A DNA stretch of 64,000 nucleotides from Martelella lutilitoris (GTDB lineage: Bacteria > Pseudomonadota > Alphaproteobacteria > Rhizobiales > Rhizobiaceae). The notes beneath the pieces were generated by a model. That model made no database searches. It worked only from the letters and a program-made list of their open reading frames with translations, and was not told where the DNA came from. The stretch lies in contig NZ_VCLB01000003.1 in assembly GCF_005924265.1 (NCBI RefSeq), positions 1-64,000 of the forward strand, read 5' to 3'. Below are positions 1 through 64,000 of the stretch, one piece after another. Every line of letters starts with the position of its first letter. The stretch's first letter is position 1. Position numbers and translations under genes: made by a program.

Positions 1-1
1 C

Positions 2-3000
2 GGAAGCGGCTCCTGGACAACCGCCTCCAACAAATGGTCGACCATCAACGGTGAGGGCAATGCTGCCTGGGCAGGCTCCGTCGGTATCTTCGCCGGTCAA
101 AACGGCGGCCAGGTGACAGTCGGCAGCACAATGGGATTCGACAGGCTGGAATTTGCCGTGGATAACTACAGTATCGAAGGCGGGGCCGGCAACGCGCTCT
201 CGCTCTCGCCCTATTCCGCCGGAAGCGGCCAGATTGCCGTCACCAATGGCGGACAGACCGCGACGATCGCTGTCGATATCGGCAACGGCAACAATTACAG
301 CGCTTCAGGCCCAGGCGCCGTGGTCAGCACTCTGGAGAAAACCGGTGCCGGCACACTCGTCTTCACCGGCACCAAATCCTATACCGGGCTGACAACGGTG
401 TCGGAAGGGACGCTGCGCCTCGGCAATGGCGGCCAGGCCGGCGGCCTGACCGGCGGCGCCACGGTCGCTTCATCCGCCCATTTCGGCGGCGCCGGCAGCG
501 TCGGCGGCGATGTCGCCATCAATACGGGCGCGACGCTTTTCGGCGACCAGAACGGCGTTCTCGCCATTGCAGGCGATCTCGCCTTCCAGACGGGAACCAC
601 GCTCCAGGTCGGCCTCAACACCCCCTCGACCACGCCGATCTTCACCTCGAATACACTGACGCTCGGCGGAGTAGGCGCGACCACTATCAACGTCGATTCC
701 GTTGGCGCGCCCGGCGGTCCTTATGCCCTGATCAATTCAGCGACCGCGCCTTCGGCCCCGAACCCGGCCAACCAGTTTGTGCTGGGCAGCAATATCCCGA
801 CCGGCAGTTACGTGACCTATACGCCGGTCGGCCATGTCTATCTGAACCTGGCGGGCAGCGGCCCTTCCGGCCCGCAATTTGTCTATTGGGACGGCCTGAC
901 CACAAGCGGCACCGCTCCCATCTCCGGCGGGAACGGCAATTGGAACACATTTGACGCGATCAACACAAACTGGGGCGATGCCGACCCGCCGACGGCACAC
1001 GGCGACTGGAAACAGGGCGACATCGCGATCTTCACCGGCAATGCCGGCGTGGTCAACATCCAGACCCAAAACGGCGCAAACCCGGTTGAAGCCGGCGGTC
1101 TTCAATTCGCCAAACCCGGCTACGCGATTTCCGGCGACACGCTGACGCTCGTTTCCGCCAATGCCGACAATCTGGCGGAAATCGCGGTCGGCCCCGGCGC
1201 CGCGACGACGGCAACGATCAATTCTGTTCTCGACGGCACCGCCGGCATCAACAAGACCGGCGCGGGTGAACTCGTTCTTGCCGGCGACAACCTCTATTCG
1301 GGCGGAACCCGCCTGACGGGCGGCGTGCTGACGGTTTCGAAAGACGCCAATCTCGGCGCGTCCTCGGCAGGCATTGCCTTTGCAGGCGGTACGTTGAAGG
1401 CGACGACCGGCTTTTCCACCGGCCGGTCGATGACCGTCGACAAGCATGGCGGCACGATCGACGTCGAAAACGGCAGCGATACGCTGACGGCCACCGGCGT
1501 CATTTCCGATGAACCGGGCAATGGCGGCGGCGTTCTGGAAAAGACGGGCGCGGGAACCCTCGCGCTTGCCGGCAACAACACCTATTCCGGCGGCACGGCC
1601 ATCCGCGAGGGCACGGTCTCCATCGGCAAGGACCAGAATCTCGGCGCGGCGACCGGCGGCGTGCTGCTCGACGGCGGCCGGCTCTCGACCGCATCGAGCT
1701 TTTCCACGGCACGCACATTCCAGCTCACCGGCAATGGCGGCACGATCGACATTGCCGCAGGCGCCGACACACTGACCGCAACCGGCCGTTTCGTCAACGC
1801 GACCGGCCAGACCGGCAGCCTGACGAAAACCGGCAGCGGCACGCTGGTGATGACCGATGACAACACCTATACCGGCAAGACGACCGTTGAAGACGGCACG
1901 CTGCAACTGGGCAATGGCGGAGCAACCGGCTCGCTTGTCGGCGACATCGCCATCAACACGAATGCCATTGTCGATGTCATGCGCTCCGCCAATTGGGTGT
2001 TTAACGGAGAACTCTCCGGCGCCGGTCGGTTCAACCAGATGGGCACGGGCACGACCACGCTGACCGCCGACAGCTCGGCTTTCTCCGGCACGACCACGGT
2101 CTCCAATGGCGGCCTCTCGGTCTCCGGCAAGCTCGGCGGGGAGACGACCGTCACTGGCAACGGGTTGCTGAGCGGCAACGGCCTGCTTGATCGCGTCGCG
2201 GCCATTAAGGGCGGCCGCATCACGGCCGGCACGACTGACAGCATCGACACGCTGTCGATGAATACGCTGAGCTTCGCGCCGGGGTCCGGTCTTTACGCCA
2301 ATGTCGTCTCGAAAAATACCGCCGACGGCGTGGAAACCAAGGCCGACCTGCTCGATGCCAGCGGCGCTGTCACCGTTTCGGGCGGCCAGGTCACCGTCGC
2401 TGCCGAAGGCGGCTCGGTCGTTGACGGCACGACAGTCACAATCGTCTCCTCGGACGACAGCGTGACCCGGACAGATGCTGACGGGGACGGCACAGCAGGC
2501 TTCAATTCCGATGTTGCTTCAACCTCCGCCTTTGTCGGCGCGGATATCGGCTATACCGCCAACACTGTCTTCCTGACTTTGAAGGATCTGACCAATAACG
2601 GGACCACGCTGTGCATTCCCGGGCTGACCGCCAACCAGTGCAATACGGCGGGCGGCATCAATTCCCTTGGTCCCAATGATCCTCTGGTGAAGATCATCAA
2701 GGGCCTGCCCAAAGATCAACTCGGTCCGTCGCTCGACCAGCTTTCCGGCGAGGGCTACTCCTCGATCGCCTCAGCCATGGTCGATGACAGCCGCTATGTG
2801 CGCGATGCCACCAATACCCGGCTTCGCCAGACCTACCGCGATCCGCAGAAACCCGCCCCGTCCATGGCGAGCAACTATGCGGAGGTCGACGGCACGGGCC
2901 AGACGCTGGCTGAAGACGCGCCCGGCACCGGCGCCTGGATGACGGCCTATGGTTCCTGGAGCGACTACAAGGCCACAGGCGATACGGCGGAAATGAAGAA

Positions 3001-3748
3001 CAATGTCGGCGGCGTCTTCATCGGCGCGGACATCCCGGTCTTCGACACGATGCGCTTCGGTGCGGTCGCAGGTTACGGCAGCAGCAGCTATGATATCAGC
3101 GCCCGCGGCACCTCGGCGACCAGCAACGACTGGACCTTCGGCCTTTACGGCGGCGGGGACTTCGACAACTGGGGCATCAATTTCGGCACGGCTTATACCT
3201 GGCATCGGGTCTCGGCCGATCGCCGGATCGTCATTCCCGGCCTGAGCGAACAGGAAAGCGCCGACTACGGCGCCGGCACCTATCAGGTCTACGGCGATGT
3301 CGACTACATGTTCGAACTCGCCTCGAACTTCGCCGCGGGTCCCTTCGCCGATGCTGCCTATGTCAACCAGCAGACCGACGGTTTCACCGAGACGGGCGGC
3401 ATGGCGGCGCTCACCCGCGCCGGCTCGGATATGAACACCGGCTTTACCACGCTGGGCGTTCGCACCAGCTACGCGCTGGAGAGCGAAAGCTTCACCGGGC
3501 AGGTCGTGGCATCGGCTGGGTGGCGGCGCGGCTACGGCGATCTCGAAGGCGTCGGCTCGCTGGCCTTTGCCGGCGGCACGGCGTTCGAGATCACAGGCGC
3601 GCCGATCGCCAAGGATCAAGCGATCTTCAATGTCGGGCTGCAGACCTCGCTCAACGAAAGCCTGGACGTCGAGGTCAACTATATCGGCCTGTTCGCGTCC
3701 GACTATCAGAGCCAGAACGTGGTCGGACGCCTCAACCTGCGCTTCTGA
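2..3748 (+). CDS. autotransporter with PATR-type passenger repeats (5' truncated)
   Basis: Type V secretion protein that is expected to insert a beta-barrel in the outer membrane and expose its passenger at the cell surface. The frame is open from the first bases of the window, so the real start, signal peptide and first passenger modules lie upstream; an in-frame GTG at 113 is not a credible start. The passenger is rich in Gly, Thr, Ala and Asn and carries autotransporter-associated strand repeats of the form KTGAGTLVxxGxxxYxGxT near nt 332, 1247, 1535 and 1820, with a weaker copy near 2032. A WDG...NGNWN module restarts near nt 890. The last ~275 residues (nt ~2925-3745) form the barrel domain and end in RLNLRF, with the terminal Phe typical of BamA substrates. 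The passenger shows no recognisable protease or lipase catalytic motif, so adhesin or biofilm roles are only guesses. Confidence 0.92.
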   Translation, partial: GSGSWTTASNKWSTINGEGNAAWAGSVGIFAGQNGGQVTVGSTMGFDRLEFAVDNYSIEGGAGNALSLSPYSAGSGQIAVTNGGQTATIAVDIGNGNNYSASGPGAVVSTLEKTGAGTLVFTGTKSYTGLTTVSEGTLRLGNGGQAGGLTGGATVASSAHFGGAGSVGGDVAINTGATLFGDQNGVLAIAGDLAFQTGTTLQVGLNTPSTTPIFTSNTLTLGGVGATTINVDSVGAPGGPYALINSATAPSAPNPANQFVLGSNIPTGSYVTYTPVGHVYLNLAGSGPSGPQFVYWDGLTTSGTAPISGGNGNWNTFDAINTNWGDADPPTAHGDWKQGDIAIFTGNAGVVNIQTQNGANPVEAGGLQFAKPGYAISGDTLTLVSANADNLAEIAVGPGAATTATINSVLDGTAGINKTGAGELVLAGDNLYSGGTRLTGGVLTVSKDANLGASSAGIAFAGGTLKATTGFSTGRSMTVDKHGGTIDVENGSDTLTATGVISDEPGNGGGVLEKTGAGTLALAGNNTYSGGTAIREGTVSIGKDQNLGAATGGVLLDGGRLSTASSFSTARTFQLTGNGGTIDIAAGADTLTATGRFVNATGQTGSLTKTGSGTLVMTDDNTYTGKTTVEDGTLQLGNGGATGSLVGDIAINTNAIVDVMRSANWVFNGELSGAGRFNQMGTGTTTLTADSSAFSGTTTVSNGGLSVSGKLGGETTVTGNGLLSGNGLLDRVAAIKGGRITAGTTDSIDTLSMNTLSFAPGSGLYANVVSKNTADGVETKADLLDASGAVTVSGGQVTVAAEGGSVVDGTTVTIVSSDDSVTRTDADGDGTAGFNSDVASTSAFVGADIGYTANTVFLTLKDLTNNGTTLCIPGLTANQCNTAGGINSLGPNDPLVKIIKGLPKDQLGPSLDQLSGEGYSSIASAMVDDSRYVRDATNTRLRQTYRDPQKPAPSMASNYAEVDGTGQTLAEDAPGTGAWMTAYGSWSDYKATGDTAEMKNNVGGVFIGADIPVFDTMRFGAVAGYGSSSYDISARGTSATSNDWTFGLYGGGDFDNWGINFGTAYTWHRVSADRRIVIPGLSEQESADYGAGTYQVYGDVDYMFELASNFAAGPFADAAYVNQQTDGFTETGGMAALTRAGSDMNTGFTTLGVRTSYALESESFTGQVVASAGWRRGYGDLEGVGSLAFAGGTAFEITGAPIAKDQAIFNVGLQTSLNESLDVEVNYIGLFASDYQSQNVVGRLNLRF
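1247..1931 (+). repeat. three in-register ~95-residue passenger repeats
   Basis: Units starting at nt 1247, 1535 and 1820 are spaced 288 and 285 nt apart. Each begins with a KTG(A/S)G strand repeat. The first two units continue through xxKDxNLG, GGxLxxxxxFSTxR, GGTID and DTLTATG. The third keeps the strand repeat and then diverges. This is coding repeat structure inside the autotransporter passenger, consistent with growth of a beta-helix by module duplication. Confidence 0.75.
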
Positions 3749-4175
3749 TCACGCCCGGTCTCAGGGATAACCAGACAGCAAAATGCCGGGCCTTGCGCCC
3801 GGCATCAGTTTGTTGGCGAACCGTACGTCACCCTCTTTGGTCATGTTCGGTCCTGTCCCGAGCAACTAATCACGCATCACCGCGACAAGCATGCCGGACG
3901 GAAAAATGTATTTAATACAATATTTTGCGGAACCCCAACGCCGTTCGCGCGGAACGGTGGTTAGATCGTCGGGACAGGCCCGAGGATGACGTCCGAGGCG
4001 ACCGGGCATTTTCTCGATTCCGTTGCAACCAGGTTCACGCGGCATTCCGGCAAGGAGAGCAAACCGCCGGCCTTGGTCTTGTCATTGCTTGCCGCTTTGA
4101 TCTCCGAGCAGCCAGATAATGTCACCTGGAACTATCAGAGAAGTGCACCAACCTACCCGGCTCAAGTGTGATGAC
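3749..4175. other. 427-bp intergenic region without a supported gene
   Basis: This region lies between the converging autotransporter and ialB-family genes. Apart from the hairpin at 3783-3805 it holds only short overlapping reading frames without a ribosome-binding site or family resemblance. A short A/T-rich patch lies near 3905-3925. I see no RNA gene. Confidence 0.5.
3783..3805 (+). terminator. hairpin terminator after the autotransporter
   Basis: Perfect 9-bp inverted repeat ATGCCGGGC / GCCCGGCAT with a 5-nt loop, 35 nt past the stop codon and followed by a short T-containing stretch. The U-run is weak, so termination efficiency is uncertain. Confidence 0.6.
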
Positions 4176-4787
4176 TCAGTTGACCGGCGGAGCGGCCGAC
4201 ACGGCTGCGGAAAACCCCTTCATCGAAAGGGGCAGTGCGATTTGCTGACCGTTCATGATCTTGAAGGTAACCGAGGCGCTCTTTGTCTCCTTCAACTCCT
4301 TCAGTTGAGCGGCAGAAAGCTCCATATCCGCAGCGCAGACCTGACCACAGGTCACATAGGTCATCTTCAGTTCCTTGCCTGCGTCGGTAGAGCCGACAGC
4401 GCCACCTTTCACAGGTTGCCCGGCCGGTTCGCCGCCAACGGTGAAACTCACGCCGGCGCGCAGATCGACGTTTGAGGGCGTCTGCACCACAAGACGCGGT
4501 GCATCGACGCCTGGCAGCGACCCCACGGCAACCGTCAGGATGCGCTGAACCTGCCCACCATCCTGCTGCTGTACGTTCAGCGTCTGCGTTGCCTCGCAAA
4601 CGCGCTGTGGCGGGCCGGGCTCTTTCTCATCGGCCTTCTGAATCTGCACAAGCATGCAGTGCTGCGACCAGTCACCGTAGGAAACGGTCGTATCGGAGGC
4701 CGCGACCGGCTCTGATTGCTGGGCTGAGGCAGCGGTGGTGATCAATAAGGCACCCGCGAGGGCGACAAAACCTGTGATCGTTTTCAT
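4176..4787 (-). CDS. invasion-associated locus B (IalB) family periplasmic protein
   Basis: A 203-residue exported protein. The start at 4787 is preferred over 4814 because AAGGGGA lies 6 nt upstream and translation then begins directly with the signal peptide MKTITGFVALAGALLITTAASA. The mature part has the IalB pattern: SYGDWSQHC near the start, a CEATQTL segment with the second Cys of a pair, and a TYVTCGQVCAADMEL block with two more Cys that probably form disulfides. IalB-family proteins are common in Rhizobiales and Bartonella; the Bartonella member is linked to host-cell entry, but most homologues have no proven role. It lies 69 bp downstream of the sapC-like gene on the same strand and could be co-transcribed with it. 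Confidence 0.85.
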   Translation of the reverse strand: MKTITGFVALAGALLITTAASAQQSEPVAASDTTVSYGDWSQHCMLVQIQKADEKEPGPPQRVCEATQTLNVQQQDGGQVQRILTVAVGSLPGVDAPRLVVQTPSNVDLRAGVSFTVGGEPAGQPVKGGAVGSTDAGKELKMTYVTCGQVCAADMELSAAQLKELKETKSASVTFKIMNGQQIALPLSMKGFSAAVSAAPPVN

Positions 4788-4856
4788 ATATTTCCCCTTG
4801 ATTTCCCGGTTCATTCATATTCGATGATGATGAGGGTCGACCCCCGCTCCATTCGG

Positions 4857-5615
4857 TCAGGCCGCCTTGGCAGGCGCGGCCTTTTCATTGAGGTCGAGAA
4901 GCGTCTGCCAGTTCTGTGTCGAAGCCAGATGAAGCACGACTGCGTCGTTGAAACCTCTCTTGTGCCAATCGATCAGCACATCCTGCGGCAAGTCGCGGAA
5001 CCGCTCTTCATCGACCACTAGCAGCCCATCGAGGCGGTAATGGCTTTTGTCGGCGAAGGACATGTTGACCTGTTTGTCGACCAGAAGGTTCTGTTCCGCC
5101 AGCGCCTTCGCGAAGTCATTGCCGCGCAGGCTGGATTGATGAAAGCTGTTGCAGAATTCCATCATCGGGGCCGTCGCCTCGCCGGCCTTGCCGTCTTCGG
5201 CAAAAAGGGCCGCACCGTCCTCGGCTTCGCTGGCCGACTTGATGCGGTCGCAACTCCCGTCAAAGCCGAGAACCGTTTGGCTCTTGTCCTCCGACTGGAT
5301 CAGAATAAACGGGTAGCGGCGCACATAGGCGGGGATATAGGTCCCCTCACGCCATTTGCCGTCCGAGTCCACGAAAAGGTTCTGTCCCTCCTTCAGTCCG
5401 GTGACCGCAACTGCCGTCGGCAAAGAATCACCTTTGACGAACACGATCGGATAATGACGCGAAGCCGGAACGAATTCGACCGGCGACAGCGGTACCGCAT
5501 TGGTCTTCGCCGCAAAGGAGAAGTCCTGTTTGCGTTCGAGAACAAGATCCTTGTGATCCTCGAAACGCAGAACCTGCGGCGTGCTATAAAAGAGCGGGAG
5601 TCCATTGTTCTTCAT
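4857..5615 (-). CDS. SapC family protein
   Basis: A 252-residue protein of the SapC family, named after a Campylobacter S-layer-associated gene. Typical features are visible: an early VPLSPVEFVPASRHYPIVF block, an AYVRRYPF motif and a C-terminal LHLASTQNWQTLLDL stretch. There is no signal peptide or membrane segment, so it is probably cytoplasmic; the biochemical role of the family is not established. The start at 5615 is chosen because AGGAGG lies just upstream; an in-frame ATG at 5651 has no comparable site. The gene has a candidate promoter with a perfect TATAAT box and a 7-bp inverted repeat in its leader. It precedes the IalB-family gene on the same strand. Confidence 0.82.
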   Translation of the reverse strand: MKNNGLPLFYSTPQVLRFEDHKDLVLERKQDFSFAAKTNAVPLSPVEFVPASRHYPIVFVKGDSLPTAVAVTGLKEGQNLFVDSDGKWREGTYIPAYVRRYPFILIQSEDKSQTVLGFDGSCDRIKSASEAEDGAALFAEDGKAGEATAPMMEFCNSFHQSSLRGNDFAKALAEQNLLVDKQVNMSFADKSHYRLDGLLVVDEERFRDLPQDVLIDWHKRGFNDAVVLHLASTQNWQTLLDLNEKAAPAKAA

Positions 5616-5653
5616 TGTCACCCTTCCTCCTGGGCTGAGCTTGCTGGTCATGC

Positions 5654-5705
5654 GGTTGCAGGATGCAACCTATACGGTATTATACTCAGCCTACAAGCAA
5701 AACAA
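5654..5705 (-). promoter_or_regulatory. candidate promoter and leader hairpin of the sapC-like gene
   Basis: On the minus strand a TATAAT hexamer (5684-5679) lies 15 bp from TTGTTT (5705-5700), a shorter spacer than usual. Immediately downstream is a perfect inverted repeat GGTTGCA / TGCAACC (5654-5660 and 5664-5670, 3-nt loop), near the expected transcript start. It could act as an operator or an mRNA hairpin. Confidence 0.45.
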
Positions 5706-6060
5706 TCCTACATGTAGTAAAGATTTACCCGCTTTTTTTCTCACGGGTTGATGCATGGGACTCACTGTTGTGCGACCAAGACCGACAATCGGCGCACTGA
5801 CCATGAACTCCTTTTCAGAGGAAAATCAGGCAGGAGGGGTACCTTTTCGCGGAGAAATGTCGGCTTCTCCCAGCATAATGCTTTGTCTCGCTCCACCACT
5901 GCGGCCTCAATAGGCATTAACACCCAGTCATGGGCTGCGAGACATCCGAGTCCTACTTGTCCAGCCAGGTATTACTTTGACGAAAGATCGCGGACCTTGT
6001 CTGGAACACCGAGGCAGGAAGCCCGCAGGTACCGGCGTTTCCTGTACCGCCCGGAGAGCC
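5706..6060. other. intergenic stretch without a supported gene
   Basis: The gap between the sapC-like promoter and the end of the iac-associated operon holds a 10-bp palindrome CTACATGTAG at 5708-5717 and a short T-rich run near 5733. Small open frames across 5748-6119 lack ribosome-binding sites and resemble no family. A weak inverted pair GGTAC/GTACC near 6029-6049 might end the operon coming from the right. Confidence 0.4.
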
Positions 6061-7077
6061 TTACGACTTCGCCAGTACGGGATCCCGCCTCAGGCCCGCG
6101 CGGTCGACGGCCTGGATGAAGGCTTTCAGCCGGTCCTTGCGGTAGGCGTCGACATCCATCTCGCCATAGTCGTAGAAGCCCTGGCCGGTTTTCATACCGA
6201 TCCGGCCTTCTTCCATGTTGCGCTGAACGATCTCCGGCGCTTCGAAACGGTCGGTTTCAAGCGCGCCCTGCAGGTAGCGGCTGGCGTAATAGAGGATGTC
6301 GCCGCCGCCCCAGTCGACGAATTCCAGGAGGCCGAGCACGGCAAAGCGCAGGCCGAAGCCGTAAAGCACGGCCTTGTCCACATCCTCCGCGCTGGCGACG
6401 CCCTCTTCCACCAGTCGCGCCGCCTCATTCATCGCCAGCGCCTGAATGCGCGGCACGATATAGCCGGGCGAGGCACTGCAGACGACGGGCACCTTGCCGA
6501 TGTCTTCGAGAAAGCGCTTCAGCGTTTGCGTCGTCTCCGGTGCCGTTTCACCGGCAGGCGAGAGCTCGACCAGCGGCACGAGAAAGGCGGGGTTCAGCCA
6601 GTGCGCGTTCAGGAAACGGGCCTTATTCTCGGTCAGCGCGACGAGGTCGGATGACAGCATGGTCGACGTGGTCGAGGCGAGGATCGCTTCCTCGCCGGCG
6701 AAGCGGTCAAACAGCGCGAAGGCCTGTTCCTTGGCCGCGCGCACTTCCGGCACGGCCTCGAACACGATCGAAGCCTCGCAAAGGGCTGCGCCGGCATCCT
6801 CATGCGCCACCACGCTGATGCGCGCCATGATGGCGGGCACGGCGGTCTTGTCAAAGGCGCCAAGCTCGGCCATCAGCGTCAGGTCGCGCTCGATCTCGGC
6901 AATGGCGCCTTCTTCGAGTTCCGCGAAGGCCTCGCCGGAGCGCGTCTTGGCATCGATCAGGCGCACATGGTGGCCGTGATAGGCGACGCACTGGGCAATG
7001 CCTCGGCCCATCCGCCCTGCCCCGATGGAGGCCAATGTCATGGCTTGGGTCATGGCTTGGGTCATGGGCTTCGTCAT
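6061..7077 (-). CDS. 3-hydroxyacyl-CoA dehydrogenase family protein
   Basis: A 338-residue NAD-dependent dehydrogenase of the 3-hydroxyacyl-CoA / 3-hydroxyacid family. The N-terminal Rossmann motif IGAGRMGRGIA (around residue 19) is clear, followed by FEAVPE, the STTSTM segment and the HWLNPAFLVPLVEL region that corresponds to the catalytic His area. The C-terminal helical domain includes KTGQGFYDY. Length matches single-domain members such as 3-hydroxybutyryl-CoA dehydrogenase or L-gulonate dehydrogenase (lambda-crystallin type); the substrate cannot be read from sequence. Its ATG at 7077 overlaps the TGA of the upstream gene by one base, indicating translational coupling. The N-terminus carries a 12-bp tandem repeat giving several in-frame ATGs (7065, 7053, 7041). 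It is the last gene of the putative iac operon. Confidence 0.85.
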   Translation of the reverse strand: MTKPMTQAMTQAMTLASIGAGRMGRGIAQCVAYHGHHVRLIDAKTRSGEAFAELEEGAIAEIERDLTLMAELGAFDKTAVPAIMARISVVAHEDAGAALCEASIVFEAVPEVRAAKEQAFALFDRFAGEEAILASTTSTMLSSDLVALTENKARFLNAHWLNPAFLVPLVELSPAGETAPETTQTLKRFLEDIGKVPVVCSASPGYIVPRIQALAMNEAARLVEEGVASAEDVDKAVLYGFGLRFAVLGLLEFVDWGGGDILYYASRYLQGALETDRFEAPEIVQRNMEEGRIGMKTGQGFYDYGEMDVDAYRKDRLKAFIQAVDRAGLRRDPVLAKS

Positions 7078-8153
7078 CAAATCCCGTCCTTCAGCATGGT
7101 CTGCACATCGCCCACGGTCATGCCCGCAAGGCCGAGCCGTTCAATTGTTCGGCCATCGGCGCGGAAATCGTCGCCGGCAACCGCGCCGGCAACCGATAAC
7201 AGCCCGGCCGCGACCGGGCACGGCACGCCCGCCCATTCGCCGACGGAAACCAGAAAGGCAAGACCGAGCCCGGTATCTTCGCGCATATAGCGATGAGACT
7301 TAAGATCGAGGTGCTCATGCCAGTCGCCCGAGCCCACCAGCTTGTCATGGGCGAGATTGCCATACATCCAGTCGCTGGTCTCGTAGTGATCGGCAAGCGG
7401 AAAATGCGGCGCGCCGTAGCCGAGCGCCTCGCGGATCGCGATCCGCTCATTGTCGAGCGCGGTATGAACGCGGCGGATCGACGGCTGCGTACCCTCATTG
7501 TGGATGTCCCACTGATCGAAATGCTCGATCGGTCCGGCATTCATCAGGATCAGTGGCGGATGGATGATCGGCCCGGCATTCATCAGCGCGCCGGACAGCG
7601 CATCCTCGGACTTCTCGATGGCCCCGGGAAAGGCCGCGCCGATGACGGCGAGCGCACTCTCGGTGTTGCGCGCAGGGAAAACCCCGGTCGGCAGGCGCGA
7701 GGCGCGGGTGGTGATGCGCACTTCGGTTTCGCTCTGCTTGCGGGTCAGCCAGGGCAGCGTCCCGGTTTCGGCGATGGAGAAATCAGCGGTGCAGCCAGCA
7801 TCACGCATGATCTTCGCCATGATATAGGAGCCGAACGTGCCCGGCGGCAGATAGATCACCTGCCCGTCGCGCATGTGCGGGGCAAGCCTTGCCGCCAGAT
7901 CCTCCTGGGCGTTGGCGGGCGTCGGCGAAACGATCAGCTCGGCGCCGTCGAGCGCGGCTTCCAGATCATCGGTCGGCGCAATCGCAACCGGGCGCGTGCC
8001 GTTGAAGTCGGTGACCGTAATGCCGCCGGCCTCGGTGATTTCGGCAAAGCGCGCGCGGTCGCGCCGCCACCAGCGCACATCATGCCCCGCCTCGACAAAA
8101 TCGGCCACCGCGGCATATGAACCATTGCCGCCGCCCAGAACCGTGATCTTCAT
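7077..8153 (-). CDS. NAD/NADP octopine/nopaline dehydrogenase family protein
   Basis: A 358-residue two-domain dehydrogenase. It opens with the nucleotide-binding motif VLGGGNGSYAAVADF (residues 4-18). Further on are SPTPANAQEDLA, IAETGTLPW, and the His-rich NAGPIIHPPLILMNAG and EGYGAPHFPLADHY-like segments typical of the C-terminal domain of opine dehydrogenases. Members reductively condense amino acids with keto acids or catalyse the reverse oxidation. It is followed by the 3-hydroxyacyl-CoA dehydrogenase gene with a one-base overlap and lies 85 bp after iacG on the same strand, so co-transcription with the auxin genes is plausible. No iac locus I know of requires this enzyme; its substrate is unknown. 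Chromosomal opine-dehydrogenase-like genes are widespread, so a T-DNA origin is not implied. Confidence 0.82.
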   Translation of the reverse strand: MKITVLGGGNGSYAAVADFVEAGHDVRWWRRDRARFAEITEAGGITVTDFNGTRPVAIAPTDDLEAALDGAELIVSPTPANAQEDLAARLAPHMRDGQVIYLPPGTFGSYIMAKIMRDAGCTADFSIAETGTLPWLTRKQSETEVRITTRASRLPTGVFPARNTESALAVIGAAFPGAIEKSEDALSGALMNAGPIIHPPLILMNAGPIEHFDQWDIHNEGTQPSIRRVHTALDNERIAIREALGYGAPHFPLADHYETSDWMYGNLAHDKLVGSGDWHEHLDLKSHRYMREDTGLGLAFLVSVGEWAGVPCPVAAGLLSVAGAVAGDDFRADGRTIERLGLAGMTVGDVQTMLKDGI

Positions 8154-8238
8154 TTCGCATTGTTCCCTTGTTTTTGTTCAATAAAGTGGTTGGCTCCCGA
8201 TTTTTCCGGCGGGAACGCGATGCCTGCCGAAAGGCGAC

Positions 8239-8739
8239 CTAAACCTTCTCCGGCATGCGCGCCGTCAGCGGATGGAAGCGCCGGTCGAACCAGACAAGCG
8301 CCTCTGCCGGCTCTGCGCCCAGCCGGGTTGCCTCGACCTGGGCGTAAAAGACCGAATGGGTGCCGATCACCTTGCGCTCCACGATCTTGCAGTCAAAGGC
8401 GACCACGGCGCTTTCCAGCACCGGCGCGCCGGTCGCAAGCCGGATCCAGCTGTCGACGGCAAAACGGTCCTCGCTGCCCCGACTGGCAAAGGCGGTGGCC
8501 AGCGCCTCGTGGCGGCCGGCCAGAACATTGACGCAGAGCTTGCCATTGGCGTTGAACCGGTCATGCGAGCGGTTCTGCCGGTTGACGCAGACCAGAAGCG
8601 TCGGTGGCTGATCGGTGATCGAGCAGACGGCAGACGCCGTCATGCCGTGGCGGCCTTCCGGCCCGTCGGTCGTGACCAGATTGACCGCGGCCCCAAGCCG
8701 GCTCATGCCCTCGCGGAAAATCATCGCGGTGTCGTTCAT
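8239..8739 (-). CDS. iacG: flavin reductase, probable IacG
   Basis: A 166-residue flavin:NAD(P)H reductase of the HpaC/RutF-type family. It would supply reduced FMN or FAD to a two-component monooxygenase, most simply the IacA homologue in the same operon. Visible family features are FREGMSRLGAAVNLVTT at the N-terminus, GMTASAVCSITDQPPTLLVCVN and the FDCKI...GTHSVFYAQVEA C-terminal block. The ATG at 8739 is chosen because AAGGAG lies 7-8 nt upstream; a GTG at 8754 is also in frame. It follows the reductase gene by 15 bp. The position at the end of the H-A-C-D-E-F-G series matches iacG of auxin-degrading pseudomonads. Confidence 0.85.
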   Translation of the reverse strand: MNDTAMIFREGMSRLGAAVNLVTTDGPEGRHGMTASAVCSITDQPPTLLVCVNRQNRSHDRFNANGKLCVNVLAGRHEALATAFASRGSEDRFAVDSWIRLATGAPVLESAVVAFDCKIVERKVIGTHSVFYAQVEATRLGAEPAEALVWFDRRFHPLTARMPEKV

Positions 8740-8754
8740 GGTGGTCTCCTTCAC

Positions 8755-9714
8755 TCAGATATCGAGGACCAGCTTCTTGCCCTTGGCGCGCGAGCAGCAG
8801 AGCGCCATCTCGAAATTCTCCGCCTTTTCCTCGTCCGTCAGGAATTTGTCGCGATGATCGGCCTCGCCTTCCAGGATCTCGGTCATGCAGGTGCCGCAAA
8901 TGCCCTCTTCGCATTTGACCTCGACATCGACGCCGGCGCTCTTCAGCGCCTTGGCGATGGTGTCGTCCGGCCCGACGGTGACGGTGACGCCGGAGGCGCG
9001 CGCCTCGACCTCGAAGCTTTCGCCGGAAACATCGACATCGACGGTGAAATATTCGCGGTGAATGCTGTCGGCGGGAAAGCCGGCCTTTGCGGCAAGGCCG
9101 ATGATCCAGTCCATGAAGCCTTCCGGGCCGCAGACATAAAGATGCGTGCCCGCCTCATAGGCCGGAAAGTCCTCAGGCGACAGCGCCGTGCCGTCATCAT
9201 CATGGTGAAAATGAACATGGCCGGCAAAGGCTGCCGTCTCGATCACATCGGCAAAGGCGGTCACAGATTTCGAGCGGGTGCAGTAGTGGATCTCATATTC
9301 ACTACAACTGGCCTCCAGGGCATGCGCCATGGCGATCATCGGCGTGATGCCGATGCCGCCGCCAAAGAGGATCGAGCGTCTTGCACCATCCGCCAGCGGA
9401 AAGAGATTTGCCGGCGCATCCGAAACAAACACCGCACCGGGCCTTGCCTGCCTATGAATGGCGGCCGACCCGCCCCGGCTTGCCGCGTCCTTCAGAATGC
9501 CGAGCCGGTAACAACCGGTCTCCGATGGCGAACCACAGAGCGAGTACTGGCGATGAAACACCTTCTCGCCATCGCGAACCTCGATCGCAAGATGCGCTCC
9601 AGCCTCGAAGGATGGAAGCGGTTTGCCCTCGGCATCCTCCAGAACGAGCCGGATGATATCGCCCCGGTCATCGATCCGCTCGACGACCTTCAGGAAAAGC
9701 TTCTGGTCGGTCAT
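8755..9714 (-). CDS. iacF: ferredoxin-type oxygenase reductase, probable IacF
   Basis: A 319-residue reductase of the phthalate dioxygenase reductase / VanB class that passes electrons from NAD(P)H to the Rieske oxygenase. Domain order is a flavin-binding barrel (RQYSLCGSPSE near residue 55), an NAD domain (FGGGIGITPMIAMAH, then CGPEGFMDWI) and a C-terminal plant-type 2Fe-2S domain with Cys268-x4-Cys273-x2-Cys276-x29-Cys306. The start at 9714 follows the SDR stop by 17 bp and begins at MTDQKLFLKV; longer upstream readings only run through the SDR gene in another frame. Context beside the alpha and beta oxygenase genes supports IacF. Confidence 0.9.
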   Translation of the reverse strand: MTDQKLFLKVVERIDDRGDIIRLVLEDAEGKPLPSFEAGAHLAIEVRDGEKVFHRQYSLCGSPSETGCYRLGILKDAASRGGSAAIHRQARPGAVFVSDAPANLFPLADGARRSILFGGGIGITPMIAMAHALEASCSEYEIHYCTRSKSVTAFADVIETAAFAGHVHFHHDDDGTALSPEDFPAYEAGTHLYVCGPEGFMDWIIGLAAKAGFPADSIHREYFTVDVDVSGESFEVEARASGVTVTVGPDDTIAKALKSAGVDVEVKCEEGICGTCMTEILEGEADHRDKFLTDEEKAENFEMALCCSRAKGKKLVLDI

Positions 9715-9731
9715 GTTCCGTTCAATCCTTG

Positions 9732-10493
9732 TCAGCGGACATAGAGCCCGCCATTCACGTCCCAGCAGGCGCCGTTGACGAAGAAGGCCTTCGGCGAGGC
9801 CAGGAAGGCGGCCATCTCGCCGATGAAATCCGCATCGCCAAGCTTGCCGACGGGAATGTTCTTCAGGAACCCGGCAAGTGCCGCCTCCGGCACGATGTCG
9901 CGCACCATCGGCGTATCCATCGGCCCAGGCGAGATCGCGTTGACTGTGACCCCGAAGGGGGCGAGATCGCGGGCAAACACCTTGGTCAGCGTCAGGATCG
10001 CGCCCTTGGAGGCGGCATAATGCGCGCCCGTCGCCGTGCCGCCGTTCTGGCCCGCAAGCGAGGCCATATTGACGATCCGGCCATAGCCGCGTTCCTTGAA
10101 ATGCCGGCCAAAGACCTTGCACCCGGTAAAGGTGCCGCCGGCATTGACGGCCATGATCGCGTTGAAGGTTTCGGTGTCGATATCGAGTACCGGCTCGGCA
10201 CGGGTCACGGCGGCATTGTTGACCAGAACCTCGACGCTGCCCCAGCGGGCAACGCATTTTTCCAGGACATGCTCGAAATCCTCGGGCCGCGCGATGTCGA
10301 GCTTGGTCGTCAGAGCCGTTTCGGAGGCAAGGTCCAGTTCCTCGGCCAGCGCATCGCAGGCCTTCTCGTCGATATCGGCGAGGATCACCCGGTAGCCGGC
10401 CGCATGCAGCGCGCGGGCAATGGCGGCGCCGACGCCGCGGGCGGCACCGGTGACGACGGCCGTCTGGGTCTCTATCGGAAGCGGCGCCGGCAT
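9732..10493 (-). CDS. iacE: short-chain dehydrogenase, probable IacE
   Basis: A 253-residue classical SDR. TGAARGVG (residues 15-22) binds the cofactor, NNAA lies at 92, and the catalytic set is Ser145, Tyr159 and Lys163 (YAASK). Its ATG overlaps the TGA of the dioxygenase beta gene by one base. In characterised iac systems IacE works with IacA at the early indole-ring oxidation/reduction steps leading toward dioxindole-3-acetate. The assignment rests on operon position; the active site alone would fit many alcohol or ketone substrates. Confidence 0.85.
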   Translation of the reverse strand: MPAPLPIETQTAVVTGAARGVGAAIARALHAAGYRVILADIDEKACDALAEELDLASETALTTKLDIARPEDFEHVLEKCVARWGSVEVLVNNAAVTRAEPVLDIDTETFNAIMAVNAGGTFTGCKVFGRHFKERGYGRIVNMASLAGQNGGTATGAHYAASKGAILTLTKVFARDLAPFGVTVNAISPGPMDTPMVRDIVPEAALAGFLKNIPVGKLGDADFIGEMAAFLASPKAFFVNGACWDVNGGLYVR

Positions 10494-10990
10494 CAGAACA
10501 GATAGCTGATCGACGTCAGCACTCCCTCGGAATTGATCAGGCGAACGACCTTGTCGTGGATCAGCAACTGGCCGTCGCGGCGCACGAGATGATGCTCGAC
10601 ATCGGCAAGAAAAGTGCGCTGGCGGCCGAACTTGTCCTCGGTCAGATGCATGGCTGAGCGCACCTTCAGCGAGCCCGGCAACGTCTCGGTGACGACGAAG
10701 CGCGAGGAAAGGCGCACCGTGCGCGCCGCCGGCGTGGCCGAAATGGCGAAGCCGCCCTGCAGCCGCTCGACACGCATCTTCCGCATCTTGGCGTCATCGA
10801 AGACGATGTTGAGATTGTCGCGGAAATTCGTCGCGTCATGCTCGACCGGGATGACGTAGTGGCCATCCTCGGTCCAGAGCTTCAGCCAGGCGTCGTAGTC
10901 AGCGCGGTCGAGAATATCGGCCTCAAGCCAGATGAACTGCTGCGCTTCGGCAAGCGTGATCCCGGTCTCGGTGGTCATCATATCGCTCAT
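10493..10990 (-). CDS. iacD: Rieske dioxygenase beta subunit, probable IacD
   Basis: A 165-residue aromatic-ring-hydroxylating dioxygenase beta subunit with the NTF2/SnoaL-like fold. Typical features are FIWLEADILDRADYDAWLKLWTEDGHYVIP at the N-terminus and a C-terminal RDGQLLIHDKVVRLINSE strand set. The ATG at 10990 overlaps the stop of the alpha-subunit gene as ATGA, as expected for stoichiometric subunits; a start at 11011 would lie within the alpha gene. Beta subunits are structural and carry no metal. It pairs with the Rieske alpha subunit upstream and the reductase two genes downstream. Confidence 0.9.
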   Translation of the reverse strand: MSDMMTTETGITLAEAQQFIWLEADILDRADYDAWLKLWTEDGHYVIPVEHDATNFRDNLNIVFDDAKMRKMRVERLQGGFAISATPAARTVRLSSRFVVTETLPGSLKVRSAMHLTEDKFGRQRTFLADVEHHLVRRDGQLLIHDKVVRLINSEGVLTSISYLF

Positions 10991-12255
10991 CGGCTCATCA
11001 TCCTTTTCCACATGTTGTAGGCGGCGCGCATGCCGGTCTCGGAGCTCACGGTCCCGCGCGGCAGGCCGTTCGGCCCGTCCTTTTCCAGCCCCTTGTCGCG
11101 GTTGACCATGATGTCGAGTTCGGGACCGCCGGCGGTTCCGCGCTGGACGCGTTCCCAGACCTCTGCGTCATCCGGGCTGCCGAAACCCATCGGCCCCTGG
11201 AAATGCTCATGCAGGCGTAGGCGCATGCGGTTGGCCTCCTCCGGCCCGCCATCCATGCCGATGGCGATGTGGCGGATATGGGTCTCGTCGACGGAGACCG
11301 GCCGCATGATGCGGAAGAAGGAGAGCGAGCAGGCCGCATTGGGGAAGAGATTGAGGTTGAAGCCCGTGCCGCCGACCGCCTTGACGATACGGCGCACCTG
11401 CTCCTCGCTGTAGCGGTCGCGCAGGCTCTCGGCGAGCTCGGCAAAGCGGGCGGGGATTTCCCAGCCATTGTCCTCGTCGAGGTCGATCAGCGACGGCATC
11501 ATCACCATCACCGAATGGCCATTGCCGAGGTCTTCCACGAAGCCGTCGCCATCGAGGAAGGAAAACAGGTCCTCCGTCTCGGAATCGAGCGACTGCAGAA
11601 AGGGCTTGTGTACCACCGGGAAGTGATAGGCGTCGGTGGTGTTTTCGAGCTGGATCTTCCAGTTGCCAGGAAACGAGAACTGGTGCTCGCCCAGAACCTT
11701 TACCGGAAAGCCGCCGCCCTGCTTCATGAACAGGTCGATCCACGCTTTGGCATTGCCGAGGAAGTCCTCGATCGGCTCGACCTCGTCATTGAGCGAGGCG
11801 AAGATCATGCCGTTATAGATGCCGACCTTGAGCTTCGGAAGGCCGAATTCCTTCTTGTCGAAGCTCTCGTGATAACCCTCGGCATAGGGCAGGCCGCGCA
11901 GCGAGCCGTCGAGCGCGTAACCCCAGCCGTGATAGGGGCACTGGAAGGAACTGGTCTTGCCCTTGTTGTGCTCGCACACGGTTGCGGCGCGGTGGCGGCA
12001 GCGGTTGATCAGGACATGAATCTCGTTCTTCCGGTCGCGCGAGATGATGACGGGCTGACGGCCGACCCATGAGCGCTTGAAACTGCCCTTTTCCGGCACT
12101 TCCGAGGTATGGCCGACCCACACCCAGGTCTTGCCGAAAATCTCGTCCATCTCGATTTCGAAGAGGTCGGGGTCAGTGTACATCTGCGTGGCAACGCGAT
12201 CGTCGCGCACAAGATCGGCATAGGCGGTCTTGGTCTTTGTTACTGCGACATCCAT
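10987..12255 (-). CDS. iacC: Rieske dioxygenase alpha subunit, probable IacC
   Basis: A 422-residue catalytic subunit of a ring-hydroxylating dioxygenase. The Rieske 2Fe-2S cluster ligands are Cys86-x-His88 and Cys106-x2-His109. The mononuclear iron site shows Asp208-x2-His211-x4-His216 (DAYHFPVVH). The ATG at 12255 has AGGAG 8 nt upstream. In iac pathways this oxygenase acts on an oxidised indole-acetate intermediate on the way to catechol. It is followed by its beta subunit with an ATGA overlap and, farther on, by the SDR and reductase genes. Confidence 0.9.
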   Translation of the reverse strand: MDVAVTKTKTAYADLVRDDRVATQMYTDPDLFEIEMDEIFGKTWVWVGHTSEVPEKGSFKRSWVGRQPVIISRDRKNEIHVLINRCRHRAATVCEHNKGKTSSFQCPYHGWGYALDGSLRGLPYAEGYHESFDKKEFGLPKLKVGIYNGMIFASLNDEVEPIEDFLGNAKAWIDLFMKQGGGFPVKVLGEHQFSFPGNWKIQLENTTDAYHFPVVHKPFLQSLDSETEDLFSFLDGDGFVEDLGNGHSVMVMMPSLIDLDEDNGWEIPARFAELAESLRDRYSEEQVRRIVKAVGGTGFNLNLFPNAACSLSFFRIMRPVSVDETHIRHIAIGMDGGPEEANRMRLRLHEHFQGPMGFGSPDDAEVWERVQRGTAGGPELDIMVNRDKGLEKDGPNGLPRGTVSSETGMRAAYNMWKRMMSR

Positions 12256-12301
12256 CTTTCTGTCTCCTGTCACAAAAGGCTTCTGGCGAGCGGGGCGACG
12301 C

Positions 12302-13450
12302 TCACGGATAGCCGGGCGGGGTCTGTTGCTCGAACATCGCGGCGCCCGCCGATGTCCATGTTCCAAGGCCGAGAAAGGCGTGCTGGGCAACGGCATTGGC
12401 ATCGATCAGGCAACGGCCGAGAACGTGACCGCGGGCCAGCGCCCGCGTGCCGGCCATGCGGAAGGCCATATGCGCGACGGCTGCCCCTTCGCTTGCGGCA
12501 TGGCTTGCCGCCATGCGCAATTCGATCACGCCCGCCTTATCGACGGCATCGCCGCTGACCACGGTCTCCCATGCCTTCTCGGTCGCCTCGTAGAAATAGG
12601 CGCGCGCGCTTTTCAGCCGCGCTTCCGCCTTGCCATATTCGGCCTGGATATAGGCGCGGGCGCCAAGCGTCGGCGCGCCGGTGATCGAGGGCGTCTCGAG
12701 CGCCTCGGCGCGGATCCAGTCGAGCGCCTCGCGCGCCGCGCCGAGGCCGACAACGGCCAGAACCTGCGCGGCGAGCGCCATGGGCGGATAGCGGAAGGCC
12801 GGCTCGTCGCGCTTGGCGGGCGAACCGCGCACGAAGGTCCATTCCTCGGGCACGATCACGTCCTCGGCGACGATGTCGTGGCTGCCGGTCGCCGTCAGGC
12901 CGAGCGTGTCCCAGCTATGCTTGATCGAAACGTCCTCGCGCTTCATCACCGCCATGCGCGGCAGGCCGCCCGTCCCCTTGTCGTCGACCTTGATGCCGGC
13001 GCCGATCAGGGACGCGCCCATGCAGCCGGAACAGTAGGGCCAGCGGCCCTTGACGGAAAAACCGCCCGGAACACGTTCAGCCGGCTGCGGCGGAAAGATC
13101 GCGCCGGCAAAGACGGTGTCGGGATCCTTGCCATAGATCGCCGCAAAGGTTTCCGGCGGAAGCGCCGCAAGATAGGTCGACGACACGCCGAAGCTTGCCA
13201 CCCAGCCGGTCGAGGCATCGGCGGTCGAGAGCGTCTCGATCAGTTCGAGAAAGGCGGCCGGCGTGACTTCGTCGCCGCCGAGCGATTTCGGCACGAAGGC
13301 GCGATAGGCGCCGACAGCCTGCAGCTTCTCGACCATGTCGAGCGGCACATAGGTGAGTTTTTCAAACTCGGCGCGCCGGGTCCTTATTTCGTCGAGAACC
13401 GATGTGAGGGTCACCGCAGGCGCGGCGGCGGCCTGGCTTCTAGTGTCCAT
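12302..13450 (-). CDS. iacA: acyl-CoA-dehydrogenase-fold flavin monooxygenase, probable IacA
   Basis: A 382-residue protein with the acyl-CoA dehydrogenase fold of group D flavin monooxygenases (HsaA/DszC-like), not a true fatty acyl-CoA dehydrogenase. The LSTADASTGWVASF segment near residue 85, the GRWPYCSG region and the C-terminal helical domain fit this class. In auxin degraders IacA, fed by the IacG reductase, carries out the first oxidation of the indole ring. The ATG at 13450 with GGAG 8 nt upstream is preferred; it overlaps the amidase stop by 11 bp. A TTG at 13468 is also in frame. The cognate flavin reductase is five genes downstream. Confidence 0.86.
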   Translation of the reverse strand: MDTRSQAAAAPAVTLTSVLDEIRTRRAEFEKLTYVPLDMVEKLQAVGAYRAFVPKSLGGDEVTPAAFLELIETLSTADASTGWVASFGVSSTYLAALPPETFAAIYGKDPDTVFAGAIFPPQPAERVPGGFSVKGRWPYCSGCMGASLIGAGIKVDDKGTGGLPRMAVMKREDVSIKHSWDTLGLTATGSHDIVAEDVIVPEEWTFVRGSPAKRDEPAFRYPPMALAAQVLAVVGLGAAREALDWIRAEALETPSITGAPTLGARAYIQAEYGKAEARLKSARAYFYEATEKAWETVVSGDAVDKAGVIELRMAASHAASEGAAVAHMAFRMAGTRALARGHVLGRCLIDANAVAQHAFLGLGTWTSAGAAMFEQQTPPGYP

Positions 13451-14612
13451 TGCGTTTGTCTCCGGCAAATGCTTCGGGATTGATGTCGATTGTGGCTGCT
13501 AGGCCCTCGGCGATGGCGCAGAGTGCCTCATCCCCGCCGATCCGGCCAACAAGCTGGACGCCCGCAGGCAGGCCGTCTTCTGTGAGGATGGGAATGGTGA
13601 TCGCCGGGTGGCCGCTCAGGTTGAAGGGCCGCACCAGCGCGGTCAGCGGAATGAGCGCCCGCATGTCGACGGCATCGGCAAGAAGCGGCGGCACGACAGG
13701 CATGGTCGGCAGAACAAGGGCGTCGCAGTCTTCCAGTGCGTGGTCGACCTCGCTCCGGAACATTAGGCGGATCTCTTCCGCACGGCTGATGTCGGCATCC
13801 AACCGGCCGGCCTCGGCGGCAAGAATGCGCGCGCGCACCGTTTCATCCATGCCGTTGTCTTCATGTGCGAGCGCGGCAAAGGCGTCCGCCGCCTCGGCAT
13901 TGATGATGACAAGGCCGGCCTCGTAGGCCGCTTCGAAATGCTCAAGCGTGATTTCCGCAGCGCGGACACCGGCAAGCGCCCGTTCAAAGGCAGCAACGAT
14001 TTGCGGTTCGGCAGACACGGCAATCCTGCCGAGGCGGAATTCAGTGGCGGGCGGACGCGCGGCAAAGCTTGGGTCCATCAGGCTCATGGCCTTTGTCAGC
14101 ATTTTGGCCGTGGCGGCAAAGGGGCCGATGCAATCCAGCGAACTTTCCGCCGGAATGGCGCCGGCGCGGGAGATGCGGCCATAGGTCGGCTTCATGCCGA
14201 AAACGCCGCAACAGCAGGCCGGCATGCGCACCGAGCCGCCCGTATCCGTGCCCACCGCGAAATCGCAGCGCCCGGCCGCCACCAGAGCCGCCGAACCGGA
14301 AGACGAGCCGCCGGGGATCCTGTCCGGCCATTTCGCGTTGACGGGCGTGCCGAGAAAGGCGTTGACGCCGGTGACGCCGAAGGCCAGTTCGTGCATGTTT
14401 GCCGTACCGATGATGTGGCAGCCCCTAGCGAGAAGAGCATCGACCACGGCGGCGTTCTCATCTGCGACGGGGCCTTCCGCGAGGGCGCGCGACCCGCAGC
14501 GGGTAACGATTCCCTTGATCGCCAGGCATTCCTTGATCGCCACTTCCGGGCCATCGCCACCCACAAAGAGAGGGCGCGACAACGCGGCATCGGCCGGTTG
14601 AGCTGAGTGCAT
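13440..14612 (-). CDS. iacH: amidase-signature hydrolase, probable IacH
   Basis: A 390-residue amidase-signature enzyme. A candidate catalytic Lys27 (VAIKE), the Gly/Ser-rich GGSSSGSAAL loop (101-110) and the nucleophile Ser127 in DTGGSVRM are present, so the Ser-cisSer-Lys triad is intact. The protein is about 390 residues, somewhat shorter than GatA-type amidases. In iac loci IacH is the first gene; an amide- or lactam-opening step has been proposed. It is first in the H-A-C-D-E-F-G operon here and has its own promoter overlapping a perfect 16-bp palindrome. An indole-acetamide hydrolase role is an alternative that sequence alone cannot exclude. Confidence 0.83.
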   Translation of the reverse strand: MHSAQPADAALSRPLFVGGDGPEVAIKECLAIKGIVTRCGSRALAEGPVADENAAVVDALLARGCHIIGTANMHELAFGVTGVNAFLGTPVNAKWPDRIPGGSSSGSAALVAAGRCDFAVGTDTGGSVRMPACCCGVFGMKPTYGRISRAGAIPAESSLDCIGPFAATAKMLTKAMSLMDPSFAARPPATEFRLGRIAVSAEPQIVAAFERALAGVRAAEITLEHFEAAYEAGLVIINAEAADAFAALAHEDNGMDETVRARILAAEAGRLDADISRAEEIRLMFRSEVDHALEDCDALVLPTMPVVPPLLADAVDMRALIPLTALVRPFNLSGHPAITIPILTEDGLPAGVQLVGRIGGDEALCAIAEGLAATIDINPEAFAGDKRNGH

Positions 14613-14671
14613 CTTATTCCTGTTCCCTTGTCGCGAACCGGGCCTTCGGCCTTTTCTTGTCGTTCGCTATT

Positions 14672-14706
14672 ACGGTAATATTACCGTTATTTTTCACATA
14701 AATCAA
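14672..14706 (-). promoter_or_regulatory. iacH operon promoter with overlapping palindromic operator
   Basis: A perfect 16-bp palindrome ACGGTAATATTACCGT (14672-14687) covers a -10-like TAATAT (14683-14678). It sits 17 bp downstream of a -35-like TTGATT (14706-14701) on the minus strand, about 60 bp before iacH. The left part of this element recurs upstream of iacB (17996-18023). Such an overlap is typical for repression, here probably by the MarR protein encoded at 18665-19117. Confidence 0.65.
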
Positions 14707-14761
14707 GAATGAACCCGTTGCTTTCGTTTTTTCCTGGGCAGACTTCCCGGTTGCTCCCGCC

Positions 14762-16051
14762 CTACATCGAGTAAGGCACCAGCAGAACGAGCGCGGGAAA
14801 GGCGATGAGCAGCAGCACCCTGATGACATCCATTAGCAGAAACGGCCCCAGCCCGCGGAAGATCGTCGCCAGATTGACGTCGCGCACCACGGCCCGGAGC
14901 ACAAAGGCGTTCAGCCCGACCGGCGGCGTGATGTAGCTGATCTCGGTGACGACGACGACGAAAATGCCGAACCAGATCAGATCAATCCCGTTGGCCGCGA
15001 CGACCGGATAGAACATCGGCACGGTCAGCGTGATCATCGCCATGCCTTCCAGAAGGCAGCCAAGCACCAGATAGATCGCCATGATCACCAGCAGGATGCT
15101 GATCCTCGAATCGCCGAAGACCGTCAGCAGCGACTGGATATCGGCCGACATGCCCGAGAGATTGACGTAATTTGTAAAGGTCAGCGCCCCGAACAGGATG
15201 AAGAACATCATCGCGCTGGTCTTGGCACTTTCAAACAGCGACATCAGCACGGCCTGGACGGAGAACCGCCGTTTGGCCAGGACCAGAAGAAAGGCGCCAA
15301 AGGCCCCCATCGCCGCGCTTTCGGTCGGGGTGAAGACGCCGAAATAGATGCCGCCCATGACGAAGATGAACAGCGCGCCCGCGCCGAGCGTCCCCTTCAT
15401 CGCCGCAAACCGTTTTGCAAGCGGCAGACGATCCATCACGGGGAGCTTCTGGCCTGAGATCATCAGCGACAGCACCACCGCAAGACAGTAGCCGATGATG
15501 CCGATAATGCCGGGCACGATCCCCGCCAGGAACAATTTGCCGATATCGCTCTGCGTCATGATGCCGTAAAGCACCAGAATGATCGACGGCGGTATCAGAA
15601 TCCCCAGCGTGCCGCCGGCGGCGATCGAGGCCGTGGACAGCGCATCAGAATAGCCGAAGCGGCGCATCGACGGCATGGAGATTTTCGCCATGGTGGCAGC
15701 GGTTGCCAGCGAGGAACCGCAGACGGAGGAGAAGCCGCCGCTCGCAACAACGGTGGCGATCGCAAGCCCGCCGCGGCGATGCCGCATCCAGGCATGGGCG
15801 GCCTCGTACATTTCCTGGGCCACGCCGGAGAGCACAACGAAATTGCCCATCATCAGGAACAGCGGCACGATCGAAAGCGAATAGCTCAGCGAATTGTCGA
15901 AGAAGGTCTGGCCAAGCAGCGACAATGCCGGCTGCCAGCCGATGATCGAGAGGGTTCCGACAAAGCCGACCAGCGTCAGCGAGAAGGCGATCGGCAACCC
16001 CGAAAGCAGCATCACGAGAAGGATAAAGACGCCAACAGGCCAGCTGATCAT
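14762..16051 (-). CDS. TRAP transporter large permease (DctM type)
   Basis: A 429-residue membrane protein with about 12 hydrophobic segments. The family motifs GSSLATAATMAKISMPSMRRFGY and GGTLGILIPPSIILVLYGI are present, together with a C-terminal TPPVGLNAFVL motif. It forms the transport channel together with DctQ. The ATG at 16051 overlaps the dctQ stop as ATGA. Longer upstream readings are shadows of dctQ. The operon lies directly upstream of iacH and is co-oriented with it, which suggests uptake of indole-3-acetate or a related acid. Confidence 0.92.
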   Translation of the reverse strand: MISWPVGVFILLVMLLSGLPIAFSLTLVGFVGTLSIIGWQPALSLLGQTFFDNSLSYSLSIVPLFLMMGNFVVLSGVAQEMYEAAHAWMRHRRGGLAIATVVASGGFSSVCGSSLATAATMAKISMPSMRRFGYSDALSTASIAAGGTLGILIPPSIILVLYGIMTQSDIGKLFLAGIVPGIIGIIGYCLAVVLSLMISGQKLPVMDRLPLAKRFAAMKGTLGAGALFIFVMGGIYFGVFTPTESAAMGAFGAFLLVLAKRRFSVQAVLMSLFESAKTSAMMFFILFGALTFTNYVNLSGMSADIQSLLTVFGDSRISILLVIMAIYLVLGCLLEGMAMITLTVPMFYPVVAANGIDLIWFGIFVVVVTEISYITPPVGLNAFVLRAVVRDVNLATIFRGLGPFLLMDVIRVLLLIAFPALVLLVPYSM

Positions 16052-16563
16052 AATCCCGCCTCTCCGGTCTTGGCATCGCCACCGGTGATGCCGTTGACGA
16101 CCGTGATCACGACGGAAACCGCGACGGCCACGGAGGTCAGATAGGCGAGCGGGGCAACCGGGATCTTCAGGGTGTTGGTGCTCTGGGCATAGCCTGCCAG
16201 ATTGCCGGCATGGCCCCACAGCCGCCAGGCGATCAAACCGAGCACAATCGCGGAGAGCAGGCTCACGGCGATCTTGCGCAGCGGCTCCAATACAGGCGGG
16301 ACGCGGGAAAGCAGGATGTCGACGCGGATATGGGCATCATCCAGACAGACGGCGGGCAGACCCAGGAAGATGACGGCGCACAGCAACAGTTCCGTCAGTT
16401 CGGTCGCGCCCATCAGCGGCGCATTCAGAATATAGCGGCCGATCACGTCGACAACGGTGATCATCATGATCGTGACCAGAAGCAGCGCGCAGACGACCGC
16501 CAGCGAGAGGCGGGCGTATTGGCGCGCGCCCGGTTTTCCATGACCTTCGACGACCCGGTTCAT
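16048..16563 (-). CDS. TRAP transporter small permease (DctQ type)
   Basis: A 171-residue inner-membrane protein with four predicted membrane helices, around residues 19-40, 55-75, 95-115 and 140-160. The DVIGRYILNAPLMGATELTELLL and LDDAHIRVDIL motifs are typical of DctQ. Its ATG overlaps the dctP stop by one base (TAATG). It is the accessory subunit that links the binding protein to DctM. Confidence 0.9.
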   Translation of the reverse strand: MNRVVEGHGKPGARQYARLSLAVVCALLLVTIMMITVVDVIGRYILNAPLMGATELTELLLCAVIFLGLPAVCLDDAHIRVDILLSRVPPVLEPLRKIAVSLLSAIVLGLIAWRLWGHAGNLAGYAQSTNTLKIPVAPLAYLTSVAVAVSVVITVVNGITGGDAKTGEAGL

Positions 16564-17594
16564 TATTTGGCCGCTGCTGCGATCTCGGCCTGCATCTCGG
16601 CAAAGGCCGCCTTGGCGTCAATGCCGGTCGCCTCAGAAATATCGGCGAGCTTCTTCTCGATCAGCGGATCAAGCCGTGAATGGAGGAACTCCATCTGCTC
16701 GGCGGTTGCCGCGCTGACGTCGATCTTGCCCTTCATCGCCTCGCGGGCCTGGTCGTCGACGCGTTCCCACATCTCGCCGGCGCGCGTGATCAGGTGCTCA
16801 CCGGTGACGTTTTCGATCGCGGCCTGATCCTCAGGCGAAAGACGATCCCACTTGGCCTTGTTCATGACGATGAACATCGAAGTGCTGTACAGGCCGCCGG
16901 GAACGGTCATGCCCTTGTGCATCAGCGGCAGAAGCCCGAAGGACTCGACCGATTCGAACGGGAAGAACAGGCCGTCGGCAACGCCCTGCGACAGGAGTTC
17001 GTAGGCCTTGGAGGCCGGGCCTTCGATCGGAACCCCGCCGACGGCGACGGCAACATCATGGGCCATGCCGCCGCCGACGCGGATCTTCATGCCGTCGAAA
17101 GCGTCGCTTGCCGTCAGCGGCTTCTCCTTGGAGAAGGCTTCGCCCGGGCCATGGGTGAAGACGGCCAGAACCTTGACCCGTTCATACTCGTTCGCCTTGC
17201 TCAGCGTGTCGTTGAAGACCTTCCAATAGGCCAGCGAGCGGGCCACCGTATCATCGCCGAGAAACGGCATCTCGGCGAGTTCGGAGGTGCGGAACCGGCC
17301 GGCGGTATAGTTCTGGACGCCCATGACAATGTCGGCAACGCCGTTTGCAGCAAGGTCATAATGCGCGCCGGGCGGCCCGAGCGGCGCAGGCAGAACCTTG
17401 ACAGTGACATCGCCATCCGTGGCCGTCTCGATCTCCTTGACCATCGGCATCAGCACGTCGCTGACCAGCGGATGCGCCGGAGGCAGCCAGACCGACATGG
17501 TCAGCGTCTCGGCGGCAAGGGCCGCAGACCCGGCCAGCGCCACGGCCGCGACCACGGCCCCACGACAGAATTTCAAAAGCGTTTTCACCTTCAT
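16563..17594 (-). CDS. TRAP transporter solute-binding protein (DctP type)
   Basis: A 343-residue periplasmic binding protein with a Sec signal peptide ending near ALAAE (about residue 28). The DctP fold is recognisable from PLGPPGAHYDLAANGVADIVMG, the GGMAHDVAVAVGGVPI segment with the usual glycine-rich region, and GVADGLFFPFESVESFGL. The ATG at 17594 sits against an AGGGGA; a GTG at 17588 would have better spacing and is a possible alternative start. It is first gene of the TRAP operon. The ligand is unknown; position beside the iac genes argues for an aromatic acid such as auxin. Confidence 0.9.
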   Translation of the reverse strand: MKVKTLLKFCRGAVVAAVALAGSAALAAETLTMSVWLPPAHPLVSDVLMPMVKEIETATDGDVTVKVLPAPLGPPGAHYDLAANGVADIVMGVQNYTAGRFRTSELAEMPFLGDDTVARSLAYWKVFNDTLSKANEYERVKVLAVFTHGPGEAFSKEKPLTASDAFDGMKIRVGGGMAHDVAVAVGGVPIEGPASKAYELLSQGVADGLFFPFESVESFGLLPLMHKGMTVPGGLYSTSMFIVMNKAKWDRLSPEDQAAIENVTGEHLITRAGEMWERVDDQAREAMKGKIDVSAATAEQMEFLHSRLDPLIEKKLADISEATGIDAKAAFAEMQAEIAAAAK

Positions 17595-18241
17595 TCCCCT
17601 TCTCGTTTGTCACGATCGTCATTCATTTCTTCGTCCGCCCGGCAAACCGGACGCATTTCAAGAGCGAAACCTGGTTCATCCGCTCTCATTCGGGCACAGC
17701 TTCACCGTCCCGCCCCAGCAATGCTGTGGTCGGTGAAGCCGGATCAGGTCTCCGGATCTTTCATCTGCGACTGTCTGTTGCGGACGTCTTTCGGCAAGAG
17801 TAGTCGAAGTCAGCGCGCACTGCCGGACAAGGCTCGCCTGTTCGCATCTACGAAGACGCAAGGCATCCTCATCCGCAAGCGCCGCCTGCGTCCGCTCCGG
17901 TGCCGTCATCCGGCCCTGTCGTTCAATGTCTGGAAGTGACGTCTCTCACGCCGGGAGGCAATTCCTTCTGCTGTTGCGATGCTGTTCCCGTGTTTTTGAT
18001 TTAGATGAAAATTACCGTAAAATTGCAGGTTGTCAACTCTGCCAATGCAAGCATTCCGGCTTTCGCCTCAAATTTATGATATTTTTCACTTTATTTTTCA
18101 TGTTTTTTCAGCCACCTTTCGCAAACGAACCGGCCATCAGCGACGTCGCGGGCAGCCTCGAAAGGGCTTTCGAAAGAGTCTCTCAGACCTTCGCGCGCCA
18201 CGGTCGAAGGCCGTTCGGATCAACAGAAATGGGGAACTGAA
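17595..18241. other. 647-bp divergent regulatory region between dctP and iacB
   Basis: This region separates the minus-strand TRAP operon from plus-strand iacB. It contains the iacB promoter/operator element (17996-18037) and an A/T-rich block at 18060-18120. A 54-codon frame (18077-18240) with a hydrophobic N-terminus has no clear ribosome-binding site, so I do not call it. I see no RNA gene. The iacB leader would be about 210 nt, unusually long. Confidence 0.5.
17996..18037 (+). promoter_or_regulatory. iacB promoter with iac-type half operator
   Basis: TTGATT (17996-18001) lies 16 bp before TAAAAT (18018-18023). The block TTGATTTA-NN-TGAAAA is the same as in the iacH promoter, and ATTACCGT (18011-18018) repeats one half of the iacH palindrome. 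A short palindrome GTTGTCAAC (18029-18037) falls at the expected transcript start. Confidence 0.6.
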
Positions 18242-18601
18242 ATGAGTGAACAAAAGCCACTGAGAACGCTGTTTTGCATTGCAGTGCATCAAAACTTCTT
18301 CGACCTGCCCTTCAGCGATATCGGCCTGGTCTGGAAGGGTTTTTCGGCGTTCCTGCGCGGCGTCGCCGATCTTCCCGGCGTCACCGTGCTCGGCACGATG
18401 GATGACGACGAGACCATGGTCGGCACTTCGCCGGACGGCTTTCCGTGGACCTGCTATATCCTCGCCGACTGCCCGGATCGCGACAGCGTCAAGGCCGCCT
18501 GCAACCTGTTCCGTACGATCGAGGTCGGCGAGTACCGGTTGTGGCGCTACATGCGCATCGAGGCCCGGATGGGGCGCGCGCTGGAAATTCCCGCGCTTTG
18601 A
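18242..18601 (+). CDS. iacB: small conserved protein, probable IacB
   Basis: A 119-residue soluble protein with no signal peptide, membrane segment or catalytic motif I can name. The sequence suggests a small alpha/beta fold (RTLFCIAVHQNFFDL at the start, GVTVLGTMDDDETMVG in the middle, RLWRYMRIEARMGRALEI at the end). The iacB assignment rests on length, on being next to the MarR and iacI genes of a complete iac set, and on a promoter element shared with iacH. Function of IacB is not firmly established; a role with the dioxygenase-stage intermediates has been suggested. A GGGGAA site lies upstream of the ATG. Confidence 0.62.
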   Translation: MSEQKPLRTLFCIAVHQNFFDLPFSDIGLVWKGFSAFLRGVADLPGVTVLGTMDDDETMVGTSPDGFPWTCYILADCPDRDSVKAACNLFRTIEVGEYRLWRYMRIEARMGRALEIPAL

Positions 18602-18625
18602 CGAAAAGCCAGAAGCATTCCGGCC

Positions 18626-18645
18626 GGCTTGTCGTTTGACAAGCC
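18626..18645. terminator. bidirectional hairpin between iacB and iacR
   Basis: Perfect 8-bp stem GGCTTGTC / GACAAGCC with a GTTT loop in the 63-bp gap between the converging iacB and iacR genes. There is no long U-run on either side. Position supports a shared terminator. Confidence 0.6.
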
Positions 18646-18664
18646 CGCTGGAGCGCCGCGCGGC

Positions 18665-19117
18665 TCAGGCAAGACGCTCGAAAATTTCTTCAAGAACCTG
18701 ATTGACGCGGCGAAGGTCTTCCTCGCTGATATCCGTGAAGGTTCTTTCAAACACGCGGCTTGCCGTCTTCGCGGCCTTCAACCCGGCCTCGGCCCCAGCT
18801 TCCGTCAGGCTGACCTCGGTCACCCGGGCATCGCTGGGGGAGACGCGGGTCTTGACCAGACCCTCGGCGGCCATGCGCTGGACAATCTTGGTCGTCGTGT
18901 TGAGCTTGAGAATGCAGAATTCGGCGATCTCCGAAACGCTGAGGTTTCCATGCTCGCGCAACGAGGACAGGACGCGCCAGCGCGAGACATCGAGCCCCTG
19001 CTGCTTCAGCAGGCGGTCCATTTCGAACGTGTAGCGCGCGCTGACACGGGTAATCCAGTAAAACGGCCATTCCGCCTTCGATTGGAATGGAAGTGTCGGC
19101 TTATCTGAGTTTTCCAT
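18665..19117 (-). CDS. iacR: MarR-family regulator, probable IacR
   Basis: A 150-residue MarR protein. The winged helix-turn-helix spans roughly residues 45-110: VLSSLREHGNLSVSEIAEF, then LNTTTKIVQRMAAEGLVKTRVSPSDARVTEVSLTEAG. Flanking helices would form the dimer interface. MarR proteins bind small phenolic or aromatic ligands, and iac loci commonly carry a MarR repressor relieved by auxin. It is divergent from iacI (111 bp apart) and convergent with iacB. Likely targets are the palindromic elements at 14672-14706 and 17996-18037 and the inverted repeat at 19164-19177. Confidence 0.85.
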   Translation of the reverse strand: MENSDKPTLPFQSKAEWPFYWITRVSARYTFEMDRLLKQQGLDVSRWRVLSSLREHGNLSVSEIAEFCILKLNTTTKIVQRMAAEGLVKTRVSPSDARVTEVSLTEAGAEAGLKAAKTASRVFERTFTDISEEDLRRVNQVLEEIFERLA

Positions 19118-19163
19118 CTGGCTATCTTCAGTCAGTTGAGCGCTGCGGATCGGGAGGTTCGCA

Positions 19164-19177
19164 CTGCATAATTGCAG
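19164..19177. promoter_or_regulatory. inverted repeat between iacR and iacI
   Basis: CTGCA-N4-TGCAG in the 110-bp divergent region between the MarR gene and iacI. It is placed to control iacI, iacR or both. It does not match the ATTACCGT element of the iacH and iacB promoters, so it may be a separate site or chance. Confidence 0.35.
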
Positions 19178-19227
19178 CGGTGGCAGAAGGCAAACAGCTT
19201 ATGAACGGAAATGACAGGAAAGCAACG

Positions 19228-19794
19228 ATGAACACCCCGACGGATGCGGACAGGCTGGCCCTGCTGGCGGCCCGCGTCGAAAGGCTGGAGGCGGAAGCCG
19301 AAATCCGCCGCCTGCAGGCCCGCTACATGTTCCTGTGCGACACGCCCTGCCCTGAATATGCCGTCGCAAGCGACGCCGAACGCATCGACGCCATCCTCGC
19401 CCTTTACGCCGAAGATGCGATCTGGGAAGGCGTCGGAGAATATTATGACGGCCAGTTCGGCCGCTGTACCGGAAAGGACGAAATCCGCGCTCATTTCGAA
19501 AAATTCTGGAGCCCGGAGCGCAGACCGAAACTGGTGCTCAATGTCCACTATCTGACATCGGAGCAGATCCATGTGGACGGCGACCGTGCCGAAGGCCAGT
19601 GGGTCCACTGTCAGCCATGGCTCTACGCCGACGGCAGCGCGTTGTTGCGCTCCAGCCGGCTGAACAACGCCTTCGTCAGGATCGATGGCGCGTGGAAGAT
19701 CAGCAGGACCCGCACCGAAAACGTGTTCATCGCGCCGCTGAAAGACAATTTCGCCAGCGATTTCCCGCTGAACTCGGTCCTGATGCGCCCATAG
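19228..19794 (+). CDS. iacI: SnoaL-like protein, probable IacI
   Basis: A 188-residue protein with the NTF2/SnoaL-like cone fold: a leading helix (AARVERLEAEAEIRRLQARYMFLCD), then YAEDAIWEGVGEYYDGQFGRCTGKDEIRAHF and a C-terminal strand block including GAWKISRTRTENVF. The ATG at 19228 is preceded by AGGAAA with 8-nt spacing and is preferred to the ATG at 19201. SnoaL-like proteins of this type act as isomerases, hydrolases or dehydratases on aromatic intermediates; IacI has no settled reaction. Together with iacB and iacR it forms the upstream arm of the auxin locus, separated from the H-A-C-D-E-F-G operon by the TRAP genes. Confidence 0.72.
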   Translation: MNTPTDADRLALLAARVERLEAEAEIRRLQARYMFLCDTPCPEYAVASDAERIDAILALYAEDAIWEGVGEYYDGQFGRCTGKDEIRAHFEKFWSPERRPKLVLNVHYLTSEQIHVDGDRAEGQWVHCQPWLYADGSALLRSSRLNNAFVRIDGAWKISRTRTENVFIAPLKDNFASDFPLNSVLMRP

Positions 19795-19806
19795 GCCGGG
19801 GACCCG

Positions 19807-20919
19807 TTACGGCTGCGCGCCGCTGATCCGCTTGAGAAAGGCGAGGCAGGCGACGAGCTGGTCGATGGCAATGGACTCGTCGGGCTGATGACCGTCATCC
19901 ATCGTGCCCGGTCCGCAGACGACGGTCGGCAGGCCGAGGTGCGAGAAAAAGCCGGCTTCCGTGCCGAAGGCAAGTTTGAGCGGGACCGCCTCGTCAAGCG
20001 CCTCCATGACCGGGCGCAGCGCCGGGTCCTGCGGATCGGTATCAAGGCCCGGATAGGCGCCGGTCTCGGTGATCTCGATGCCGTCGGGCAGGCCGGCGCG
20101 GACACTTCCCAGAATATCGCCTGGTGTTTCGGCGGCAAGATGGCGGATTTCGAAATCGACATCGGCCCGGTCGGGGACGATGTTGAGCGCCTTGCCGCCT
20201 CGCAGGATACCGGCGTGGACCGTGGAACAGGGCGGGTCGCACTCTCTGTCGCGCGCACCCTCTGCCATGAGCCGCGCCTGTTCGGCCCTCAGCGCCATGA
20301 TCAGGTCGGCGGCAAGGTGCAGCGCGTTCTGGAACTTCGGCGCCATGGCGCTGTGCCCCGGCGTGCCGTGGCAGACGGCATGGTAGCTTGCCTTGCCCTT
20401 GTGGCCGATGGCGGGGCGCATCAGTGTCGGTTCGCCGACAATGGCAAAATCCGGCCGGCCAAGCGTTGGAATGACATGGTCGATCATCTGCGGAATGCCC
20501 CGACAGCCGACTTCCTCGTCAAAGCTCAGGGCAATCATCACCGGACGCTTCGGCTGGCGTTCCCGAGAGGTTTCGGCAAGCGCCAGAACGCAGGCGATGA
20601 AGCCCTTCATATCGGTCGCACCGCGCCCGTAAAGCCTGCCGTTTTCCTCATGAAGCTTGAAAGGGTCGCGGCTCCAGGCCTGCCCTTCCACAGGCACGAC
20701 ATCGGTGTGGGCAGACAGCAGCGCCCCGCCCTCGCCTTCGCCGAAACGGGCCAGCAGCCCGGCCTTGTTGCCGCAGGCGGAGGGAATGCGGGTGACGCTG
20801 AAACCGGCCTCTTCAAGAAAGGCCTCGACCCAGGCGACGAGATCGAGATTGGAGGCTGACGAGATGGTTGGGAAGGCGATGAGCCTTTCCAGGATTTCGC
20901 AGACGCGGTCGATTGCCAT
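19807..20919 (-). CDS. M20-family deacylase, ArgE (acetylornithine deacetylase)-like
   Basis: A 370-residue metallopeptidase-fold amidohydrolase. Zinc-site motifs are intact: SAHTDVVPV, GRGATDMKGF, SFDEEVGCRG with the catalytic Glu pair, and GEPT. The dimerisation insert begins near HGTPGHSA. The ATG at 20919 follows AAGGAGG. It is the last gene of the minus-strand transporter operon, after a stem-loop. An ArgE paralogue in an ABC importer operon usually means hydrolysis of an imported N-acyl amino acid or amine rather than arginine biosynthesis. It converges with iacI, with 12 bp between the stops. Confidence 0.85.
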   Translation of the reverse strand: MAIDRVCEILERLIAFPTISSASNLDLVAWVEAFLEEAGFSVTRIPSACGNKAGLLARFGEGEGGALLSAHTDVVPVEGQAWSRDPFKLHEENGRLYGRGATDMKGFIACVLALAETSRERQPKRPVMIALSFDEEVGCRGIPQMIDHVIPTLGRPDFAIVGEPTLMRPAIGHKGKASYHAVCHGTPGHSAMAPKFQNALHLAADLIMALRAEQARLMAEGARDRECDPPCSTVHAGILRGGKALNIVPDRADVDFEIRHLAAETPGDILGSVRAGLPDGIEITETGAYPGLDTDPQDPALRPVMEALDEAVPLKLAFGTEAGFFSHLGLPTVVCGPGTMDDGHQPDESIAIDQLVACLAFLKRISGAQP

Positions 20920-20942
20920 GGCGGCCTCCTTGAAGACAGGAA

Positions 20943-20978
20943 GACGGGCCCGGCTTACGCATGCAAGCCGGGCCCGTC
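20943..20978 (-). terminator. intra-operon stem-loop between the binding-protein and ArgE-like genes
   Basis: A perfect 14-bp inverted repeat (20943-20956 and 20965-20978) with an 8-nt loop. It lies between the stop of the solute-binding gene and the ArgE-like start, with no U-run afterwards. It is more likely an mRNA-stabilising or partial-termination hairpin that keeps binding-protein mRNA in excess than a full terminator. Confidence 0.7.
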
Positions 20979-20994
20979 CTGATATTCCGGCGGA

Positions 20995-22014
20995 TTACTG
21001 CAGCAGGTCGGTCCAGACCTTGGTGACGAGATCCTGCGCTTCCGGGCTGCAGGCTTCGGAAAATTTCACCGGCACGGTCGGGAACAGTTCCGGCGCGTTT
21101 TCCGGGGTGAAGACCGCCTTGCTTTCGTCCAGGGCAACCGGCGCGGAATGGCCGTAGTAATTGTACTGGATCGTGGCGTTATCGACGGTCGAGATGTAAT
21201 CGATGAAGGCCTTGGCATTGTCGACGTTTTCAGCGCCCTTCGGCACGACGAAGCTGTCGATCCAGCCGACGAGGCCTTCCTTCGGCATGGCATATTCGAG
21301 ATTGGCGCCGTCGCGGCGGGCACGGCCTTCATTGCCGTCCCACCAGAAGTGCATGGCAACCTCGCCGGAGCCGAGCCGGTTCTCGATATTGTCGGAGGAA
21401 TAGGCCGCGACGAAAGGCTTCTGCGCCTGCAGCAGGTCATAGATCTTCTTCATCTCCGACTTGTCTTCCGAGCAGAAGGGAACGCCGAGATAGAGCTCGG
21501 CAGCGCCGACCACTTCATCGGGATAGGACAGTGAGGCGATCTTGCCTTTCAGCTCTTCCGACGGCTCGAAAAAGTAGGACCAGCTGTCGATCGGCCCCTT
21601 GTAGAGGTCGCGATTGACCGCATAGCCGGCCGTGCCATAGGCGAGCGGGATGGAATAGTCGTTTTCCGGATCCCACCATTCGCCCTTCCAGCGATCATCC
21701 ACCTGGCCGAAGGCCGCCATGTCTTTCGCGTCGATATCCTCCAGAAGCCCCTGATCGACCATGATCTTCACGAAATGCTGCGACGGCGTCACGAGATCGT
21801 AGCCGGAGGCGCCGGCCTGCAGCTTGGTCAGAACGTCCTCGTTCGAGTTGAAGGCGTCGACATTGACGGTGATGCCGGTTTCCTTCGAGAAGTTCTCGAT
21901 GACCTCAGGCGAGATGGAATCCGACCATGCGTAGATGTTGAGCGTGCCGTCCGCCAGGGCGGGGGTGGCGGCGGCGACGGAAATGACGGCTGTCGCCAAG
22001 AGGTATTTCTTCAT
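20995..22014 (-). CDS. ABC transporter solute-binding protein, spermidine/putrescine type
   Basis: A 339-residue periplasmic protein of the PotD/PotF family. The signal peptide MKKYLLATAVISVAAATPALA is followed by GTLNIYAWSDSISPEVIENFSKETGITV, and downstream are AYGTAGYAVN and VPKGAENVDNAKAFIDYI typical of the family. The start at 22014 has AAGGAG upstream; a longer reading to 22104 has no signal peptide at its N-terminus. The PotF-like family covers polyamines and also opines and other cationic or amide ligands, so the ligand is not fixed by homology. The gene ends the importer set ATPase-permease-permease-binding protein. Confidence 0.9.
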   Translation of the reverse strand: MKKYLLATAVISVAAATPALADGTLNIYAWSDSISPEVIENFSKETGITVNVDAFNSNEDVLTKLQAGASGYDLVTPSQHFVKIMVDQGLLEDIDAKDMAAFGQVDDRWKGEWWDPENDYSIPLAYGTAGYAVNRDLYKGPIDSWSYFFEPSEELKGKIASLSYPDEVVGAAELYLGVPFCSEDKSEMKKIYDLLQAQKPFVAAYSSDNIENRLGSGEVAMHFWWDGNEGRARRDGANLEYAMPKEGLVGWIDSFVVPKGAENVDNAKAFIDYISTVDNATIQYNYYGHSAPVALDESKAVFTPENAPELFPTVPVKFSEACSPEAQDLVTKVWTDLLQ

Positions 22015-22100
22015 GTTCACTCTCCTTCGTTTTACCTTGATTAGCGGCGCTTTTGCGCTTCTTGCGGCGGGCCAGGCCCGACCAGACTTTTCTGATGTCC

Positions 22101-22901
22101 TCATTCCCGTCGCATGGCGCGGGCGCTTGCAAGAAGCGCCACCGTCGCCAGAACCAGCGAGACGAGAATGATGAGGGTGGAAATCGCGTTCAGCTCCGGT
22201 GTCGTGCCCTGTTTCACGAGACCGAAGATGTAGACCGGCAGCGTCGTCGCGCCGCCGGAATTCAGCATGTTCGAAGTGATGAAATCATCCATCGACATGA
22301 CGAAGGCGAGCATCATGCCGGCAAACAGTCCCGGCGCGATCAGCGGCAGCGTGACGCGGCGAAAGGCCATCATCGGCGTCGCATAGAGGTCGCGCGCCGC
22401 CTCGTCGTAATCCGGGCTCATGCCCTGGAGCCGGGCCCGGATGGGCAGGAAGGCAAAGGGCGTGCAGAAGGTGGTGTGGGCAATGGCGAGCTTGACCATG
22501 CCGTCGGAAATGCCGAGCTGGGAAAACAGGATCAGCACGGCGACCGCGACGACGATCTCCGGCAGAAGCAGCGGCAGGTTGACGATGGTTTCGGAGAGCC
22601 TCGCGAATTTCAGGCCGGGCGTTCGCGTCAGCACCAGCGCGGCGGCAAGGGCAATCAGCGTCGAACAGATGGTGGCGATGACGGCAACCGTCAGCGACAC
22701 CTCGACCGCCGACAGCAGGGCGCGGTTCTCCAGCGCGCTCGCATACCATTTGGTCGAAAACCCGGTCCAGACCGAGACGATGCGGTTCTCGTTGAAGGAA
22801 TACCAGATGACCACTGCGATCGGCAGGTAGAGCCAGATGAAGAAGACGGCGGTGAACAGCCGGCTTCCCGGATAATGGCGGATATTGGCTGTCTCGCTCA
22901 T
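22101..22901 (-). CDS. ABC transporter permease, PotC/PotI type
   Basis: A 266-residue inner-membrane permease with six predicted membrane segments. The cytoplasmic coupling loop EAARDLYATPMMAFRRVTLPLIAPGL is the EAA motif that contacts the ATPase. The ATG at 22901 overlaps the preceding permease stop as ATGA. Longer readings are out-of-frame shadows. Confidence 0.9.
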   Translation of the reverse strand: MSETANIRHYPGSRLFTAVFFIWLYLPIAVVIWYSFNENRIVSVWTGFSTKWYASALENRALLSAVEVSLTVAVIATICSTLIALAAALVLTRTPGLKFARLSETIVNLPLLLPEIVVAVAVLILFSQLGISDGMVKLAIAHTTFCTPFAFLPIRARLQGMSPDYDEAARDLYATPMMAFRRVTLPLIAPGLFAGMMLAFVMSMDDFITSNMLNSGGATTLPVYIFGLVKQGTTPELNAISTLIILVSLVLATVALLASARAMRRE

Positions 22902-23773
22902 GAAAGCCCCTTCATCGCGTTCTTGCGCGCGCGCTGGGCGTTGATGGTGAGCACGATTGCGGCCATCGCCATCAGCACGACCGCCACCGCCGAGCCGAAG
23001 GGCCAGTTGCGCCCGCCGCCGAACTGGGTCTGGATCAGCGTGCCCATCATCATCTGCTTGCCGCCGCCAAGGATCATCGGCTCGAGCACCGTGCCGAGCG
23101 CGGGCACGAAGACGAGAATGGCGCCTGCGGCCAGCCCAGGCCATGAGAGCGGCAGGATGATGCGGCGAAGCGTTACCCAGCGATTGGCGTAGAGGTCGTG
23201 GCTTGCCTCCAGAAGCGCCCCGTCGAGCTTTTCCACCGTCGCATAGACCGGCAGCACCATCAGCGGGATATAGCTGTAGACCATCCCCGTCAGCATCGCC
23301 CCGGGGGTGAACAGAAGCGTGCCGATATCGCCACCGCCGAAGAGCTGCCAGGCCTTCTCGATGATGCCGTTATTGCCGAGAATGATCTGCCAGGCATAGA
23401 CGCGCACGATCATGGAGACCCAGAAGGGCAGTGTGACCAAATAGAGCAGCAGCGTCTTGGTCTTCGGCCTGCAAAGCGAAATCACATAGGCGACGGGCAG
23501 CGCGATGACCATGCAGATCAGCATGGTCGCCACCGCCAGAAGCACGGTCCGCCCGATGATGATCAGATATTTCGGATCGAATTCGAGTTCGCCCGACCAT
23601 CCTTCGGTGAACAGGATCTGGCGGTAGGCCTCAAAGGAAAAGCCCCATTCGAAGCCGCCATAGGCGCCGCGCTCGGCAAGACTGACGGCAATGACGATGC
23701 CGATCGGCACGACCAGCGTCAGCGCCATCACCAGCCAGGCGGGCAGAAGCCCGAAGAAGGCGCCCTTCCTCAT
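22898..23773 (-). CDS. ABC transporter permease, PotB/PotH type
   Basis: A 291-residue inner-membrane permease. An N-terminal membrane helix ([20 protein letters not shown]) is followed by a periplasmic region and further helices. The EAA coupling loop reads [27 protein letters not shown]. Its start overlaps the ATPase stop as ATGA. It pairs with the next permease to form the heterodimeric channel. Confidence 0.9.
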
Positions 23774-24843
23774 CGGCCCAGTATCCTGATGCTGTCGCCG
23801 TTGAAGCCGACACGGACCTCCTGGCCGATCGCATAGCTTTCGGCGTGGGAGACGGCATTACGCCGGAAGACGCGCAAGGAGACGCCGCCGGTCTCGACCG
23901 TGTAATGGGTATAGCCGCCCATATAGTTTCGGGCGGCAACCGTGCCGGTCAGCATTTCGCCGACCGCCTGGTTTTCCATGCCGATCTTCTCCGGTCGCAG
24001 CGACATGGTTGCGCTACCGGCGCCTGAAACGCCTTTTTGCGGCGCGGTGAGTTCAAGGCCGAAGGGCGTCCTCACCCGGGCCTTGTCGCCGTCGACGCCC
24101 AGGACCTCGCATTGCATGAAGTTGGTCTCGCCCACGAAATCGGCGACGAAGGCATTTTCCGGCTCCTCATAGACCTCGTCGGGCGTGCCGATCTGCTGCA
24201 CCCTGCCCTCGCCCATCACGCAGATGCGATCGGACATGTCGAGCGCTTCCTCCTGATCGTGGGTGACGAAGATGAAGGTGATGCCGGTTTTGCGCTGCAG
24301 GCTGCGCAACTCGTCGCGCATCGCCTGCCTCAGCTTCAGGTCGAGCGCGGACAGCGGTTCGTCGAGCAGCAGCACCTGCGGTGCGGGCGCCAATGCGCGG
24401 GCAAGGGCGATGCGCTGGCGCTGGCCGCCGGAAAGCTGGGCCGGACGGCGGGAGGCGAACGTCTCCATATGCACGAGCGACAGCATCTCTTCGACCCGCT
24501 GCTGCCGTCGCGTCTTCTCCCAGCCGAGATTTTCGAGGCCGAAGGCGATGTTCTGGGCCAGCGTCATGTGCGGAAACAGGGCGTAGCTCTGAAACACGGT
24601 ATTGACCCGGCGCCTGTGCGCGGGGAGCGCGTCGATGACCTCGCCCATCAGCGCGATATCGCCGGAAGACGGCGTCTCGAAACCGGCGATCATGCGCAAA
24701 AGCGTGGTCTTGCCGCAGCCGGACGGGCCGAGCAGGGTGAAAAACTCGTTCTCGTGAATGGTGAAGCTGACATGGTCGAGCGCCTGATAGTCGCCGAAAT
24801 GCTTCGACACTTCAAACACTTCTACAGCTCGGCCTCGCGCCAT
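23770..24843 (-). CDS. ABC transporter ATPase, PotA type
   Basis: A 357-residue ATP-binding subunit. Walker [10 protein letters not shown] (about residue 38), Q-loop, signature LSGGQRQ, Walker B LLLDEP and the H-loop THDQEEA are present, followed by a C-terminal TOBE domain with FVGETNFM. The ATG at 24843 has GGAG 7 nt upstream; a TTG directly before it is the only alternative. It is the first gene of the importer operon, downstream of a LysR-type box. Confidence 0.92.
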
Positions 24844-24990
24844 CAAGCAGCTCCGGACTTCCGCTGCCCGGCTTCTGCCTGGCCCGCCGGAAAGCGGACA
24901 AGAGCGCCGAAAGCAGCCAGTTTGACATTTGCAATGCAGTCAATTTGGCGGAACGCTGGATGAAGTAAATTATGGCTTGTGAAACTCTGG

Positions 24991-25007
24991 ATTAGGCTAT
25001 GCCTAAT
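24991..25007. promoter_or_regulatory. LysR-type operator upstream of the importer operon
   Basis: A perfect interrupted palindrome ATTAGGC-TAT-GCCTAAT, which contains the T-N11-A pattern (24993 to 25005) of LysR-family binding sites. It lies about 150 bp before the ATPase start and 105 bp past the LysR stop. The adjacent LysR protein is the obvious candidate ligand-responsive regulator. Confidence 0.6.
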
Positions 25008-25111
25008 TGCATAAGGGGTAAGCAAAAGCCTCAGACTTGGGCAGCCCCAGCCCAGGAACCGGGCAATTTCGCAACTCCTCAGTCGTGATGAACCCACCGG
25101 GCGCGCGATTT

Positions 25112-26065
25112 CTAAAAGTCGCGTCGGAGCCCGTTTGGCCGGACATGCATGCCCGGCGCGCCCATATCGGTAATGCGGCTGCGGGCATGATCGACAAAGG
25201 CCCTGGTCGTCAGCGACTGATCCCAGCCTTCCGACATCAGCAGTCCGAGTTTCAACGCCCTGACAGGTCCGGTCAGCGGCACGAAGCGCAGCTTGCGGCC
25301 ATCGGGCGCGAGATCGGTCCGCGGACGGATATTGGCAAGCGAATAGCCGAAGCCATTAGCCACCAGCGACCGCATCACCGCCATGTCGCGGGTCCGCTCG
25401 GAAATCTGCGGCGTGACGCCGACGGCGCTGAAGAAGGACAGGAAATATTCCGCGCTCATTGGCAGATCGAGCAGGACCATCGGATATTCGGCAAGCTCGG
25501 AGGGCGCCACGCTTTCGCGGTGGGCAAGATCATGCGTCTCGTTGATCAGCGCATAGGGCGGCAACTCGATCAGCGGCAGGAAGGTCAGGTCGGAAGGAAT
25601 ATTGAGATCATAGGTCAGCGCAAGGTCGATGCGGGCGGTGCGCAGCGCATCGAAAAGCTCGGCCTGGTCGCGCTCGAACTGGCGGACCTGAACTTCCGGG
25701 TTGAGGTCAACGAAGCTGCGCCTGATCTGCGGCAGAACGATCTGGGCGAAGGTGAGCAGGCAACCGATATTGAGCGGCCCGCGCACATTGCCGGTGATCT
25801 CGTTGGCAAGCGCATTGAGGCCGGCGGCCTGGCCGAGCAGGGCACGCACCTGTTCCATGAAGCGCTGGCCGCCCTGGGTCAGCGACAGTCCGTGCGCATG
25901 CCGGCGGACGAAAAGCTTCAGGCCGAATTCGGCTTCAAGCTGGGAGATCGCCGCCGAGATCGACGGCGAGGAGACGTTGATGCGCTCGGCGGCGAGCGCG
26001 ATGGACCCGCATTCGCCGACGGCTAGAAAATACTCCAGTTGACGGAGCGTGAAGCGTAAGGCCAT
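25112..26065 (-). CDS. LysR-family transcriptional regulator
   Basis: A 317-residue LysR regulator. The helix-turn-helix lies in residues 1-60 (FTLRQLEYFLAVGECGSIALAAERINVSSPSISAAISQLE), followed by a linker helix and a periplasmic-binding-like effector domain starting at GPLNIGCLLTFAQIVLPQI. It sits between the aldehyde dehydrogenase gene and the importer operon on the same strand, 66 bp after the former. A T-N11-A palindrome at 24991-25007 is a likely target. The effector is presumably the substrate or an intermediate of the surrounding pathway. Confidence 0.9.
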   Translation of the reverse strand: MALRFTLRQLEYFLAVGECGSIALAAERINVSSPSISAAISQLEAEFGLKLFVRRHAHGLSLTQGGQRFMEQVRALLGQAAGLNALANEITGNVRGPLNIGCLLTFAQIVLPQIRRSFVDLNPEVQVRQFERDQAELFDALRTARIDLALTYDLNIPSDLTFLPLIELPPYALINETHDLAHRESVAPSELAEYPMVLLDLPMSAEYFLSFFSAVGVTPQISERTRDMAVMRSLVANGFGYSLANIRPRTDLAPDGRKLRFVPLTGPVRALKLGLLMSEGWDQSLTTRAFVDHARSRITDMGAPGMHVRPNGLRRDF

Positions 26066-26131
26066 CTCTAATCCAGCTATAGTTCAGGTTCGCCCCTCCC
26101 TAAGCCAATAGCGCCCGCGCCCAGCCAATTG

Positions 26132-27616
26132 TCAATACTTGATCCAGACGGTCTTCAGCGCCGAATACTTGTCGAAGGAGTGCAGGGACAGGTCGCGACC
26201 GAAACCGGACTGTTTCATGCCGCCGAACGGCGTCATCGCCGACAGCGCGTCGACCGTGTTGACCGAGACCGTTCCGGCATGCAGCCGGTCCGACATCGAG
26301 ACAGCGCGGGAAATGTCCCTGGTCCAGACGGAAGCGGCAAGGCCGTAGATCGTGTTGTTGGCGATCGCAACGGCCTCGTCCTCGTCGCGGAAGGTCTGGA
26401 CGGAAAGGACCGGGCCGAAAATCTCCTCCGAGGCGATCTTCGCCTCCATCGGCACATCAGCGAAAATCGTCGGCGCGATGAAGGCGTCGGAGCCGCCAAT
26501 GGTCAGCCGTTCGCCGCCGGTCACCAGCCGCGCGCTCTCGCGCCCCGCCTTGAGGAAACCTTCGACGCGGGTCGCATGGTTGGCGTCGACCATGGCGCCC
26601 ATCGTCGTCTCCGGCGACAGCGGGTTACCAACCGTAATCGCCTCGGCGCGCGTCTTCATCCGCTCCAGCATGTCCTCGGCAATGCTCTCATGCACGAGCA
26701 TGCGCGAATTGGCCGAGCAGACCTCGCCCTGATTGTAGAAAATGCCGAAGGCGGCCATGTCGGCTGCGGCATCGAGATCGGCGTCAGGGAAAATGATGTT
26801 CGGGCTCTTGCCGCCGGTCTCCAGCCACACCTGTTTCATGTTGCTCTCGCCGGCATAGCGCTGGAACAGCTTGCCGACGACGGTCGAGCCGGTGAAGACC
26901 AGACAATCCACGTCCGGATGCCGGCCGAGCGCCTGGCCGGCATCCTCGCCAAAGCCCGGAACCACATTCAGGACACCGTCCGGCAGGCCGGCTTCCGCCG
27001 CCAGTTCTCCGAGCCTCAGCGCCGAAAGCGGCGACTGTTCCGCCGGTTTCAGCACGACCGAATTGCCTGCCGCCAGCGCCGGCGCAAGCTTCCAGGTCGC
27101 CATGTCGAGCGGAAAGTTCCACGGCACGACGGCGCCGATGACGCCGAGCGGCACGCGCCGGATCAGCGCCAGATCGCGACCGCCCGTGGGGGCGACCTCG
27201 TCATAGAGTTTATCGATCGCCTCGCCATGCCACTGGAAGAAATGGGCGGCGCCGGGCACATCGCCGGTCATCGTCTCGGTGATCGGCTTTCCCATGTCGA
27301 GCGTGTCGAGCAGGGCAAATTCCTCGAGGTTCTCGCGCAGCAATGCGGCGAGCTTCAGCAGCGCCTCCTTGCGTTGCGCCGGCGTCTTGCCCGACCAGCG
27401 CCCATCGGCAAAAGCGGCGCGCGCGGCCTTGACTGCGCGGTCGATATCCTCGGCCCCGCCGCGCGCAACGTCGGTCAGCACCGCGCCCGTTGCCGGGTTG
27501 ATGCTATCAAAACGCGCGCCGGAAACAGAGGCGACATATTTGCCATCGATCCAGCACTGGTTGCGCAACGAAAGCGTCGCGGCTTTTTCGGTGTAATGTT
27601 CAAGGCTTTGCATCAT
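26132..27616 (-). CDS. NAD(P)-dependent aldehyde dehydrogenase, PuuC/BADH-like
   Basis: A 494-residue aldehyde dehydrogenase. The active-site pieces are present: VVPWNFPLDMATWKLAPALAAGN, FTGSTVVGK, the general base Glu in LETGGKSP and the nucleophile Cys in NQGEVCSANSR. The length and style match gamma-glutamyl-gamma-aminobutyraldehyde or betaine aldehyde dehydrogenases. The start overlaps the stop of the DUF1028 gene as ATGA. In context it would oxidise the aldehyde formed by the transaminase or the GMC oxidoreductase of this cluster. Indole-3-acetaldehyde is another possible substrate given the neighbouring auxin locus, but nothing in the sequence shows it. Confidence 0.9.
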   Translation of the reverse strand: MMQSLEHYTEKAATLSLRNQCWIDGKYVASVSGARFDSINPATGAVLTDVARGGAEDIDRAVKAARAAFADGRWSGKTPAQRKEALLKLAALLRENLEEFALLDTLDMGKPITETMTGDVPGAAHFFQWHGEAIDKLYDEVAPTGGRDLALIRRVPLGVIGAVVPWNFPLDMATWKLAPALAAGNSVVLKPAEQSPLSALRLGELAAEAGLPDGVLNVVPGFGEDAGQALGRHPDVDCLVFTGSTVVGKLFQRYAGESNMKQVWLETGGKSPNIIFPDADLDAAADMAAFGIFYNQGEVCSANSRMLVHESIAEDMLERMKTRAEAITVGNPLSPETTMGAMVDANHATRVEGFLKAGRESARLVTGGERLTIGGSDAFIAPTIFADVPMEAKIASEEIFGPVLSVQTFRDEDEAVAIANNTIYGLAASVWTRDISRAVSMSDRLHAGTVSVNTVDALSAMTPFGGMKQSGFGRDLSLHSFDKYSALKTVWIKY

Positions 27617-28290
27617 TCATCTCCGGGAACGCCATAGGAAGGGGCCGCGGCCGGGTTTAGCGCCCGCGTCACATAGTCGTCGGCCTGCGGTTGATACGTC
27701 TTCAATGCGGCTGCGATATTGGCGATCGGGCAGGCCTCGGCAAGCCAGTCGCAACGCAGTTCGATATAGGGCCAGTCTCGCTCATCCACGACCAGCAGCC
27801 CGGCGGAATGAACCGGCCCTGCCTCGCCGCCTGCGGCCAGCCCTGCCCGCATGGCGGAAATCAGTCGCTCGGCAAGCGTGCCGTCGGACGCATCGAAAGC
27901 TGTGACCATCTTTTGCGGAACGCTCTCCTCCGCCAGCAGATTGCCGCCCGCCGCGCAGTCCTCGCCCCTGGCTGACGACCAGACGCCGAGCGCGTTCGGA
28001 CCGGAATGGATGGCGGGCGGGCCATCCCGGCCGATGGCGATGAGCTGCCGGTAAGCCGCAAATCCGTCGCCGGAAACCGCCTCTTCCACCGCCGTCTGCG
28101 CATCCTTTCCGGAAGCGAGACGATCAAGCATGGCCGGACCGAGAGCCGGGTTGGTGACATTTTGCGTGGCGGCCGCGCCGACGCCCGCACGCGCGAAGGC
28201 GCAACGCGCGGCAACGGCCGGCGACGAGGATGAAATGGCCATGCCGAACTGGCCTGTTTTCCGGCAACGGGCGACGATGGAAAAGGTCAT
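27613..28290 (-). CDS. DUF1028 (Ntn-hydrolase-like) protein
   Basis: A 225-residue protein of the DUF1028 family, predicted to have an Ntn-hydrolase fold. It starts MTFSIVARC with Thr2, which after Met removal could be the N-terminal nucleophile. Family features include GMAISSSSPAVAARC, GVGAAATQNVTNP and SGPNALGVWSSARGEDCAAGGNLL. The ATG at 28290 is preceded by AGGAGA. DUF1028 genes often travel with RidA, M20 deacylases and amine transporters, as here, and an amide-cleaving role is a reasonable inference without direct proof. It is coupled to the aldehyde dehydrogenase. Confidence 0.82.
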   Translation of the reverse strand: MTFSIVARCRKTGQFGMAISSSSPAVAARCAFARAGVGAAATQNVTNPALGPAMLDRLASGKDAQTAVEEAVSGDGFAAYRQLIAIGRDGPPAIHSGPNALGVWSSARGEDCAAGGNLLAEESVPQKMVTAFDASDGTLAERLISAMRAGLAAGGEAGPVHSAGLLVVDERDWPYIELRCDWLAEACPIANIAAALKTYQPQADDYVTRALNPAAAPSYGVPGDE

Positions 28291-28353
28291 GACATCTCCT
28301 GAGAGCGCCGTTCGTCCATTCGAACGCACAAAGAACGCTCTAACCTGTTGAAA

Positions 28354-28770
28354 CTAAGCATCCGGAATAACGGCGGTGGCGTCGATCTCGACCAGCCAGT
28401 CGGGCCGGGCAAGCGCGGTGACGACGACGCCGGTCGAAACCGGGTGAACGCCTTTGATGTATTCGCCCATGGTGCGGTAGACCGCCTCGCGGTGGCGCAC
28501 GTCTGTGAGATAGACCACCACCTTGCACAAGTGCTCCATGCTGCCGCCGGCTTCCTCGATCAGCTGGCGGATATTCTGCATCACCTTGTGGGTCTGCTCC
28601 ACCGGGTCATGGCTTTCAATGTTCTTCGCGGTATCGAGATCCTGCGGGCACTGGCCGCGCAGGAAAATCGTCGTGCCGCGCGCGACGACGGCTTGGCAGA
28701 GGTCGTTGTCGAGCTTCTGCTCGGGATAGGTGTCCTTTGTGTTGAACTTGCGGATACGGGTATGGGCCAT
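28354..28770 (-). CDS. RidA-family (YjgF/YER057c/UK114) protein
   Basis: A 138-residue RidA-superfamily protein. Family members deaminate reactive enamine/imine intermediates released by PLP enzymes or amine oxidases. The GGSMEHLCKVVVYLTDVRHREAV motif and the active-site Arg in TALARPDWLVEIDATAV are present. The ATG at 28770 has GGAG 7 nt upstream, better than the ATG at 28782. RidA placed between oxidases and a transaminase operon suggests the pathway produces an unstable enamine or imine. Confidence 0.88.
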   Translation of the reverse strand: MAHTRIRKFNTKDTYPEQKLDNDLCQAVVARGTTIFLRGQCPQDLDTAKNIESHDPVEQTHKVMQNIRQLIEEAGGSMEHLCKVVVYLTDVRHREAVYRTMGEYIKGVHPVSTGVVVTALARPDWLVEIDATAVIPDA

Positions 28771-28797
28771 CCGGCACTCCATCGGTCAAAAAAACGG

Positions 28798-30069
28798 TTA
28801 AACGGTTTCGGCTTTCGCGGTCACCGGCCCTTCATAGGCAAGATAGCCGCGCTGCTTGCAGATATGGTCGGCGATGTATTTCGCGTCGTGCCAGACGCCC
28901 CAGATGAAGGACGAGCCGCGCCGCGTCTGCCATGGCAGGCCGAGGAAATAGACCCCCGGTTCGGCGGAAATGCCGCGATGATGGGCAGGCCTGCCGTTTT
29001 CGTCCAGCGCATCGACCTTCAGCCAGCCATAATCGACGCCGAAGCCAGTTGCCCAGATGACCGTGGCGATGCCGGCCTCGGCAAGGTCGAGCGTCTGCAA
29101 GGGATTGGCAATGCAGTCCGGGTCCGGGCCGATCACGTGGGCCTCCGGTTCTTCCGGCAGATCGAGCCCGTTGCGAACCACATAGGCATCGGCTTCCTCC
29201 AGAAGCGAAAGATAATTGGCGTCGCCCGCCTCGACATTCTTCCTGAGATCGTCGGCAAAACGCAGCTTGCCGTCCTCACACGCCTCGGTCCTTCCAAGCA
29301 GCACCATGCCCCGTTCCGCCAGTTTGCGGAAATCCACCGTCTTGCCGCCATGCGCGCCGGAGACGGCGATTGTCGTATGCTCGACACCGGGAACGGCCTC
29401 CATGTCCCACTTGTTGAGCACGCCGAGCCACCAGACGAAATCGCGGCCGCGATAACGGCGCGGCGGACGGTCATGCGGGCCGACAGAAAGAAAAACCTCG
29501 CGGCCGTTTTCCAGAAGCTCCTCGGCAATCTGTACGCCGGAGGAGCCCGCGCCGACGATGAGGATTGCGCCGTCTTCAAGCTGGCCGGGATGCCGGTAGG
29601 AAGCAGAATGGATCTGGGTGACGCCGGCACTTTCCGGAATGACCGGCGGGATCACCGGCGTCTGGAACGCGCCGGTTGCCGCGACCACGTAATCGGCCTC
29701 GATCACGCCCTCGGATGTTTCGGCGCGAAAGCCAGGACGGCCCTGGTTGCGCCGCACCTCCGTCACCTCGACGCCGCAGCGCACCGGCGCGCCGATCTTC
29801 TGCACATAGTCGACAAAGTAGTCGGCGATCTCGTCCTTGGCCACGAAACTGTCGGGATCGGCGCTTTCGAAGGCGAGGCCCGGGAACCGGTCATGCCATG
29901 CCGGGCCGTTGGCCACCAGCGAATCCCAGCGGGCCGTGCGCCAGCGCTCGGCGATCCGGTCACGCTCCAGCACAAGATGCGACACGCCGCATTTCGACAG
30001 GTGTTCGCTCATCGCGATGCCGGCCTGACCGCCGCCGACAACGAGCACTTCTGTTTTTTCAACCGACAT
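28798..30069 (-). CDS. FAD-dependent monooxygenase, CzcO/YUCCA-like
   Basis: A 423-residue flavoprotein with an FAD site VVGGGQAGIAMSEHL (from residue 10), an NADPH site LIVGAGSSGVQIAEEL (about residue 167) and a late WATGFGVDYGWL. Two dinucleotide folds in this arrangement define class B flavin monooxygenases (COG2072), which include plant YUCCA enzymes and many bacterial proteins of unknown substrate. The ATG at 30069 follows AAGGA. It lies 60 bp after the HpaB-like gene and 27 bp before RidA. It could hydroxylate an amine nitrogen or act on a keto group; no substrate motif is visible. Confidence 0.85.
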   Translation of the reverse strand: MSVEKTEVLVVGGGQAGIAMSEHLSKCGVSHLVLERDRIAERWRTARWDSLVANGPAWHDRFPGLAFESADPDSFVAKDEIADYFVDYVQKIGAPVRCGVEVTEVRRNQGRPGFRAETSEGVIEADYVVAATGAFQTPVIPPVIPESAGVTQIHSASYRHPGQLEDGAILIVGAGSSGVQIAEELLENGREVFLSVGPHDRPPRRYRGRDFVWWLGVLNKWDMEAVPGVEHTTIAVSGAHGGKTVDFRKLAERGMVLLGRTEACEDGKLRFADDLRKNVEAGDANYLSLLEEADAYVVRNGLDLPEEPEAHVIGPDPDCIANPLQTLDLAEAGIATVIWATGFGVDYGWLKVDALDENGRPAHHRGISAEPGVYFLGLPWQTRRGSSFIWGVWHDAKYIADHICKQRGYLAYEGPVTAKAETV

Positions 30070-30129
30070 TTCCCAGTCCTTTCCGGCATTTCTGAAATTC
30101 TTGTGCAAGGTGCAAATTCTGGTTCCGGC

Positions 30130-31659
30130 TCATTCCGCTGCGTCCCTGCCGTCGCCCGCCAGACGGGTGGAAAACCACGCCGACAGGGATGAGGAAGCGT
30201 CAGCGCCCGCCTTCTCGTCCATCACCTCGTCCGAAAGGCCCGCCGCATGCCTGACGAAGGCAAGCGGACCGTCAAAATCGAAATTCCGGTAGACGGCGGC
30301 AAGGTGGGTGAAGGGCGGCGCCTGGCCGAAGAGCTGGAAGGTCAAACGGTGGCCGGCATAGTCCGAATTCAGGAGGTCGCGCGCAAAGGCCAGAAGCTTT
30401 CGGCGATCCTCGGCGCCCCATTCGGCGCTCACCGAATAATATTTCTGAAGAAAATCCGCCGTTTCCGGTGCGGAAAAGGCGGCAGCGTCCGGCGTCAGGG
30501 CGATCTGGCCGCCGCAGAGTTCGCGGGCGATATGCATCATCTCGTTGAGCTTCGAGCAGGCAAGCACCCGCCCCGCATAGACGAGCGACTGGTTCGGCAT
30601 CATCAGCCCGGCAGGGCTGCGTTCGGCAAGCGCGATGGCCGACGTCAGATGCGCATTGATGCCCTCGCGGTAGCAGGCGAGCATCGCCAGCTTTTCCTGA
30701 ACCGCCTGCTCCCGCTCAAGTCCGGTCTGTCGCACGTTATAAAGCGCCGCGCCGATCAGCATGTCGGCCAGCTTCAGGTTGCGCTGGATATAGGGGAAGG
30801 CAGAGTAGCGGTGCAGCGTGGCGCGCACGAGCTTTGCCGCCCTCGTGTGCCTGTAGAAAAGGACATTTTCCCAGGGAACCAGGACCTGATCGAAGACGAC
30901 GAGCGTATCAACTTCATCAAACCGGTTGGAAAGCGGATAATCCGCTGCCGGCGCGCGCCCGGCAAACCCGGTGCGACAGATGAACTTCAATCCCGGCGCA
31001 TCGAGATCCGAGATGAAGCCGATCACATAGTCGGACTGGTCGACGTCCCCCCAATTGGCGATCGTCGGCTTGGTGAAGGACTGGTTGGCATAGGCGGCAG
31101 CCGTCTCGAACTTGGCGCCGCTGACGATGACGCCGGCATCCGTTTCCCTGACGACGTGCAGCAGCATGTCGGGATCCTGCGCCACGGGCGGCAGCGAACG
31201 GTTTCCCTTCGGATCGGCATTGGCGGAGATATGGAAGACATCGTCATTGACGACGCGCGCGACATGGCGCGCGATGTTCGCCGAAAAACGCGGATCGATC
31301 TCGTCCAGCGCCTCGGCCGCGTCATGCAGCGACCACATTTCGCCGACGGTCTCGTCTCCGACGCGGGTGACGACGCCGCCGATCGTCTCCATCACCAGGT
31401 CGGCGGCGCGGCGCTTGGCCCACCAGTCGCCCTGGCTGAAGGGCATGGCGTTGCCCACGGCCTGCAGCGCCTCGTCGCGCCGCACGGTCATTGCCTCGGC
31501 GGTCTCCGGCTCGTGCGCCATATCGTAGATGCGGGCGCGGATATCCACGAGCGGACGGAACATCGGATGCGCGGCAACATCCCTGACCCGTTCGCCATTG
31601 ACGTGAATGTCGCGCCCGGCGCGAATGCTGTCCCGGTATTGAGCGCCCGTGCGGATCAT
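30130..31659 (-). CDS. HpaB-like flavin-dependent aromatic hydroxylase
   Basis: A 509-residue protein of the 4-hydroxyphenylacetate 3-monooxygenase (HpaB) family, the oxygenase half of FADH2-dependent two-component hydroxylases. It begins with RTGAQYRDSIRAGRDIHVNGERV, a family hallmark. PMFRPLVDIRARIYDMAHEPE, the DVDQSDYVIGFI region and QSLVYAGRVLACSKLNEMMHIARELCGGQ follow. No flavin reductase lies in this cluster; the nearest is iacG 21 kb away, so reduced flavin must come from elsewhere. The true substrate may be an indole, phenol or pyrrole-type ring. AAGGGG lies before the start. Confidence 0.85.
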   Translation of the reverse strand: MIRTGAQYRDSIRAGRDIHVNGERVRDVAAHPMFRPLVDIRARIYDMAHEPETAEAMTVRRDEALQAVGNAMPFSQGDWWAKRRAADLVMETIGGVVTRVGDETVGEMWSLHDAAEALDEIDPRFSANIARHVARVVNDDVFHISANADPKGNRSLPPVAQDPDMLLHVVRETDAGVIVSGAKFETAAAYANQSFTKPTIANWGDVDQSDYVIGFISDLDAPGLKFICRTGFAGRAPAADYPLSNRFDEVDTLVVFDQVLVPWENVLFYRHTRAAKLVRATLHRYSAFPYIQRNLKLADMLIGAALYNVRQTGLEREQAVQEKLAMLACYREGINAHLTSAIALAERSPAGLMMPNQSLVYAGRVLACSKLNEMMHIARELCGGQIALTPDAAAFSAPETADFLQKYYSVSAEWGAEDRRKLLAFARDLLNSDYAGHRLTFQLFGQAPPFTHLAAVYRNFDFDGPLAFVRHAAGLSDEVMDEKAGADASSSLSAWFSTRLAGDGRDAAE

Positions 31660-31716
31660 GGCCAGCCCCTTGTCAACCGTCGGTCCTGCATGCTGTGGCT
31701 CCCACCCCCCTCGTTG

Positions 31717-33309
31717 TCAGGCGGACAGGACCATGCGGGCGCAACGCTCGCCGATCATCATGGTGGGCACATTGGTATTGCCGCCGATCAAGGTCGGCAT
31801 GACCGAGGCATCGGCAACGCGCAGCCCCTCTACGCCATTGACCTTCAGGCTCTTCGGGTCGCAGACGGCCATGGCATCCGTGCCCATCCTGGCCGTGCCG
31901 ACCGGGTGATAGACGGTCAGCGCCTCGGCCCTGAGATAGGCGCGGATCTCGTCATCGCTGACGACATCGGGGCCCGGCAGCATTTCCTTGCCGCGAATGG
32001 GCTCGAACACCGGATCGGCCATGATCGCGCGGGCAACCTTGATGCCCTCGACCAGCGTCTCGAGATCCTGCGGGTCGGAGAAGAACCGGTGATCGATCTC
32101 CACAGCGCCGTCACCCGTCAGCCGCAGCTCGCCGTTCGATTTCGGCCGCAGGACGCAGGTGTGGATGGCATAGCCGTGACCATATTCGATCAGCCTGCCG
32201 CGATGGCTGCGATAACCGGGGACGAAATGGAACTGGATGTCCGGTTCCGCGCCCGCATATTTCGTTCTCGCAAACCCGCCCGCCTCGACATAATTGGTTG
32301 TCAGCATGCCCTTGCGGGCGAAAAGGTATTGAAACGGCGCGGCAATCATCGCCGGCAGGTTGGCGACGGAAAGGCCGAGCGTCTTGGTGGATGCCGAACG
32401 CGTGGTGATCATCCCGTCGACATGGTCGCGCAGGTTCTGGCCGACGCCCGGAAGGTCATGCACGACCGCCACCCCGGCCTCCTTCAGCATCGCCCCCGGC
32501 CCGATGCCGGAGCGCATCAGGATTGCCGGCGAACCGATCGAGCCGGCCGACAGGATGACCTCACGGCCTGCCTTCAGCACCTTGACGCCATCCGCGCCGG
32601 AAATCTCGATACCGGTAACCCGTCTGCCGTCCATCACCAGACGGCGGGTTTCGACGCCGGTCATGACGGTGAGGTTCGGCCTATCCTGCACCGGCTTCAG
32701 AAAGGCGCGATAGGACGACCAGCGCTTGCCGTCCTTCTGGGTGACATCGTAAATGCCGACGCCTTCCATCGTGCCGTCGTTGAAATCGGTCTTTTCGGCA
32801 AGGCCGACGGCGCGGCCGGCGGCGATGAACATCTTCGAGACGATATTGGGATCGCGCGCGCGGTTGACGAAAAGCTCGCCGTCAAAACCGTGCCAGTCGG
32901 GCGACTGGCCGTTCATGTTGCGCTCGAGGCTCTTGAACACCGGCAGCACGTCGTCCCAGCGCCAGCCGTCGCAGCCGAGGTTTGCCCATTCGTCATAATC
33001 TGAACATGCGCCGCGGATGAACACCATGGAATTGATGGTGGAGGAACCGCCAAGCGCCTTGCCGCGATTGACCGGAATGCGGCGGTTGTTCATTTCCTTC
33101 TGCGGCACGCCGACATAGGCATAGTCATATTTGGGGTTGCCATAGAGCGACAGGATGCCGGCGGGCACCGAGACGTTGACGGCATTTTCCTGCCCGCCGC
33201 CCTCGACAATCAGCACGCGATTGGCGCTGTCGGCCGAAAGCCTGTTTGCAAGAACGCAGCCGGCCGAACCCGCGCCGACAATGATGAAATCGAATTCCTG
33301 ATTATCCAT
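31717..33309 (-). CDS. GMC-family alcohol oxidoreductase (choline dehydrogenase-like)
   Basis: A 530-residue FAD enzyme of the glucose-methanol-choline family. The N-terminal FAD motif IIVGAGSAGCVLANRL, the GGSSTINSMVFIRG signature and the C-terminal catalytic pair His in YHPVGTARMG and Asn in GGNTNVPTMMIGE are all present. It would oxidise an alcohol to an aldehyde, which the cluster's aldehyde dehydrogenase could oxidise further. The start at 33309 is near GGGG, which could pair with a CCCC 10 nt upstream. A 38-bp region with direct and inverted repeats lies upstream. Confidence 0.9.
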   Translation of the reverse strand: MDNQEFDFIIVGAGSAGCVLANRLSADSANRVLIVEGGGQENAVNVSVPAGILSLYGNPKYDYAYVGVPQKEMNNRRIPVNRGKALGGSSTINSMVFIRGACSDYDEWANLGCDGWRWDDVLPVFKSLERNMNGQSPDWHGFDGELFVNRARDPNIVSKMFIAAGRAVGLAEKTDFNDGTMEGVGIYDVTQKDGKRWSSYRAFLKPVQDRPNLTVMTGVETRRLVMDGRRVTGIEISGADGVKVLKAGREVILSAGSIGSPAILMRSGIGPGAMLKEAGVAVVHDLPGVGQNLRDHVDGMITTRSASTKTLGLSVANLPAMIAAPFQYLFARKGMLTTNYVEAGGFARTKYAGAEPDIQFHFVPGYRSHRGRLIEYGHGYAIHTCVLRPKSNGELRLTGDGAVEIDHRFFSDPQDLETLVEGIKVARAIMADPVFEPIRGKEMLPGPDVVSDDEIRAYLRAEALTVYHPVGTARMGTDAMAVCDPKSLKVNGVEGLRVADASVMPTLIGGNTNVPTMMIGERCARMVLSA

Positions 33310-33346
33310 TCAAAATCCCCAAATCTTATGGGGGAATGTTCCATCG

Positions 33347-33384
33347 CCCGGGAGTTAAAGTCGATTAAAGTCTTTCTTCCCGGG
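33347..33384. promoter_or_regulatory. candidate operator upstream of the GMC oxidoreductase gene
   Basis: Inverted repeats CCCGGGA / TCCCGGG (33347-33353, 33378-33384) flank two direct repeats TTAAAGTC (33355-33362 and 33365-33372, centres 10 bp apart). The nested arrangement in a 113-bp gap looks like a regulator site, 38-75 bp upstream of the start codon. Confidence 0.5.
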
Positions 33385-33422
33385 ACTTAGGATTTTCTGA
33401 ATTCAATCAGCCGTGCGGGCCC

Positions 33423-34793
33423 TCAGCCCCGCACCTCGGCCATCACGTCCAGAATGCTCTCGCGCAGTATGTCGCCGATGCGGGCGATCTCGGCCTCGGA
33501 CAGGATGAGCGTCGGCGAGAGAATGAGGATATGGCCGAGCGGACGGGCGATCAGCCCCCTGGCCTGCGCCCGTCGCGCAACCTTCATGCCGATATTCATC
33601 GCCTCGGGGAAAAGCGCCTTGGATTGCTTGTCGGAGACGAATTCGATGCCCGCCATGAAATGGCTGCCGCGCACCTCCCCGACGATCTCGATGTCTTCCA
33701 GCGCCTTCAGCGTCTTTTCGAACAGCTTACCGGTAGTGCGCACGCGTTCGGGGATCTGCTCTTGTTCCATCAATGCAATATTGGCAAGTGCCGCGGCCGA
33801 GGCCGCCGGATGACCGGAATAGGTCATGCCGTGCAGGAACACGCCGTCCGGCCCGGATATCACCTCATGGATCTCGTCGCTCATGATCGTCGCAGAGAGC
33901 GGCTGGTATCCGGAGGTCAGCCCCTTGGCGGTGTTGATGATGTCTGGCGTGGTGCCGAAAACATCCTGCGATGCGAAGAAATGTCCGAGCCTGCCGAAGG
34001 CGGTGACGACCTCATCAGCGACGAACTTGATGTCATAGGCCCGGCAGATGTCCCCGGCCCGGCGGTGGTAGCCCTCGGGCGGCACGATGACCCCGCCAGC
34101 TCCCATGATCGGCTCGGCGATGAAGCAGGCGATGTTTTCCGCGCCGATCCGCTCGATCGAGGCGCGCATGTCCTCCATCAGCATGTCGAGGAATTCGGCT
34201 TCGCTCATGCCGTCGCCCTCGCGCCAGTAATGCGGCTTCTTCAGATGATGGACCATGTTGTCCGCCTTGTCCCAGCCCTTGGAGTATTCCGGCGTGGTCA
34301 TGGCGATGGCAAGGAAGGTGGAGCCGTGATAGGCGCCGTTGCGGCTGAGGACCAGACGCTTTTCCGGGCGGCCGAGGCGCCGGTAATAATGCTGCAGGAT
34401 GCGCACGGCCGAATCATTGGCGACCGAACCGGAATTGCCGAAATAGACCTTGTTGAGGTTACCGGGGGCAAGCTGACCGAGTTTTTGCGCCAGCGCGGCG
34501 GCCGCCGGATGGGTGAAGGTGTAGAAAGTCGAATAGAAGTCGAGCGTTTCAAGCTGATCACGGATGGCATCGATGATCTCGCGCCGCCCGTGGCCGACAT
34601 TGACGCACCACAGCCCGCCGATGCCATCAATCAGTTCATTGCCGTCGCTGTCGGTTACCATCGTACCCTTGGCGCTGACGATGGCCGTGCGCGCGCCCTG
34701 CTGTTTCAGCGCGTTGAGATCGGCGAACGACTGGACGAGATGGTCGTCGCTCTTGAGAATGTCGCGTGTAAGCACCGGAAGGTCGATTGCCAT
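33423..34793 (-). CDS. class III (omega-amino acid:pyruvate type) aminotransferase
   Basis: A 456-residue PLP enzyme related to putrescine/beta-alanine/taurine:pyruvate aminotransferases (SpuC-like). FGNSGSVANDSAVRI, ICFIAEPIMGAGGVIVPP-like phosphate-site and metal-independent loops, and the PLP Lys in NTAKGLTSGYQPLSA are visible. The ATG at 34793 follows GGAG and is preferred to the GTG at 34805. It is the first gene of the minus-strand cluster and divergent from the LuxR gene. It would convert a terminal amine to an aldehyde with pyruvate as acceptor, matching the downstream aldehyde dehydrogenase. Confidence 0.9.
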   Translation of the reverse strand: MAIDLPVLTRDILKSDDHLVQSFADLNALKQQGARTAIVSAKGTMVTDSDGNELIDGIGGLWCVNVGHGRREIIDAIRDQLETLDFYSTFYTFTHPAAAALAQKLGQLAPGNLNKVYFGNSGSVANDSAVRILQHYYRRLGRPEKRLVLSRNGAYHGSTFLAIAMTTPEYSKGWDKADNMVHHLKKPHYWREGDGMSEAEFLDMLMEDMRASIERIGAENIACFIAEPIMGAGGVIVPPEGYHRRAGDICRAYDIKFVADEVVTAFGRLGHFFASQDVFGTTPDIINTAKGLTSGYQPLSATIMSDEIHEVISGPDGVFLHGMTYSGHPAASAAALANIALMEQEQIPERVRTTGKLFEKTLKALEDIEIVGEVRGSHFMAGIEFVSDKQSKALFPEAMNIGMKVARRAQARGLIARPLGHILILSPTLILSEAEIARIGDILRESILDVMAEVRG

Positions 34794-34831
34794 GCTGTTC
34801 TCCACTGTTCCGCTTTTTGGTCATAACGTTG

Positions 34832-34850
34832 AGGCGGACAGGGACCGCCT
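34832..34850. promoter_or_regulatory. inverted repeat between aminotransferase and LuxR genes
   Basis: AGGCGG-N7-CCGCCT, a perfect 19-bp interrupted palindrome in the 135-bp divergent region. It is placed to control the aminotransferase operon, the LuxR gene or both. Confidence 0.4.
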
Positions 34851-34928
34851 GGCTGCCCTATACCACCTGATATTGAAGCAGAGGCTAATCATGGATAAAT
34901 GAGGAGTATATAACCCCATGGAGGTAGT

Positions 34929-35762
34929 ATGCGCGTCCCGCCGGGTCAGGCCGAAATATTGCTGGGCGATGCCATTGCCGCGCTTCACAGCGAAGGGTTT
35001 GCGCCGTCGCTTGCGGCCTGGCTGCGCCTGGCGCTTGCCTTCGACAACATCACCATTCTGGCCTATGCGGACGGAAGTCCGCCGACGGGGCTCTATACGG
35101 AAGCCCGGGAGAAATCGGTGCATGCCGGCTTCGATACGGTTTACCGCGCCGGCTCGTACCTGCTCGACCCCTTCTACGCGCTCCATGCCCGGCGCGCGCC
35201 AGACGGTCTTTATCGGTTGAGCGACATCGCGCCGGACCAGTTCAGCCGGTCGGACTACTACATGACCTATTACCGGGCGACGACGCTGGTGGACGAAATC
35301 GCCTTTGTCGCCGCGCCGGCGAGCGATGTTTCGCTCCACATCTGCCTCGGGCGCGATGCCACCTCCGGACGGCGGTTCTCAACTGCCACGCTTGCCCGCG
35401 CCCGACAGGTCGCGCCGGTCGTCAACGCCCTTTCGACTCGGAACTGGAGCGAAATCCGCGCCGCCGGCAGCGCGCCGAGCGAGGAGGATGTGCTTGCGGC
35501 GCTTTTCTGCGGCATGCAGGAGAGCCACGGCGTCACGCTGACGCGGCGGCAGACCGAAGTCGCCCTTCTGATCCTCAAGGGACACTCCTCGCTCTCCATT
35601 GCCGCAAGGCTCGGGCTCAGCACCCACACGGTGAAGGTCTTCAGAAGGCAGCTTTACCAGCGCTGCGGGATATCGTCCCAGGCGGAACTCTTTGCCCTGA
35701 TGATGCCGATCCTCGCGGCCCTGCCAAACCCTGAACGCCTTCGTGCAAGGATAGACGGCTGA
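34929..35762 (+). CDS. LuxR-family transcriptional regulator
   Basis: A 277-residue regulator with a C-terminal LuxR helix-turn-helix (LTRRQTEVALLILKGHSSLSIAARLGLSTHTVKVFRRQLYQR, about residues 206-247). The N-terminal ~200 residues do not look like a two-component receiver: there is no acidic-pocket motif. I also cannot recognise the conserved Trp/Tyr/Asp set of acyl-homoserine-lactone binding domains. The ATG at 34929 follows GGAGG. No luxI-type synthase is in the window. It is divergent from the aminotransferase operon and lies 132 bp upstream of pcaI, so either is a possible target. Confidence 0.83.
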   Translation: MRVPPGQAEILLGDAIAALHSEGFAPSLAAWLRLALAFDNITILAYADGSPPTGLYTEAREKSVHAGFDTVYRAGSYLLDPFYALHARRAPDGLYRLSDIAPDQFSRSDYYMTYYRATTLVDEIAFVAAPASDVSLHICLGRDATSGRRFSTATLARARQVAPVVNALSTRNWSEIRAAGSAPSEEDVLAALFCGMQESHGVTLTRRQTEVALLILKGHSSLSIAARLGLSTHTVKVFRRQLYQRCGISSQAELFALMMPILAALPNPERLRARIDG

Positions 35763-35777
35763 GGGTGCCGCGCTGCC

Positions 35778-35792
35778 GTTCGCCTGACGCAC
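35778..35792 (+). promoter_or_regulatory. PcaR/IclR-type operator candidate upstream of pcaI
   Basis: GTTCGCCTGACGCAC matches GTTCGCATTATGCAC at the iclR promoter (49423-49437) at 12 of 15 positions. Both have the form GTTCG-N6-GCAC, which from memory resembles the PcaR site described in Pseudomonas. It lies about 100 bp before pcaI. Confidence 0.5.
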
Positions 35793-35894
35793 GCTGAAGC
35801 TCGTCATACGAACAAAATTCGCCATGTGAACTTTCAAACTGACTTTCGTCCGACTTGCCCCTAAAGTCCGGGTCGTCGGTAGGAGGTCGACATC

Positions 35895-36602
35895 ATGGAC
35901 AAGACAATTTCCTCGATTGAAGCAGCCGTTCAGCCCATCTTCGACGGCGCCACCGTCATGATCGGCGGTTTCGGCGGATCGGGCGCGCCGATCGAGCTCA
36001 TTCATGCATTGATTGACCAGGGCGCAAAGGACCTCACGGTCATCAACAACAATGCCGGCAACGGTCATGTCGGGCTTGCGGCCCTGATCGAGCAGAACCG
36101 CGTGCGCCGGATGATCTGCTCCTTTCCGCGCTCCTCAAACGCCACGGTGTTCAACGAACGCTATCTTGCCGGAAAGATCGAGCTGGAGTTGGTGCCGCAA
36201 GGCACGCTCGCCGAGCGGATCCGCGCCGGCGGCGCCGGCATACCCGCCTTCTATACGCCGACCGGTTACGGCACCGAACTTGCCGACGGCAAGCCGGTCG
36301 CCGAATTCGACGGACGGCCCTACGTGCAGGAGCGCTGGCTGAAAGCCGATTTCGCGCTGATCAAGGCGGAAACGGCCGACACCCACGGCAACCTCACCTA
36401 CCGCATGGCGGCGCGCAACTTCAATCCGCTGATGGCGATGGCCGCGACAACCACCATCGTCCAGGCGAGCCGCGTTGTCGCGCCCGGCGGCATCGACCCC
36501 GAGCAGGTAATCACGCCCGGCATCTTCGTCTCCTCCGTCGTCGAGGTCGCCGCGCCCGCGCAGGAGGAACTCCTCACCCGGCAGGAGGCCGTCTACCCAT
36601 GA
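35895..36602 (+). CDS. pcaI: 3-oxoadipate CoA-transferase subunit A
   Basis: A 235-residue alpha subunit of a family I CoA-transferase. ATVMIGGFGGSGAPIELIHAL with the glycine loop and the late GGIDPEQVITPGIFV motif are typical. With PcaJ it transfers CoA from succinyl-CoA to beta-ketoadipate in the last but one step of the beta-ketoadipate pathway. AGGAGG lies upstream of the ATG, and its stop overlaps the pcaJ start by 4 bp. The pcaIJF order supports the assignment over acetoacetate CoA-transferase. Confidence 0.93.
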   Translation: MDKTISSIEAAVQPIFDGATVMIGGFGGSGAPIELIHALIDQGAKDLTVINNNAGNGHVGLAALIEQNRVRRMICSFPRSSNATVFNERYLAGKIELELVPQGTLAERIRAGGAGIPAFYTPTGYGTELADGKPVAEFDGRPYVQERWLKADFALIKAETADTHGNLTYRMAARNFNPLMAMAATTTIVQASRVVAPGGIDPEQVITPGIFVSSVVEVAAPAQEELLTRQEAVYP

Positions 36603-37282
36603 TTTCCGTCGACGACATCAAGCTTTCCAATGCCCAGATCGCCTGGCGCGCCGCCCAGGACATCGAGGACGGCGCCTATGTCAATCTCGGTATCGGCTTT
36701 CCCGAAATGGTGGCGAAATTCCAACCCGAGGGCCGGCAGGCGATCTTCCACACCGAAAACGGCGTGCTCGATTTCGGGCCCGCGCCGGAACCGGGCGAGG
36801 AGGACTGGGACCTCATCAATGCCGGCAAGAAGGCGATCACGCTGCGCCCCGGTACGGCCTTCTTCCACCACGCCGACAGTTTCGCCATGGTGCGCGGCGG
36901 CCATCTGGATGTCGCCATCCTTGGCGCCTACGAAGTGGCCGAGAACGGAGACCTTGCCAACTGGTCGACCGGCAAGGGCGGCGTTCCCGCCGTCGGCGGG
37001 GCGATGGACCTCGTCCATGGCGCAAGGCGCGTCGCCGTCGTCACCGACCACGTGACCAAGAAGGGTGCGCCAAAGCTGGTGAGAAGCTGCTCGCTGCCGC
37101 TCACGGGCGTGGCCTGCGTCACGCGGGTCTACACCTCGCTTGCCGTCATCGATATCACCGACGGCCATTTCGTTCTCCGCGAGAAACTTGCCGCCCTGTC
37201 CTTCGACGAACTGCAGGCGCTGACCGGCGCGCCCCTTCACATCGAGGGCGACGTGGCGGAGCTCACCGTACCGGAAATGTGA
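36599..37282 (+). CDS. pcaJ: 3-oxoadipate CoA-transferase subunit B
   Basis: A 227-residue beta subunit. The catalytic Glu53 lies in the HTENGVLDFGP motif that forms the glutamyl-CoA thioester. YVNLGIGFPEMVA precedes it. The start overlaps the pcaI stop as ATGA, and pcaF follows after 3 bp, so the three genes are translated together. Confidence 0.94.
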   Translation: MISVDDIKLSNAQIAWRAAQDIEDGAYVNLGIGFPEMVAKFQPEGRQAIFHTENGVLDFGPAPEPGEEDWDLINAGKKAITLRPGTAFFHHADSFAMVRGGHLDVAILGAYEVAENGDLANWSTGKGGVPAVGGAMDLVHGARRVAVVTDHVTKKGAPKLVRSCSLPLTGVACVTRVYTSLAVIDITDGHFVLREKLAALSFDELQALTGAPLHIEGDVAELTVPEM

Positions 37283-37285
37283 TCC

Positions 37286-38485
37286 ATGAAAGACGTCTAT
37301 ATCTGCGACTATATCCGCACCCCGATCGGCCGTTTCGGCGGCGCGCTTTCCGCCGTCAGGGCCGATGATCTTGCCGCGATCCCGATCCGCGCGCTGATGG
37401 AGCGCCACTCGAAGACCGACTGGTCGGGCGTCGACGAGGTGATCCTCGGCTGCGCCAACCAGGCAGGCGAGGACAACCGCAATGTGGCGCGCATGGCCGC
37501 ACTGCTTGCCGGCCTGCCGGTCGAAGTGCCGGGCACGACCATGAACCGGCTCTGCGGCTCCGGCATGGACGCCGTCATCACCGCCGCGCGCGCCATTCGC
37601 GCCGAGGAGGCGGAACTGATCATTGCCGGCGGCGTGGAATCCATGTCCCGCGCGCCCTTTGTAATGCCGAAGGCCGAAACGGCCTTTTCGCGCAACGCGG
37701 AAATCTACGACACGACTATTGGCTGGCGTTTCGTGAACCCCGAGATGAAGGCGCGCTACGGCGTCGACTCCATGCCGGAGACCGGCGAGAACGTAGCGGA
37801 CGACTTTTCCATCAGCCGGGAAGACCAGGACGCCTTTGCCTGCGCCTCGCAGCAAAAGGCAGCGCGCGCGCTGGACAACGGCCGACTGGCGCAGGAGATC
37901 ACGCCGGTCTCCGTCCCCCAGCGCAAGGGCGAGCCGAGGATCGTCGCGAGCGACGAACAGCCCCGCCCGGAAACGACCGTCGAGGTGCTCTCCCGTCTCC
38001 CCACGCCTTTCCGCGCCGGCGGCACGGTGACGGCCGGCAACGCGTCGGGCGTCAATGACGGCGCGGCCGCGCTCGTTCTGGCGAGCGAAGCGGCCGCCGT
38101 ACGGCACGGCCTCAACCCGATCGCACGCGTGCTTGGCGGCGCAACCGCCGGGGTCGCGCCGCGCATCATGGGCTTCGGCCCGGCGATTGCGGCGCGCAAG
38201 CTGATGCGCCGGCTCGGGCTTCAGACCGGCGATTTCTCGGTGGTAGAGCTCAACGAGGCCTTTGCCTCGCAGGCGCTTGCGACATTGCGCGACCTCGGCA
38301 TTGCCGATGACGATCCGCGCGTCAACCCGAACGGCGGGGCGATCGCGCTTGGCCATCCCCTCGGCATGTCCGGCGCGCGCATCACCGGTACGGCCATGCT
38401 GGAACTGAAGCCGGGCGAAAAGGCGCTGTCCGCCATGTGCATCGGCGTTGGTCAGGGCATTGCCGTCGCGGTCGAGCGGCTTTGA
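37286..38485 (+). CDS. pcaF: beta-ketoadipyl-CoA thiolase
   Basis: A 399-residue thiolase. The acyl-accepting Cys90 is in NRLCGSGMDAV, the His is in NPNGGAIALGHPLGMSGAR and the second Cys is in AMCIGVGQGIA. It cleaves beta-ketoadipyl-CoA to succinyl-CoA and acetyl-CoA. Linkage to pcaIJ distinguishes it from general acetyl-CoA acetyltransferases. It converges with pobA across a terminator hairpin. In this organism it would serve both protocatechuate and catechol branches. Confidence 0.93.
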   Translation: MKDVYICDYIRTPIGRFGGALSAVRADDLAAIPIRALMERHSKTDWSGVDEVILGCANQAGEDNRNVARMAALLAGLPVEVPGTTMNRLCGSGMDAVITAARAIRAEEAELIIAGGVESMSRAPFVMPKAETAFSRNAEIYDTTIGWRFVNPEMKARYGVDSMPETGENVADDFSISREDQDAFACASQQKAARALDNGRLAQEITPVSVPQRKGEPRIVASDEQPRPETTVEVLSRLPTPFRAGGTVTAGNASGVNDGAAALVLASEAAAVRHGLNPIARVLGGATAGVAPRIMGFGPAIAARKLMRRLGLQTGDFSVVELNEAFASQALATLRDLGIADDDPRVNPNGGAIALGHPLGMSGARITGTAMLELKPGEKALSAMCIGVGQGIAVAVERL

Positions 38486-38506
38486 CGCACTGCATGTGAA
38501 TATCGG

Positions 38507-38533
38507 CCCGGCTCCCCTTGAAGAAGGGCCGGG
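38507..38533. terminator. bidirectional terminator between pcaF and pobA
   Basis: A stem CCCGG / CCGGG continues after a 3-nt bulge into CCCTT / AAGGG around a GAAG loop. It occupies the 67-bp gap between converging pcaF and pobA. Confidence 0.6.
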
Positions 38534-38552
38534 TCATCAGGGACAAGGCGCC

Positions 38553-39722
38553 TCAGTAAGGCAGACCGATGTAATTTTCGGCCAATTCCCGTCGCGCGGT
38601 CTCCGATTGCGACAGGTGCAAGAGGCTCGCCTTGCGCATCTCGGCGGCAAAACTGTCCTCGTCATCGAAGCGATGCAACAGCATGGTCATCTGCCAACTG
38701 AAGCGCATCGCCTTCCAGATGCGTTGCAGCGCCCGGCCGGAATAGGCGTCGATGCCCGCCGAAGAGCCGGAACCGAACCGCTCGACGAGCGCATGGAAGA
38801 GATACCAGACATCGGAGGCGGCGAGATTGAGCCCCTTGGCGCCGGTCGGCGGCACGATGTGCGCGGCATCGCCGACGAGGAAGAGATTGCCCCAGCGAAG
38901 CGGCTCGGAAACGAAGGAGCGCAACGGCGCGATGCTCTTCTCGATCGAATCTCCTGTCACCAATCGTGCAGAGACTTCGCTCGGTAGGCGACGTTTCAAC
39001 TCGTCCCAGAAGGCAGCGTCCGACCAGTCCTCGGCCTTATCGGAAAGCGGCACCTGCACATAATAGCGGCTCAGCGTCTTGCTGCGCATGGAGGCGAGCG
39101 CGAAACCGCGGTCGGAATTGGCGTAGATCAGTTCGTCATGCACCGGCGGCGTGCGCGACAGGATGCCGAGCCAGCCGAAGGGATAGACGCGCTCGAATTC
39201 CCGGCGCTTCTCCGCGGGAATGGTCCGGCGGGACACGCCGTGAAAGCCGTCGCAACCGGCGACATAGGAACAGGCGATCGTCTTGCGCCCCCCCTCATGG
39301 GTGAAGCTCACGCTCGACTGCTCCTGATCGAGGTCACCGATCACCACGTCCTCGACGCCATGAAATACTGGAGTTCCCATGGCGTCCTGAGCCGCGTAGA
39401 GGTCGGCAGTCACCTCGGTCTGGCCGTAGACCATGACCTTGCGACCGGTAAGCCCGGTAAAATCGATGCGCACCTGAAGATCATTGTCGGAGAGCACACA
39501 TCCGTCGTGAGCGATGCCTTCGGCATCCATGCGCTGGCCGACGCCGGCCTCGCGCAACAGTTCGACCGCGCCCCATTCGAGAATGCCGGCACGGATGCGC
39601 GACAGAACGTGATCGCGGCTGGACCGCTCGAGAATAACGGTTTCGATGCCCTGCCGGTTCAAAAGCTGGGACAGAAGCAGGCCGGACGGCCCGCCCCCGA
39701 TAATGGCGACTTGCGTTTTCAT
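38553..39722 (-). CDS. pobA: 4-hydroxybenzoate 3-monooxygenase
   Basis: A 389-residue single-component FAD hydroxylase, the usual length for PobA. The FAD motif IIGGGPSGLLLSQLLNRQG starts at residue 7, DG in CDGFHGVSR and the second FAD motif LVGDAAHIVPPTGAKGLNLAASDVWYL follow; these match PobA closely. It converts 4-hydroxybenzoate to protocatechuate with NADPH and O2. The ATG at 39722 has GGAGG upstream. It is divergent from the hydroxycinnamate operon, whose product it consumes. The likely regulator PobR is about 10.5 kb away at 50209-51069. Confidence 0.95.
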   Translation of the reverse strand: MKTQVAIIGGGPSGLLLSQLLNRQGIETVILERSSRDHVLSRIRAGILEWGAVELLREAGVGQRMDAEGIAHDGCVLSDNDLQVRIDFTGLTGRKVMVYGQTEVTADLYAAQDAMGTPVFHGVEDVVIGDLDQEQSSVSFTHEGGRKTIACSYVAGCDGFHGVSRRTIPAEKRREFERVYPFGWLGILSRTPPVHDELIYANSDRGFALASMRSKTLSRYYVQVPLSDKAEDWSDAAFWDELKRRLPSEVSARLVTGDSIEKSIAPLRSFVSEPLRWGNLFLVGDAAHIVPPTGAKGLNLAASDVWYLFHALVERFGSGSSAGIDAYSGRALQRIWKAMRFSWQMTMLLHRFDDEDSFAAEMRKASLLHLSQSETARRELAENYIGLPY

Positions 39723-39777
39723 GAAAGACCTCCTCCGTCCTTGCGGCTTGACGTTAACGCCGCGCCGAGCCGCAGGA

Positions 39778-39817
39778 AATGCACGAAAACGGCAATGAAT
39801 GGCACTAATCGTGCATT
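39778..39817. promoter_or_regulatory. long inverted repeat in the pobA / hydroxycinnamate divergent region
   Basis: Perfect 9-bp arms AATGCACGA (39778-39786) and TCGTGCATT (39809-39817) are centred 31 bp apart, about three helical turns. The region lies 56-95 bp upstream of pobA. It could bind the AraC-type PobR, IclR or MarR regulator encoded nearby. Confidence 0.55.
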
Positions 39818-39859
39818 CCTGTGGTTTATCAAAAATTATGAGATTATAAAAACTGTTCA

Positions 39860-39889
39860 TTGACAAAACAATTTAAAGCTGGCTCTAAT
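39860..39889 (+). promoter_or_regulatory. sigma-70-type promoter of the hydroxycinnamate operon
   Basis: TTGACA (39860-39865), an 18-bp spacer and TCTAAT (39884-39889). A full -35 consensus and 5 of 6 at -10 would start transcription near 39896, about 20 nt before the first gene. Confidence 0.6.
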
Positions 39890-39914
39890 CACGATCGGGA
39901 GTTGAGGAGATTGC

Positions 39915-40679
39915 ATGAAGATCGAAGGTGAAGTGGCGCTGGTCACGGGGGCCGCGAGTGGCCTCGGAGAGGCAACGGCGAGAAGGCTTTCCGCTCGCGG
40001 CGCGAAGGTCGTCGTCCTCGACCTGTCGGCGGAGGCCGCCGAGAAAACGGCAGCGGAAATCGGCGGCGTCGGTTATGGCGCCGACGTCTCCGACGCCTCG
40101 GCCGTCGAGGCTATTTTCACGGACGTGACGCGTGAACACGGCGCGCCGCGCATCGTGGTCTCCTGCGCCGGGATCGGAACGGCATCGCGCATCCTGCCGC
40201 GCGACGGGTCGCTGACCATCGACCTCTTCGAACGCACGCTCCGGATCAACCTTCTGGGCACCTACACAGTGATGAATATCGCTGCGCGCGTCATGGCCGC
40301 GGCCGCGCCGCTTGACGAGGACGGCGCGCGCGGCGTGATCGTCAACACCGCCTCCGTCGCCTATGAAGACGGGCAGATCGGCCAGGCAGCCTATTCCGCC
40401 TCCAAGGGCGGGGTCACCGCGATGACGCTGCCGGCCGCCCGCGAGCTCGCCCGTTTCGGTATCCGCGTCATGACCATCGCGCCCGGACTCTTCGAGACAG
40501 GCATGAGCGCCGGCCTGCCGGATGACATTCGCGCCGAAATCCTCGCCAACGTGCCCTTTCCGAGCCGGATGGGCCTGCCTGATGAATATGCCCGGCTGGC
40601 GGAGCAGATCGTCGAGAACCCGATGCTGAACGGTTCGGTGATCAGGCTCGACGCCGCGGCGCGGATGCCGCCGAAATAG
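39915..40679 (+). CDS. SDR 3-hydroxyacyl-CoA dehydrogenase-like protein
   Basis: A 254-residue short-chain dehydrogenase close in style to type II 3-hydroxyacyl-CoA dehydrogenases. TGAASGLG (residues 11-18), a CAGIG segment in place of NNAG, Ser in NTASVAYEDGQIGQ, and Tyr-x3-Lys in AYSASKGG are visible. In the CoA-dependent beta-oxidative hydroxycinnamate route described in Agrobacterium fabrum, such an enzyme oxidises the 3-hydroxy-3-aryl-propionyl-CoA formed by the hydratase. It opens the operon, behind a good promoter, and is divergent from pobA. Confidence 0.85.
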   Translation: MKIEGEVALVTGAASGLGEATARRLSARGAKVVVLDLSAEAAEKTAAEIGGVGYGADVSDASAVEAIFTDVTREHGAPRIVVSCAGIGTASRILPRDGSLTIDLFERTLRINLLGTYTVMNIAARVMAAAAPLDEDGARGVIVNTASVAYEDGQIGQAAYSASKGGVTAMTLPAARELARFGIRVMTIAPGLFETGMSAGLPDDIRAEILANVPFPSRMGLPDEYARLAEQIVENPMLNGSVIRLDAAARMPPK

Positions 40680-40715
40680 AAGCCGGCGAGACGAATTCGA
40701 GAAAGAACAGAACGC

Positions 40716-41501
40716 ATGACCAAGACCCACTTTGACAGCGCCGATATCCTGACGGTCGAGATCGACGGCCCGGTCGCGACCTTGACCATGAACCGGCCCG
40801 AAAAGCGCAATGCCATGTGCGATGCCCTGCTGGACGCGCTGGATGCCTTCTTCAGCAAGCCGCCGCAGGACATCCGCGTCATCATCCTGACCGGCGCCGG
40901 CGGGCACTACTGCTCCGGTCTCGACCTTGCAGAACATGTCGCCCGCGACGCGGAGGGCACGATGTATCATTCGCGCAACTGGCACCGGGTGATGGAACGC
41001 ATCCAGTTTTCCGGCCTGCCGGTCGTCTCCGCCATGTTCGGCGCGGTGATCGGCGGCGGGCTGGAGCTTGCATCCGCCACCCATGTGCGCATCGCCGAGC
41101 CCTCGACGATCTTCCAGCTGCCGGAAGGCATGCGCGGCATCTTCGTCGGCGGCGGCGCGACCGTCGGCGTCGGCCGCATCCTCGGCCCCGACCGGATGCG
41201 CGAGATGATGCTGACGGGGCGCAAATACAATGCCGAGGAAGGCCTGATGCTGGGCCTCACCCATTACAGCGTCGGCGACGGCGAGGCGCTGCCCATGGCC
41301 CGCGAGCTGGCGGCCAGGATCGCGAAGAACGCCCAGCTTTCGAATTACATGATGATCCAGGCGATCAGCCGGATCGCAGACATGCCGCGCGCGGACGGGC
41401 TCTTTGCCGAAAGCCTGTGCGCGGCCGTATCGCAGACGAGCGCGGATGCCGAAGAAGGCCTCAATGCTTTTCTGCAAAAGCGCGCGCCGGTCTTTCGTTA
41501 G
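40716..41501 (+). CDS. enoyl-CoA hydratase/crotonase, probable hydroxycinnamoyl-CoA hydratase
   Basis: A 261-residue crotonase. TLTMNRPEKRNAM, the oxyanion region GAGGHYCSGLDL and GAVIGGGLELASATHVRIAEPS are clear. It is placed after the dehydrogenase gene and before the CoA ligase, as expected for a hydratase of coumaroyl- or feruloyl-CoA. Whether it only hydrates or also cleaves to the aldehyde (Ech-type) is not readable from the sequence. The presence of a dehydrogenase and beta-ketoacyl hydrolase, and the absence of a vanillin-type aldehyde dehydrogenase here, favour hydration. Confidence 0.85.
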   Translation: MTKTHFDSADILTVEIDGPVATLTMNRPEKRNAMCDALLDALDAFFSKPPQDIRVIILTGAGGHYCSGLDLAEHVARDAEGTMYHSRNWHRVMERIQFSGLPVVSAMFGAVIGGGLELASATHVRIAEPSTIFQLPEGMRGIFVGGGATVGVGRILGPDRMREMMLTGRKYNAEEGLMLGLTHYSVGDGEALPMARELAARIAKNAQLSNYMMIQAISRIADMPRADGLFAESLCAAVSQTSADAEEGLNAFLQKRAPVFR

Positions 41502-41585
41502 ACCGGCTTTTGCTTCCGCCGAGAGAGAGGCGGGCGAAAAACCACGCGTATATCGTCCAGTCAGTCTTAAGGGAGGAGAACCGTC

Positions 41586-42635
41586 ATGACTGATCGTTTG
41601 AAAATGACCCGCCGCACGGCGCTTGCCGCATTGGGCACGGCGCTGGCCGCCCCCGTATTCCTGCGCCAGGCGCATGCGGCCGAGGTGACGCTGAAACTGC
41701 ACCACTTCCTGCCGGCCATGGCGCCGGTGCAAAGACAAGTGTTCGAGCCTTGGGCCAAGGAACTCGCCGAGGCCTCCAACGGGGCGATCGAGGTGCAGAT
41801 TTTCCCGGCCATGCAGCTTGGCGGCAAGGCGCCGCAGCTCGCCGATCAGGCCCGCCAGGGGATCGTCGATATCGCCTGGACGCTGCCGGTCTACACACCG
41901 GACCGTTTTCCGGTTGCCGAGACCATGGCGCTGCCCTTCATGGTCACGGACGCGGAAAAGACCTCCGTGGCGATGGATACGCTGATGCGCGAATTCGGTC
42001 AGGACGAATACAAGGGCATGAAGCCGCTTGCCTTCCATACCCATGCCGGCGGCAAGCTGCACACCCGCGACAAGGGGATCACCTCAACCGCCGACATGAG
42101 CGGCATGCGGCTTCGCGCGCCCAACCAGTCGACGGGCGAACTGCTGACGAACCTCGGCGCGGAAGTCGTGTTCTTCCCGGTTACCGAGATGGTCGTCGGC
42201 CTTTCCAACGGCGTGATCGACGGTTGCTGCCTGCCCTTCGAGGTGGTGCCGGCCTTCAAACTGCAGGAACTGACGCGCTATTCCGCCATGCCCGCCCCCG
42301 GCGCGCGCGGCATCTACACCAACACCTTCTCGCTGGTGATGAACGAACGCGCCTATGAGGCCATGCCCGAGGACGCCCGCAAGGCACTCGACGCCCATTC
42401 CGGCCCCGAACTGTCGAAGCGTCTCGGCATCTCCTTCGACCAGGCCGAGGCCGCCGGCGAAAAGGTTGTCCGAGAACATGGCAACGAGATCGTCGAGATC
42501 CCGGCCAACGTGATCGCCGAATGGCGCAAGGTCTCCGAACCGGTCGTCGCCAACTGGCAGAAGAAGCTCGATGACAAGGGCTATGACGGCGCGGCAATCC
42601 TCAAGCGCGCCAACGAACTGCTGGATCAGGGCTGA
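41586..42635 (+). CDS. TRAP transporter solute-binding protein (DctP type)
   Basis: A 349-residue binding protein. The leader contains MTRRTALAALGTALAAPVFLRQ followed by AHA, so Tat-dependent export is likely. The mature protein has the DctP features EVQIFPAMQLGGKAPQLADQARQGIVDIAW, RLRAPNQSTGELLTNLGAEVVFFP and GVIDGCCLPFEVVP. GGGAGG precedes the ATG. It is embedded in the hydroxycinnamate operon, so a phenylpropenoid acid is the predicted ligand. Confidence 0.92.
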   Translation: MTDRLKMTRRTALAALGTALAAPVFLRQAHAAEVTLKLHHFLPAMAPVQRQVFEPWAKELAEASNGAIEVQIFPAMQLGGKAPQLADQARQGIVDIAWTLPVYTPDRFPVAETMALPFMVTDAEKTSVAMDTLMREFGQDEYKGMKPLAFHTHAGGKLHTRDKGITSTADMSGMRLRAPNQSTGELLTNLGAEVVFFPVTEMVVGLSNGVIDGCCLPFEVVPAFKLQELTRYSAMPAPGARGIYTNTFSLVMNERAYEAMPEDARKALDAHSGPELSKRLGISFDQAEAAGEKVVREHGNEIVEIPANVIAEWRKVSEPVVANWQKKLDDKGYDGAAILKRANELLDQG

Positions 42636-42638
42636 TTG

Positions 42639-43190
42639 ATGGCGGAGAAAACCCCATCCAGCCTTCAGAAGCGGGGGGCGTCGCGCCCCCGCTTCGTCTG
42701 GCTCTACCGGCTTTGCCTCGTCGCAGCCGGCGCGGGCGGGCTTGCCGCCTTCGCCGCCGCGCTGATGGTCACGCTTTCCGTGCTGATGCGCATTTTCGGC
42801 TTTGGCGGCATCCGCGGCGATTTCGAAGCGGTTGAACTCGTCTGTGCGGCCTGCGCCTCGCTTTTTCTGCCCTACTGCCAGTTCACCAAGGGCCACGTCA
42901 TGGTCGATCTCTTCACCAACTGGCTTCCCGCCGCCGGCCAGCGCCGTCTCGATGGTTTCTGGACAGTGCTGTTCGGCCTTGGTTGGACGGTGATCTGCTG
43001 GCGGCTGACCCATGGCCTCGAGACGATCTACGGCTATGGCGACCGCACTATGCTGCTCGGCTTTCCCCTGTGGCTGATCTATCTGCCGGCGGTTGCCGGA
43101 ACCGGGCTTTCGGCGCTCGTCGCCTTCATCACCGGCATCGACGATCTGGTCAATGCCCGCGCAAGCAATCCCATGACGGAGGGCGCGTAA
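42639..43190 (+). CDS. TRAP transporter small permease (DctQ type)
   Basis: A 183-residue membrane protein with four hydrophobic helices and the DctQ-type FTKGHVMVDLFTNWLP motif. The ATG at 42639 lies 3 bp after the dctP stop; a TTG at 42636 is in frame but less likely. The stop overlaps the dctM start by one base. Confidence 0.9.
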   Translation: MAEKTPSSLQKRGASRPRFVWLYRLCLVAAGAGGLAAFAAALMVTLSVLMRIFGFGGIRGDFEAVELVCAACASLFLPYCQFTKGHVMVDLFTNWLPAAGQRRLDGFWTVLFGLGWTVICWRLTHGLETIYGYGDRTMLLGFPLWLIYLPAVAGTGLSALVAFITGIDDLVNARASNPMTEGA

Positions 43191-44512
43191 TGGAACCGAT
43201 GGCCATTGCGCTTGGCATGATCGTCATCCTGCTGGCGCTGATCTTTCTCAGAATGCCGATCGCCCTTGCCATGGGCGCCGTCGGCGCGGCGGGCTATATC
43301 CTGCTCGGCGGCGCCTCGAGCCTGATCTTCTATCTCGACACCGCCTGGGTCGACAAGTTCATGTCGTATGAGCTGGCGATCGTGCCGCTCTTCATCCTGA
43401 TGGGTCACATCGCCACCCGCAGCGGCATTTCCGCGAAACTCTTCGGCGCATCGAACGCCTGGATCGGGCATTTTCGCGGGGGGCTCGCCATGGCGGCCGT
43501 TGCCGGTTGCGCCATGTTCGGTTCGATCTCGGGCTCCTCGCTCGCCACGGCCTCCACCATGGCCCGCGTAGCCCTGCCGGAAATGCGCAAGCACGGCTAT
43601 TCCGGCGCGCTGTCGGCCGGATCGCTGGCAGCCGGCGGCACGCTTGGTATCCTCATTCCGCCCTCGGTGGTGCTGATCATCTATGCACTCCTGACAGAGC
43701 AGAACATCGTCAAACTGTTCCTGGCGGCAACCATTCCGGCGACGATCGCCGTCATCGGCTTCTTCATCGCCATTGCCATCGTGGTGCGGCTGTTTCCCGA
43801 ACAGGGACCGAACCACGACCCCGTGCCCTATCGCGAACGCTTCCGCGCCGTGCTCGGCATCTGGCACATCGTCGGCATCTTCGTCGTCGTGCTCGGCGGC
43901 ATCTATGGCGGCTTCTTCACGCCCGCCGAGGGCGCATCGGTGGGCGTGGTTCTGACATTGCTGGTCGGCGTCCTGACGGGAGGCCTCACAGTCCGCGACC
44001 TGATCGGCTCGCTGATCGACACCGCAGCCGCCTCGGCAATGATCTTCGCCATCGTCTTCGGCGCGGACATCTTCAACGTGGCGCTGGCATTGAGCCGCAT
44101 GCCGACGGACATCGCCGCATGGTTCGCGCAGTCGGGCCTGCCGCCGATGACGGTGATGCTCGCAATCGTGGTTTTCTATCTGATCATGGGTTGCGTCATG
44201 GACAGCCTTTCGATGATCCTGCTCACCGTGCCGGTGTTCTTCCCGACCGTGATGGCACTCGACTTCGGGCTCACGCCCGAGCACACAGCATTGTGGTTCG
44301 GCATCATCACGCTTGTGGTGGTCGAGGTCGGCATGATCACGCCGCCGGTCGGCATGAATCTCTTTGTCATCTCGTCCATGGCAAAACACATACCGCTCAA
44401 GACCATCTTCGGCGGGACCATCCCCTTCATCCTGTCGGAACTCCTGCGCATCATCCTGCTGATCGCGTTTCCGGCGCTCAGCTTCTGGCTCGTGGATCTC
44501 GTCGCGGGCTGA
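43190..44512 (+). CDS. TRAP transporter large permease (DctM type)
   Basis: A 440-residue channel subunit with about 12 membrane segments. GSISGSSLATASTMARVALPEMRKHGYSG-type, GGTLGILIPPSVVLIIYALLTE and the late MITPPVGMNLFVISS motifs are diagnostic. The ATG at 43190 overlaps the dctQ stop (TAATG). Together with the two preceding genes it is the second TRAP system in this window. Confidence 0.93.
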   Translation: MEPMAIALGMIVILLALIFLRMPIALAMGAVGAAGYILLGGASSLIFYLDTAWVDKFMSYELAIVPLFILMGHIATRSGISAKLFGASNAWIGHFRGGLAMAAVAGCAMFGSISGSSLATASTMARVALPEMRKHGYSGALSAGSLAAGGTLGILIPPSVVLIIYALLTEQNIVKLFLAATIPATIAVIGFFIAIAIVVRLFPEQGPNHDPVPYRERFRAVLGIWHIVGIFVVVLGGIYGGFFTPAEGASVGVVLTLLVGVLTGGLTVRDLIGSLIDTAAASAMIFAIVFGADIFNVALALSRMPTDIAAWFAQSGLPPMTVMLAIVVFYLIMGCVMDSLSMILLTVPVFFPTVMALDFGLTPEHTALWFGIITLVVVEVGMITPPVGMNLFVISSMAKHIPLKTIFGGTIPFILSELLRIILLIAFPALSFWLVDLVAG

Positions 44513-44527
44513 GAGAAAGGTTAAGAC

Positions 44528-45010
44528 ATGGCCAGACCCGAAAAAAACGAACCCGCAGACGCCGACCGCAACGCGCCAACCGCGACCGACGACATGCTGC
44601 GCGCGTTCATCGGCTACAACATGAAGCGGAGCTTCATCGTCGTGCGCGAGGACCTGCAGCGCGTGCTCGACCCGCTCGGCCTCAAGGTCGCGACATTCTC
44701 GGCCCTCTCGGTCGTCGTCGAGAACCCGGATATCTCCCAGTCGCAGCTTGCCCAGGTCCTGAAGCTGGAGCGCTCCGGCATGGTGGTTCTGGTTGACGCG
44801 CTGGAAGGCGACGACCTCATTTCACGCAACCGCGTGCCCGGCGACCGGCGCACCTATGCACTGCGGGCGACGCCGAAAGGACGGCGGCTGTGGGAGAAGG
44901 CGCGCGCGGTGGTGGACGCCCATGAGACAGCGCTTTTCGGCCCCATCCTGGATGCGGGGGAGCGGGCGCTTCTCCTGAGCCTGCTCCAGCGGGTGAGCAG
45001 CGCGCTCTGA
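44528..45010 (+). CDS. MarR-family regulator, HcaR-like
   Basis: A 160-residue MarR protein. The winged helix region reads ATFSALSVVVENPDISQSQLAQVLKLERSGMVVLVDALEGDDLISRNRVPGDRRTYAL. In hydroxycinnamate clusters a MarR protein often represses the operon and is released by hydroxycinnamoyl-CoA thioesters. It sits between the TRAP and CoA-ligase genes on the same strand, 15 bp after dctM. Confidence 0.85.
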   Translation: MARPEKNEPADADRNAPTATDDMLRAFIGYNMKRSFIVVREDLQRVLDPLGLKVATFSALSVVVENPDISQSQLAQVLKLERSGMVVLVDALEGDDLISRNRVPGDRRTYALRATPKGRRLWEKARAVVDAHETALFGPILDAGERALLLSLLQRVSSAL

Positions 45011-45110
45011 AGACGAGAGGCGGAGGAGGTTTCTCGCCGTCAGCGAAGATTTTTTGAGAGGAGAGGTCTTTCGCGGCGCTTGCGGCCCGAAAGCCTCGGG
45101 AGGATGAGAC

Positions 45111-46928
45111 ATGGAAGTCCGCGCAAAGGAACTGACGCTCGTCGCGCATTCGGTGAATATCGAAAAACGCGCTGACGGCACGCTTTTGGCCACGTCCAAC
45201 GTGCCGCTTGACCCGGTTGTCCGCCACACCGGCGAATGGCTGGAGAAATGGGCGCGGCAAGCGCCGAACCGCACATTCCTTGCCGAACGCGCCGGGGCAG
45301 GCTGGCGCGAACACGGCTACGCCGAGGTGCTGGAGATGGTGCGCGCCCTCGCCGCAGGCCTTATCGCACGTGGTTTCGGGCCCGAGCGGCCGATCCTGAT
45401 CATGTCCGGAAACGGCGTTGATCACGCGCTGCTTTCCTTCGCCGCACAATATGCCGGCATACCGACTGCGCCGCTCGCCGAACAATATTCGCTGATAGAG
45501 GAGGCCCACGGACGGCTCGCCTACGCGATCTCGAAAATCAATCCGGGGCTCGCCTTTGTCGACGACGCGGGAAAGTTCGCGGCCGCCCTTTCGCGGCCGG
45601 AGTTCGATCATATTCCCGTTGTCGCTGTAAAAACCGAAGGTGCACCACGCCCCGTCATTGCCTTTTCGGACCTGTTGAAAGGCGATCCAGCGGTTGATCT
45701 CGCCGCCGCCCATGCGAAGGTCGGACCCGACACGCTGGCGAAACTGCTGTTTACCTCCGGCTCGACCTCCAACCCCAAGGCGGTGATGACGACCCAGCGG
45801 ATGATGTGCGCCAACCAGAGCCAGATGGCCTCGGTCCTGCCCTTCATCAAGGAGCGTCCGCCGGTGATCTGCGACTGGCTGCCGTGGAACCATGTCTTTG
45901 GCGGCTCGCACAATGTCAACATGATGCTGGCCCATGGCGGCAGCCTCTATATCGACCACGGCAAACCAACGGCGCGGGACATTTCAACGAGCATCGAGAA
46001 CATCAAGATGCACCCGGGAAACCTCGCCTTCAACGTGCCGGTCGGCTTTTCCATGCTGGTCCACGCCATGGAGAAGGACCTTCACCTGCGCGAAGCCTTC
46101 TTCGGCGACCTTGACATGCTGTTTTACGCCGGCGCTTCGCTGCCGCAGGATATCTGGACGAGGCTCGAGGAGATGGCGATGGAGGTGCAGGGCCGGCTGC
46201 CGCTGATGATCGCCTCCTGGGGCATGACGGAGACCGCGCCGGCAACAATCATGCTGCACGAGCAGATTGGCCGATCCGGCGTGATTGGCGTGCCGCTTCC
46301 CGGCACCGAGGTCAAGCTCATGCCCGACGCGGAGATGCGTTGTGAAGTGAGGGTCAAGGGCATCAACGTCATGCCCGGCTATTTTGGCGACCAAGAAAAG
46401 ACCGCCGAAAGCTTCGACGAGGAAGGCTTTCTCATCACCGGCGATGCGCTGCGCTTCGTCGACCCCGAGGACTACGACCGGGGGCTTTATTTCGACGGCC
46501 GCGTCTCTGAGGATTTCAAGCTGATGACGGGCACCTGGGTGCAGGCCGGCCGCCTGAGACTTGAAGCGCTGGAAGCGCTGAAAGGCCAGGTGCGCGATGT
46601 CGTCGTCTGCGGCCATGACCGCGGCGAGATCGGCCTCTTCATCTTCCCGCACCCGAACGCCGTGCATGACGGCAACACCTCGGAGGGCGCGGTGATCGAC
46701 GCGCATCTCCAGGCGGCGATCCACTGGGAGCTTCGGCTTCTGGCGCGCAAGGCCACCGGCTCTGCCCGACGCATCGCCCGCGCCATCATTCTCGCCGAGC
46801 CCCCGAGCCTGAAGGATGGCGAGGTCACCGACAAGGGCTCGCTCAACACCCGCAAGATCATCACCCGCCGTGCCGAGCTGCTCGAACGGCTCTATGATAA
46901 CCAGGATCCGGCCCTGATCCGGGTCTGA
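45111..46928 (+). CDS. fcs: hydroxycinnamate (feruloyl/coumaroyl)-CoA synthetase
   Basis: A 605-residue adenylate-forming enzyme. The phosphate loop FTSGSTSNPKAVMTT lies near residue 213, WLPWNHVFGGSHN near 262, and the A5 motif SWGMTETAPA near 367. The length and the WLPWNHVFGG motif are typical of the feruloyl-CoA synthase group rather than 4-coumarate:CoA ligases of plants. It activates ferulate, coumarate or caffeate with ATP and CoA. The neighbouring hydratase, dehydrogenase and hydrolase genes complete the side-chain shortening. Confidence 0.88.
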   Translation: MEVRAKELTLVAHSVNIEKRADGTLLATSNVPLDPVVRHTGEWLEKWARQAPNRTFLAERAGAGWREHGYAEVLEMVRALAAGLIARGFGPERPILIMSGNGVDHALLSFAAQYAGIPTAPLAEQYSLIEEAHGRLAYAISKINPGLAFVDDAGKFAAALSRPEFDHIPVVAVKTEGAPRPVIAFSDLLKGDPAVDLAAAHAKVGPDTLAKLLFTSGSTSNPKAVMTTQRMMCANQSQMASVLPFIKERPPVICDWLPWNHVFGGSHNVNMMLAHGGSLYIDHGKPTARDISTSIENIKMHPGNLAFNVPVGFSMLVHAMEKDLHLREAFFGDLDMLFYAGASLPQDIWTRLEEMAMEVQGRLPLMIASWGMTETAPATIMLHEQIGRSGVIGVPLPGTEVKLMPDAEMRCEVRVKGINVMPGYFGDQEKTAESFDEEGFLITGDALRFVDPEDYDRGLYFDGRVSEDFKLMTGTWVQAGRLRLEALEALKGQVRDVVVCGHDRGEIGLFIFPHPNAVHDGNTSEGAVIDAHLQAAIHWELRLLARKATGSARRIARAIILAEPPSLKDGEVTDKGSLNTRKIITRRAELLERLYDNQDPALIRV

Positions 46929-46939
46929 AGGACAAAGAC

Positions 46940-47815
46940 ATGGTTGATTTCTCCAAGGTTCGCGCCATCGATTTTCATACACACGCCGAGGAAAGCTGCG
47001 GCTGCCACGCAGATGACGGCTATGACGAGCTGCAGTCGGCGATGGCGAAATATTTCAACGCGCCCTGGTCACACCCGCCAACCATTCCGGAAACGGCCGC
47101 GCATTATCGCAAAATGAACATCGCCGCCGTGATCTTCCCCGTCGATGCCGAACGCGAGACCGGATATCGCCGATACAACAATTACGAGGTGGCCGAGGCC
47201 TGCGCCAAGGAAAGCGATATCCTCATTCCCTTCGCCTCCATCGACCCGGCCAAGGGCAAGCTCGGCGCGCGGGAGGTCCGCGATCTGGTCGAGAACCACG
47301 GCGTCCAGGGGTTCAAGTTCCACCCAACCATGCAGGGTTTTTATCCGAACGACCGGATGGCCTATCCGCTTTATGAAGCAATTGCAGAGACCGGCAAGCC
47401 GGCCCTGTTTCACACCGGTCAAACGGGCGTCGGTTCCGGCATGAAAGGCGGCAACGGCATGCGGCTGAAATACTCCGATCCGATGTATATCGACGATGTC
47501 GCGGTCGATTTTCCCGACATGCCGATCATTCTCGCTCACCCCTCCTTCCCCTGGCAGGAGGAGAGCCTGTCGGTCGCCCAGCACAAGCCGAATGTCTATA
47601 TCGATCTCTCCGGCTGGAGCCCGAAATATTTCCCGGACATTCTGGTGCGCTACGCCAACACGCTTCTGAAGAAGAAAATGCTGTTCGGCTCCGACTGGCC
47701 GATGATCGCGCCGGAGAAATGGCTCGACGCCTTCGACAAGGCGGCCTTCCGCGACGAGGTGCGGCCGCTGATCCTGAAGGAAAACGCCATGCGGCTTTTG
47801 GGCGTGGAGGCCTGA
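46940..47815 (+). CDS. amidohydrolase-family protein, probable aryl beta-ketoacyl-CoA hydrolase
   Basis: A 291-residue metal-dependent hydrolase of the amidohydrolase-2 family. The metal-binding His-x-His is at residues 13-15 (IDFHTHAEE). Further on are GFKFHPTMQGFYPND, FHTGQTG, ILAHPSFPW and FGSDWPM with the usual late Asp. In Agrobacterium fabrum a protein of this family hydrolyses 4-hydroxyphenyl-beta-ketoacyl-CoA to a benzoate and acetyl-CoA. Placement directly after the CoA synthetase supports the same role. An alternative is decarboxylase activity, as seen in other members. Confidence 0.8.
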   Translation: MVDFSKVRAIDFHTHAEESCGCHADDGYDELQSAMAKYFNAPWSHPPTIPETAAHYRKMNIAAVIFPVDAERETGYRRYNNYEVAEACAKESDILIPFASIDPAKGKLGAREVRDLVENHGVQGFKFHPTMQGFYPNDRMAYPLYEAIAETGKPALFHTGQTGVGSGMKGGNGMRLKYSDPMYIDDVAVDFPDMPIILAHPSFPWQEESLSVAQHKPNVYIDLSGWSPKYFPDILVRYANTLLKKKMLFGSDWPMIAPEKWLDAFDKAAFRDEVRPLILKENAMRLLGVEA

Positions 47816-47816
47816 G

Positions 47817-49373
47817 ATGATCCCGTTTTCTGCTCCCGTTGACGATATCCTGTTCTCGCTGCGCGATGTCGCCCGCGCCGACCGTCTGCCCGACTGGGAC
47901 GAGGCGCTCGCCTCCGAGATCATCGGTCATTTTGCCGATTTTGCCGAAGGGGTGATCGCCCCCATCAACGCCACGGGCGATGCCGAGGGCTGTCGCCTGG
48001 AAGATGGCCGGGTTAAGATGCCGGAAGGCTTCGCCGATGCCTTTCGCCAGTTGGCGGACGGCGGCTGGCAGGGGTTGACCGCGCCGGAAGATTTCGGCGG
48101 CATGGGGCTTTCGCCGGTCATCGCGTCTGCGGTCTCCGAAATCTTTTCCGGGGCCAATCATGCGCTGCAAATGGTCTCGAGCCTGGTGCCGGCGGCGGTC
48201 GAGACGCTGTTGCGCTTCGGAACCGAGAAGCAGCAACAGGACTGGATCCCGTCAATGATTTCGGGAGAGACGCTGTCGACCATGTGTCTGACCGAGCCCG
48301 GCGCCGGCTCCGATCTCGGCCGCATCCGCACCACGGGCCGCAGGGACGGCGAAGTATGGCGGCTGAACGGCGAGAAGATCTTCATCTCCGGCGGCGATCA
48401 GGACATCTCCGACAATATCCTGCATCTGGTGCTTGCCCGCACGGGCGCGGCCGAGGACGGGGTGAAGGGCCTTTCGCTTTTCCTCTGCGACAAGAACAGC
48501 GCCGGCGACGCGCTCAAAATCACCCGCATTGAGGAAAAGCTCGGCCTCCATGCCTCGCCCACCTGCCAGATGGCGTTCGACGATACACCGGCCGAACTGA
48601 TCGGCGTCGAGGGCGAGGGCCTGAAGGCGATGTTCACCGTGATGAACCACGCCCGCATCGATGTTTCGCTGCAGGGCGTGGCCCATGCCGCACGCGCATC
48701 CGCGATCGCAACGGCCTATGCCGGCGAGCGCCAGCAGGGCCGCAAGGCGGACGGCAACCCGGCCATGCTCTCGGACCATGCCGATGTGCGGCGCATGCTC
48801 GACGAACAAAGGGCGCTTGCGCTTGGCGCCCGCGCCATGTGCCATGTGGCGCTGGTGGAAATGGCGCTTGGAGACCGCCCGGCGCTCGTCGATTTCCTCA
48901 CCCCCGTCTGCAAGCTGTTTGCCTCCGAGGCCGGCATCCGCGCCGCCGATCTCGGCATTCAGGTGCTCGGCGGCTATGGCTATCTGACCGAATACGGCCT
49001 GTCGCAGGTCTGGCGCGACGCGCGCATCACCGCCATCTATGAAGGCGCAAACGGCATCCACGCGCTGACGACGGCAACGCGCGGCCTGCGCTTTGCCGGT
49101 GGCGCGGGGGCCGATGCCTTTGCCGTCTTGATCGGTGAGCTTGGCGGCGATGAAGCCGATGTGACGTCGCTCCTGTCCGCCTGGCAGGACTGGCGCGCGC
49201 GGCTTGTCGTAGCCGGTGATCCGTCGCAGGAAGCGCATGATTTTGCATTGCTGACCGCGAACCTCTTCTACAGGGCCGCCTGGTGCCGCATCGCAGCCGC
49301 CGCTCCCGAAGATGCCGCCGTGTCCACGCTGAAACCCCGCGTCCTGGCAGCCCCCCTGCCCGTTCGACTTTAG
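47817..49373 (+). CDS. acyl-CoA dehydrogenase, possible aryl-propionyl-CoA dehydrogenase
   Basis: A 518-residue acyl-CoA dehydrogenase. CLTEPGAGSDLGRIRT, the FISGGDQDISDN flavin-side loop and the catalytic Glu409 in IYEGANGIHAL are intact. The extended C-terminus fits the longer AidB/FadE-like group. In phenylpropenoid clusters such a gene (HcaD in Acinetobacter) oxidises dihydroferuloyl- or dihydrocoumaroyl-CoA to the unsaturated thioester. The start is one base after the amidohydrolase stop. Confidence 0.86.
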   Translation: MIPFSAPVDDILFSLRDVARADRLPDWDEALASEIIGHFADFAEGVIAPINATGDAEGCRLEDGRVKMPEGFADAFRQLADGGWQGLTAPEDFGGMGLSPVIASAVSEIFSGANHALQMVSSLVPAAVETLLRFGTEKQQQDWIPSMISGETLSTMCLTEPGAGSDLGRIRTTGRRDGEVWRLNGEKIFISGGDQDISDNILHLVLARTGAAEDGVKGLSLFLCDKNSAGDALKITRIEEKLGLHASPTCQMAFDDTPAELIGVEGEGLKAMFTVMNHARIDVSLQGVAHAARASAIATAYAGERQQGRKADGNPAMLSDHADVRRMLDEQRALALGARAMCHVALVEMALGDRPALVDFLTPVCKLFASEAGIRAADLGIQVLGGYGYLTEYGLSQVWRDARITAIYEGANGIHALTTATRGLRFAGGAGADAFAVLIGELGGDEADVTSLLSAWQDWRARLVVAGDPSQEAHDFALLTANLFYRAAWCRIAAAAPEDAAVSTLKPRVLAAPLPVRL

Positions 49374-49405
49374 CGCGGTTTCGCTTGCCGGGAATGGCTG
49401 CACCA

Positions 49406-49437
49406 TGCACAATGCGGCCATTGTTCGCATTATGCAC
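49406..49437. promoter_or_regulatory. operator of the IclR regulator
   Basis: Near-perfect inverted repeat TGCACAATGCG (49406-49416) and CGCATTATGCA (49426-49436), 10 of 11 complementary, with a 9-bp spacer, ending 12 bp before the iclR start at 49450. The right arm lies within GTTCGCATTATGCAC (49423-49437), which is also found in altered form upstream of pcaI. Position suggests autoregulation. Confidence 0.65.
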
Positions 49438-49449
49438 ACAGGACCGACC

Positions 49450-50205
49450 ATGGACAGGCCGACCGATACCATCGCCTCCTTCGCCAAGGGCCTGCGCGTC
49501 ATCACCTGTTTCGGCGCCGATACGCCCCGGCTTTCCATTGCCGAAGTGTCAGCGGCAACCGGGCTTGACCGGGCCACCGCACGGCGCTGCCTGCTGACGC
49601 TGCATGCCGAGGGCTATGCCAGCTATGACGGCAAGTATTTCGCGCTGACGCCGCAGGCCTTGCGGCTCGGCATGAGCGCGCTCAACGCACTGCCGCTGCC
49701 GCAGCTTGTCCAGCCCTGGCTCGACCAGCTGTCCGAGCGGATCGGCCAGTCCTGCTCGGTCGCGATCCTCGACAGCACCGAGATCGTCTACATCGCGCGC
49801 GCGGCGCAGCGGCGGGTGATGTCGATCGGGCTGATGCCGGGTTCCAGGCTTCCCGCCCATTGCACCTCCATGGGCCGCGTGCTGCTTGCCGCCCTGCCCG
49901 AGGCCGAGGCGCGGACGCGGATCGAAAGCGCGGACCTTTCCCCGCGCACGCCGGCAAGCCTCTCCTCGCCCGACGAGATCATGGAGAAGATCGCCGCGGC
50001 GCGGCGCGACGGCTTCGCCCTGATCGACCAGGAAGTGGAGACCGGCCTGCGCTCAATCGCCGTTCCCATCATCGACGGTCGCGGCCAGACGCTCGCCGCG
50101 CTCAACACCGGCATGGCGGCGACCGCAGAGCCGGCCGAAACGCTGGTCGAGACCTATCTTCCGCAGCTTGTGAAAATGCAGCAGAACCTTCGCCGGATTG
50201 TCTGA
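49450..50205 (+). CDS. IclR-family regulator, PcaR/PcaU/PobR-like
   Basis: A 251-residue IclR protein. The N-terminal winged helix (TIASFAKGLRVITCFGADTPRLSIAEVSAATGLDRATARRCLLTL) is followed by the effector domain with SCSVAILDSTEIVYIARA and SIGLMPGSRLPAHCTSMGRVLLA, typical of the beta-ketoadipate regulators PcaR, PcaU and PobR. The ATG at 49450 (AGGA upstream) is preferred to 49405 because the operator-like repeat would otherwise be coding. Expected effectors are beta-ketoadipate, protocatechuate or 4-hydroxybenzoate. It ends 3 bp from the converging AraC gene. Confidence 0.85.
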   Translation: MDRPTDTIASFAKGLRVITCFGADTPRLSIAEVSAATGLDRATARRCLLTLHAEGYASYDGKYFALTPQALRLGMSALNALPLPQLVQPWLDQLSERIGQSCSVAILDSTEIVYIARAAQRRVMSIGLMPGSRLPAHCTSMGRVLLAALPEAEARTRIESADLSPRTPASLSSPDEIMEKIAAARRDGFALIDQEVETGLRSIAVPIIDGRGQTLAALNTGMAATAEPAETLVETYLPQLVKMQQNLRRIV

Positions 50206-50208
50206 TGC

Positions 50209-51069
50209 TCAGTCCGCCGCCGTGGAGAAGCGTTCGCGGTATTCGCTGGGCGTTACGTCTTTCAGCGCTCTGAACCGGCGCGAGAAATAGGAGGGATCGC
50301 GATAGCCGAGCCTGTAGCCGATCTCGGCCACGGGTTCGCGCGTAAAGGCGAGCAGACGGCACGCTTCAGCGAGAACGGCGTTTTCGATATAATCCGTGGC
50401 GCTTTGTCCGACGGTCTCCCGGCAGACCCGGCTCAGATGACCGGTGGTAATGGAAAGGGCGCGGGCATAATCCTTCGGTCGCCAGCGATCACCGAGATGT
50501 TCCGCCATCAATGCATCCAGGCGGCGGCGCTGGCGTTCATAGCCCGAAGCGGCCGGATCAGGCGCATCGGCCTGCCCCGCCGCGATCGCGGCAAGAAAGG
50601 CCTGAGTGAGGCCGACCAGCACCATATTGCGATAGGGCCGGGCGGAGCGAAAGCACTCGGTCAACTCGCCGAGAATTCCAAGCATTGCCGGATCGGCGGC
50701 GCCGCAAAAGGGACGGGCGAGACGCTCGCCGAGCTCGGCGGAGGATGAGGCGATGCCTGAAAGCACGAAGGCCGGGATGGAGATTACATGGCCGTCGGAG
50801 CCGCCGGCAATGGTGAGCGCGTGCACCACCTGCGGCGCGACATAGTGAAACCGCCCGTCGCCGAGCAGGCTCGTCCCTTCGTCGATCCGGATCATCGCCT
50901 CGCCGCGATGCATGATGAAGACCTGCGCCATCTGCCCGTGACGATGGGCGCCGATATGCCAGTCATGCTGCGGCGCGCGGTCGCGAAAGCGCTCGCAGTG
51001 AACGACGTCCGGAAACGGCGTCGTCTCTCCGAAAAGGCTGAAAACCGGTATGTCGCGTGTCTTCTCCAT
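50209..51069 (-). CDS. pobR: AraC-family regulator, probable PobR
   Basis: A 286-residue AraC/XylS protein with an N-terminal cupin-like sensor domain (RAPQHDWHIGAHRHGQMAQVFIMHRGEAMIRIDEG) and a C-terminal double helix-turn-helix including LSITTGHLSRVCRETVGQSATDYI and EIGYRLGYRDPSYFSRRFRAL. This architecture and the opening VFSLFGE match PobR activators of pobA in alpha- and gammaproteobacteria. Rhizobial pobR is usually divergent from pobA; here the hydroxycinnamate cluster and an iclR gene lie between them. Other AraC targets cannot be excluded. Confidence 0.75.
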   Translation of the reverse strand: MEKTRDIPVFSLFGETTPFPDVVHCERFRDRAPQHDWHIGAHRHGQMAQVFIMHRGEAMIRIDEGTSLLGDGRFHYVAPQVVHALTIAGGSDGHVISIPAFVLSGIASSSAELGERLARPFCGAADPAMLGILGELTECFRSARPYRNMVLVGLTQAFLAAIAAGQADAPDPAASGYERQRRRLDALMAEHLGDRWRPKDYARALSITTGHLSRVCRETVGQSATDYIENAVLAEACRLLAFTREPVAEIGYRLGYRDPSYFSRRFRALKDVTPSEYRERFSTAAD

Positions 51070-51135
51070 GCACGCTTTCTACCAGTTCGCAACGCTCCTG
51101 TCGCCTTTGTCAGAGCGCCGCATGGGCGAAGGACT

Positions 51136-51155
51136 GCCGGGCGAAACCGCCCGGC
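51136..51155 (-). terminator. hairpin downstream of the split transketolase
   Basis: Perfect 8-bp stem GCCGGGCG / CGCCCGGC with an AAAC loop, 18 bp past the transketolase stop on the minus strand. There is no clear U-run. Confidence 0.5.
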
Positions 51156-51172
51156 TCTGCTTTAGGCCGGCG

Positions 51173-52177
51173 CTAAAGCGCCTCCGCCTTGACCAGCGAA
51201 TGGACGTCCTCGACGCGGGCCGAATCAAGATCGCTCTCGTCGATGCCGAAGCTTTCGCCGACGAGGTCCTCGACGCCGCGCACCAGCGCCAGTGCATCGA
51301 GGCCATAGTGGCGCATCAGATAGGCGCGCGAGCCGCCATGGGCATAGGTGTCCTTGAGGCCAAGGCGGATCAACCGCTTGCCGACGCCGGCGTCCGCCAT
51401 GGTTTCGGCGACAAGCGAGCCGATGCCGCCTTCGGTCACATGGTTTTCCAGCGTGATCACCCCGTGGCGCACCGAACCGACATGATCGAGCAGCGCCTTG
51501 GCGTCAAACGGCTTGATCGTGTGGAGATGAAGATGGCGGATCGAAAGACCGGCATTCTTCAACGCCGAGCGCGCCCGCATCGCCTCTTCCGTGGTAATGC
51601 CTGCGGTGACCACCAGAACGTCGTCGCCGCCGCTCAGTTCGCGCATCTCGCCGACCTTGATCGGCGTGTCGAACAAGCGCGGCACGGAGCCCCGCAGCAC
51701 CCGGCACCAGACCGGCCCGTCAATGCTGTCGGCGGCCTCGCAGATGCTTTCCACCTCGGTCGCATCGCCGGTTTCGAGGATGGTCATGTTCGGGATCGAC
51801 CGCATCACCGCAATGTCCTCGATCGACTGATGGGTCATGCCGCCGGGCGTAGTGACACCGGGAAGGAAGCCCATCAGCCGCACCTTGCGACGCGGATAGG
51901 CAATCGAGGCCATCAACTGGTCATAGGGCCGGCGATACATGAAGACGCCGAATGTGTGGATGAACGGCCGGAAGCCGGCAAGCCCCAGCCCGCCGGCGAA
52001 ACTCATCATGTTCTGCTCCGCCATGCCGAGCGAGAGGAACTGATCGGGATGCCGGTCGCGAAACCCGTCCACTTCGCAAGATGAGGTCAGATCCGCCGAA
52101 AGGCAGAGAATATCGGGATTGCCTGCGGCAAATTTCTCGAACGCCGTTGCATAGGGGCGTGACACCATTTCTACCAT
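51173..52177 (-). CDS. transketolase, C-terminal section (split subunit)
   Basis: A 334-residue protein holding the pyrimidine-binding and C-terminal domains of transketolase. SLGMAEQNMMSFAGGLGLAGFRPFIHTFGVFMYRRPYDQ carries the catalytic Glu of the thiamine site, and VLVVTAGITTEEAMRA opens the C-domain. It pairs with the N-terminal subunit encoded 11 bp upstream. The ATG at 52177 has GGAG upstream. Split transketolases are common in sugar and polyol clusters. Confidence 0.9.
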   Translation of the reverse strand: MVEMVSRPYATAFEKFAAGNPDILCLSADLTSSCEVDGFRDRHPDQFLSLGMAEQNMMSFAGGLGLAGFRPFIHTFGVFMYRRPYDQLMASIAYPRRKVRLMGFLPGVTTPGGMTHQSIEDIAVMRSIPNMTILETGDATEVESICEAADSIDGPVWCRVLRGSVPRLFDTPIKVGEMRELSGGDDVLVVTAGITTEEAMRARSALKNAGLSIRHLHLHTIKPFDAKALLDHVGSVRHGVITLENHVTEGGIGSLVAETMADAGVGKRLIRLGLKDTYAHGGSRAYLMRHYGLDALALVRGVEDLVGESFGIDESDLDSARVEDVHSLVKAEAL

Positions 52178-52188
52178 TTCCCGTCTCC

Positions 52189-53115
52189 TCAGTGTGCGTA
52201 GTCGATCGGCTCGATGCCGAGATCCCTGGCGATCGACACATTCATGCGCTGGCGCTCGTCTTCCGACTTGAAGCGGACGTAATGAAGCCGCGGGAACCGC
52301 TCCTCCAGGATCGGCATGGCGTTGAACGGGTTTGTCCGCGCCAGGATGATCAGCGGCTTGCCCGCATGCGGCTCCTTCACCGCCTCGCGCATCGCGTCGA
52401 CATCGTGCCCGTCGATCTCCACGCAGACGGCGCCGAAATTGTTGAACTTGGTGCGGATATCGCCGACCTCCATGACCGAGCTCATCGCCCCGTCGCATTG
52501 CTGGTCGTTGACGTCCATGATCGCATAGAGATTGTCGATGCCGTGATAGGCCGCCGCCTGAACCGCCTCCCAGGTCTGCCCTTCCTGCACTTCGCCGTCG
52601 GACATGAACACCCAGGTCCGGCCGGTATCGCCGCGCCTTCTGCGACCGTAAGCCAGCCCCGCCGCCGTTGAAAGACCGATGCCGAGCGTGCCGTTATGCA
52701 CCTCCATGCCCGGCGAATGCTCCGCGCCGATCATCTCGACGGAGGAACCATCCTTGTTGAACATGGCAAGCCCCTCCGGCGCCATGCGGCCGACCTCGAT
52801 CAGCGTCGCATAGGCCACCAGCGCATAATGGGCAGGCGCGATGAACAGCCGGTCGAATTCCGGGGTCGCGGGGCCGTTATAGCCCGCGCCCGTATGATAG
52901 TCGGGATTCTGCGCCGAGGGCACGCCCTCAAACGGCTTCGGCACCATCGGCAGCGTCGGCGCGCCGAGAGTGAGCTCCTCATTGTAAAGCCAGGCAAGCT
53001 GCTCGCCGGCCGAACAGGCCTGGCTGAGATAGCCGCCATTATTGCGGATCGAATGCTCGAAAACGCGGCGGCGAATGCCGAGAGCGACCTCTTCGGTGGT
53101 CTTGGAATTTCTCAC
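52189..53115 (-). CDS. transketolase, N-terminal section (split subunit)
   Basis: A 308-residue protein with the diphosphate-binding domain of transketolase. SDGEVQEGQTWEAVQAAAYHGIDNLYAIMDVNDQQCDG is the thiamine-diphosphate/metal motif, and HYALVAYATLIEVG and EHSPGMEVHNGTLGIGLSTAAG are also typical. It is divergent from the zinc dehydrogenase gene, with the shared 38-bp element 18 bp upstream. It would move a two-carbon unit from a ketose phosphate such as xylulose 5-phosphate. Confidence 0.9.
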   Translation of the reverse strand: MRNSKTTEEVALGIRRRVFEHSIRNNGGYLSQACSAGEQLAWLYNEELTLGAPTLPMVPKPFEGVPSAQNPDYHTGAGYNGPATPEFDRLFIAPAHYALVAYATLIEVGRMAPEGLAMFNKDGSSVEMIGAEHSPGMEVHNGTLGIGLSTAAGLAYGRRRRGDTGRTWVFMSDGEVQEGQTWEAVQAAAYHGIDNLYAIMDVNDQQCDGAMSSVMEVGDIRTKFNNFGAVCVEIDGHDVDAMREAVKEPHAGKPLIILARTNPFNAMPILEERFPRLHYVRFKSEDERQRMNVSIARDLGIEPIDYAH

Positions 53116-53132
53116 TGGGCTCCTCCTTCAAA

Positions 53133-53170
53133 CTTTACAAAAGTCATTAATTCAGTCAAATGTAAAAATC
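53133..53170. promoter_or_regulatory. shared sugar-regulon element, copy A
   Basis: A 38-bp element with TTTACA (53134-53139) and TGTAAA (53161-53166) arms, in the divergent transketolase/zinc dehydrogenase promoter. It matches copy B at 61204-61241 at about 30 of 38 positions, with the 14 bases CTTTACAAAAGTCA identical. On the minus strand TTGACT inside it could also act as a -35 box. Confidence 0.7.
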
Positions 53171-53253
53171 AAGCGGTTTATGTCGACGGGCTTTGCCACT
53201 ACATTCGCCGCCGCGCGGCTTGGGAGAAGCCGCCTGCAGAAAGGGAGGATGGA

Positions 53254-54309
53254 ATGACGACAATGAAGGCCGTGCGGTGCCTCGGCTTTGGCTATCAGCA
53301 TCGTTTGGAGACGGGCATCGAAGTGCCGAAGCCGAAGCCGGGAGAGGTTCTGGTCAGGGTCGATGCAAGCGGCATCTGCGCCGCAGACCGGGCCATGTGG
53401 GACGGTTCCGGCCCCTGGTCGCTGCCCTTCCCCTTCACGCCCGGCCATGAGTTTACGGGGACGGTGGTCGAGCTGGGAGACGGCGCCGGCGCGCGGCATG
53501 GCGTTAAGGCCGGCGACCGGGCCGTGGCAGAACTCAACATCACCTACGGCAATGACTTCTTCCGCCAGCGCGGCCTCTACCACCTCGCCGACAGGATGGA
53601 CGTGATCGGCGCGACGCTCGACGGCGGCTGGGCGCAATACATGATCTATCCGGCCGACGCCGTGATCCACAAGGTGCCGGAAAACCTCTCCAACGCGGCG
53701 GCCTGTTACACCGAACCGCTGGCCAATGCCATTCACGGAGTCGAGCGCGCCGATATCGGCTTCGAGGACGTGGTCGTCGTCTCCGGCGCCGGCCCGATCG
53801 GCATGGGGATGCTGCAGGCGGCCCGGCTGAAGACGCCGCGCAAGCTCATCCTCGTCAATCCCGGCGCCGCAAAACGCAGGCTTGCCCTGAGGCTTGGCGC
53901 CGACATGGCCTTCCACCCGGACGATCCCGAACTGAAGACGGCTTTGGCGGACCTGACGGATGGACGCGGCGCGGATGTTTTTCTCGAAGCCTCCGGCCAG
54001 ACACAGGCCTTCACGCTGGGCCTGGAACTCCTGCGCAAAGCGGGCCGGCTTGTCGTCTTCGGCGTCTACAAGAAGCCGGTCGCCGTCGACCTCAACATTT
54101 TCGGGGAGTTCAAGGAACTCGACATCCGTGGCGGGCATCTGGCCCCCTTTACCTATCGCACGGCGCTGGACTTGATGAGCCGCGGGCTTATAGATGGGGA
54201 TGCCTGCGTCACGCACACCTATCCGCTGGAAGCGTTCGAGGAAGCACTCGAACGACGTCCCGAGCCGGACGAGGTGCAGATCAAGATCATTCTCGACCCG
54301 CAAATGTGA
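53254..54309 (+). CDS. zinc-dependent polyol/alcohol dehydrogenase
   Basis: A 351-residue medium-chain dehydrogenase. The zinc-site pieces are a Cys in the GICAADRAMWDG segment, the GHEFTGTVVELG motif and YTEPLANAIHGVER. The cofactor fold is VVVVSGAGPIGMGMLQAARL. FFRQRGLYHLADRMDVIGATLDGGWAQYMIYP resembles erythritol/threitol-type polyol dehydrogenases. The structural zinc Cys cluster is not evident. The ATG at 53254 follows GGAGG. The gene is followed 7 bp later by the molybdenum enzyme. Confidence 0.88.
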   Translation: MTTMKAVRCLGFGYQHRLETGIEVPKPKPGEVLVRVDASGICAADRAMWDGSGPWSLPFPFTPGHEFTGTVVELGDGAGARHGVKAGDRAVAELNITYGNDFFRQRGLYHLADRMDVIGATLDGGWAQYMIYPADAVIHKVPENLSNAAACYTEPLANAIHGVERADIGFEDVVVVSGAGPIGMGMLQAARLKTPRKLILVNPGAAKRRLALRLGADMAFHPDDPELKTALADLTDGRGADVFLEASGQTQAFTLGLELLRKAGRLVVFGVYKKPVAVDLNIFGEFKELDIRGGHLAPFTYRTALDLMSRGLIDGDACVTHTYPLEAFEEALERRPEPDEVQIKIILDPQM

Positions 54310-54316
54310 GGTTCAC

Positions 54317-56578
54317 ATGCCCTATACGGCCGCCCATTGGGGAAGCTACCGCATCGACCGCGACACCGGCACGCTTTTGCCTGTCGAGGGTGATCCGCAA
54401 CCCTCGCGGATCGGCAAGGGTTGGACCAGCGCCTCACGCGACCGTAACAGCCGCATCATGCGACCTGCCATCCGCAAGGGCTGGCTTGAAGGGGATGGCG
54501 GTGCAGGGCGCTCGGGCGACCGTTATCTCGAAGTCAGTTGGGACGAGGCGCTTGAGCATTGCGCGTCGGAACTGACAAGGGTGCGCGAGACCCATGGCAA
54601 TGGCGCGATTTTCGGCGGCTCCTATGGCTGGTCGAGCGCCGGACGCTTTCACCATGCCCAAAGCCAGATGCGCCGCTTTCTCAATCTGGCCGGTGGTTTT
54701 GTCGGGGCGCGCGAAACCTATTCGCACGCCGCCGCCGAAGTGCTGTTTCCCCACATTCTGGGGCTCTCCAACCGGGCCTTTCAGGATGAGGTCACGGCCA
54801 TGCCTTCCGTCAGCGGGGCCTGCGAACTGATGCTCGCCTTTGGCGGCATTTCGCCCAGAACCGCGCAGGTCGCTTCCTCCGGCACGTCCCGGCACGAGGT
54901 TGCGCCCTGGCTTGAAAACCTCGCCAATGGAAAGACGCGGCTGATCTCGGTCTCGCCGCGTCGCGGCGACCTTGAAAAGGCCGAATGGTGGGCGATCCGG
55001 CCCGGCACGGATACCGCGCTCCTACTGGCGCTCTGCCAGGAGATCATCGCCACCGGACGGGCGAATGACGATTTCCTCAAGCGCTGCACCAGCGGCTATG
55101 ACACATTCCGCGATTATCTCGCGGGCAAGACAGACGGTACGGCGAAGTCAGCCGAATGGGCTGCGGATATCTGCGATATTCCGGCCGATACGATCCGCGA
55201 GACCGCGCTGGAACTGACTGAAAAACGCAGCCTGATCTCGATGACATGGTCGATGCAGCGCGGCGACCATGGCGAACAGCCGATCTGGGCCGGGCTCGCC
55301 CTTGCCGCCATCATCGGCCAGATCGGCCTGCCGGGCGGCGGCTATGCCTTTGGCTACGGCTGCACCACGCCGGTCGGCCGCCCGACGCGGCTGATCCCCT
55401 GGCCATCCCTGCCGCAGGGTATCAATCCGGTCAGCGATTTCATTCCCGTTGCCCGCATCGCCGATATGCTGCTCAATCCGGGATCGCAATACGCCTATAA
55501 TGGCGAGACCCGCACCTATGCGGATATCCGCCTCATCTGGTGGACCGGCGGTAATCCGTTTCACCATCATCAGGACCTTCACCGGCTGGAGAAAGCCTGG
55601 CAGCGCCCCGAAACGGTAATCGTCAACGAGCACAGCTGGACGGCAACGGCGCGCCGGGCCGATATCGTGCTGCCGGCGACGACGCCGCTGGAGCGCGAAG
55701 ACATCATGATGAACCGGCGCGATCCGGCCCTGATCTACATGTCAGCGCTCGATGCGCCGATGGGCGAGGCGCTGGACGACCACGAGATCTTCGCCCGCCT
55801 TGCCGGGCGGATGGGTTTTGGCGAGTCCTTCACCAAGGGCAAGAGCGCTGCCGAATGGCTGGAGCATCTCTGGGAGCGCGCCGAAAAGGTGGCCGAGGCC
55901 CATGGCTTTGCCCTGCCTGATTTCGAAACCTTCAAGGCCGAGGGCCGGTTCGATATTCCTGACGAGGAGGAGGTGCGCCTCGCGCTGTCCGCCTTTGCCG
56001 CCGATCCGGAAGGTTCACCGCTTGCCACCGAAAGCGGCCGGATCACCCTTTTCAACGAAAAGATTGCCGCCATGGGGCTTGCCGACTGCCCCGGCCACCC
56101 GACCTGGATGCCGCCGGTCGAATGGCTCGGCGCAGCAAAAGACGGCATGCTGCAGCTGATCTCCGGCCAGCCGGACACCCGGCTGCACTCGCAGAACGAT
56201 CGCGGCTCGGAATCGCTTGCCGACAAGGTGAAGTGCCGCGAGGCCGCCTACCTGCATCCCGAAACGGCGCGCGCCAACGGACTGGCCGAACGCGATATTA
56301 TCCGCCTCTCCAACCAACGCGGCGCCTGCCTTGCCGGGCTTCGGTTCGATGAGGGGCTGAGGCCCGACTGCATCTTCCTGCCGACGGGCGCGTGGTACGA
56401 TCCGCAGATCGTCGACGGCGCTTTGCTGGAAGTCCATGGCAATCCAAATGCGCTCACCATCGACAAGGGCTGCTCGGGCCTGTCGCAGGGCAATATCGCC
56501 CACACCTGCCTTGTGCGGGTGGAAAAATGGGACCGCCCCCTGCCCGCGCTTTCCATCGACCGTCCGCCGATCGCATGA
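54317..56578 (+). CDS. molybdopterin oxidoreductase, biotin sulfoxide/TMAO reductase-like
   Basis: A 753-residue member of the DMSO reductase family. It lacks the N-terminal Cys cluster for a 4Fe-4S centre and has a Ser molybdenum ligand context, SYGWSSAGRFHHAQ, as in BisC, DorA and TorA. ISVSPRRGDLEKAEWWAIRPGTDTALLLAL and WSMQRGDHGEQPIWAGLALAAIIGQIGLPGGGYAFGYG are family blocks, and the C-terminal domain starts near LISGQPDTRLHSQNDRGS. No Tat leader is present, so it should be cytoplasmic like BisC. Why a sulfoxide or N-oxide reductase sits in a sugar operon, 7 bp after a zinc dehydrogenase, is unclear. Confidence 0.87.
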   Translation: MPYTAAHWGSYRIDRDTGTLLPVEGDPQPSRIGKGWTSASRDRNSRIMRPAIRKGWLEGDGGAGRSGDRYLEVSWDEALEHCASELTRVRETHGNGAIFGGSYGWSSAGRFHHAQSQMRRFLNLAGGFVGARETYSHAAAEVLFPHILGLSNRAFQDEVTAMPSVSGACELMLAFGGISPRTAQVASSGTSRHEVAPWLENLANGKTRLISVSPRRGDLEKAEWWAIRPGTDTALLLALCQEIIATGRANDDFLKRCTSGYDTFRDYLAGKTDGTAKSAEWAADICDIPADTIRETALELTEKRSLISMTWSMQRGDHGEQPIWAGLALAAIIGQIGLPGGGYAFGYGCTTPVGRPTRLIPWPSLPQGINPVSDFIPVARIADMLLNPGSQYAYNGETRTYADIRLIWWTGGNPFHHHQDLHRLEKAWQRPETVIVNEHSWTATARRADIVLPATTPLEREDIMMNRRDPALIYMSALDAPMGEALDDHEIFARLAGRMGFGESFTKGKSAAEWLEHLWERAEKVAEAHGFALPDFETFKAEGRFDIPDEEEVRLALSAFAADPEGSPLATESGRITLFNEKIAAMGLADCPGHPTWMPPVEWLGAAKDGMLQLISGQPDTRLHSQNDRGSESLADKVKCREAAYLHPETARANGLAERDIIRLSNQRGACLAGLRFDEGLRPDCIFLPTGAWYDPQIVDGALLEVHGNPNALTIDKGCSGLSQGNIAHTCLVRVEKWDRPLPALSIDRPPIA

Positions 56579-56585
56579 ACGTTCA

Positions 56586-56603
56586 GCCCCGCCTGAGCGG
56601 GGC
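56586..56603. terminator. bidirectional terminator between the molybdenum enzyme and ABC permease genes
   Basis: Perfect 7-bp stem GCCCCGC / GCGGGGC with a CTGA loop in the 35-bp gap between converging genes. Confidence 0.65.
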
Positions 56604-56613
56604 CGCTGTGGTC

Positions 56614-57588
56614 TCAGCTCTTGCGCATGTTGCGCTGGGCGACGGCCAGCGCAAGGGCGGCAACGAGGATGATGCCGGAAAGCGCGTCCTTGGTGTTGAA
56701 GTTCAGCCCCATCAGGTTAAGCCCGTTGGTGACCACGCCGAGGAACAGAACGCCCGCCACCGTGCCCGGAATATTGGGCCGCCCGCGCGGATGAAGCGCT
56801 GCGCCGATGAAGACGGCGGCAATGGCATCCAGCAGATAGGCAAAGCCTGAAAGCGGGGTGAACATGCGGATATTGGCAGCGGCAATCAGCCCGCCGAAAG
56901 CGCAGGTCGCCGACGCCATGACAAAGCATAAGAACAGGATCCGGTTGACCTTGATGCCGGCAACGACAGCCGCCGAACGCTGCATGCCCATGGCATGAAT
57001 GCGCCGGCCCCAGACGGAGCGTTCCAGCACGAAGAAATAGATCGCGGCCAGCACGAGCGCGATGATGACTTCGGAGGGAATGCCGAACAAGTCGCCAAGG
57101 GCAAGGCTGCGGAACTCATCCGGCATCTGTCGATAGGAAATCGGCCCGCCGCCATTGGTGAAGATGCGCTGCACGGAGGAGCCGATGAAGAAGGTGCCGA
57201 GCGTCGCCAGAAACGGGCTGATGCGCAGGCCGACCACCAGCGCCGCGTTCAACAACCCGACCAGTGCGCCGCCGGCAATGCCGATACAGGCCGCGCCGAA
57301 CCAGTGAATGCCAAAGCTCTTCATGGCGACAATCGCGAAGGCGGCGCCGAAATCGAGCGCGATGCCCACGGACAGATCGATGCCGCCGGTCGCCACGATC
57401 AGCGTCATGCCGAGCGCGATGATCATCAGGATCGCGGACCCTTCAACGATGTTCATCAGGTTCTGGCCCTGGACGAAAACCGGGTTCCAGGCGGCGAAGA
57501 ACACGACGAAGAGGGCAAAGACGATGAGGAATCCGAACCGGACGACGATATCGCGCCAGAGCGGCGTGCTTGCGGTTTCACTTGCCAT
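56614..57588 (-). CDS. sugar ABC transporter permease (RbsC type)
   Basis: A 324-residue membrane protein of the ribose/xylose/autoinducer-2 permease family with about 8-10 hydrophobic segments. GMTLIVATGGIDLSVG near residue 60 and the late NIPGTVAGVLFLGVVTNGLNLMGLN motif are typical. The start overlaps the preceding permease stop by one base. It is last gene of the importer operon. Confidence 0.92.
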   Translation of the reverse strand: MASETASTPLWRDIVVRFGFLIVFALFVVFFAAWNPVFVQGQNLMNIVEGSAILMIIALGMTLIVATGGIDLSVGIALDFGAAFAIVAMKSFGIHWFGAACIGIAGGALVGLLNAALVVGLRISPFLATLGTFFIGSSVQRIFTNGGGPISYRQMPDEFRSLALGDLFGIPSEVIIALVLAAIYFFVLERSVWGRRIHAMGMQRSAAVVAGIKVNRILFLCFVMASATCAFGGLIAAANIRMFTPLSGFAYLLDAIAAVFIGAALHPRGRPNIPGTVAGVLFLGVVTNGLNLMGLNFNTKDALSGIILVAALALAVAQRNMRKS

Positions 57589-58565
57589 TACTGCACCCTT
57601 TGCGAAATTGCCGACAGGGCCACGACCACAAGGATCAGCGCGCCCTTGACGAGGTCGGTCCAGAAGACATTGACGCCGATGGTCTTCAGCCCGATCGAGA
57701 TGGCGGCGACCAGAACCGCGCCCAGCACGGCCCCCCACATGGTCACCACCCGGCGGGGCGAAAAGGCGGCCCCCAGGAAGTTCGCCAGCACCATTTCCAG
57801 CATGAGATTGTTTTCAACGCCCGGCGAATAGCCATTGCCGCGCGCCAGCACGAAAAAGCCCGTCAGGAAGCCCATGAAGGCGGCGAGCAGATAGGACTGG
57901 GCAACCAGCCGGTCGACCTTGAGTCCTGAAATTTCCGCCGCATCGCGGCTGCCGCCGGCTGCCTGGAGGTTGAGCCCCCAGCGCGTGCGATGCAGGAGGT
58001 GATAGGCGACGATCACGACGAGGGCGACGATCACGATGCCGAGCGGAATGCCGAAGACAAAGTCCTCGCGCAAGAGCCCGATATGACCATCGGTCAGGTT
58101 AATGCGCCGCCGCGACGTCACCATGTTGTTGATGCCGACCAGCGCCACGAACATGGCAAGCGTGGTCAGAAGCGGCGTCATCCTGAGACGCGTGATCAAG
58201 ACGGCATTGACCGCGCCGGCGGCAAGCGCTGCGGCAAGGGCGGCGAGCGACGCTACGAAAAGCGACAGGCCCGAAGCCAGAAGGACTGCCGTGATGCCGG
58301 CGCAAAGCACGGCCGTTGCCGGGATCGAAAGATCGATGCCGCCGGAGACCACATCATCGCCGCCGGCCATGACAACGGCCGACAGGCCGGTCACCAGCAG
58401 GACCACCGGCAGGCTCTGCATCAGGACGAGCTTCAGGTTGAACAGCGTCATGAAATTGGGCGCGTTGAGCCCGACATAGGTCAGAAGCGCCAGAAAGATG
58501 ATCAGCGGCAGGAAGCCGACAAGCTCCGCCATCAGCCGATGGCGGGCGATGGATCTGCTAAGCAT
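57588..58565 (-). CDS. sugar ABC transporter permease (RbsC type)
   Basis: A 325-residue permease paired with the next one. GLSAVVMAGGDDVVSGGIDLSIPATAVL corresponds to the family's ISLSVG motif, and SPRRVVTMWGAVLGAVLVAAISIGLKTIGVN to the C-terminal block. The ATG at 58565 overlaps the ATPase stop by 8 bp. Two different RbsC-type permeases suggest a heteromeric channel, as in several rhizobial sugar importers. Confidence 0.9.
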   Translation of the reverse strand: MLSRSIARHRLMAELVGFLPLIIFLALLTYVGLNAPNFMTLFNLKLVLMQSLPVVLLVTGLSAVVMAGGDDVVSGGIDLSIPATAVLCAGITAVLLASGLSLFVASLAALAAALAAGAVNAVLITRLRMTPLLTTLAMFVALVGINNMVTSRRRINLTDGHIGLLREDFVFGIPLGIVIVALVVIVAYHLLHRTRWGLNLQAAGGSRDAAEISGLKVDRLVAQSYLLAAFMGFLTGFFVLARGNGYSPGVENNLMLEMVLANFLGAAFSPRRVVTMWGAVLGAVLVAAISIGLKTIGVNVFWTDLVKGALILVVVALSAISQRVQ

Positions 58566-60078
58566 GGGCCGCCTCCCGTCTTTCGTCCGCGCCCGTGGTT
58601 GCCGCAACGAGGCGGTCGACCTGCAGCGCCTCGCGATCGATCGTCCGGCTGACGGCGCCGCGCATCATCACCGCAACGCGGTCGCAGACGCCGACAAGCT
58701 CGACCGGGTCTGATGATGAAATCAGAACAACCGCGCCGGCCTCGGCGAGCCGTTCGATCAGCTGGTAGATTTCCGCCTTCGCGCCGACATCGACGCCGAC
58801 CGTGGGCTCGTCGAAAATGAAGACCCGCGCATCCTTGGCGAGCCAGCGGGCCAGAACCACCTTCTGCTGGTTGCCGCCGCTTAAGAAACGGGTGACGGCG
58901 GCGGGATTGGCCGGGCGGATATCGAGTTCGCCGATCAGTTCCTCGGTCTTCGCCCGCGCCTTCTTCCTGTCGACAAGACCGAAAGCGGCATTTTCGTCGA
59001 GCGTCGACAGCGTCGCGTTTTCCTCAACCGTCATCGACAGCACCAGCCCGTCATGGCGACGGTCGCGCGGTACCAGCACGAAGCCCTGCTCGACCGCCCG
59101 CGCCGCCGTTTTCAGCTGTATCGGCTTTCCGTCGAGCGAGACCGAGCCGGCCTCGGCGCGGCGAAGCCCGTAAAGCGTGTCGACCAGTTCCTCGCGCCCC
59201 GAGCCGATCAGCCCGGCTATGCCGAAGATTTCGCCGCGACGGACGGAAAGGTCGATGCCCTCGAACGCATGGCCGTCGCCGAGACCTTCGATACGAAGCG
59301 CGATTTCGCCCGGGGTGCGGCGATTATCCGGGAAGAAGGCGGAGAGCTCTCGCCCGATCATGGCGGAGACGAGCGCCGGCGCGATATCGTCCGTCACCGT
59401 CTCGAACAGGCTGACATCCCGCCCCTGGCGGAAGACCGTCACCCGGTCGCAGATTTCGGTGATCTCGTTCAGATAATGCGAAACGTAAAGGATCGCGATT
59501 CCCTGGCGCTTAAGCCTGGCAATCGCATGCATCACCTTCAACACCTCCTCGCTCGCAAGCGGGGCCGTCGGTTCGTCAAAGACGACGACCTTCGCGTGAC
59601 CGTCGATCAGCGCGCGGGCGACCTGCACGAGCTTGCGCTCTGCAGGGCCGATATCGCGGATCAGCCGGTTTCCGGGCAGTTCGATGCCCAGCGTATCGCG
59701 CAGAAAGGTCTCCGCCTTGCGCCGCATGGCGCGCCGTGCAAGGCCGAGCGGGCCGGCGATCTCCTGCCCCATGAACACCGATTCGGTCACCGTGAAATGG
59801 GGAACCAGATGCAATTCCTGGTGGATGAACCGCACACCGGCGGCATGCACATTGTCCGGCGTCGCCGGATCGAGTGCGTCTCCGCCGATCTCGATTGTGC
59901 CGCCTTCGGGCTGGTAGATGCCCGCCAGAACCTTGATGATCGTCGATTTTCCCGCGCCGTTCTCGCCGACAAGGCCGTGCACCTCGCCAGGCCGAACGTC
60001 AAGACTGGCGCCGTCGAGCGCCTTGACGCCGGGAAAAACCTTGACGATGTCCTTCAGCCGAAACGCAGTATCGGACAT
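58558..60078 (-). CDS. sugar ABC transporter ATPase (RbsA type, two domains)
   Basis: A 506-residue fused ATPase. The first domain has Walker A GENGAGKSTIIK and Walker B VVFDEPTAPL. The second domain has a degenerate Walker A (GLIGSGREELVD) but a full signature FLSGGNQQKVVLARWL and FIFDEPTVGVD, the pattern normal for RbsA/MglA. The ATG at 60078 has GAGG upstream. It energises the two RbsC-type permeases. Confidence 0.94.
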   Translation of the reverse strand: MSDTAFRLKDIVKVFPGVKALDGASLDVRPGEVHGLVGENGAGKSTIIKVLAGIYQPEGGTIEIGGDALDPATPDNVHAAGVRFIHQELHLVPHFTVTESVFMGQEIAGPLGLARRAMRRKAETFLRDTLGIELPGNRLIRDIGPAERKLVQVARALIDGHAKVVVFDEPTAPLASEEVLKVMHAIARLKRQGIAILYVSHYLNEITEICDRVTVFRQGRDVSLFETVTDDIAPALVSAMIGRELSAFFPDNRRTPGEIALRIEGLGDGHAFEGIDLSVRRGEIFGIAGLIGSGREELVDTLYGLRRAEAGSVSLDGKPIQLKTAARAVEQGFVLVPRDRRHDGLVLSMTVEENATLSTLDENAAFGLVDRKKARAKTEELIGELDIRPANPAAVTRFLSGGNQQKVVLARWLAKDARVFIFDEPTVGVDVGAKAEIYQLIERLAEAGAVVLISSSDPVELVGVCDRVAVMMRGAVSRTIDREALQVDRLVAATTGADERREAAHA

Positions 60079-60121
60079 TTCGCCTCGCATATTATTGTTC
60101 TTTGCGCTGCCTTTTCAGGGG

Positions 60122-60150
60122 GCGGCCGCCATGCGTTTGCGGGCGGCCGC
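60122..60150 (-). terminator. stem-loop between binding-protein and ATPase genes
   Basis: Perfect 9-bp arms GCGGCCGCC (60122-60130) and GGCGGCCGC (60142-60150) with an 11-nt loop, 18 bp past the binding-protein stop. There is no U-run before the ATPase gene. It probably stabilises or attenuates so that the binding protein is made in excess. Confidence 0.65.
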
Positions 60151-60168
60151 ACTGATCGGAAGGGCAGT

Positions 60169-61146
60169 CTAGTTCAGGCTGCCGTAGCCCAGGTCCTCAT
60201 AGGCCTGGCGGGCCTCTTCCGGACCGTTTACCGGCATGACATCCACATAGGTCTGCGGCAGAAGCTCCTCGCCGGCAAAATAGCGCGCGACGTTTTCAGC
60301 CGATGTCGCCCCGATCAGATAGGGCTGCTGGGCCACATTGGCGACGAAGGGGCTTCCCTCCTCGGCCATGATTTCCAGCGTCTCGGGTCCGCCGTCAAGC
60401 GCGGTGACCTTGATCTCCGTGCGGCCGGTTTCCTCCAGCGCCTGCACGATGCCGATGGCGGGCTGGTCCCAGCAACCGACATGGATCGCATCGATCGTAC
60501 CCTCCGGATACTGGCTTAAGAGATCGAGCGTCTGACGACGGGCATCTTCCGGCGCATTGGCGAATTCCTCGGCCAGTTCCGGCTGGATGATCTCGATTTC
60601 CGGATAGTCCTGCAGCACGTATTTCCAAAGCCCGGTGCGGATGCCGCAAATGCGCAGCGATTCCTCGAAGGCGTTGAAGACCGCGACCTTGCCCTTGCCG
60701 CCGATAGCGTCCGCCATGTAGCGGCCGATGGTCGTGCCCATCGTGTAATTGTCGGACGTCGTGTTATTGGTCGAATAGGGCGAGGGATGATCGACGGTGA
60801 AGACCGGAATGCCGGCATTCTTCAGCGCCTCGAATTTCGGCTCGACGGCGCCGTCGCCAAGGATCGAGATTACGGCGTCGACCCCACGGTTCAAGAGCAC
60901 ATCGTGGTTGTCGGCGTGGACCTGGTTGTCGCGACCGCCATCGACCGGGACGACCGTGCCGCCAAGTTCCTCAACCGTGGTGGTGGCGCCGTTGAAGGCT
61001 TCGCGGTCCCAGAAATGCTGGGTTCCGACGACGGCGACGCCGATGGTCTTGCCCTCAAGCGACAGACCGTCTTCCTGGGCCGCAGCCGGAATGGCGTACA
61101 GGCCTGCAGCAGCGGCCATGAAGGCCGCAGCGACGAATTTTTTCAT
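60169..61146 (-). CDS. sugar ABC transporter solute-binding protein (RbsB type)
   Basis: A 325-residue periplasmic protein. The signal peptide MKKFVAAAFMAAAAGLYAIP with AAA cleavage region precedes GKTIGVAVVGTQHFWDREAFNGA, then NRGVDAVISIL, and VTALDGGPETLEIMAEE. The fold is that of periplasmic sugar-binding proteins (type I). GGAGGAG lies before the ATG. It is first gene of the importer operon and divergent from the kinase gene, with the shared 38-bp element between them. The sugar or polyol is not identified. Confidence 0.92.
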   Translation of the reverse strand: MKKFVAAAFMAAAAGLYAIPAAAQEDGLSLEGKTIGVAVVGTQHFWDREAFNGATTTVEELGGTVVPVDGGRDNQVHADNHDVLLNRGVDAVISILGDGAVEPKFEALKNAGIPVFTVDHPSPYSTNNTTSDNYTMGTTIGRYMADAIGGKGKVAVFNAFEESLRICGIRTGLWKYVLQDYPEIEIIQPELAEEFANAPEDARRQTLDLLSQYPEGTIDAIHVGCWDQPAIGIVQALEETGRTEIKVTALDGGPETLEIMAEEGSPFVANVAQQPYLIGATSAENVARYFAGEELLPQTYVDVMPVNGPEEARQAYEDLGYGSLN

Positions 61147-61203
61147 GTTCTCCTCCCTTAGAACTTCGTGACACCGCAGTGTCCCCAGAACAAGAACAAT
61201 TCG

Positions 61204-61241
61204 CTTTACAAAAGTCAAGAAATATTTCAATTGTAGAAATC
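61204..61241. promoter_or_regulatory. shared sugar-regulon element, copy B
   Basis: A 38-bp element with TTTACA (61205-61210) and TGTAGA (61232-61237) arms, matching copy A at 53133-53170. It lies 58 bp upstream of the binding-protein gene on the minus strand and ends 15 bp before the kinase start. A repressor bound here would block both divergent promoters. Confidence 0.7.
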
Positions 61242-61256
61242 CATGGAGGAGCATGC

Positions 61257-62774
61257 GTGACTGAACTGAGAATAGGACTGGATGTCGGCACGACCGCAAT
61301 TAAGGTCGCTGCCTACACGCCGGAGGGCGAATGCATGGCCAGTGCTGCCCGCGTCAACAAGGTATCGCGCCCCGCGCCGGGCCATGCCGAACAGGATATG
61401 GACACGATCTGGACGCTGACGGCCGAATGCCTCAGCGAATTGTCGGCGAAATGCGAAGGCGCGTCCTTTGCCGCGCTCGGGGTCTGCGCTCAGGGCGATG
61501 GCCTGTGGCTGATGGATGAAGCCGGCAAGCCCTGCGGCAACGCCATGCTGTGGAACGATACCCGCGCCTCCGCCGATCTTGAGACCCTGGCGCAAAGAGG
61601 CGCAACGGGCGCCGTGGGGCTTGGCTGCCACACTGACCTGTGGCCCGGAACCTCGGCCATGCTGTGGCGCTGGCTGCGCAGGAACCGTCCCGAAGCCGCC
61701 GCATGCGCCAGGGCATCCTTTACCTGCGCCGACTGGATCGGCTTCCGGCTCACCGGCAAGATCGCGACCGATTTCTCCAATGCCTCCATCCCTCTCATCG
61801 ATTTTGAAACCCGCAGCTATGGCCCGCGCCAGCTCGACCTGCTTGAATGCAATGATCTTGGCGCGATTCTCGCAGCCCCCAAACGGGCTTCGGAAAAACT
61901 CGGCGCATTGTCGCCGGACGCCGCAAGAAAGACCGGGCTTCCTGCCGGGCTGCCGGTCTCCGTCGGCACGCTCGACCTTGCAGCGATGATCGTCGGCATG
62001 GGGCTCGATCGCCCGGGCCAGACGATGATGATCCTCGGCACGACGGCCGTTGTAAATATCCTGACCGATCATGTGACGCCCACAGAAAAGCCGGTCGGCG
62101 CATCGGCGCTGCATCCGACAAGCGAGGCGATCATCCGTATTCTTGCGCCCTCAACCGGTGCTGCCGCGTTCGACTGGTTCACCGCCCTTCACCCGAAAAG
62201 CCTCGGCGGCGAATCGACCGAAGAGATTGCCGGCAAGCTCAATGCGCTGGTCGAGGACGTGCCGCCGGGCGCCAACGGCGTGACCTTCCTGCCCTATCTG
62301 AACGGCGAGCGCGCGCCCTTCGTCTCCCCCGATATCCGCGCCCAGTTCCACGGGCTGAGGGCAGACACGACCAAGGCGGAGATGGGCCGCGCCGTCATGG
62401 AAGGCACGGCGATGAGCCTGCGCCATTGTTTCGAGGCGGAAGACGGCCTGCCCCCGGCGCCGGTGCAACTGACCGGCGGCGGATCGAAAAATCCGGTCTG
62501 GTGCCAGATCATCGCCGATGTGATCGGCCAGGACATCGAGGTGTCGCCGGCCTCCGACCAGGGCTTGTGGGGCGCTGCCTGCCTGGGCGCCGCGGCTGCC
62601 GGCCTCGGCGACGCGATTGCCCTTTCGAAGCGCGAGGAGACCCCCACAGTCTATCGCGCCCGGCCCGAAATCCACGAACAATATTGCGCGGTCTATCGCC
62701 GCTACGCGCTGATCTCTTCAGCCATGCGCACCCTTCAGACCGCCCTCAACAGCCTGAAGGAGGAGAACCCATGA
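61257..62774 (+). CDS. FGGY-family carbohydrate kinase
   Basis: A 505-residue sugar/polyol kinase. The N-terminal phosphate motif is RIGLDVGTTAIKVAAY, followed by WNDTRA, and C-terminal PVQLTGGGSKNPVWCQIIADVIG. The GTG at 61257 follows GGAGGAG and places the motif at the usual distance. A longer reading from 61179 would cross the promoter element. Its stop overlaps the next dehydrogenase as ATGA. The best role is phosphorylation of a ketose made by one of the two dehydrogenases. Confidence 0.9.
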   Translation: MTELRIGLDVGTTAIKVAAYTPEGECMASAARVNKVSRPAPGHAEQDMDTIWTLTAECLSELSAKCEGASFAALGVCAQGDGLWLMDEAGKPCGNAMLWNDTRASADLETLAQRGATGAVGLGCHTDLWPGTSAMLWRWLRRNRPEAAACARASFTCADWIGFRLTGKIATDFSNASIPLIDFETRSYGPRQLDLLECNDLGAILAAPKRASEKLGALSPDAARKTGLPAGLPVSVGTLDLAAMIVGMGLDRPGQTMMILGTTAVVNILTDHVTPTEKPVGASALHPTSEAIIRILAPSTGAAAFDWFTALHPKSLGGESTEEIAGKLNALVEDVPPGANGVTFLPYLNGERAPFVSPDIRAQFHGLRADTTKAEMGRAVMEGTAMSLRHCFEAEDGLPPAPVQLTGGGSKNPVWCQIIADVIGQDIEVSPASDQGLWGAACLGAAAAGLGDAIALSKREETPTVYRARPEIHEQYCAVYRRYALISSAMRTLQTALNSLKEENP

Positions 62775-63829
62775 ACGCAATGATGAGAGCGGCCGTCTAC
62801 CACGCCCTTGACGATATCCGGCTGGAAGACAGGCCCGTTCCCGAGATCGGCCCCGGCGAGGTTCTCCTGAAGACGCTGGCCTGCGGCTTGTGCGGTGGCG
62901 AGACCATGGCATGGTACAAGAAGGCGCAGCCCAAGGTGCTCGGCCACGAGCCCGTCGGCGAAGTGGTGAAGGTCGGCGAAGGCGTCACCGACTACAAACC
63001 CGGCGACCGTCTGTTCGTCAATCATCATGTCGGTCGGGTGAATTCCCACTGGTCGCTGCGCGGCCACTTCACCCGCGACCCGTTCTACTCGTCGATGAAA
63101 CTCGATCCGGGCGGGGTCTGCGAATATTACCGCGTCACCGCCCAGCATCTGGCCATGGATGCTCATAAACTCCCCGACAGCATTTCCAACGAGGCGGCGA
63201 CGACGATCGAGCCCTGGTCCTGCGTGCTTTCCGGGCTGAAGGTTTGCAATATCCAGCCGGGCGATACGGTCGCCGTCGTCGGGGCCGGTTTCATGGGCCA
63301 GGGCTTCGTGCATCTGGCGCCGCTTTTCGGCGCCGGCAAGGTCGTCTCGCTCGATTTTTCCGAGTGGCGGCTGGAAAAGGCGCGGTTCTTCGGCGCGACC
63401 CACACGATCAACCCGAAGACCGCCGATGCGGTTGCCGAAATGCGCGCGCTCAACAATGGGCGGCTCGCGGACACCGTGATCGTCATTGCCCCCTTCCCGT
63501 CAGCCTGGGAACAGGCGATGGCGTTGGTCGAGCCGGGCGGCTGCCTGCATCTCGGCGCGCCGCTGCCACCGGGAACAGACTGGGTCCAGGACGGCCACAA
63601 GGCCTATTTCGACCAGATCACCGTCACCTCGCGCTACTCGTCCGACCACCGCGACACCTACAGTTATATCCGCCTCTTGGAAGCCGGACGGATCAGGGCG
63701 GAAGACGCCATTTCGCACCGTTTTGGCATTGAAGACAGCGCCGAGGCATTCCGCATGCTGGTCGAGGCGGAAAAATCGCTGAAGATCGTCGTCTACCCCC
63801 ACGGCATACCGGGCAAGGAGGCAGCCTGA
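62771..63829 (+). CDS. zinc-dependent alcohol dehydrogenase family protein
   Basis: A 352-residue medium-chain dehydrogenase. LACGLCGGETMAWYKK carries the first zinc Cys; LGHEPVGEVVKVGEG and IEPWSCVLSGLKV follow, and the cofactor motif is VAVVGAGFMGQGFVHLA. It couples to the kinase by ATGA overlap and to the next gene by one base. The predicted step is oxidation of a polyol to a ketose, or its reverse. Confidence 0.88.
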   Translation: MNAMMRAAVYHALDDIRLEDRPVPEIGPGEVLLKTLACGLCGGETMAWYKKAQPKVLGHEPVGEVVKVGEGVTDYKPGDRLFVNHHVGRVNSHWSLRGHFTRDPFYSSMKLDPGGVCEYYRVTAQHLAMDAHKLPDSISNEAATTIEPWSCVLSGLKVCNIQPGDTVAVVGAGFMGQGFVHLAPLFGAGKVVSLDFSEWRLEKARFFGATHTINPKTADAVAEMRALNNGRLADTVIVIAPFPSAWEQAMALVEPGGCLHLGAPLPPGTDWVQDGHKAYFDQITVTSRYSSDHRDTYSYIRLLEAGRIRAEDAISHRFGIEDSAEAFRMLVEAEKSLKIVVYPHGIPGKEAA

Positions 63830-64000
63830 TGCTGGAAGAACTCAAGGAAATCGTCTGCGAACAGAACCACGAGCTGCCGGCGGCCGGCCTTGTCGTCGGC
63901 TCAGGCGGAAATGTCTCGGGACGCGACCCGGAAACCGGCCTCGTCGTGATAAAACCATCGGGCGTCAAATTCGCCAAGCTGACGCCGGAGACCATGGTGG
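63829..64000 (+). CDS. class II aldolase/AraD-family protein (3' truncated)
   Basis: Only the first 57 codons are in the window. MLEELKEIVCEQNHELPAAG leads into GSGGNVSGRDPETG and VIKPSGVKFAKLTPETMV, the N-terminal half of the AraD / fuculose-phosphate aldolase fold with its phosphate-binding GNVSG and KPSG motifs. The zinc His residues lie beyond the edge. L-ribulose-5-phosphate 4-epimerase activity would make xylulose 5-phosphate, a transketolase substrate; an aldolase is the alternative. Confidence 0.82.
   Translation, partial: MLEELKEIVCEQNHELPAAGLVVGSGGNVSGRDPETGLVVIKPSGVKFAKLTPETMV

Follow-up and report, generated by a model that had tools for sequence, protein, structure and literature searches.

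Characterised iac strains, which degrade the plant hormone auxin, carry catA near their iac genes. The locus described here lies in the first 64,000 nucleotides of a contig from Martelella lutilitoris (NZ_VCLB01000003.1), a stretch that is called the window throughout. In Pseudomonas putida 1290 the iac genes are ordered iacABCDEFGRHI (PMC11373566), which contradicts the first-pass annotation of the window in its placing of iacI within the Pseudomonas core. The assignment of the Martelella locus to the known iac pathway is well supported by sequence comparison, and its genes look able to degrade auxin. While this kind of pathway is already known, two elements are new here, namely a conserved palindrome 5' of iacH that is probably the IacR operator and an iac-linked subfamily of TRAP transporters that probably imports auxin.

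All ten Iac homologues, IacA to IacI together with IacR, are located at positions 6061-19794 of the window. Read from the right-hand end, the order is iacI, iacR, iacB, dctP, dctQ, dctM, iacH, iacA, iacC, iacD, iacE, iacF and iacG, with iacI and iacB on the plus strand and all other genes on the minus strand. The core encodes the amidase IacH (13440-14612; PF01425), the acyl-CoA-dehydrogenase-fold flavin monooxygenase IacA (12302-13468; PF08028), the alpha subunit (IacC, 10987-12255; PF00355/PF00848) and beta subunit (IacD, 10493-11011, its start not fixed; PF00866) of a Rieske oxygenase, the short-chain dehydrogenase IacE (9732-10493; PF13561), the ferredoxin/NAD oxidoreductase IacF (8755-9714; PF00111) and the flavin reductase IacG (8239-8754; PF01613). 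The first-pass annotation had correctly described this H-A-C-D-E-F-G order without B and I; with the starts as chosen, iacA and iacC are spaced by 46 bp with neither gene between them. It was also right that iacB (18242-18601), encoding a small conserved protein, and iacI (about 19201-19794), encoding a SnoaL-like protein (PF13577) of a divergent clade, adjoin the MarR-family regulator gene iacR (18665-19117). That the two genes flank the TRAP importer is refuted by the coordinates, since iacB and iacI lie on either side of iacR and the whole importer (14762-17594) is situated beyond iacB. Two genes unmentioned in that annotation close the core on the minus strand: an octopine/opine-dehydrogenase-like gene (ODH, 7077-8153; PF02317; PDB 1bg6, E 4e-36) and a 3-hydroxyacyl-CoA-dehydrogenase-like gene (HCDH, 6061-7080; PF02737/PF00725; 470 bits to NF006125, cut-off 427).

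Each Iac homologue matches its counterpart in a Pseudomonas locus (L066) used as proxy for P. putida 1290, whose solved IacR is 99.3% identical to that of the proxy over 137 residues. The identities are 64% for IacC, 60% for IacB, 51% each for IacE, IacF, IacG and IacA, 50% for IacH, 47% for IacR, 41% for IacD and 37%, the weakest of the ten, for IacI, in agreement with the earlier statement that all ten iac functions are represented. Among 286 plasmid records matching IacC, the best 30 show 54-74% identity, whereas none of the following 30 exceeds 36%, a drop that argues for an iac likeness beyond chance. In a 96-row tree IacC is nested among the iac sequences and separate from the four Rieske oxygenases of other kinds that were included, and thus does not group with other aromatic pathways, the check that had been proposed for it; all trees were made by a quick method with a simple model, and those of IacA and IacH, besides which plasmid searches were run, held proteins from iac and iac-like clusters only. 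The regulator scores 125 bits against the structure of P. putida 1290 IacR (7kua), 106 against 7l19, 69 against 7l1i, at most 48 against other MarR proteins and 46 against the Variovorax IadR structures (7kfo), which places it by score in the IacR group and not with the IadR-type regulators that mark iad-like loci. The earlier reading as an iac-like auxin locus is therefore upheld by both IacC and IacR, and iacC and iacD adjoin, the arrangement by which iac-like loci are recognised (PMC9613470).

An iac-like locus is further expected in a host that can use catechol. On another contig the genome carries a catechol meta-cleavage operon through which the host should have this ability, with four of six proteins over their cut-offs: catechol 2,3-dioxygenase (406 bits, cut-off 320), 2-hydroxymuconic semialdehyde dehydrogenase (874, cut-off 693), acetaldehyde dehydrogenase and the aldolase. 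The hydratase- and decarboxylase-like proteins miss theirs. A search of the host genome with PF00775 found no catA, as it returned one adjacent gene pair only, which by reading of frames is pcaHG.

The DctP-type TRAP importer is complete, with the genes for the solute-binding protein DctP (16563-17594; PF03480), the small permease DctQ (16048-16563; PF04290) and the large permease DctM (14762-16051; PF06808) together on the minus strand. In a plasmid search with DctP (35 records), the four matches of at least 54% identity are all iac-linked and the next stands at 43%. Among 91 compared loci, a DctP of at least 50% identity lies near iac in ten, one of them the M. radicis copy, and a looser relative in four more. 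The importer is thus not peculiar to this locus; it recurs in other public iac loci, as does a divergent iacI, so that neither is unique here, and the idea that a TRAP importer is unusual for iac was dropped. From this linkage we infer an iac-linked TRAP subfamily that is probably an auxin importer, with DctP as its probable auxin-binding part. The ODH and HCDH genes occur near iac in 15 of the 91 loci. In the family, ODH was found at E <= 1e-60 in 15 of 199 sampled genomes, among which only the window's own has a strong IacC, and when the surroundings of ODH were read in 10 of the remaining 14, a different Rieske oxygenase with C- and D-like genes was nearby in all ten, joined in eight by an F-like gene. 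The pair was consequently rejected as iac-specific, being an accessory also found without iac; a literature search on ODH-HCDH clusters gave nothing of use.

The perfect palindrome ACGGTAATATTACCGT (14672-14687) 5' of iacH is the only match at up to three mismatches in the 64 kb, where shuffled sequences yield a mean of 0.03. A match of this quality precedes iacH in 12 of 26 related loci and is missing in the other 14, including L009, L021 and L022 (best 4 mismatches). Palindrome-like sites number 17 in 10,920 bp before iacH versus 4 in 517,355 bp elsewhere, and this conservation marks the palindrome as a probable IacR operator. With a matrix built from 17 sites of relatives, themselves picked by likeness to the window palindrome, two weaker operator-like sites in the divergent dctP/iacB region (17595-18241) rank second and third among all 16-mers in the window (18003-18018, 17.4 bits; 18088-18103, 11.9 bits). 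No DNA similar to this gap was found in plasmids.

The 13.7 kb block at 6073-19794 is the only long blastn match between the window and the M. radicis DSM 28101 locus (L023; 96.1% over 13,724 positions), where the same genes stand in the same order but between unrelated neighbours. The edges are sharp, and the high identity together with the unrelated flanks makes the block probably an exchanged unit. Silent-site identity of six block genes is 0.89-0.93 versus 0.869 for rpoB in the same two genomes, which speaks for an exchange. With rpoB as the reference gene the figures are modest, however, and in the comparison with genome G592 PotD (0.780) is no more diverged than rpoB (0.788). An empty site for the block was looked for and none was found. 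In the genus, 3 of 13 genomes, the window's own included, carry IacC.

Taken as a whole, the explanation that we consider likely is an iac block for the conversion of IAA to catechol, with TRAP uptake, an IacR operator, a replaced iacI and a shared lineage. DctPQM would take up IAA, and IacC, IacD and IacF, together with IacH, IacI and perhaps IacB, would carry DOAA to catechol, a stretch of the pathway described as unfilled in PMC7225977. Catechol would then be cleaved by the products of the meta-cleavage operon. As the conserved sites suggest, IacR with IAA would release the operator 5' of iacH and perhaps the dctP/iacB sites. The lineage would be common to Roseobacter, Donghicola, Thioclava and a Neorhizobium cluster, with iacB beside iacR as in the latter and iacI exchanged for one from a different clade.

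That replacement has to be weighed against a plain rearrangement, in which B and I were shifted locally from the middle of this lineage's ancestral H-A-B-I-C-D-E-F-G operon to a place beside iacR. The two genes do lie close together on the same strand, and A-B-I-C is the order in L009, L021 and L022, whose IacC is nearest. However, IacI proteins form two clades, and the branch that separates them has 100% support in a quick tree with long-branch warnings; the window IacI falls in the other clade from those of L009, L021 and L022, so that iacI looks swapped for a distant version and not, as had first been assumed, simply moved. For iacB a move within the lineage is possible and fits the ranking of its relatives, with Neorhizobium (88% identity) and G064 nearest and L022 and L021 next, but iacR and iacB are convergent neighbours in Neorhizobium L177 too, though apart in G064. 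Altogether, plain rearrangement is an unlikely account. No B was seen in 20 of the 91 loci as read, some of these stretches ending at contig ends or holding partial clusters. The predicted IacB model (pLDDT 92) has a ferredoxin-like alpha/beta fold, and a fold search found ferredoxin-like proteins, SnoaB, YgiN and ActVA-Orf6 among them, but no strong match (best E 9e-4, TM about 0.4-0.5). A two-source origin, with L177 as the closest relative for A, B, E, G and R and L021 for C, D and H, was dropped, as L177 offers no C, D or H for comparison; since the smallest starred set of IacA beyond Martelella moreover comprises five rows, one lineage explains both gene groups, and only IacI is discordant.

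Less probable again is that the block degrades another indole or aryl acid, with IAA as a side substrate and the true substrate set by the TRAP importer and ODH-HCDH. The importer could indeed serve another aryl acid, as its nearest solved DctP is 4p56, which binds mandelate, and ODH-HCDH also stands, away from iac, beside another Rieske oxygenase. IacA and IacE of Caballeronia accept indole propionic and butyric acids (PMC7225977). On the other hand, all ten iac genes are kept, iacB and iacI included, the regulator is nearest to IacR, which has been shown to bind IAA (PMC9613470), and the TRAP importer accompanies nine iac loci without ODH-HCDH. An iad-like locus or other Rieske-oxygenase pathway misread as iac, already disfavoured, is hardly credible: a Rieske oxygenase and a MarR regulator are shared with iad loci (PMC9613470), but IacA, IacB and IacI homologues are present here, whereas Variovorax hotspot 33 lacks them (PMC10329457), and the regulator resembles IacR much more than IadR, so that MarR and gene content are what separates the two kinds of locus here.

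Beyond the preferred iac reading, we tentatively suggest, as a doubtful generalisation, that iac is modular. The early genes A, E and G would form one unit together with B and R, and the late genes C, D, F, H and I another that brings its own TRAP importer for auxin; the two units would be joined and parted and IacI versions swapped, with IacB belonging to the early IacA/IacE steps and ODH-HCDH adding a step or substrate. If true, the placement of IacB would bear on its role. The preferred reading, if true, would supply a group of mostly alphaproteobacterial iac loci with an auxin importer and an IacR operator that can both be put to the test, and would show that an auxin-degrading block moves whole between bacteria. 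Partial clusters in which IacB stays with IacA and IacE, together with two exchangeable IacI types, would be comparative handles on the steps from DOAA to catechol.

Compared with known systems, the locus shares with P. putida 1290, through its proxy, all ten gene families, the MarR regulator and the core C-D-E-F-G order; it differs from the latter's ABCDEFG-R-HI order (PMC11373566) and in the clade of its IacI, and neither TRAP nor ODH-HCDH genes occur in the 16.3 kb of the proxy. The Thioclava, Roseobacter and Donghicola loci (L009, L021, L022) have the nearest IacC outside Martelella and an iac-linked TRAP importer, but their IacI is core-type and no ODH-HCDH was seen in them. Martelella AD-3, Sagittula, Celeribacter persicus and Thalassovita (L012, L013, L035, L074) share the TRAP importer, the IacI clade and an iacI divergent from iacH, whereas their iacB remains between A and C. 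Neorhizobium-type clusters hold A, E and G together with B and R; the partial clusters of Neorhizobium SOG26 (L177) and G064 (L191) supply the closest relatives outside Martelella for A, B, G and R, and L177 that for E as well, but over the 29 and 20 kb read they lack C, D, F, H and I. Lastly, the Marinomonas cluster likewise carries transport and dehydrogenase genes in addition to iac; in place of TRAP and ODH-HCDH, its additions include a branched-chain-type ABC transporter and a class II aldolase, among others (PMC11373566).

Open reading frames together with Pfam and NCBIfam scans define the genes of the block (window 6073–19794). Read leftwards, its minus strand carries dctP, dctQ, dctM, iacH, iacA, iacC, iacD, iacE, iacF and iacG, followed by ODH, which is opine-dehydrogenase-like, and HCDH, which is 3-hydroxyacyl-CoA-dehydrogenase-like; right of dctP come iacB (+), iacR (−) and iacI (+). 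The TRAP importer genes thus lie between iacB and the iac core; what iacB and iacI flank is iacR, and not the importer as the first-pass annotation had it. The ten functions IacA–I and IacR claimed there were all recovered as homologues in comparison with a Pseudomonas locus (L066) that has the P. putida gene order and whose IacR shares 99.3% identity across 137 residues with PDB 7kua, the P. putida IacR according to PMC9613470. In L066 the iac operon is also preceded by an inverted partial copy of iacC-D-F, which could be an assembly artefact.

Several comparisons assign the block to the iac pathway. The window MarR protein scores 125 bits against P. putida IacR, 106 against 7l19 and 69 against 7l1i, but at most 48 against other MarR proteins and 46 against the Variovorax IadR structures. 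In the tree the window IacC falls within a 92-row iac set, and four Rieske oxygenases from outside that set are separated from it; for IacC, the grouping with other aromatic pathways that had been named as evidence against an auxin role is thus not seen. Among the best 60 of 286 plasmid records for IacC, the first 30 show at least 54% identity and the next 30 at most 36%; 26 of the 28 plasmid records matched by IacB are also among those first 30, the other two being Neorhizobium SOG26 and Psychrobacter urativorans. On the latter plasmid, iacB stands with an iacE-like gene (L178, 12001–13153) and no other iac genes in 24 kb. The minimal set for degradation of indole-3-acetate (IAA), given in one study as A, B, C, D, E, F and I (PMC10329457), has a homologue for each of its seven genes in the window.

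Compared by blastn with the Martelella radicis copy (L023), the window gives a single long match, 6073–19794 (96.1% over 13,724 positions), and elsewhere three short matches of 60–309 positions. The edges of this long match fall at the iacI stop codon and, at the other end, 12 bases within the HCDH gene. The left flank (4176–5732) matches the Martelella genomes G585 and G590 at 83%, and the right flank, from 19829 rightwards, matches Martelella G592 at about 87%. IacC was detected, each time counting the host itself, in 3 of 13 Martelella genomes, in 4 of 199 sampled genomes of the family (E < 1e-180) and in 2 of 385 genomes of the class sample (E up to 1e-100). Silent-site identity to M. radicis is 0.89–0.93 for six block genes and 0.869 for rpoB; for G585, which serves as stand-in for ordinary-gene divergence since its rpoB value is the same (0.869), it is 0.68 for SapC and 0.71 for IalB, and for G592 (rpoB 0.788) 0.70 for ArgE and 0.78 for PotD. 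These figures favour, without proving, the view that the block was exchanged once the species had separated. Among the named genes adjoining the block edges neither an integrase nor an insertion sequence was seen, and no empty site was found. Left of the block lies a large autotransporter with passenger repeats (116–3745); further aromatic-type oxidation genes at 28801–39866 are an HpaB-like hydroxylase (30133–31659), a GMC oxidoreductase (31720–33309) and an FAD monooxygenase (38556–39866).

For a wider comparison, 91 loci with IacC above 50% identity were pooled from several searches (79 + 11 + 1), excluding the window and including the M. radicis copy; they are not independent, many being from Acinetobacter or Pseudomonas. 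A DctP near iac reaches at least 50% identity in 10 of the 91 and 40–50% in four. The four plasmid DctP matches of at least 54% all adjoin iac genes, the next match in the complete listing of 35 records being at 43%, and a looser relative (41–43%) sits between iacF and a distant iacG in two Pseudomonas and two Marinobacterium loci. The solved protein nearest to the window DctP is 4p56 (259 bits), reportedly solved with mandelate; 4nap and 4pgn/4pgp, the latter pair reportedly solved with indole pyruvate and indole acetate, score 68 bits. It is therefore from linkage that we infer IAA as the substrate of the importer. For Paraburkholderia, the MFS carriers IacT1 and IacT2 are named, listed as DOAA transporters (PMC11676955).

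A candidate operator lies ahead of iacH, where the perfect 16-base palindrome ACGGTAATATTACCGT (14672–14687) is the sole match in the window at up to three mismatches; 100 shuffles gave a mean of 0.03 matches, two of them having at least one. The IacC clade has 28 rows. In its 26 other loci, the 420-base stretches leading up to the first aligned base of iacH (10,920 bp) hold 17 such sites, in 12 of the 26 loci, against four in 517,355 bp elsewhere; of those four, L030 has one close to iacI, and the Thalassovita locus (L074) has one in the interval from iacG to dctP. Base-shuffled iacH upstream regions gave 0.05 matches on average and one at most. The remaining 14 loci have no such site before iacH; they include the six of the Halomonas group (L024–L026, L028, L029 and L040) and the Thioclava, Roseobacter and Donghicola loci (L009, L021 and L022), with four mismatches in the best candidate. 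A matrix built from the 17 sites, themselves picked by likeness to the window palindrome, ranks 14672 (28.9 bits), 18003 (17.4) and 18088 (11.9) highest in the window, the last two both within the dctP/iacB gap, and gives no high-scoring site in the iacR/iacI gap. Judging from sequence, IacR may bind the palindrome. Among the mostly open-access papers listed, judged by title and opening of the abstract, none describes this block, this operator or a TRAP importer serving iac loci.

In characterised iac strains catABC lies near iac (PMC7225977). The host genome has two adjacent PF00775 places whose frames read as pcaH and pcaG, and therefore no catA was seen in this search. It does encode a catechol 2,3-dioxygenase that passes the family cut-off, and a second relative that does not. 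The meta-cleavage genes (L175, 9116–15520, on C18 of the host genome) continue after the first dioxygenase with a 2-hydroxymuconic semialdehyde dehydrogenase, a hydratase-like protein, an acetaldehyde dehydrogenase, a 4-hydroxy-2-oxovalerate aldolase and a decarboxylase-like protein. Of these, the hydratase-like and decarboxylase-like proteins fall below their cut-offs and the remaining ones above.

IacB has no Pfam match, and its model, predicted from 44 sequences (pLDDT 92), is strand-helix-strand-strand-helix-strand with weak matches in a fold search. PMC7225977 considers IacB alongside IacI for the step that follows DOAA and reports no activity in E. coli. A role early in the pathway would fit three clusters in which IacB occurs together with A, E and G, or just with E, though three are thin evidence. 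The ODH-HCDH pair occurs near iac in 15 of the 91 loci. It adjoins another, non-iac Rieske oxygenase in ten of ten neighbourhoods of relatives examined (L129–L138) and in Paracoccus saliphilus; a CoA ligase and thiolase nearby were identified in L131 and are annotated in Paracoccus, and a TRAP importer of another type follows the pair in L129–L133, L136, L137 and L139. A literature search turned up no printed account of such a catabolic cluster. No iacB was seen in ten Acinetobacter iac loci (L046, L060, L062, L077, L080, L081, L083, L085, L086 and L142), all of which have the pair except L060; L075 and L099, also Acinetobacter without a visible iacB, hold fewer iac genes.

The first-pass annotation had both iacB and iacI moved out of the core. 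The IacI proteins form two clades, of 30 and 58 rows, divided by a branch with 100% support, and by inspection none of the compared loci shows both types. The window type, of the 30-row clade, lies opposite to iacC in 19 of the 91 loci and shares its strand in 11; the other type shares it in 57 and is opposite in one, and no IacI was seen in three. The window IacC belongs to a clade of five rows (99%) with L023, L021, L022 and L009, of which the last three, unlike the window, carry the other IacI type within A-B-I-C, so that replacement fits the window iacI better than a move does. The IacI tree was made by a quick method with long-branch warnings, L021 being among the long rows; L009 and L022 agree nonetheless.

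For iacB, which is directly 3' of iacA in 69 of the 91 loci, not seen in 20 and elsewhere in two (L016 and L023), relocation stays as one of two options. Outside Martelella, Neorhizobium SOG26 (L177) has the nearest A, B, E, G and R rows, L021 the nearest H and D, and Sagittula (L013) the nearest F. This split does not show two sources, since C, D, F, H and I are absent from 29 kb of L177, and a single lineage for the window iac genes would fit. Partial R, B, A, E, G clusters without C, D, F, H and I in the stretch read occur in L177 (12896–16407), where thiolase-like and ABC-transporter-like frames were noted nearby by eye, and in G064 (L191, 9839–13600), ordered E, B, G, A, R, with no C in 20 kb and an E at 46%. 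The window iacB may have left the core, or its place next to iacR may be the older arrangement. Convergent, neighbouring iacR and iacB genes occur in L177 too, whereas in G064 the two lie apart.
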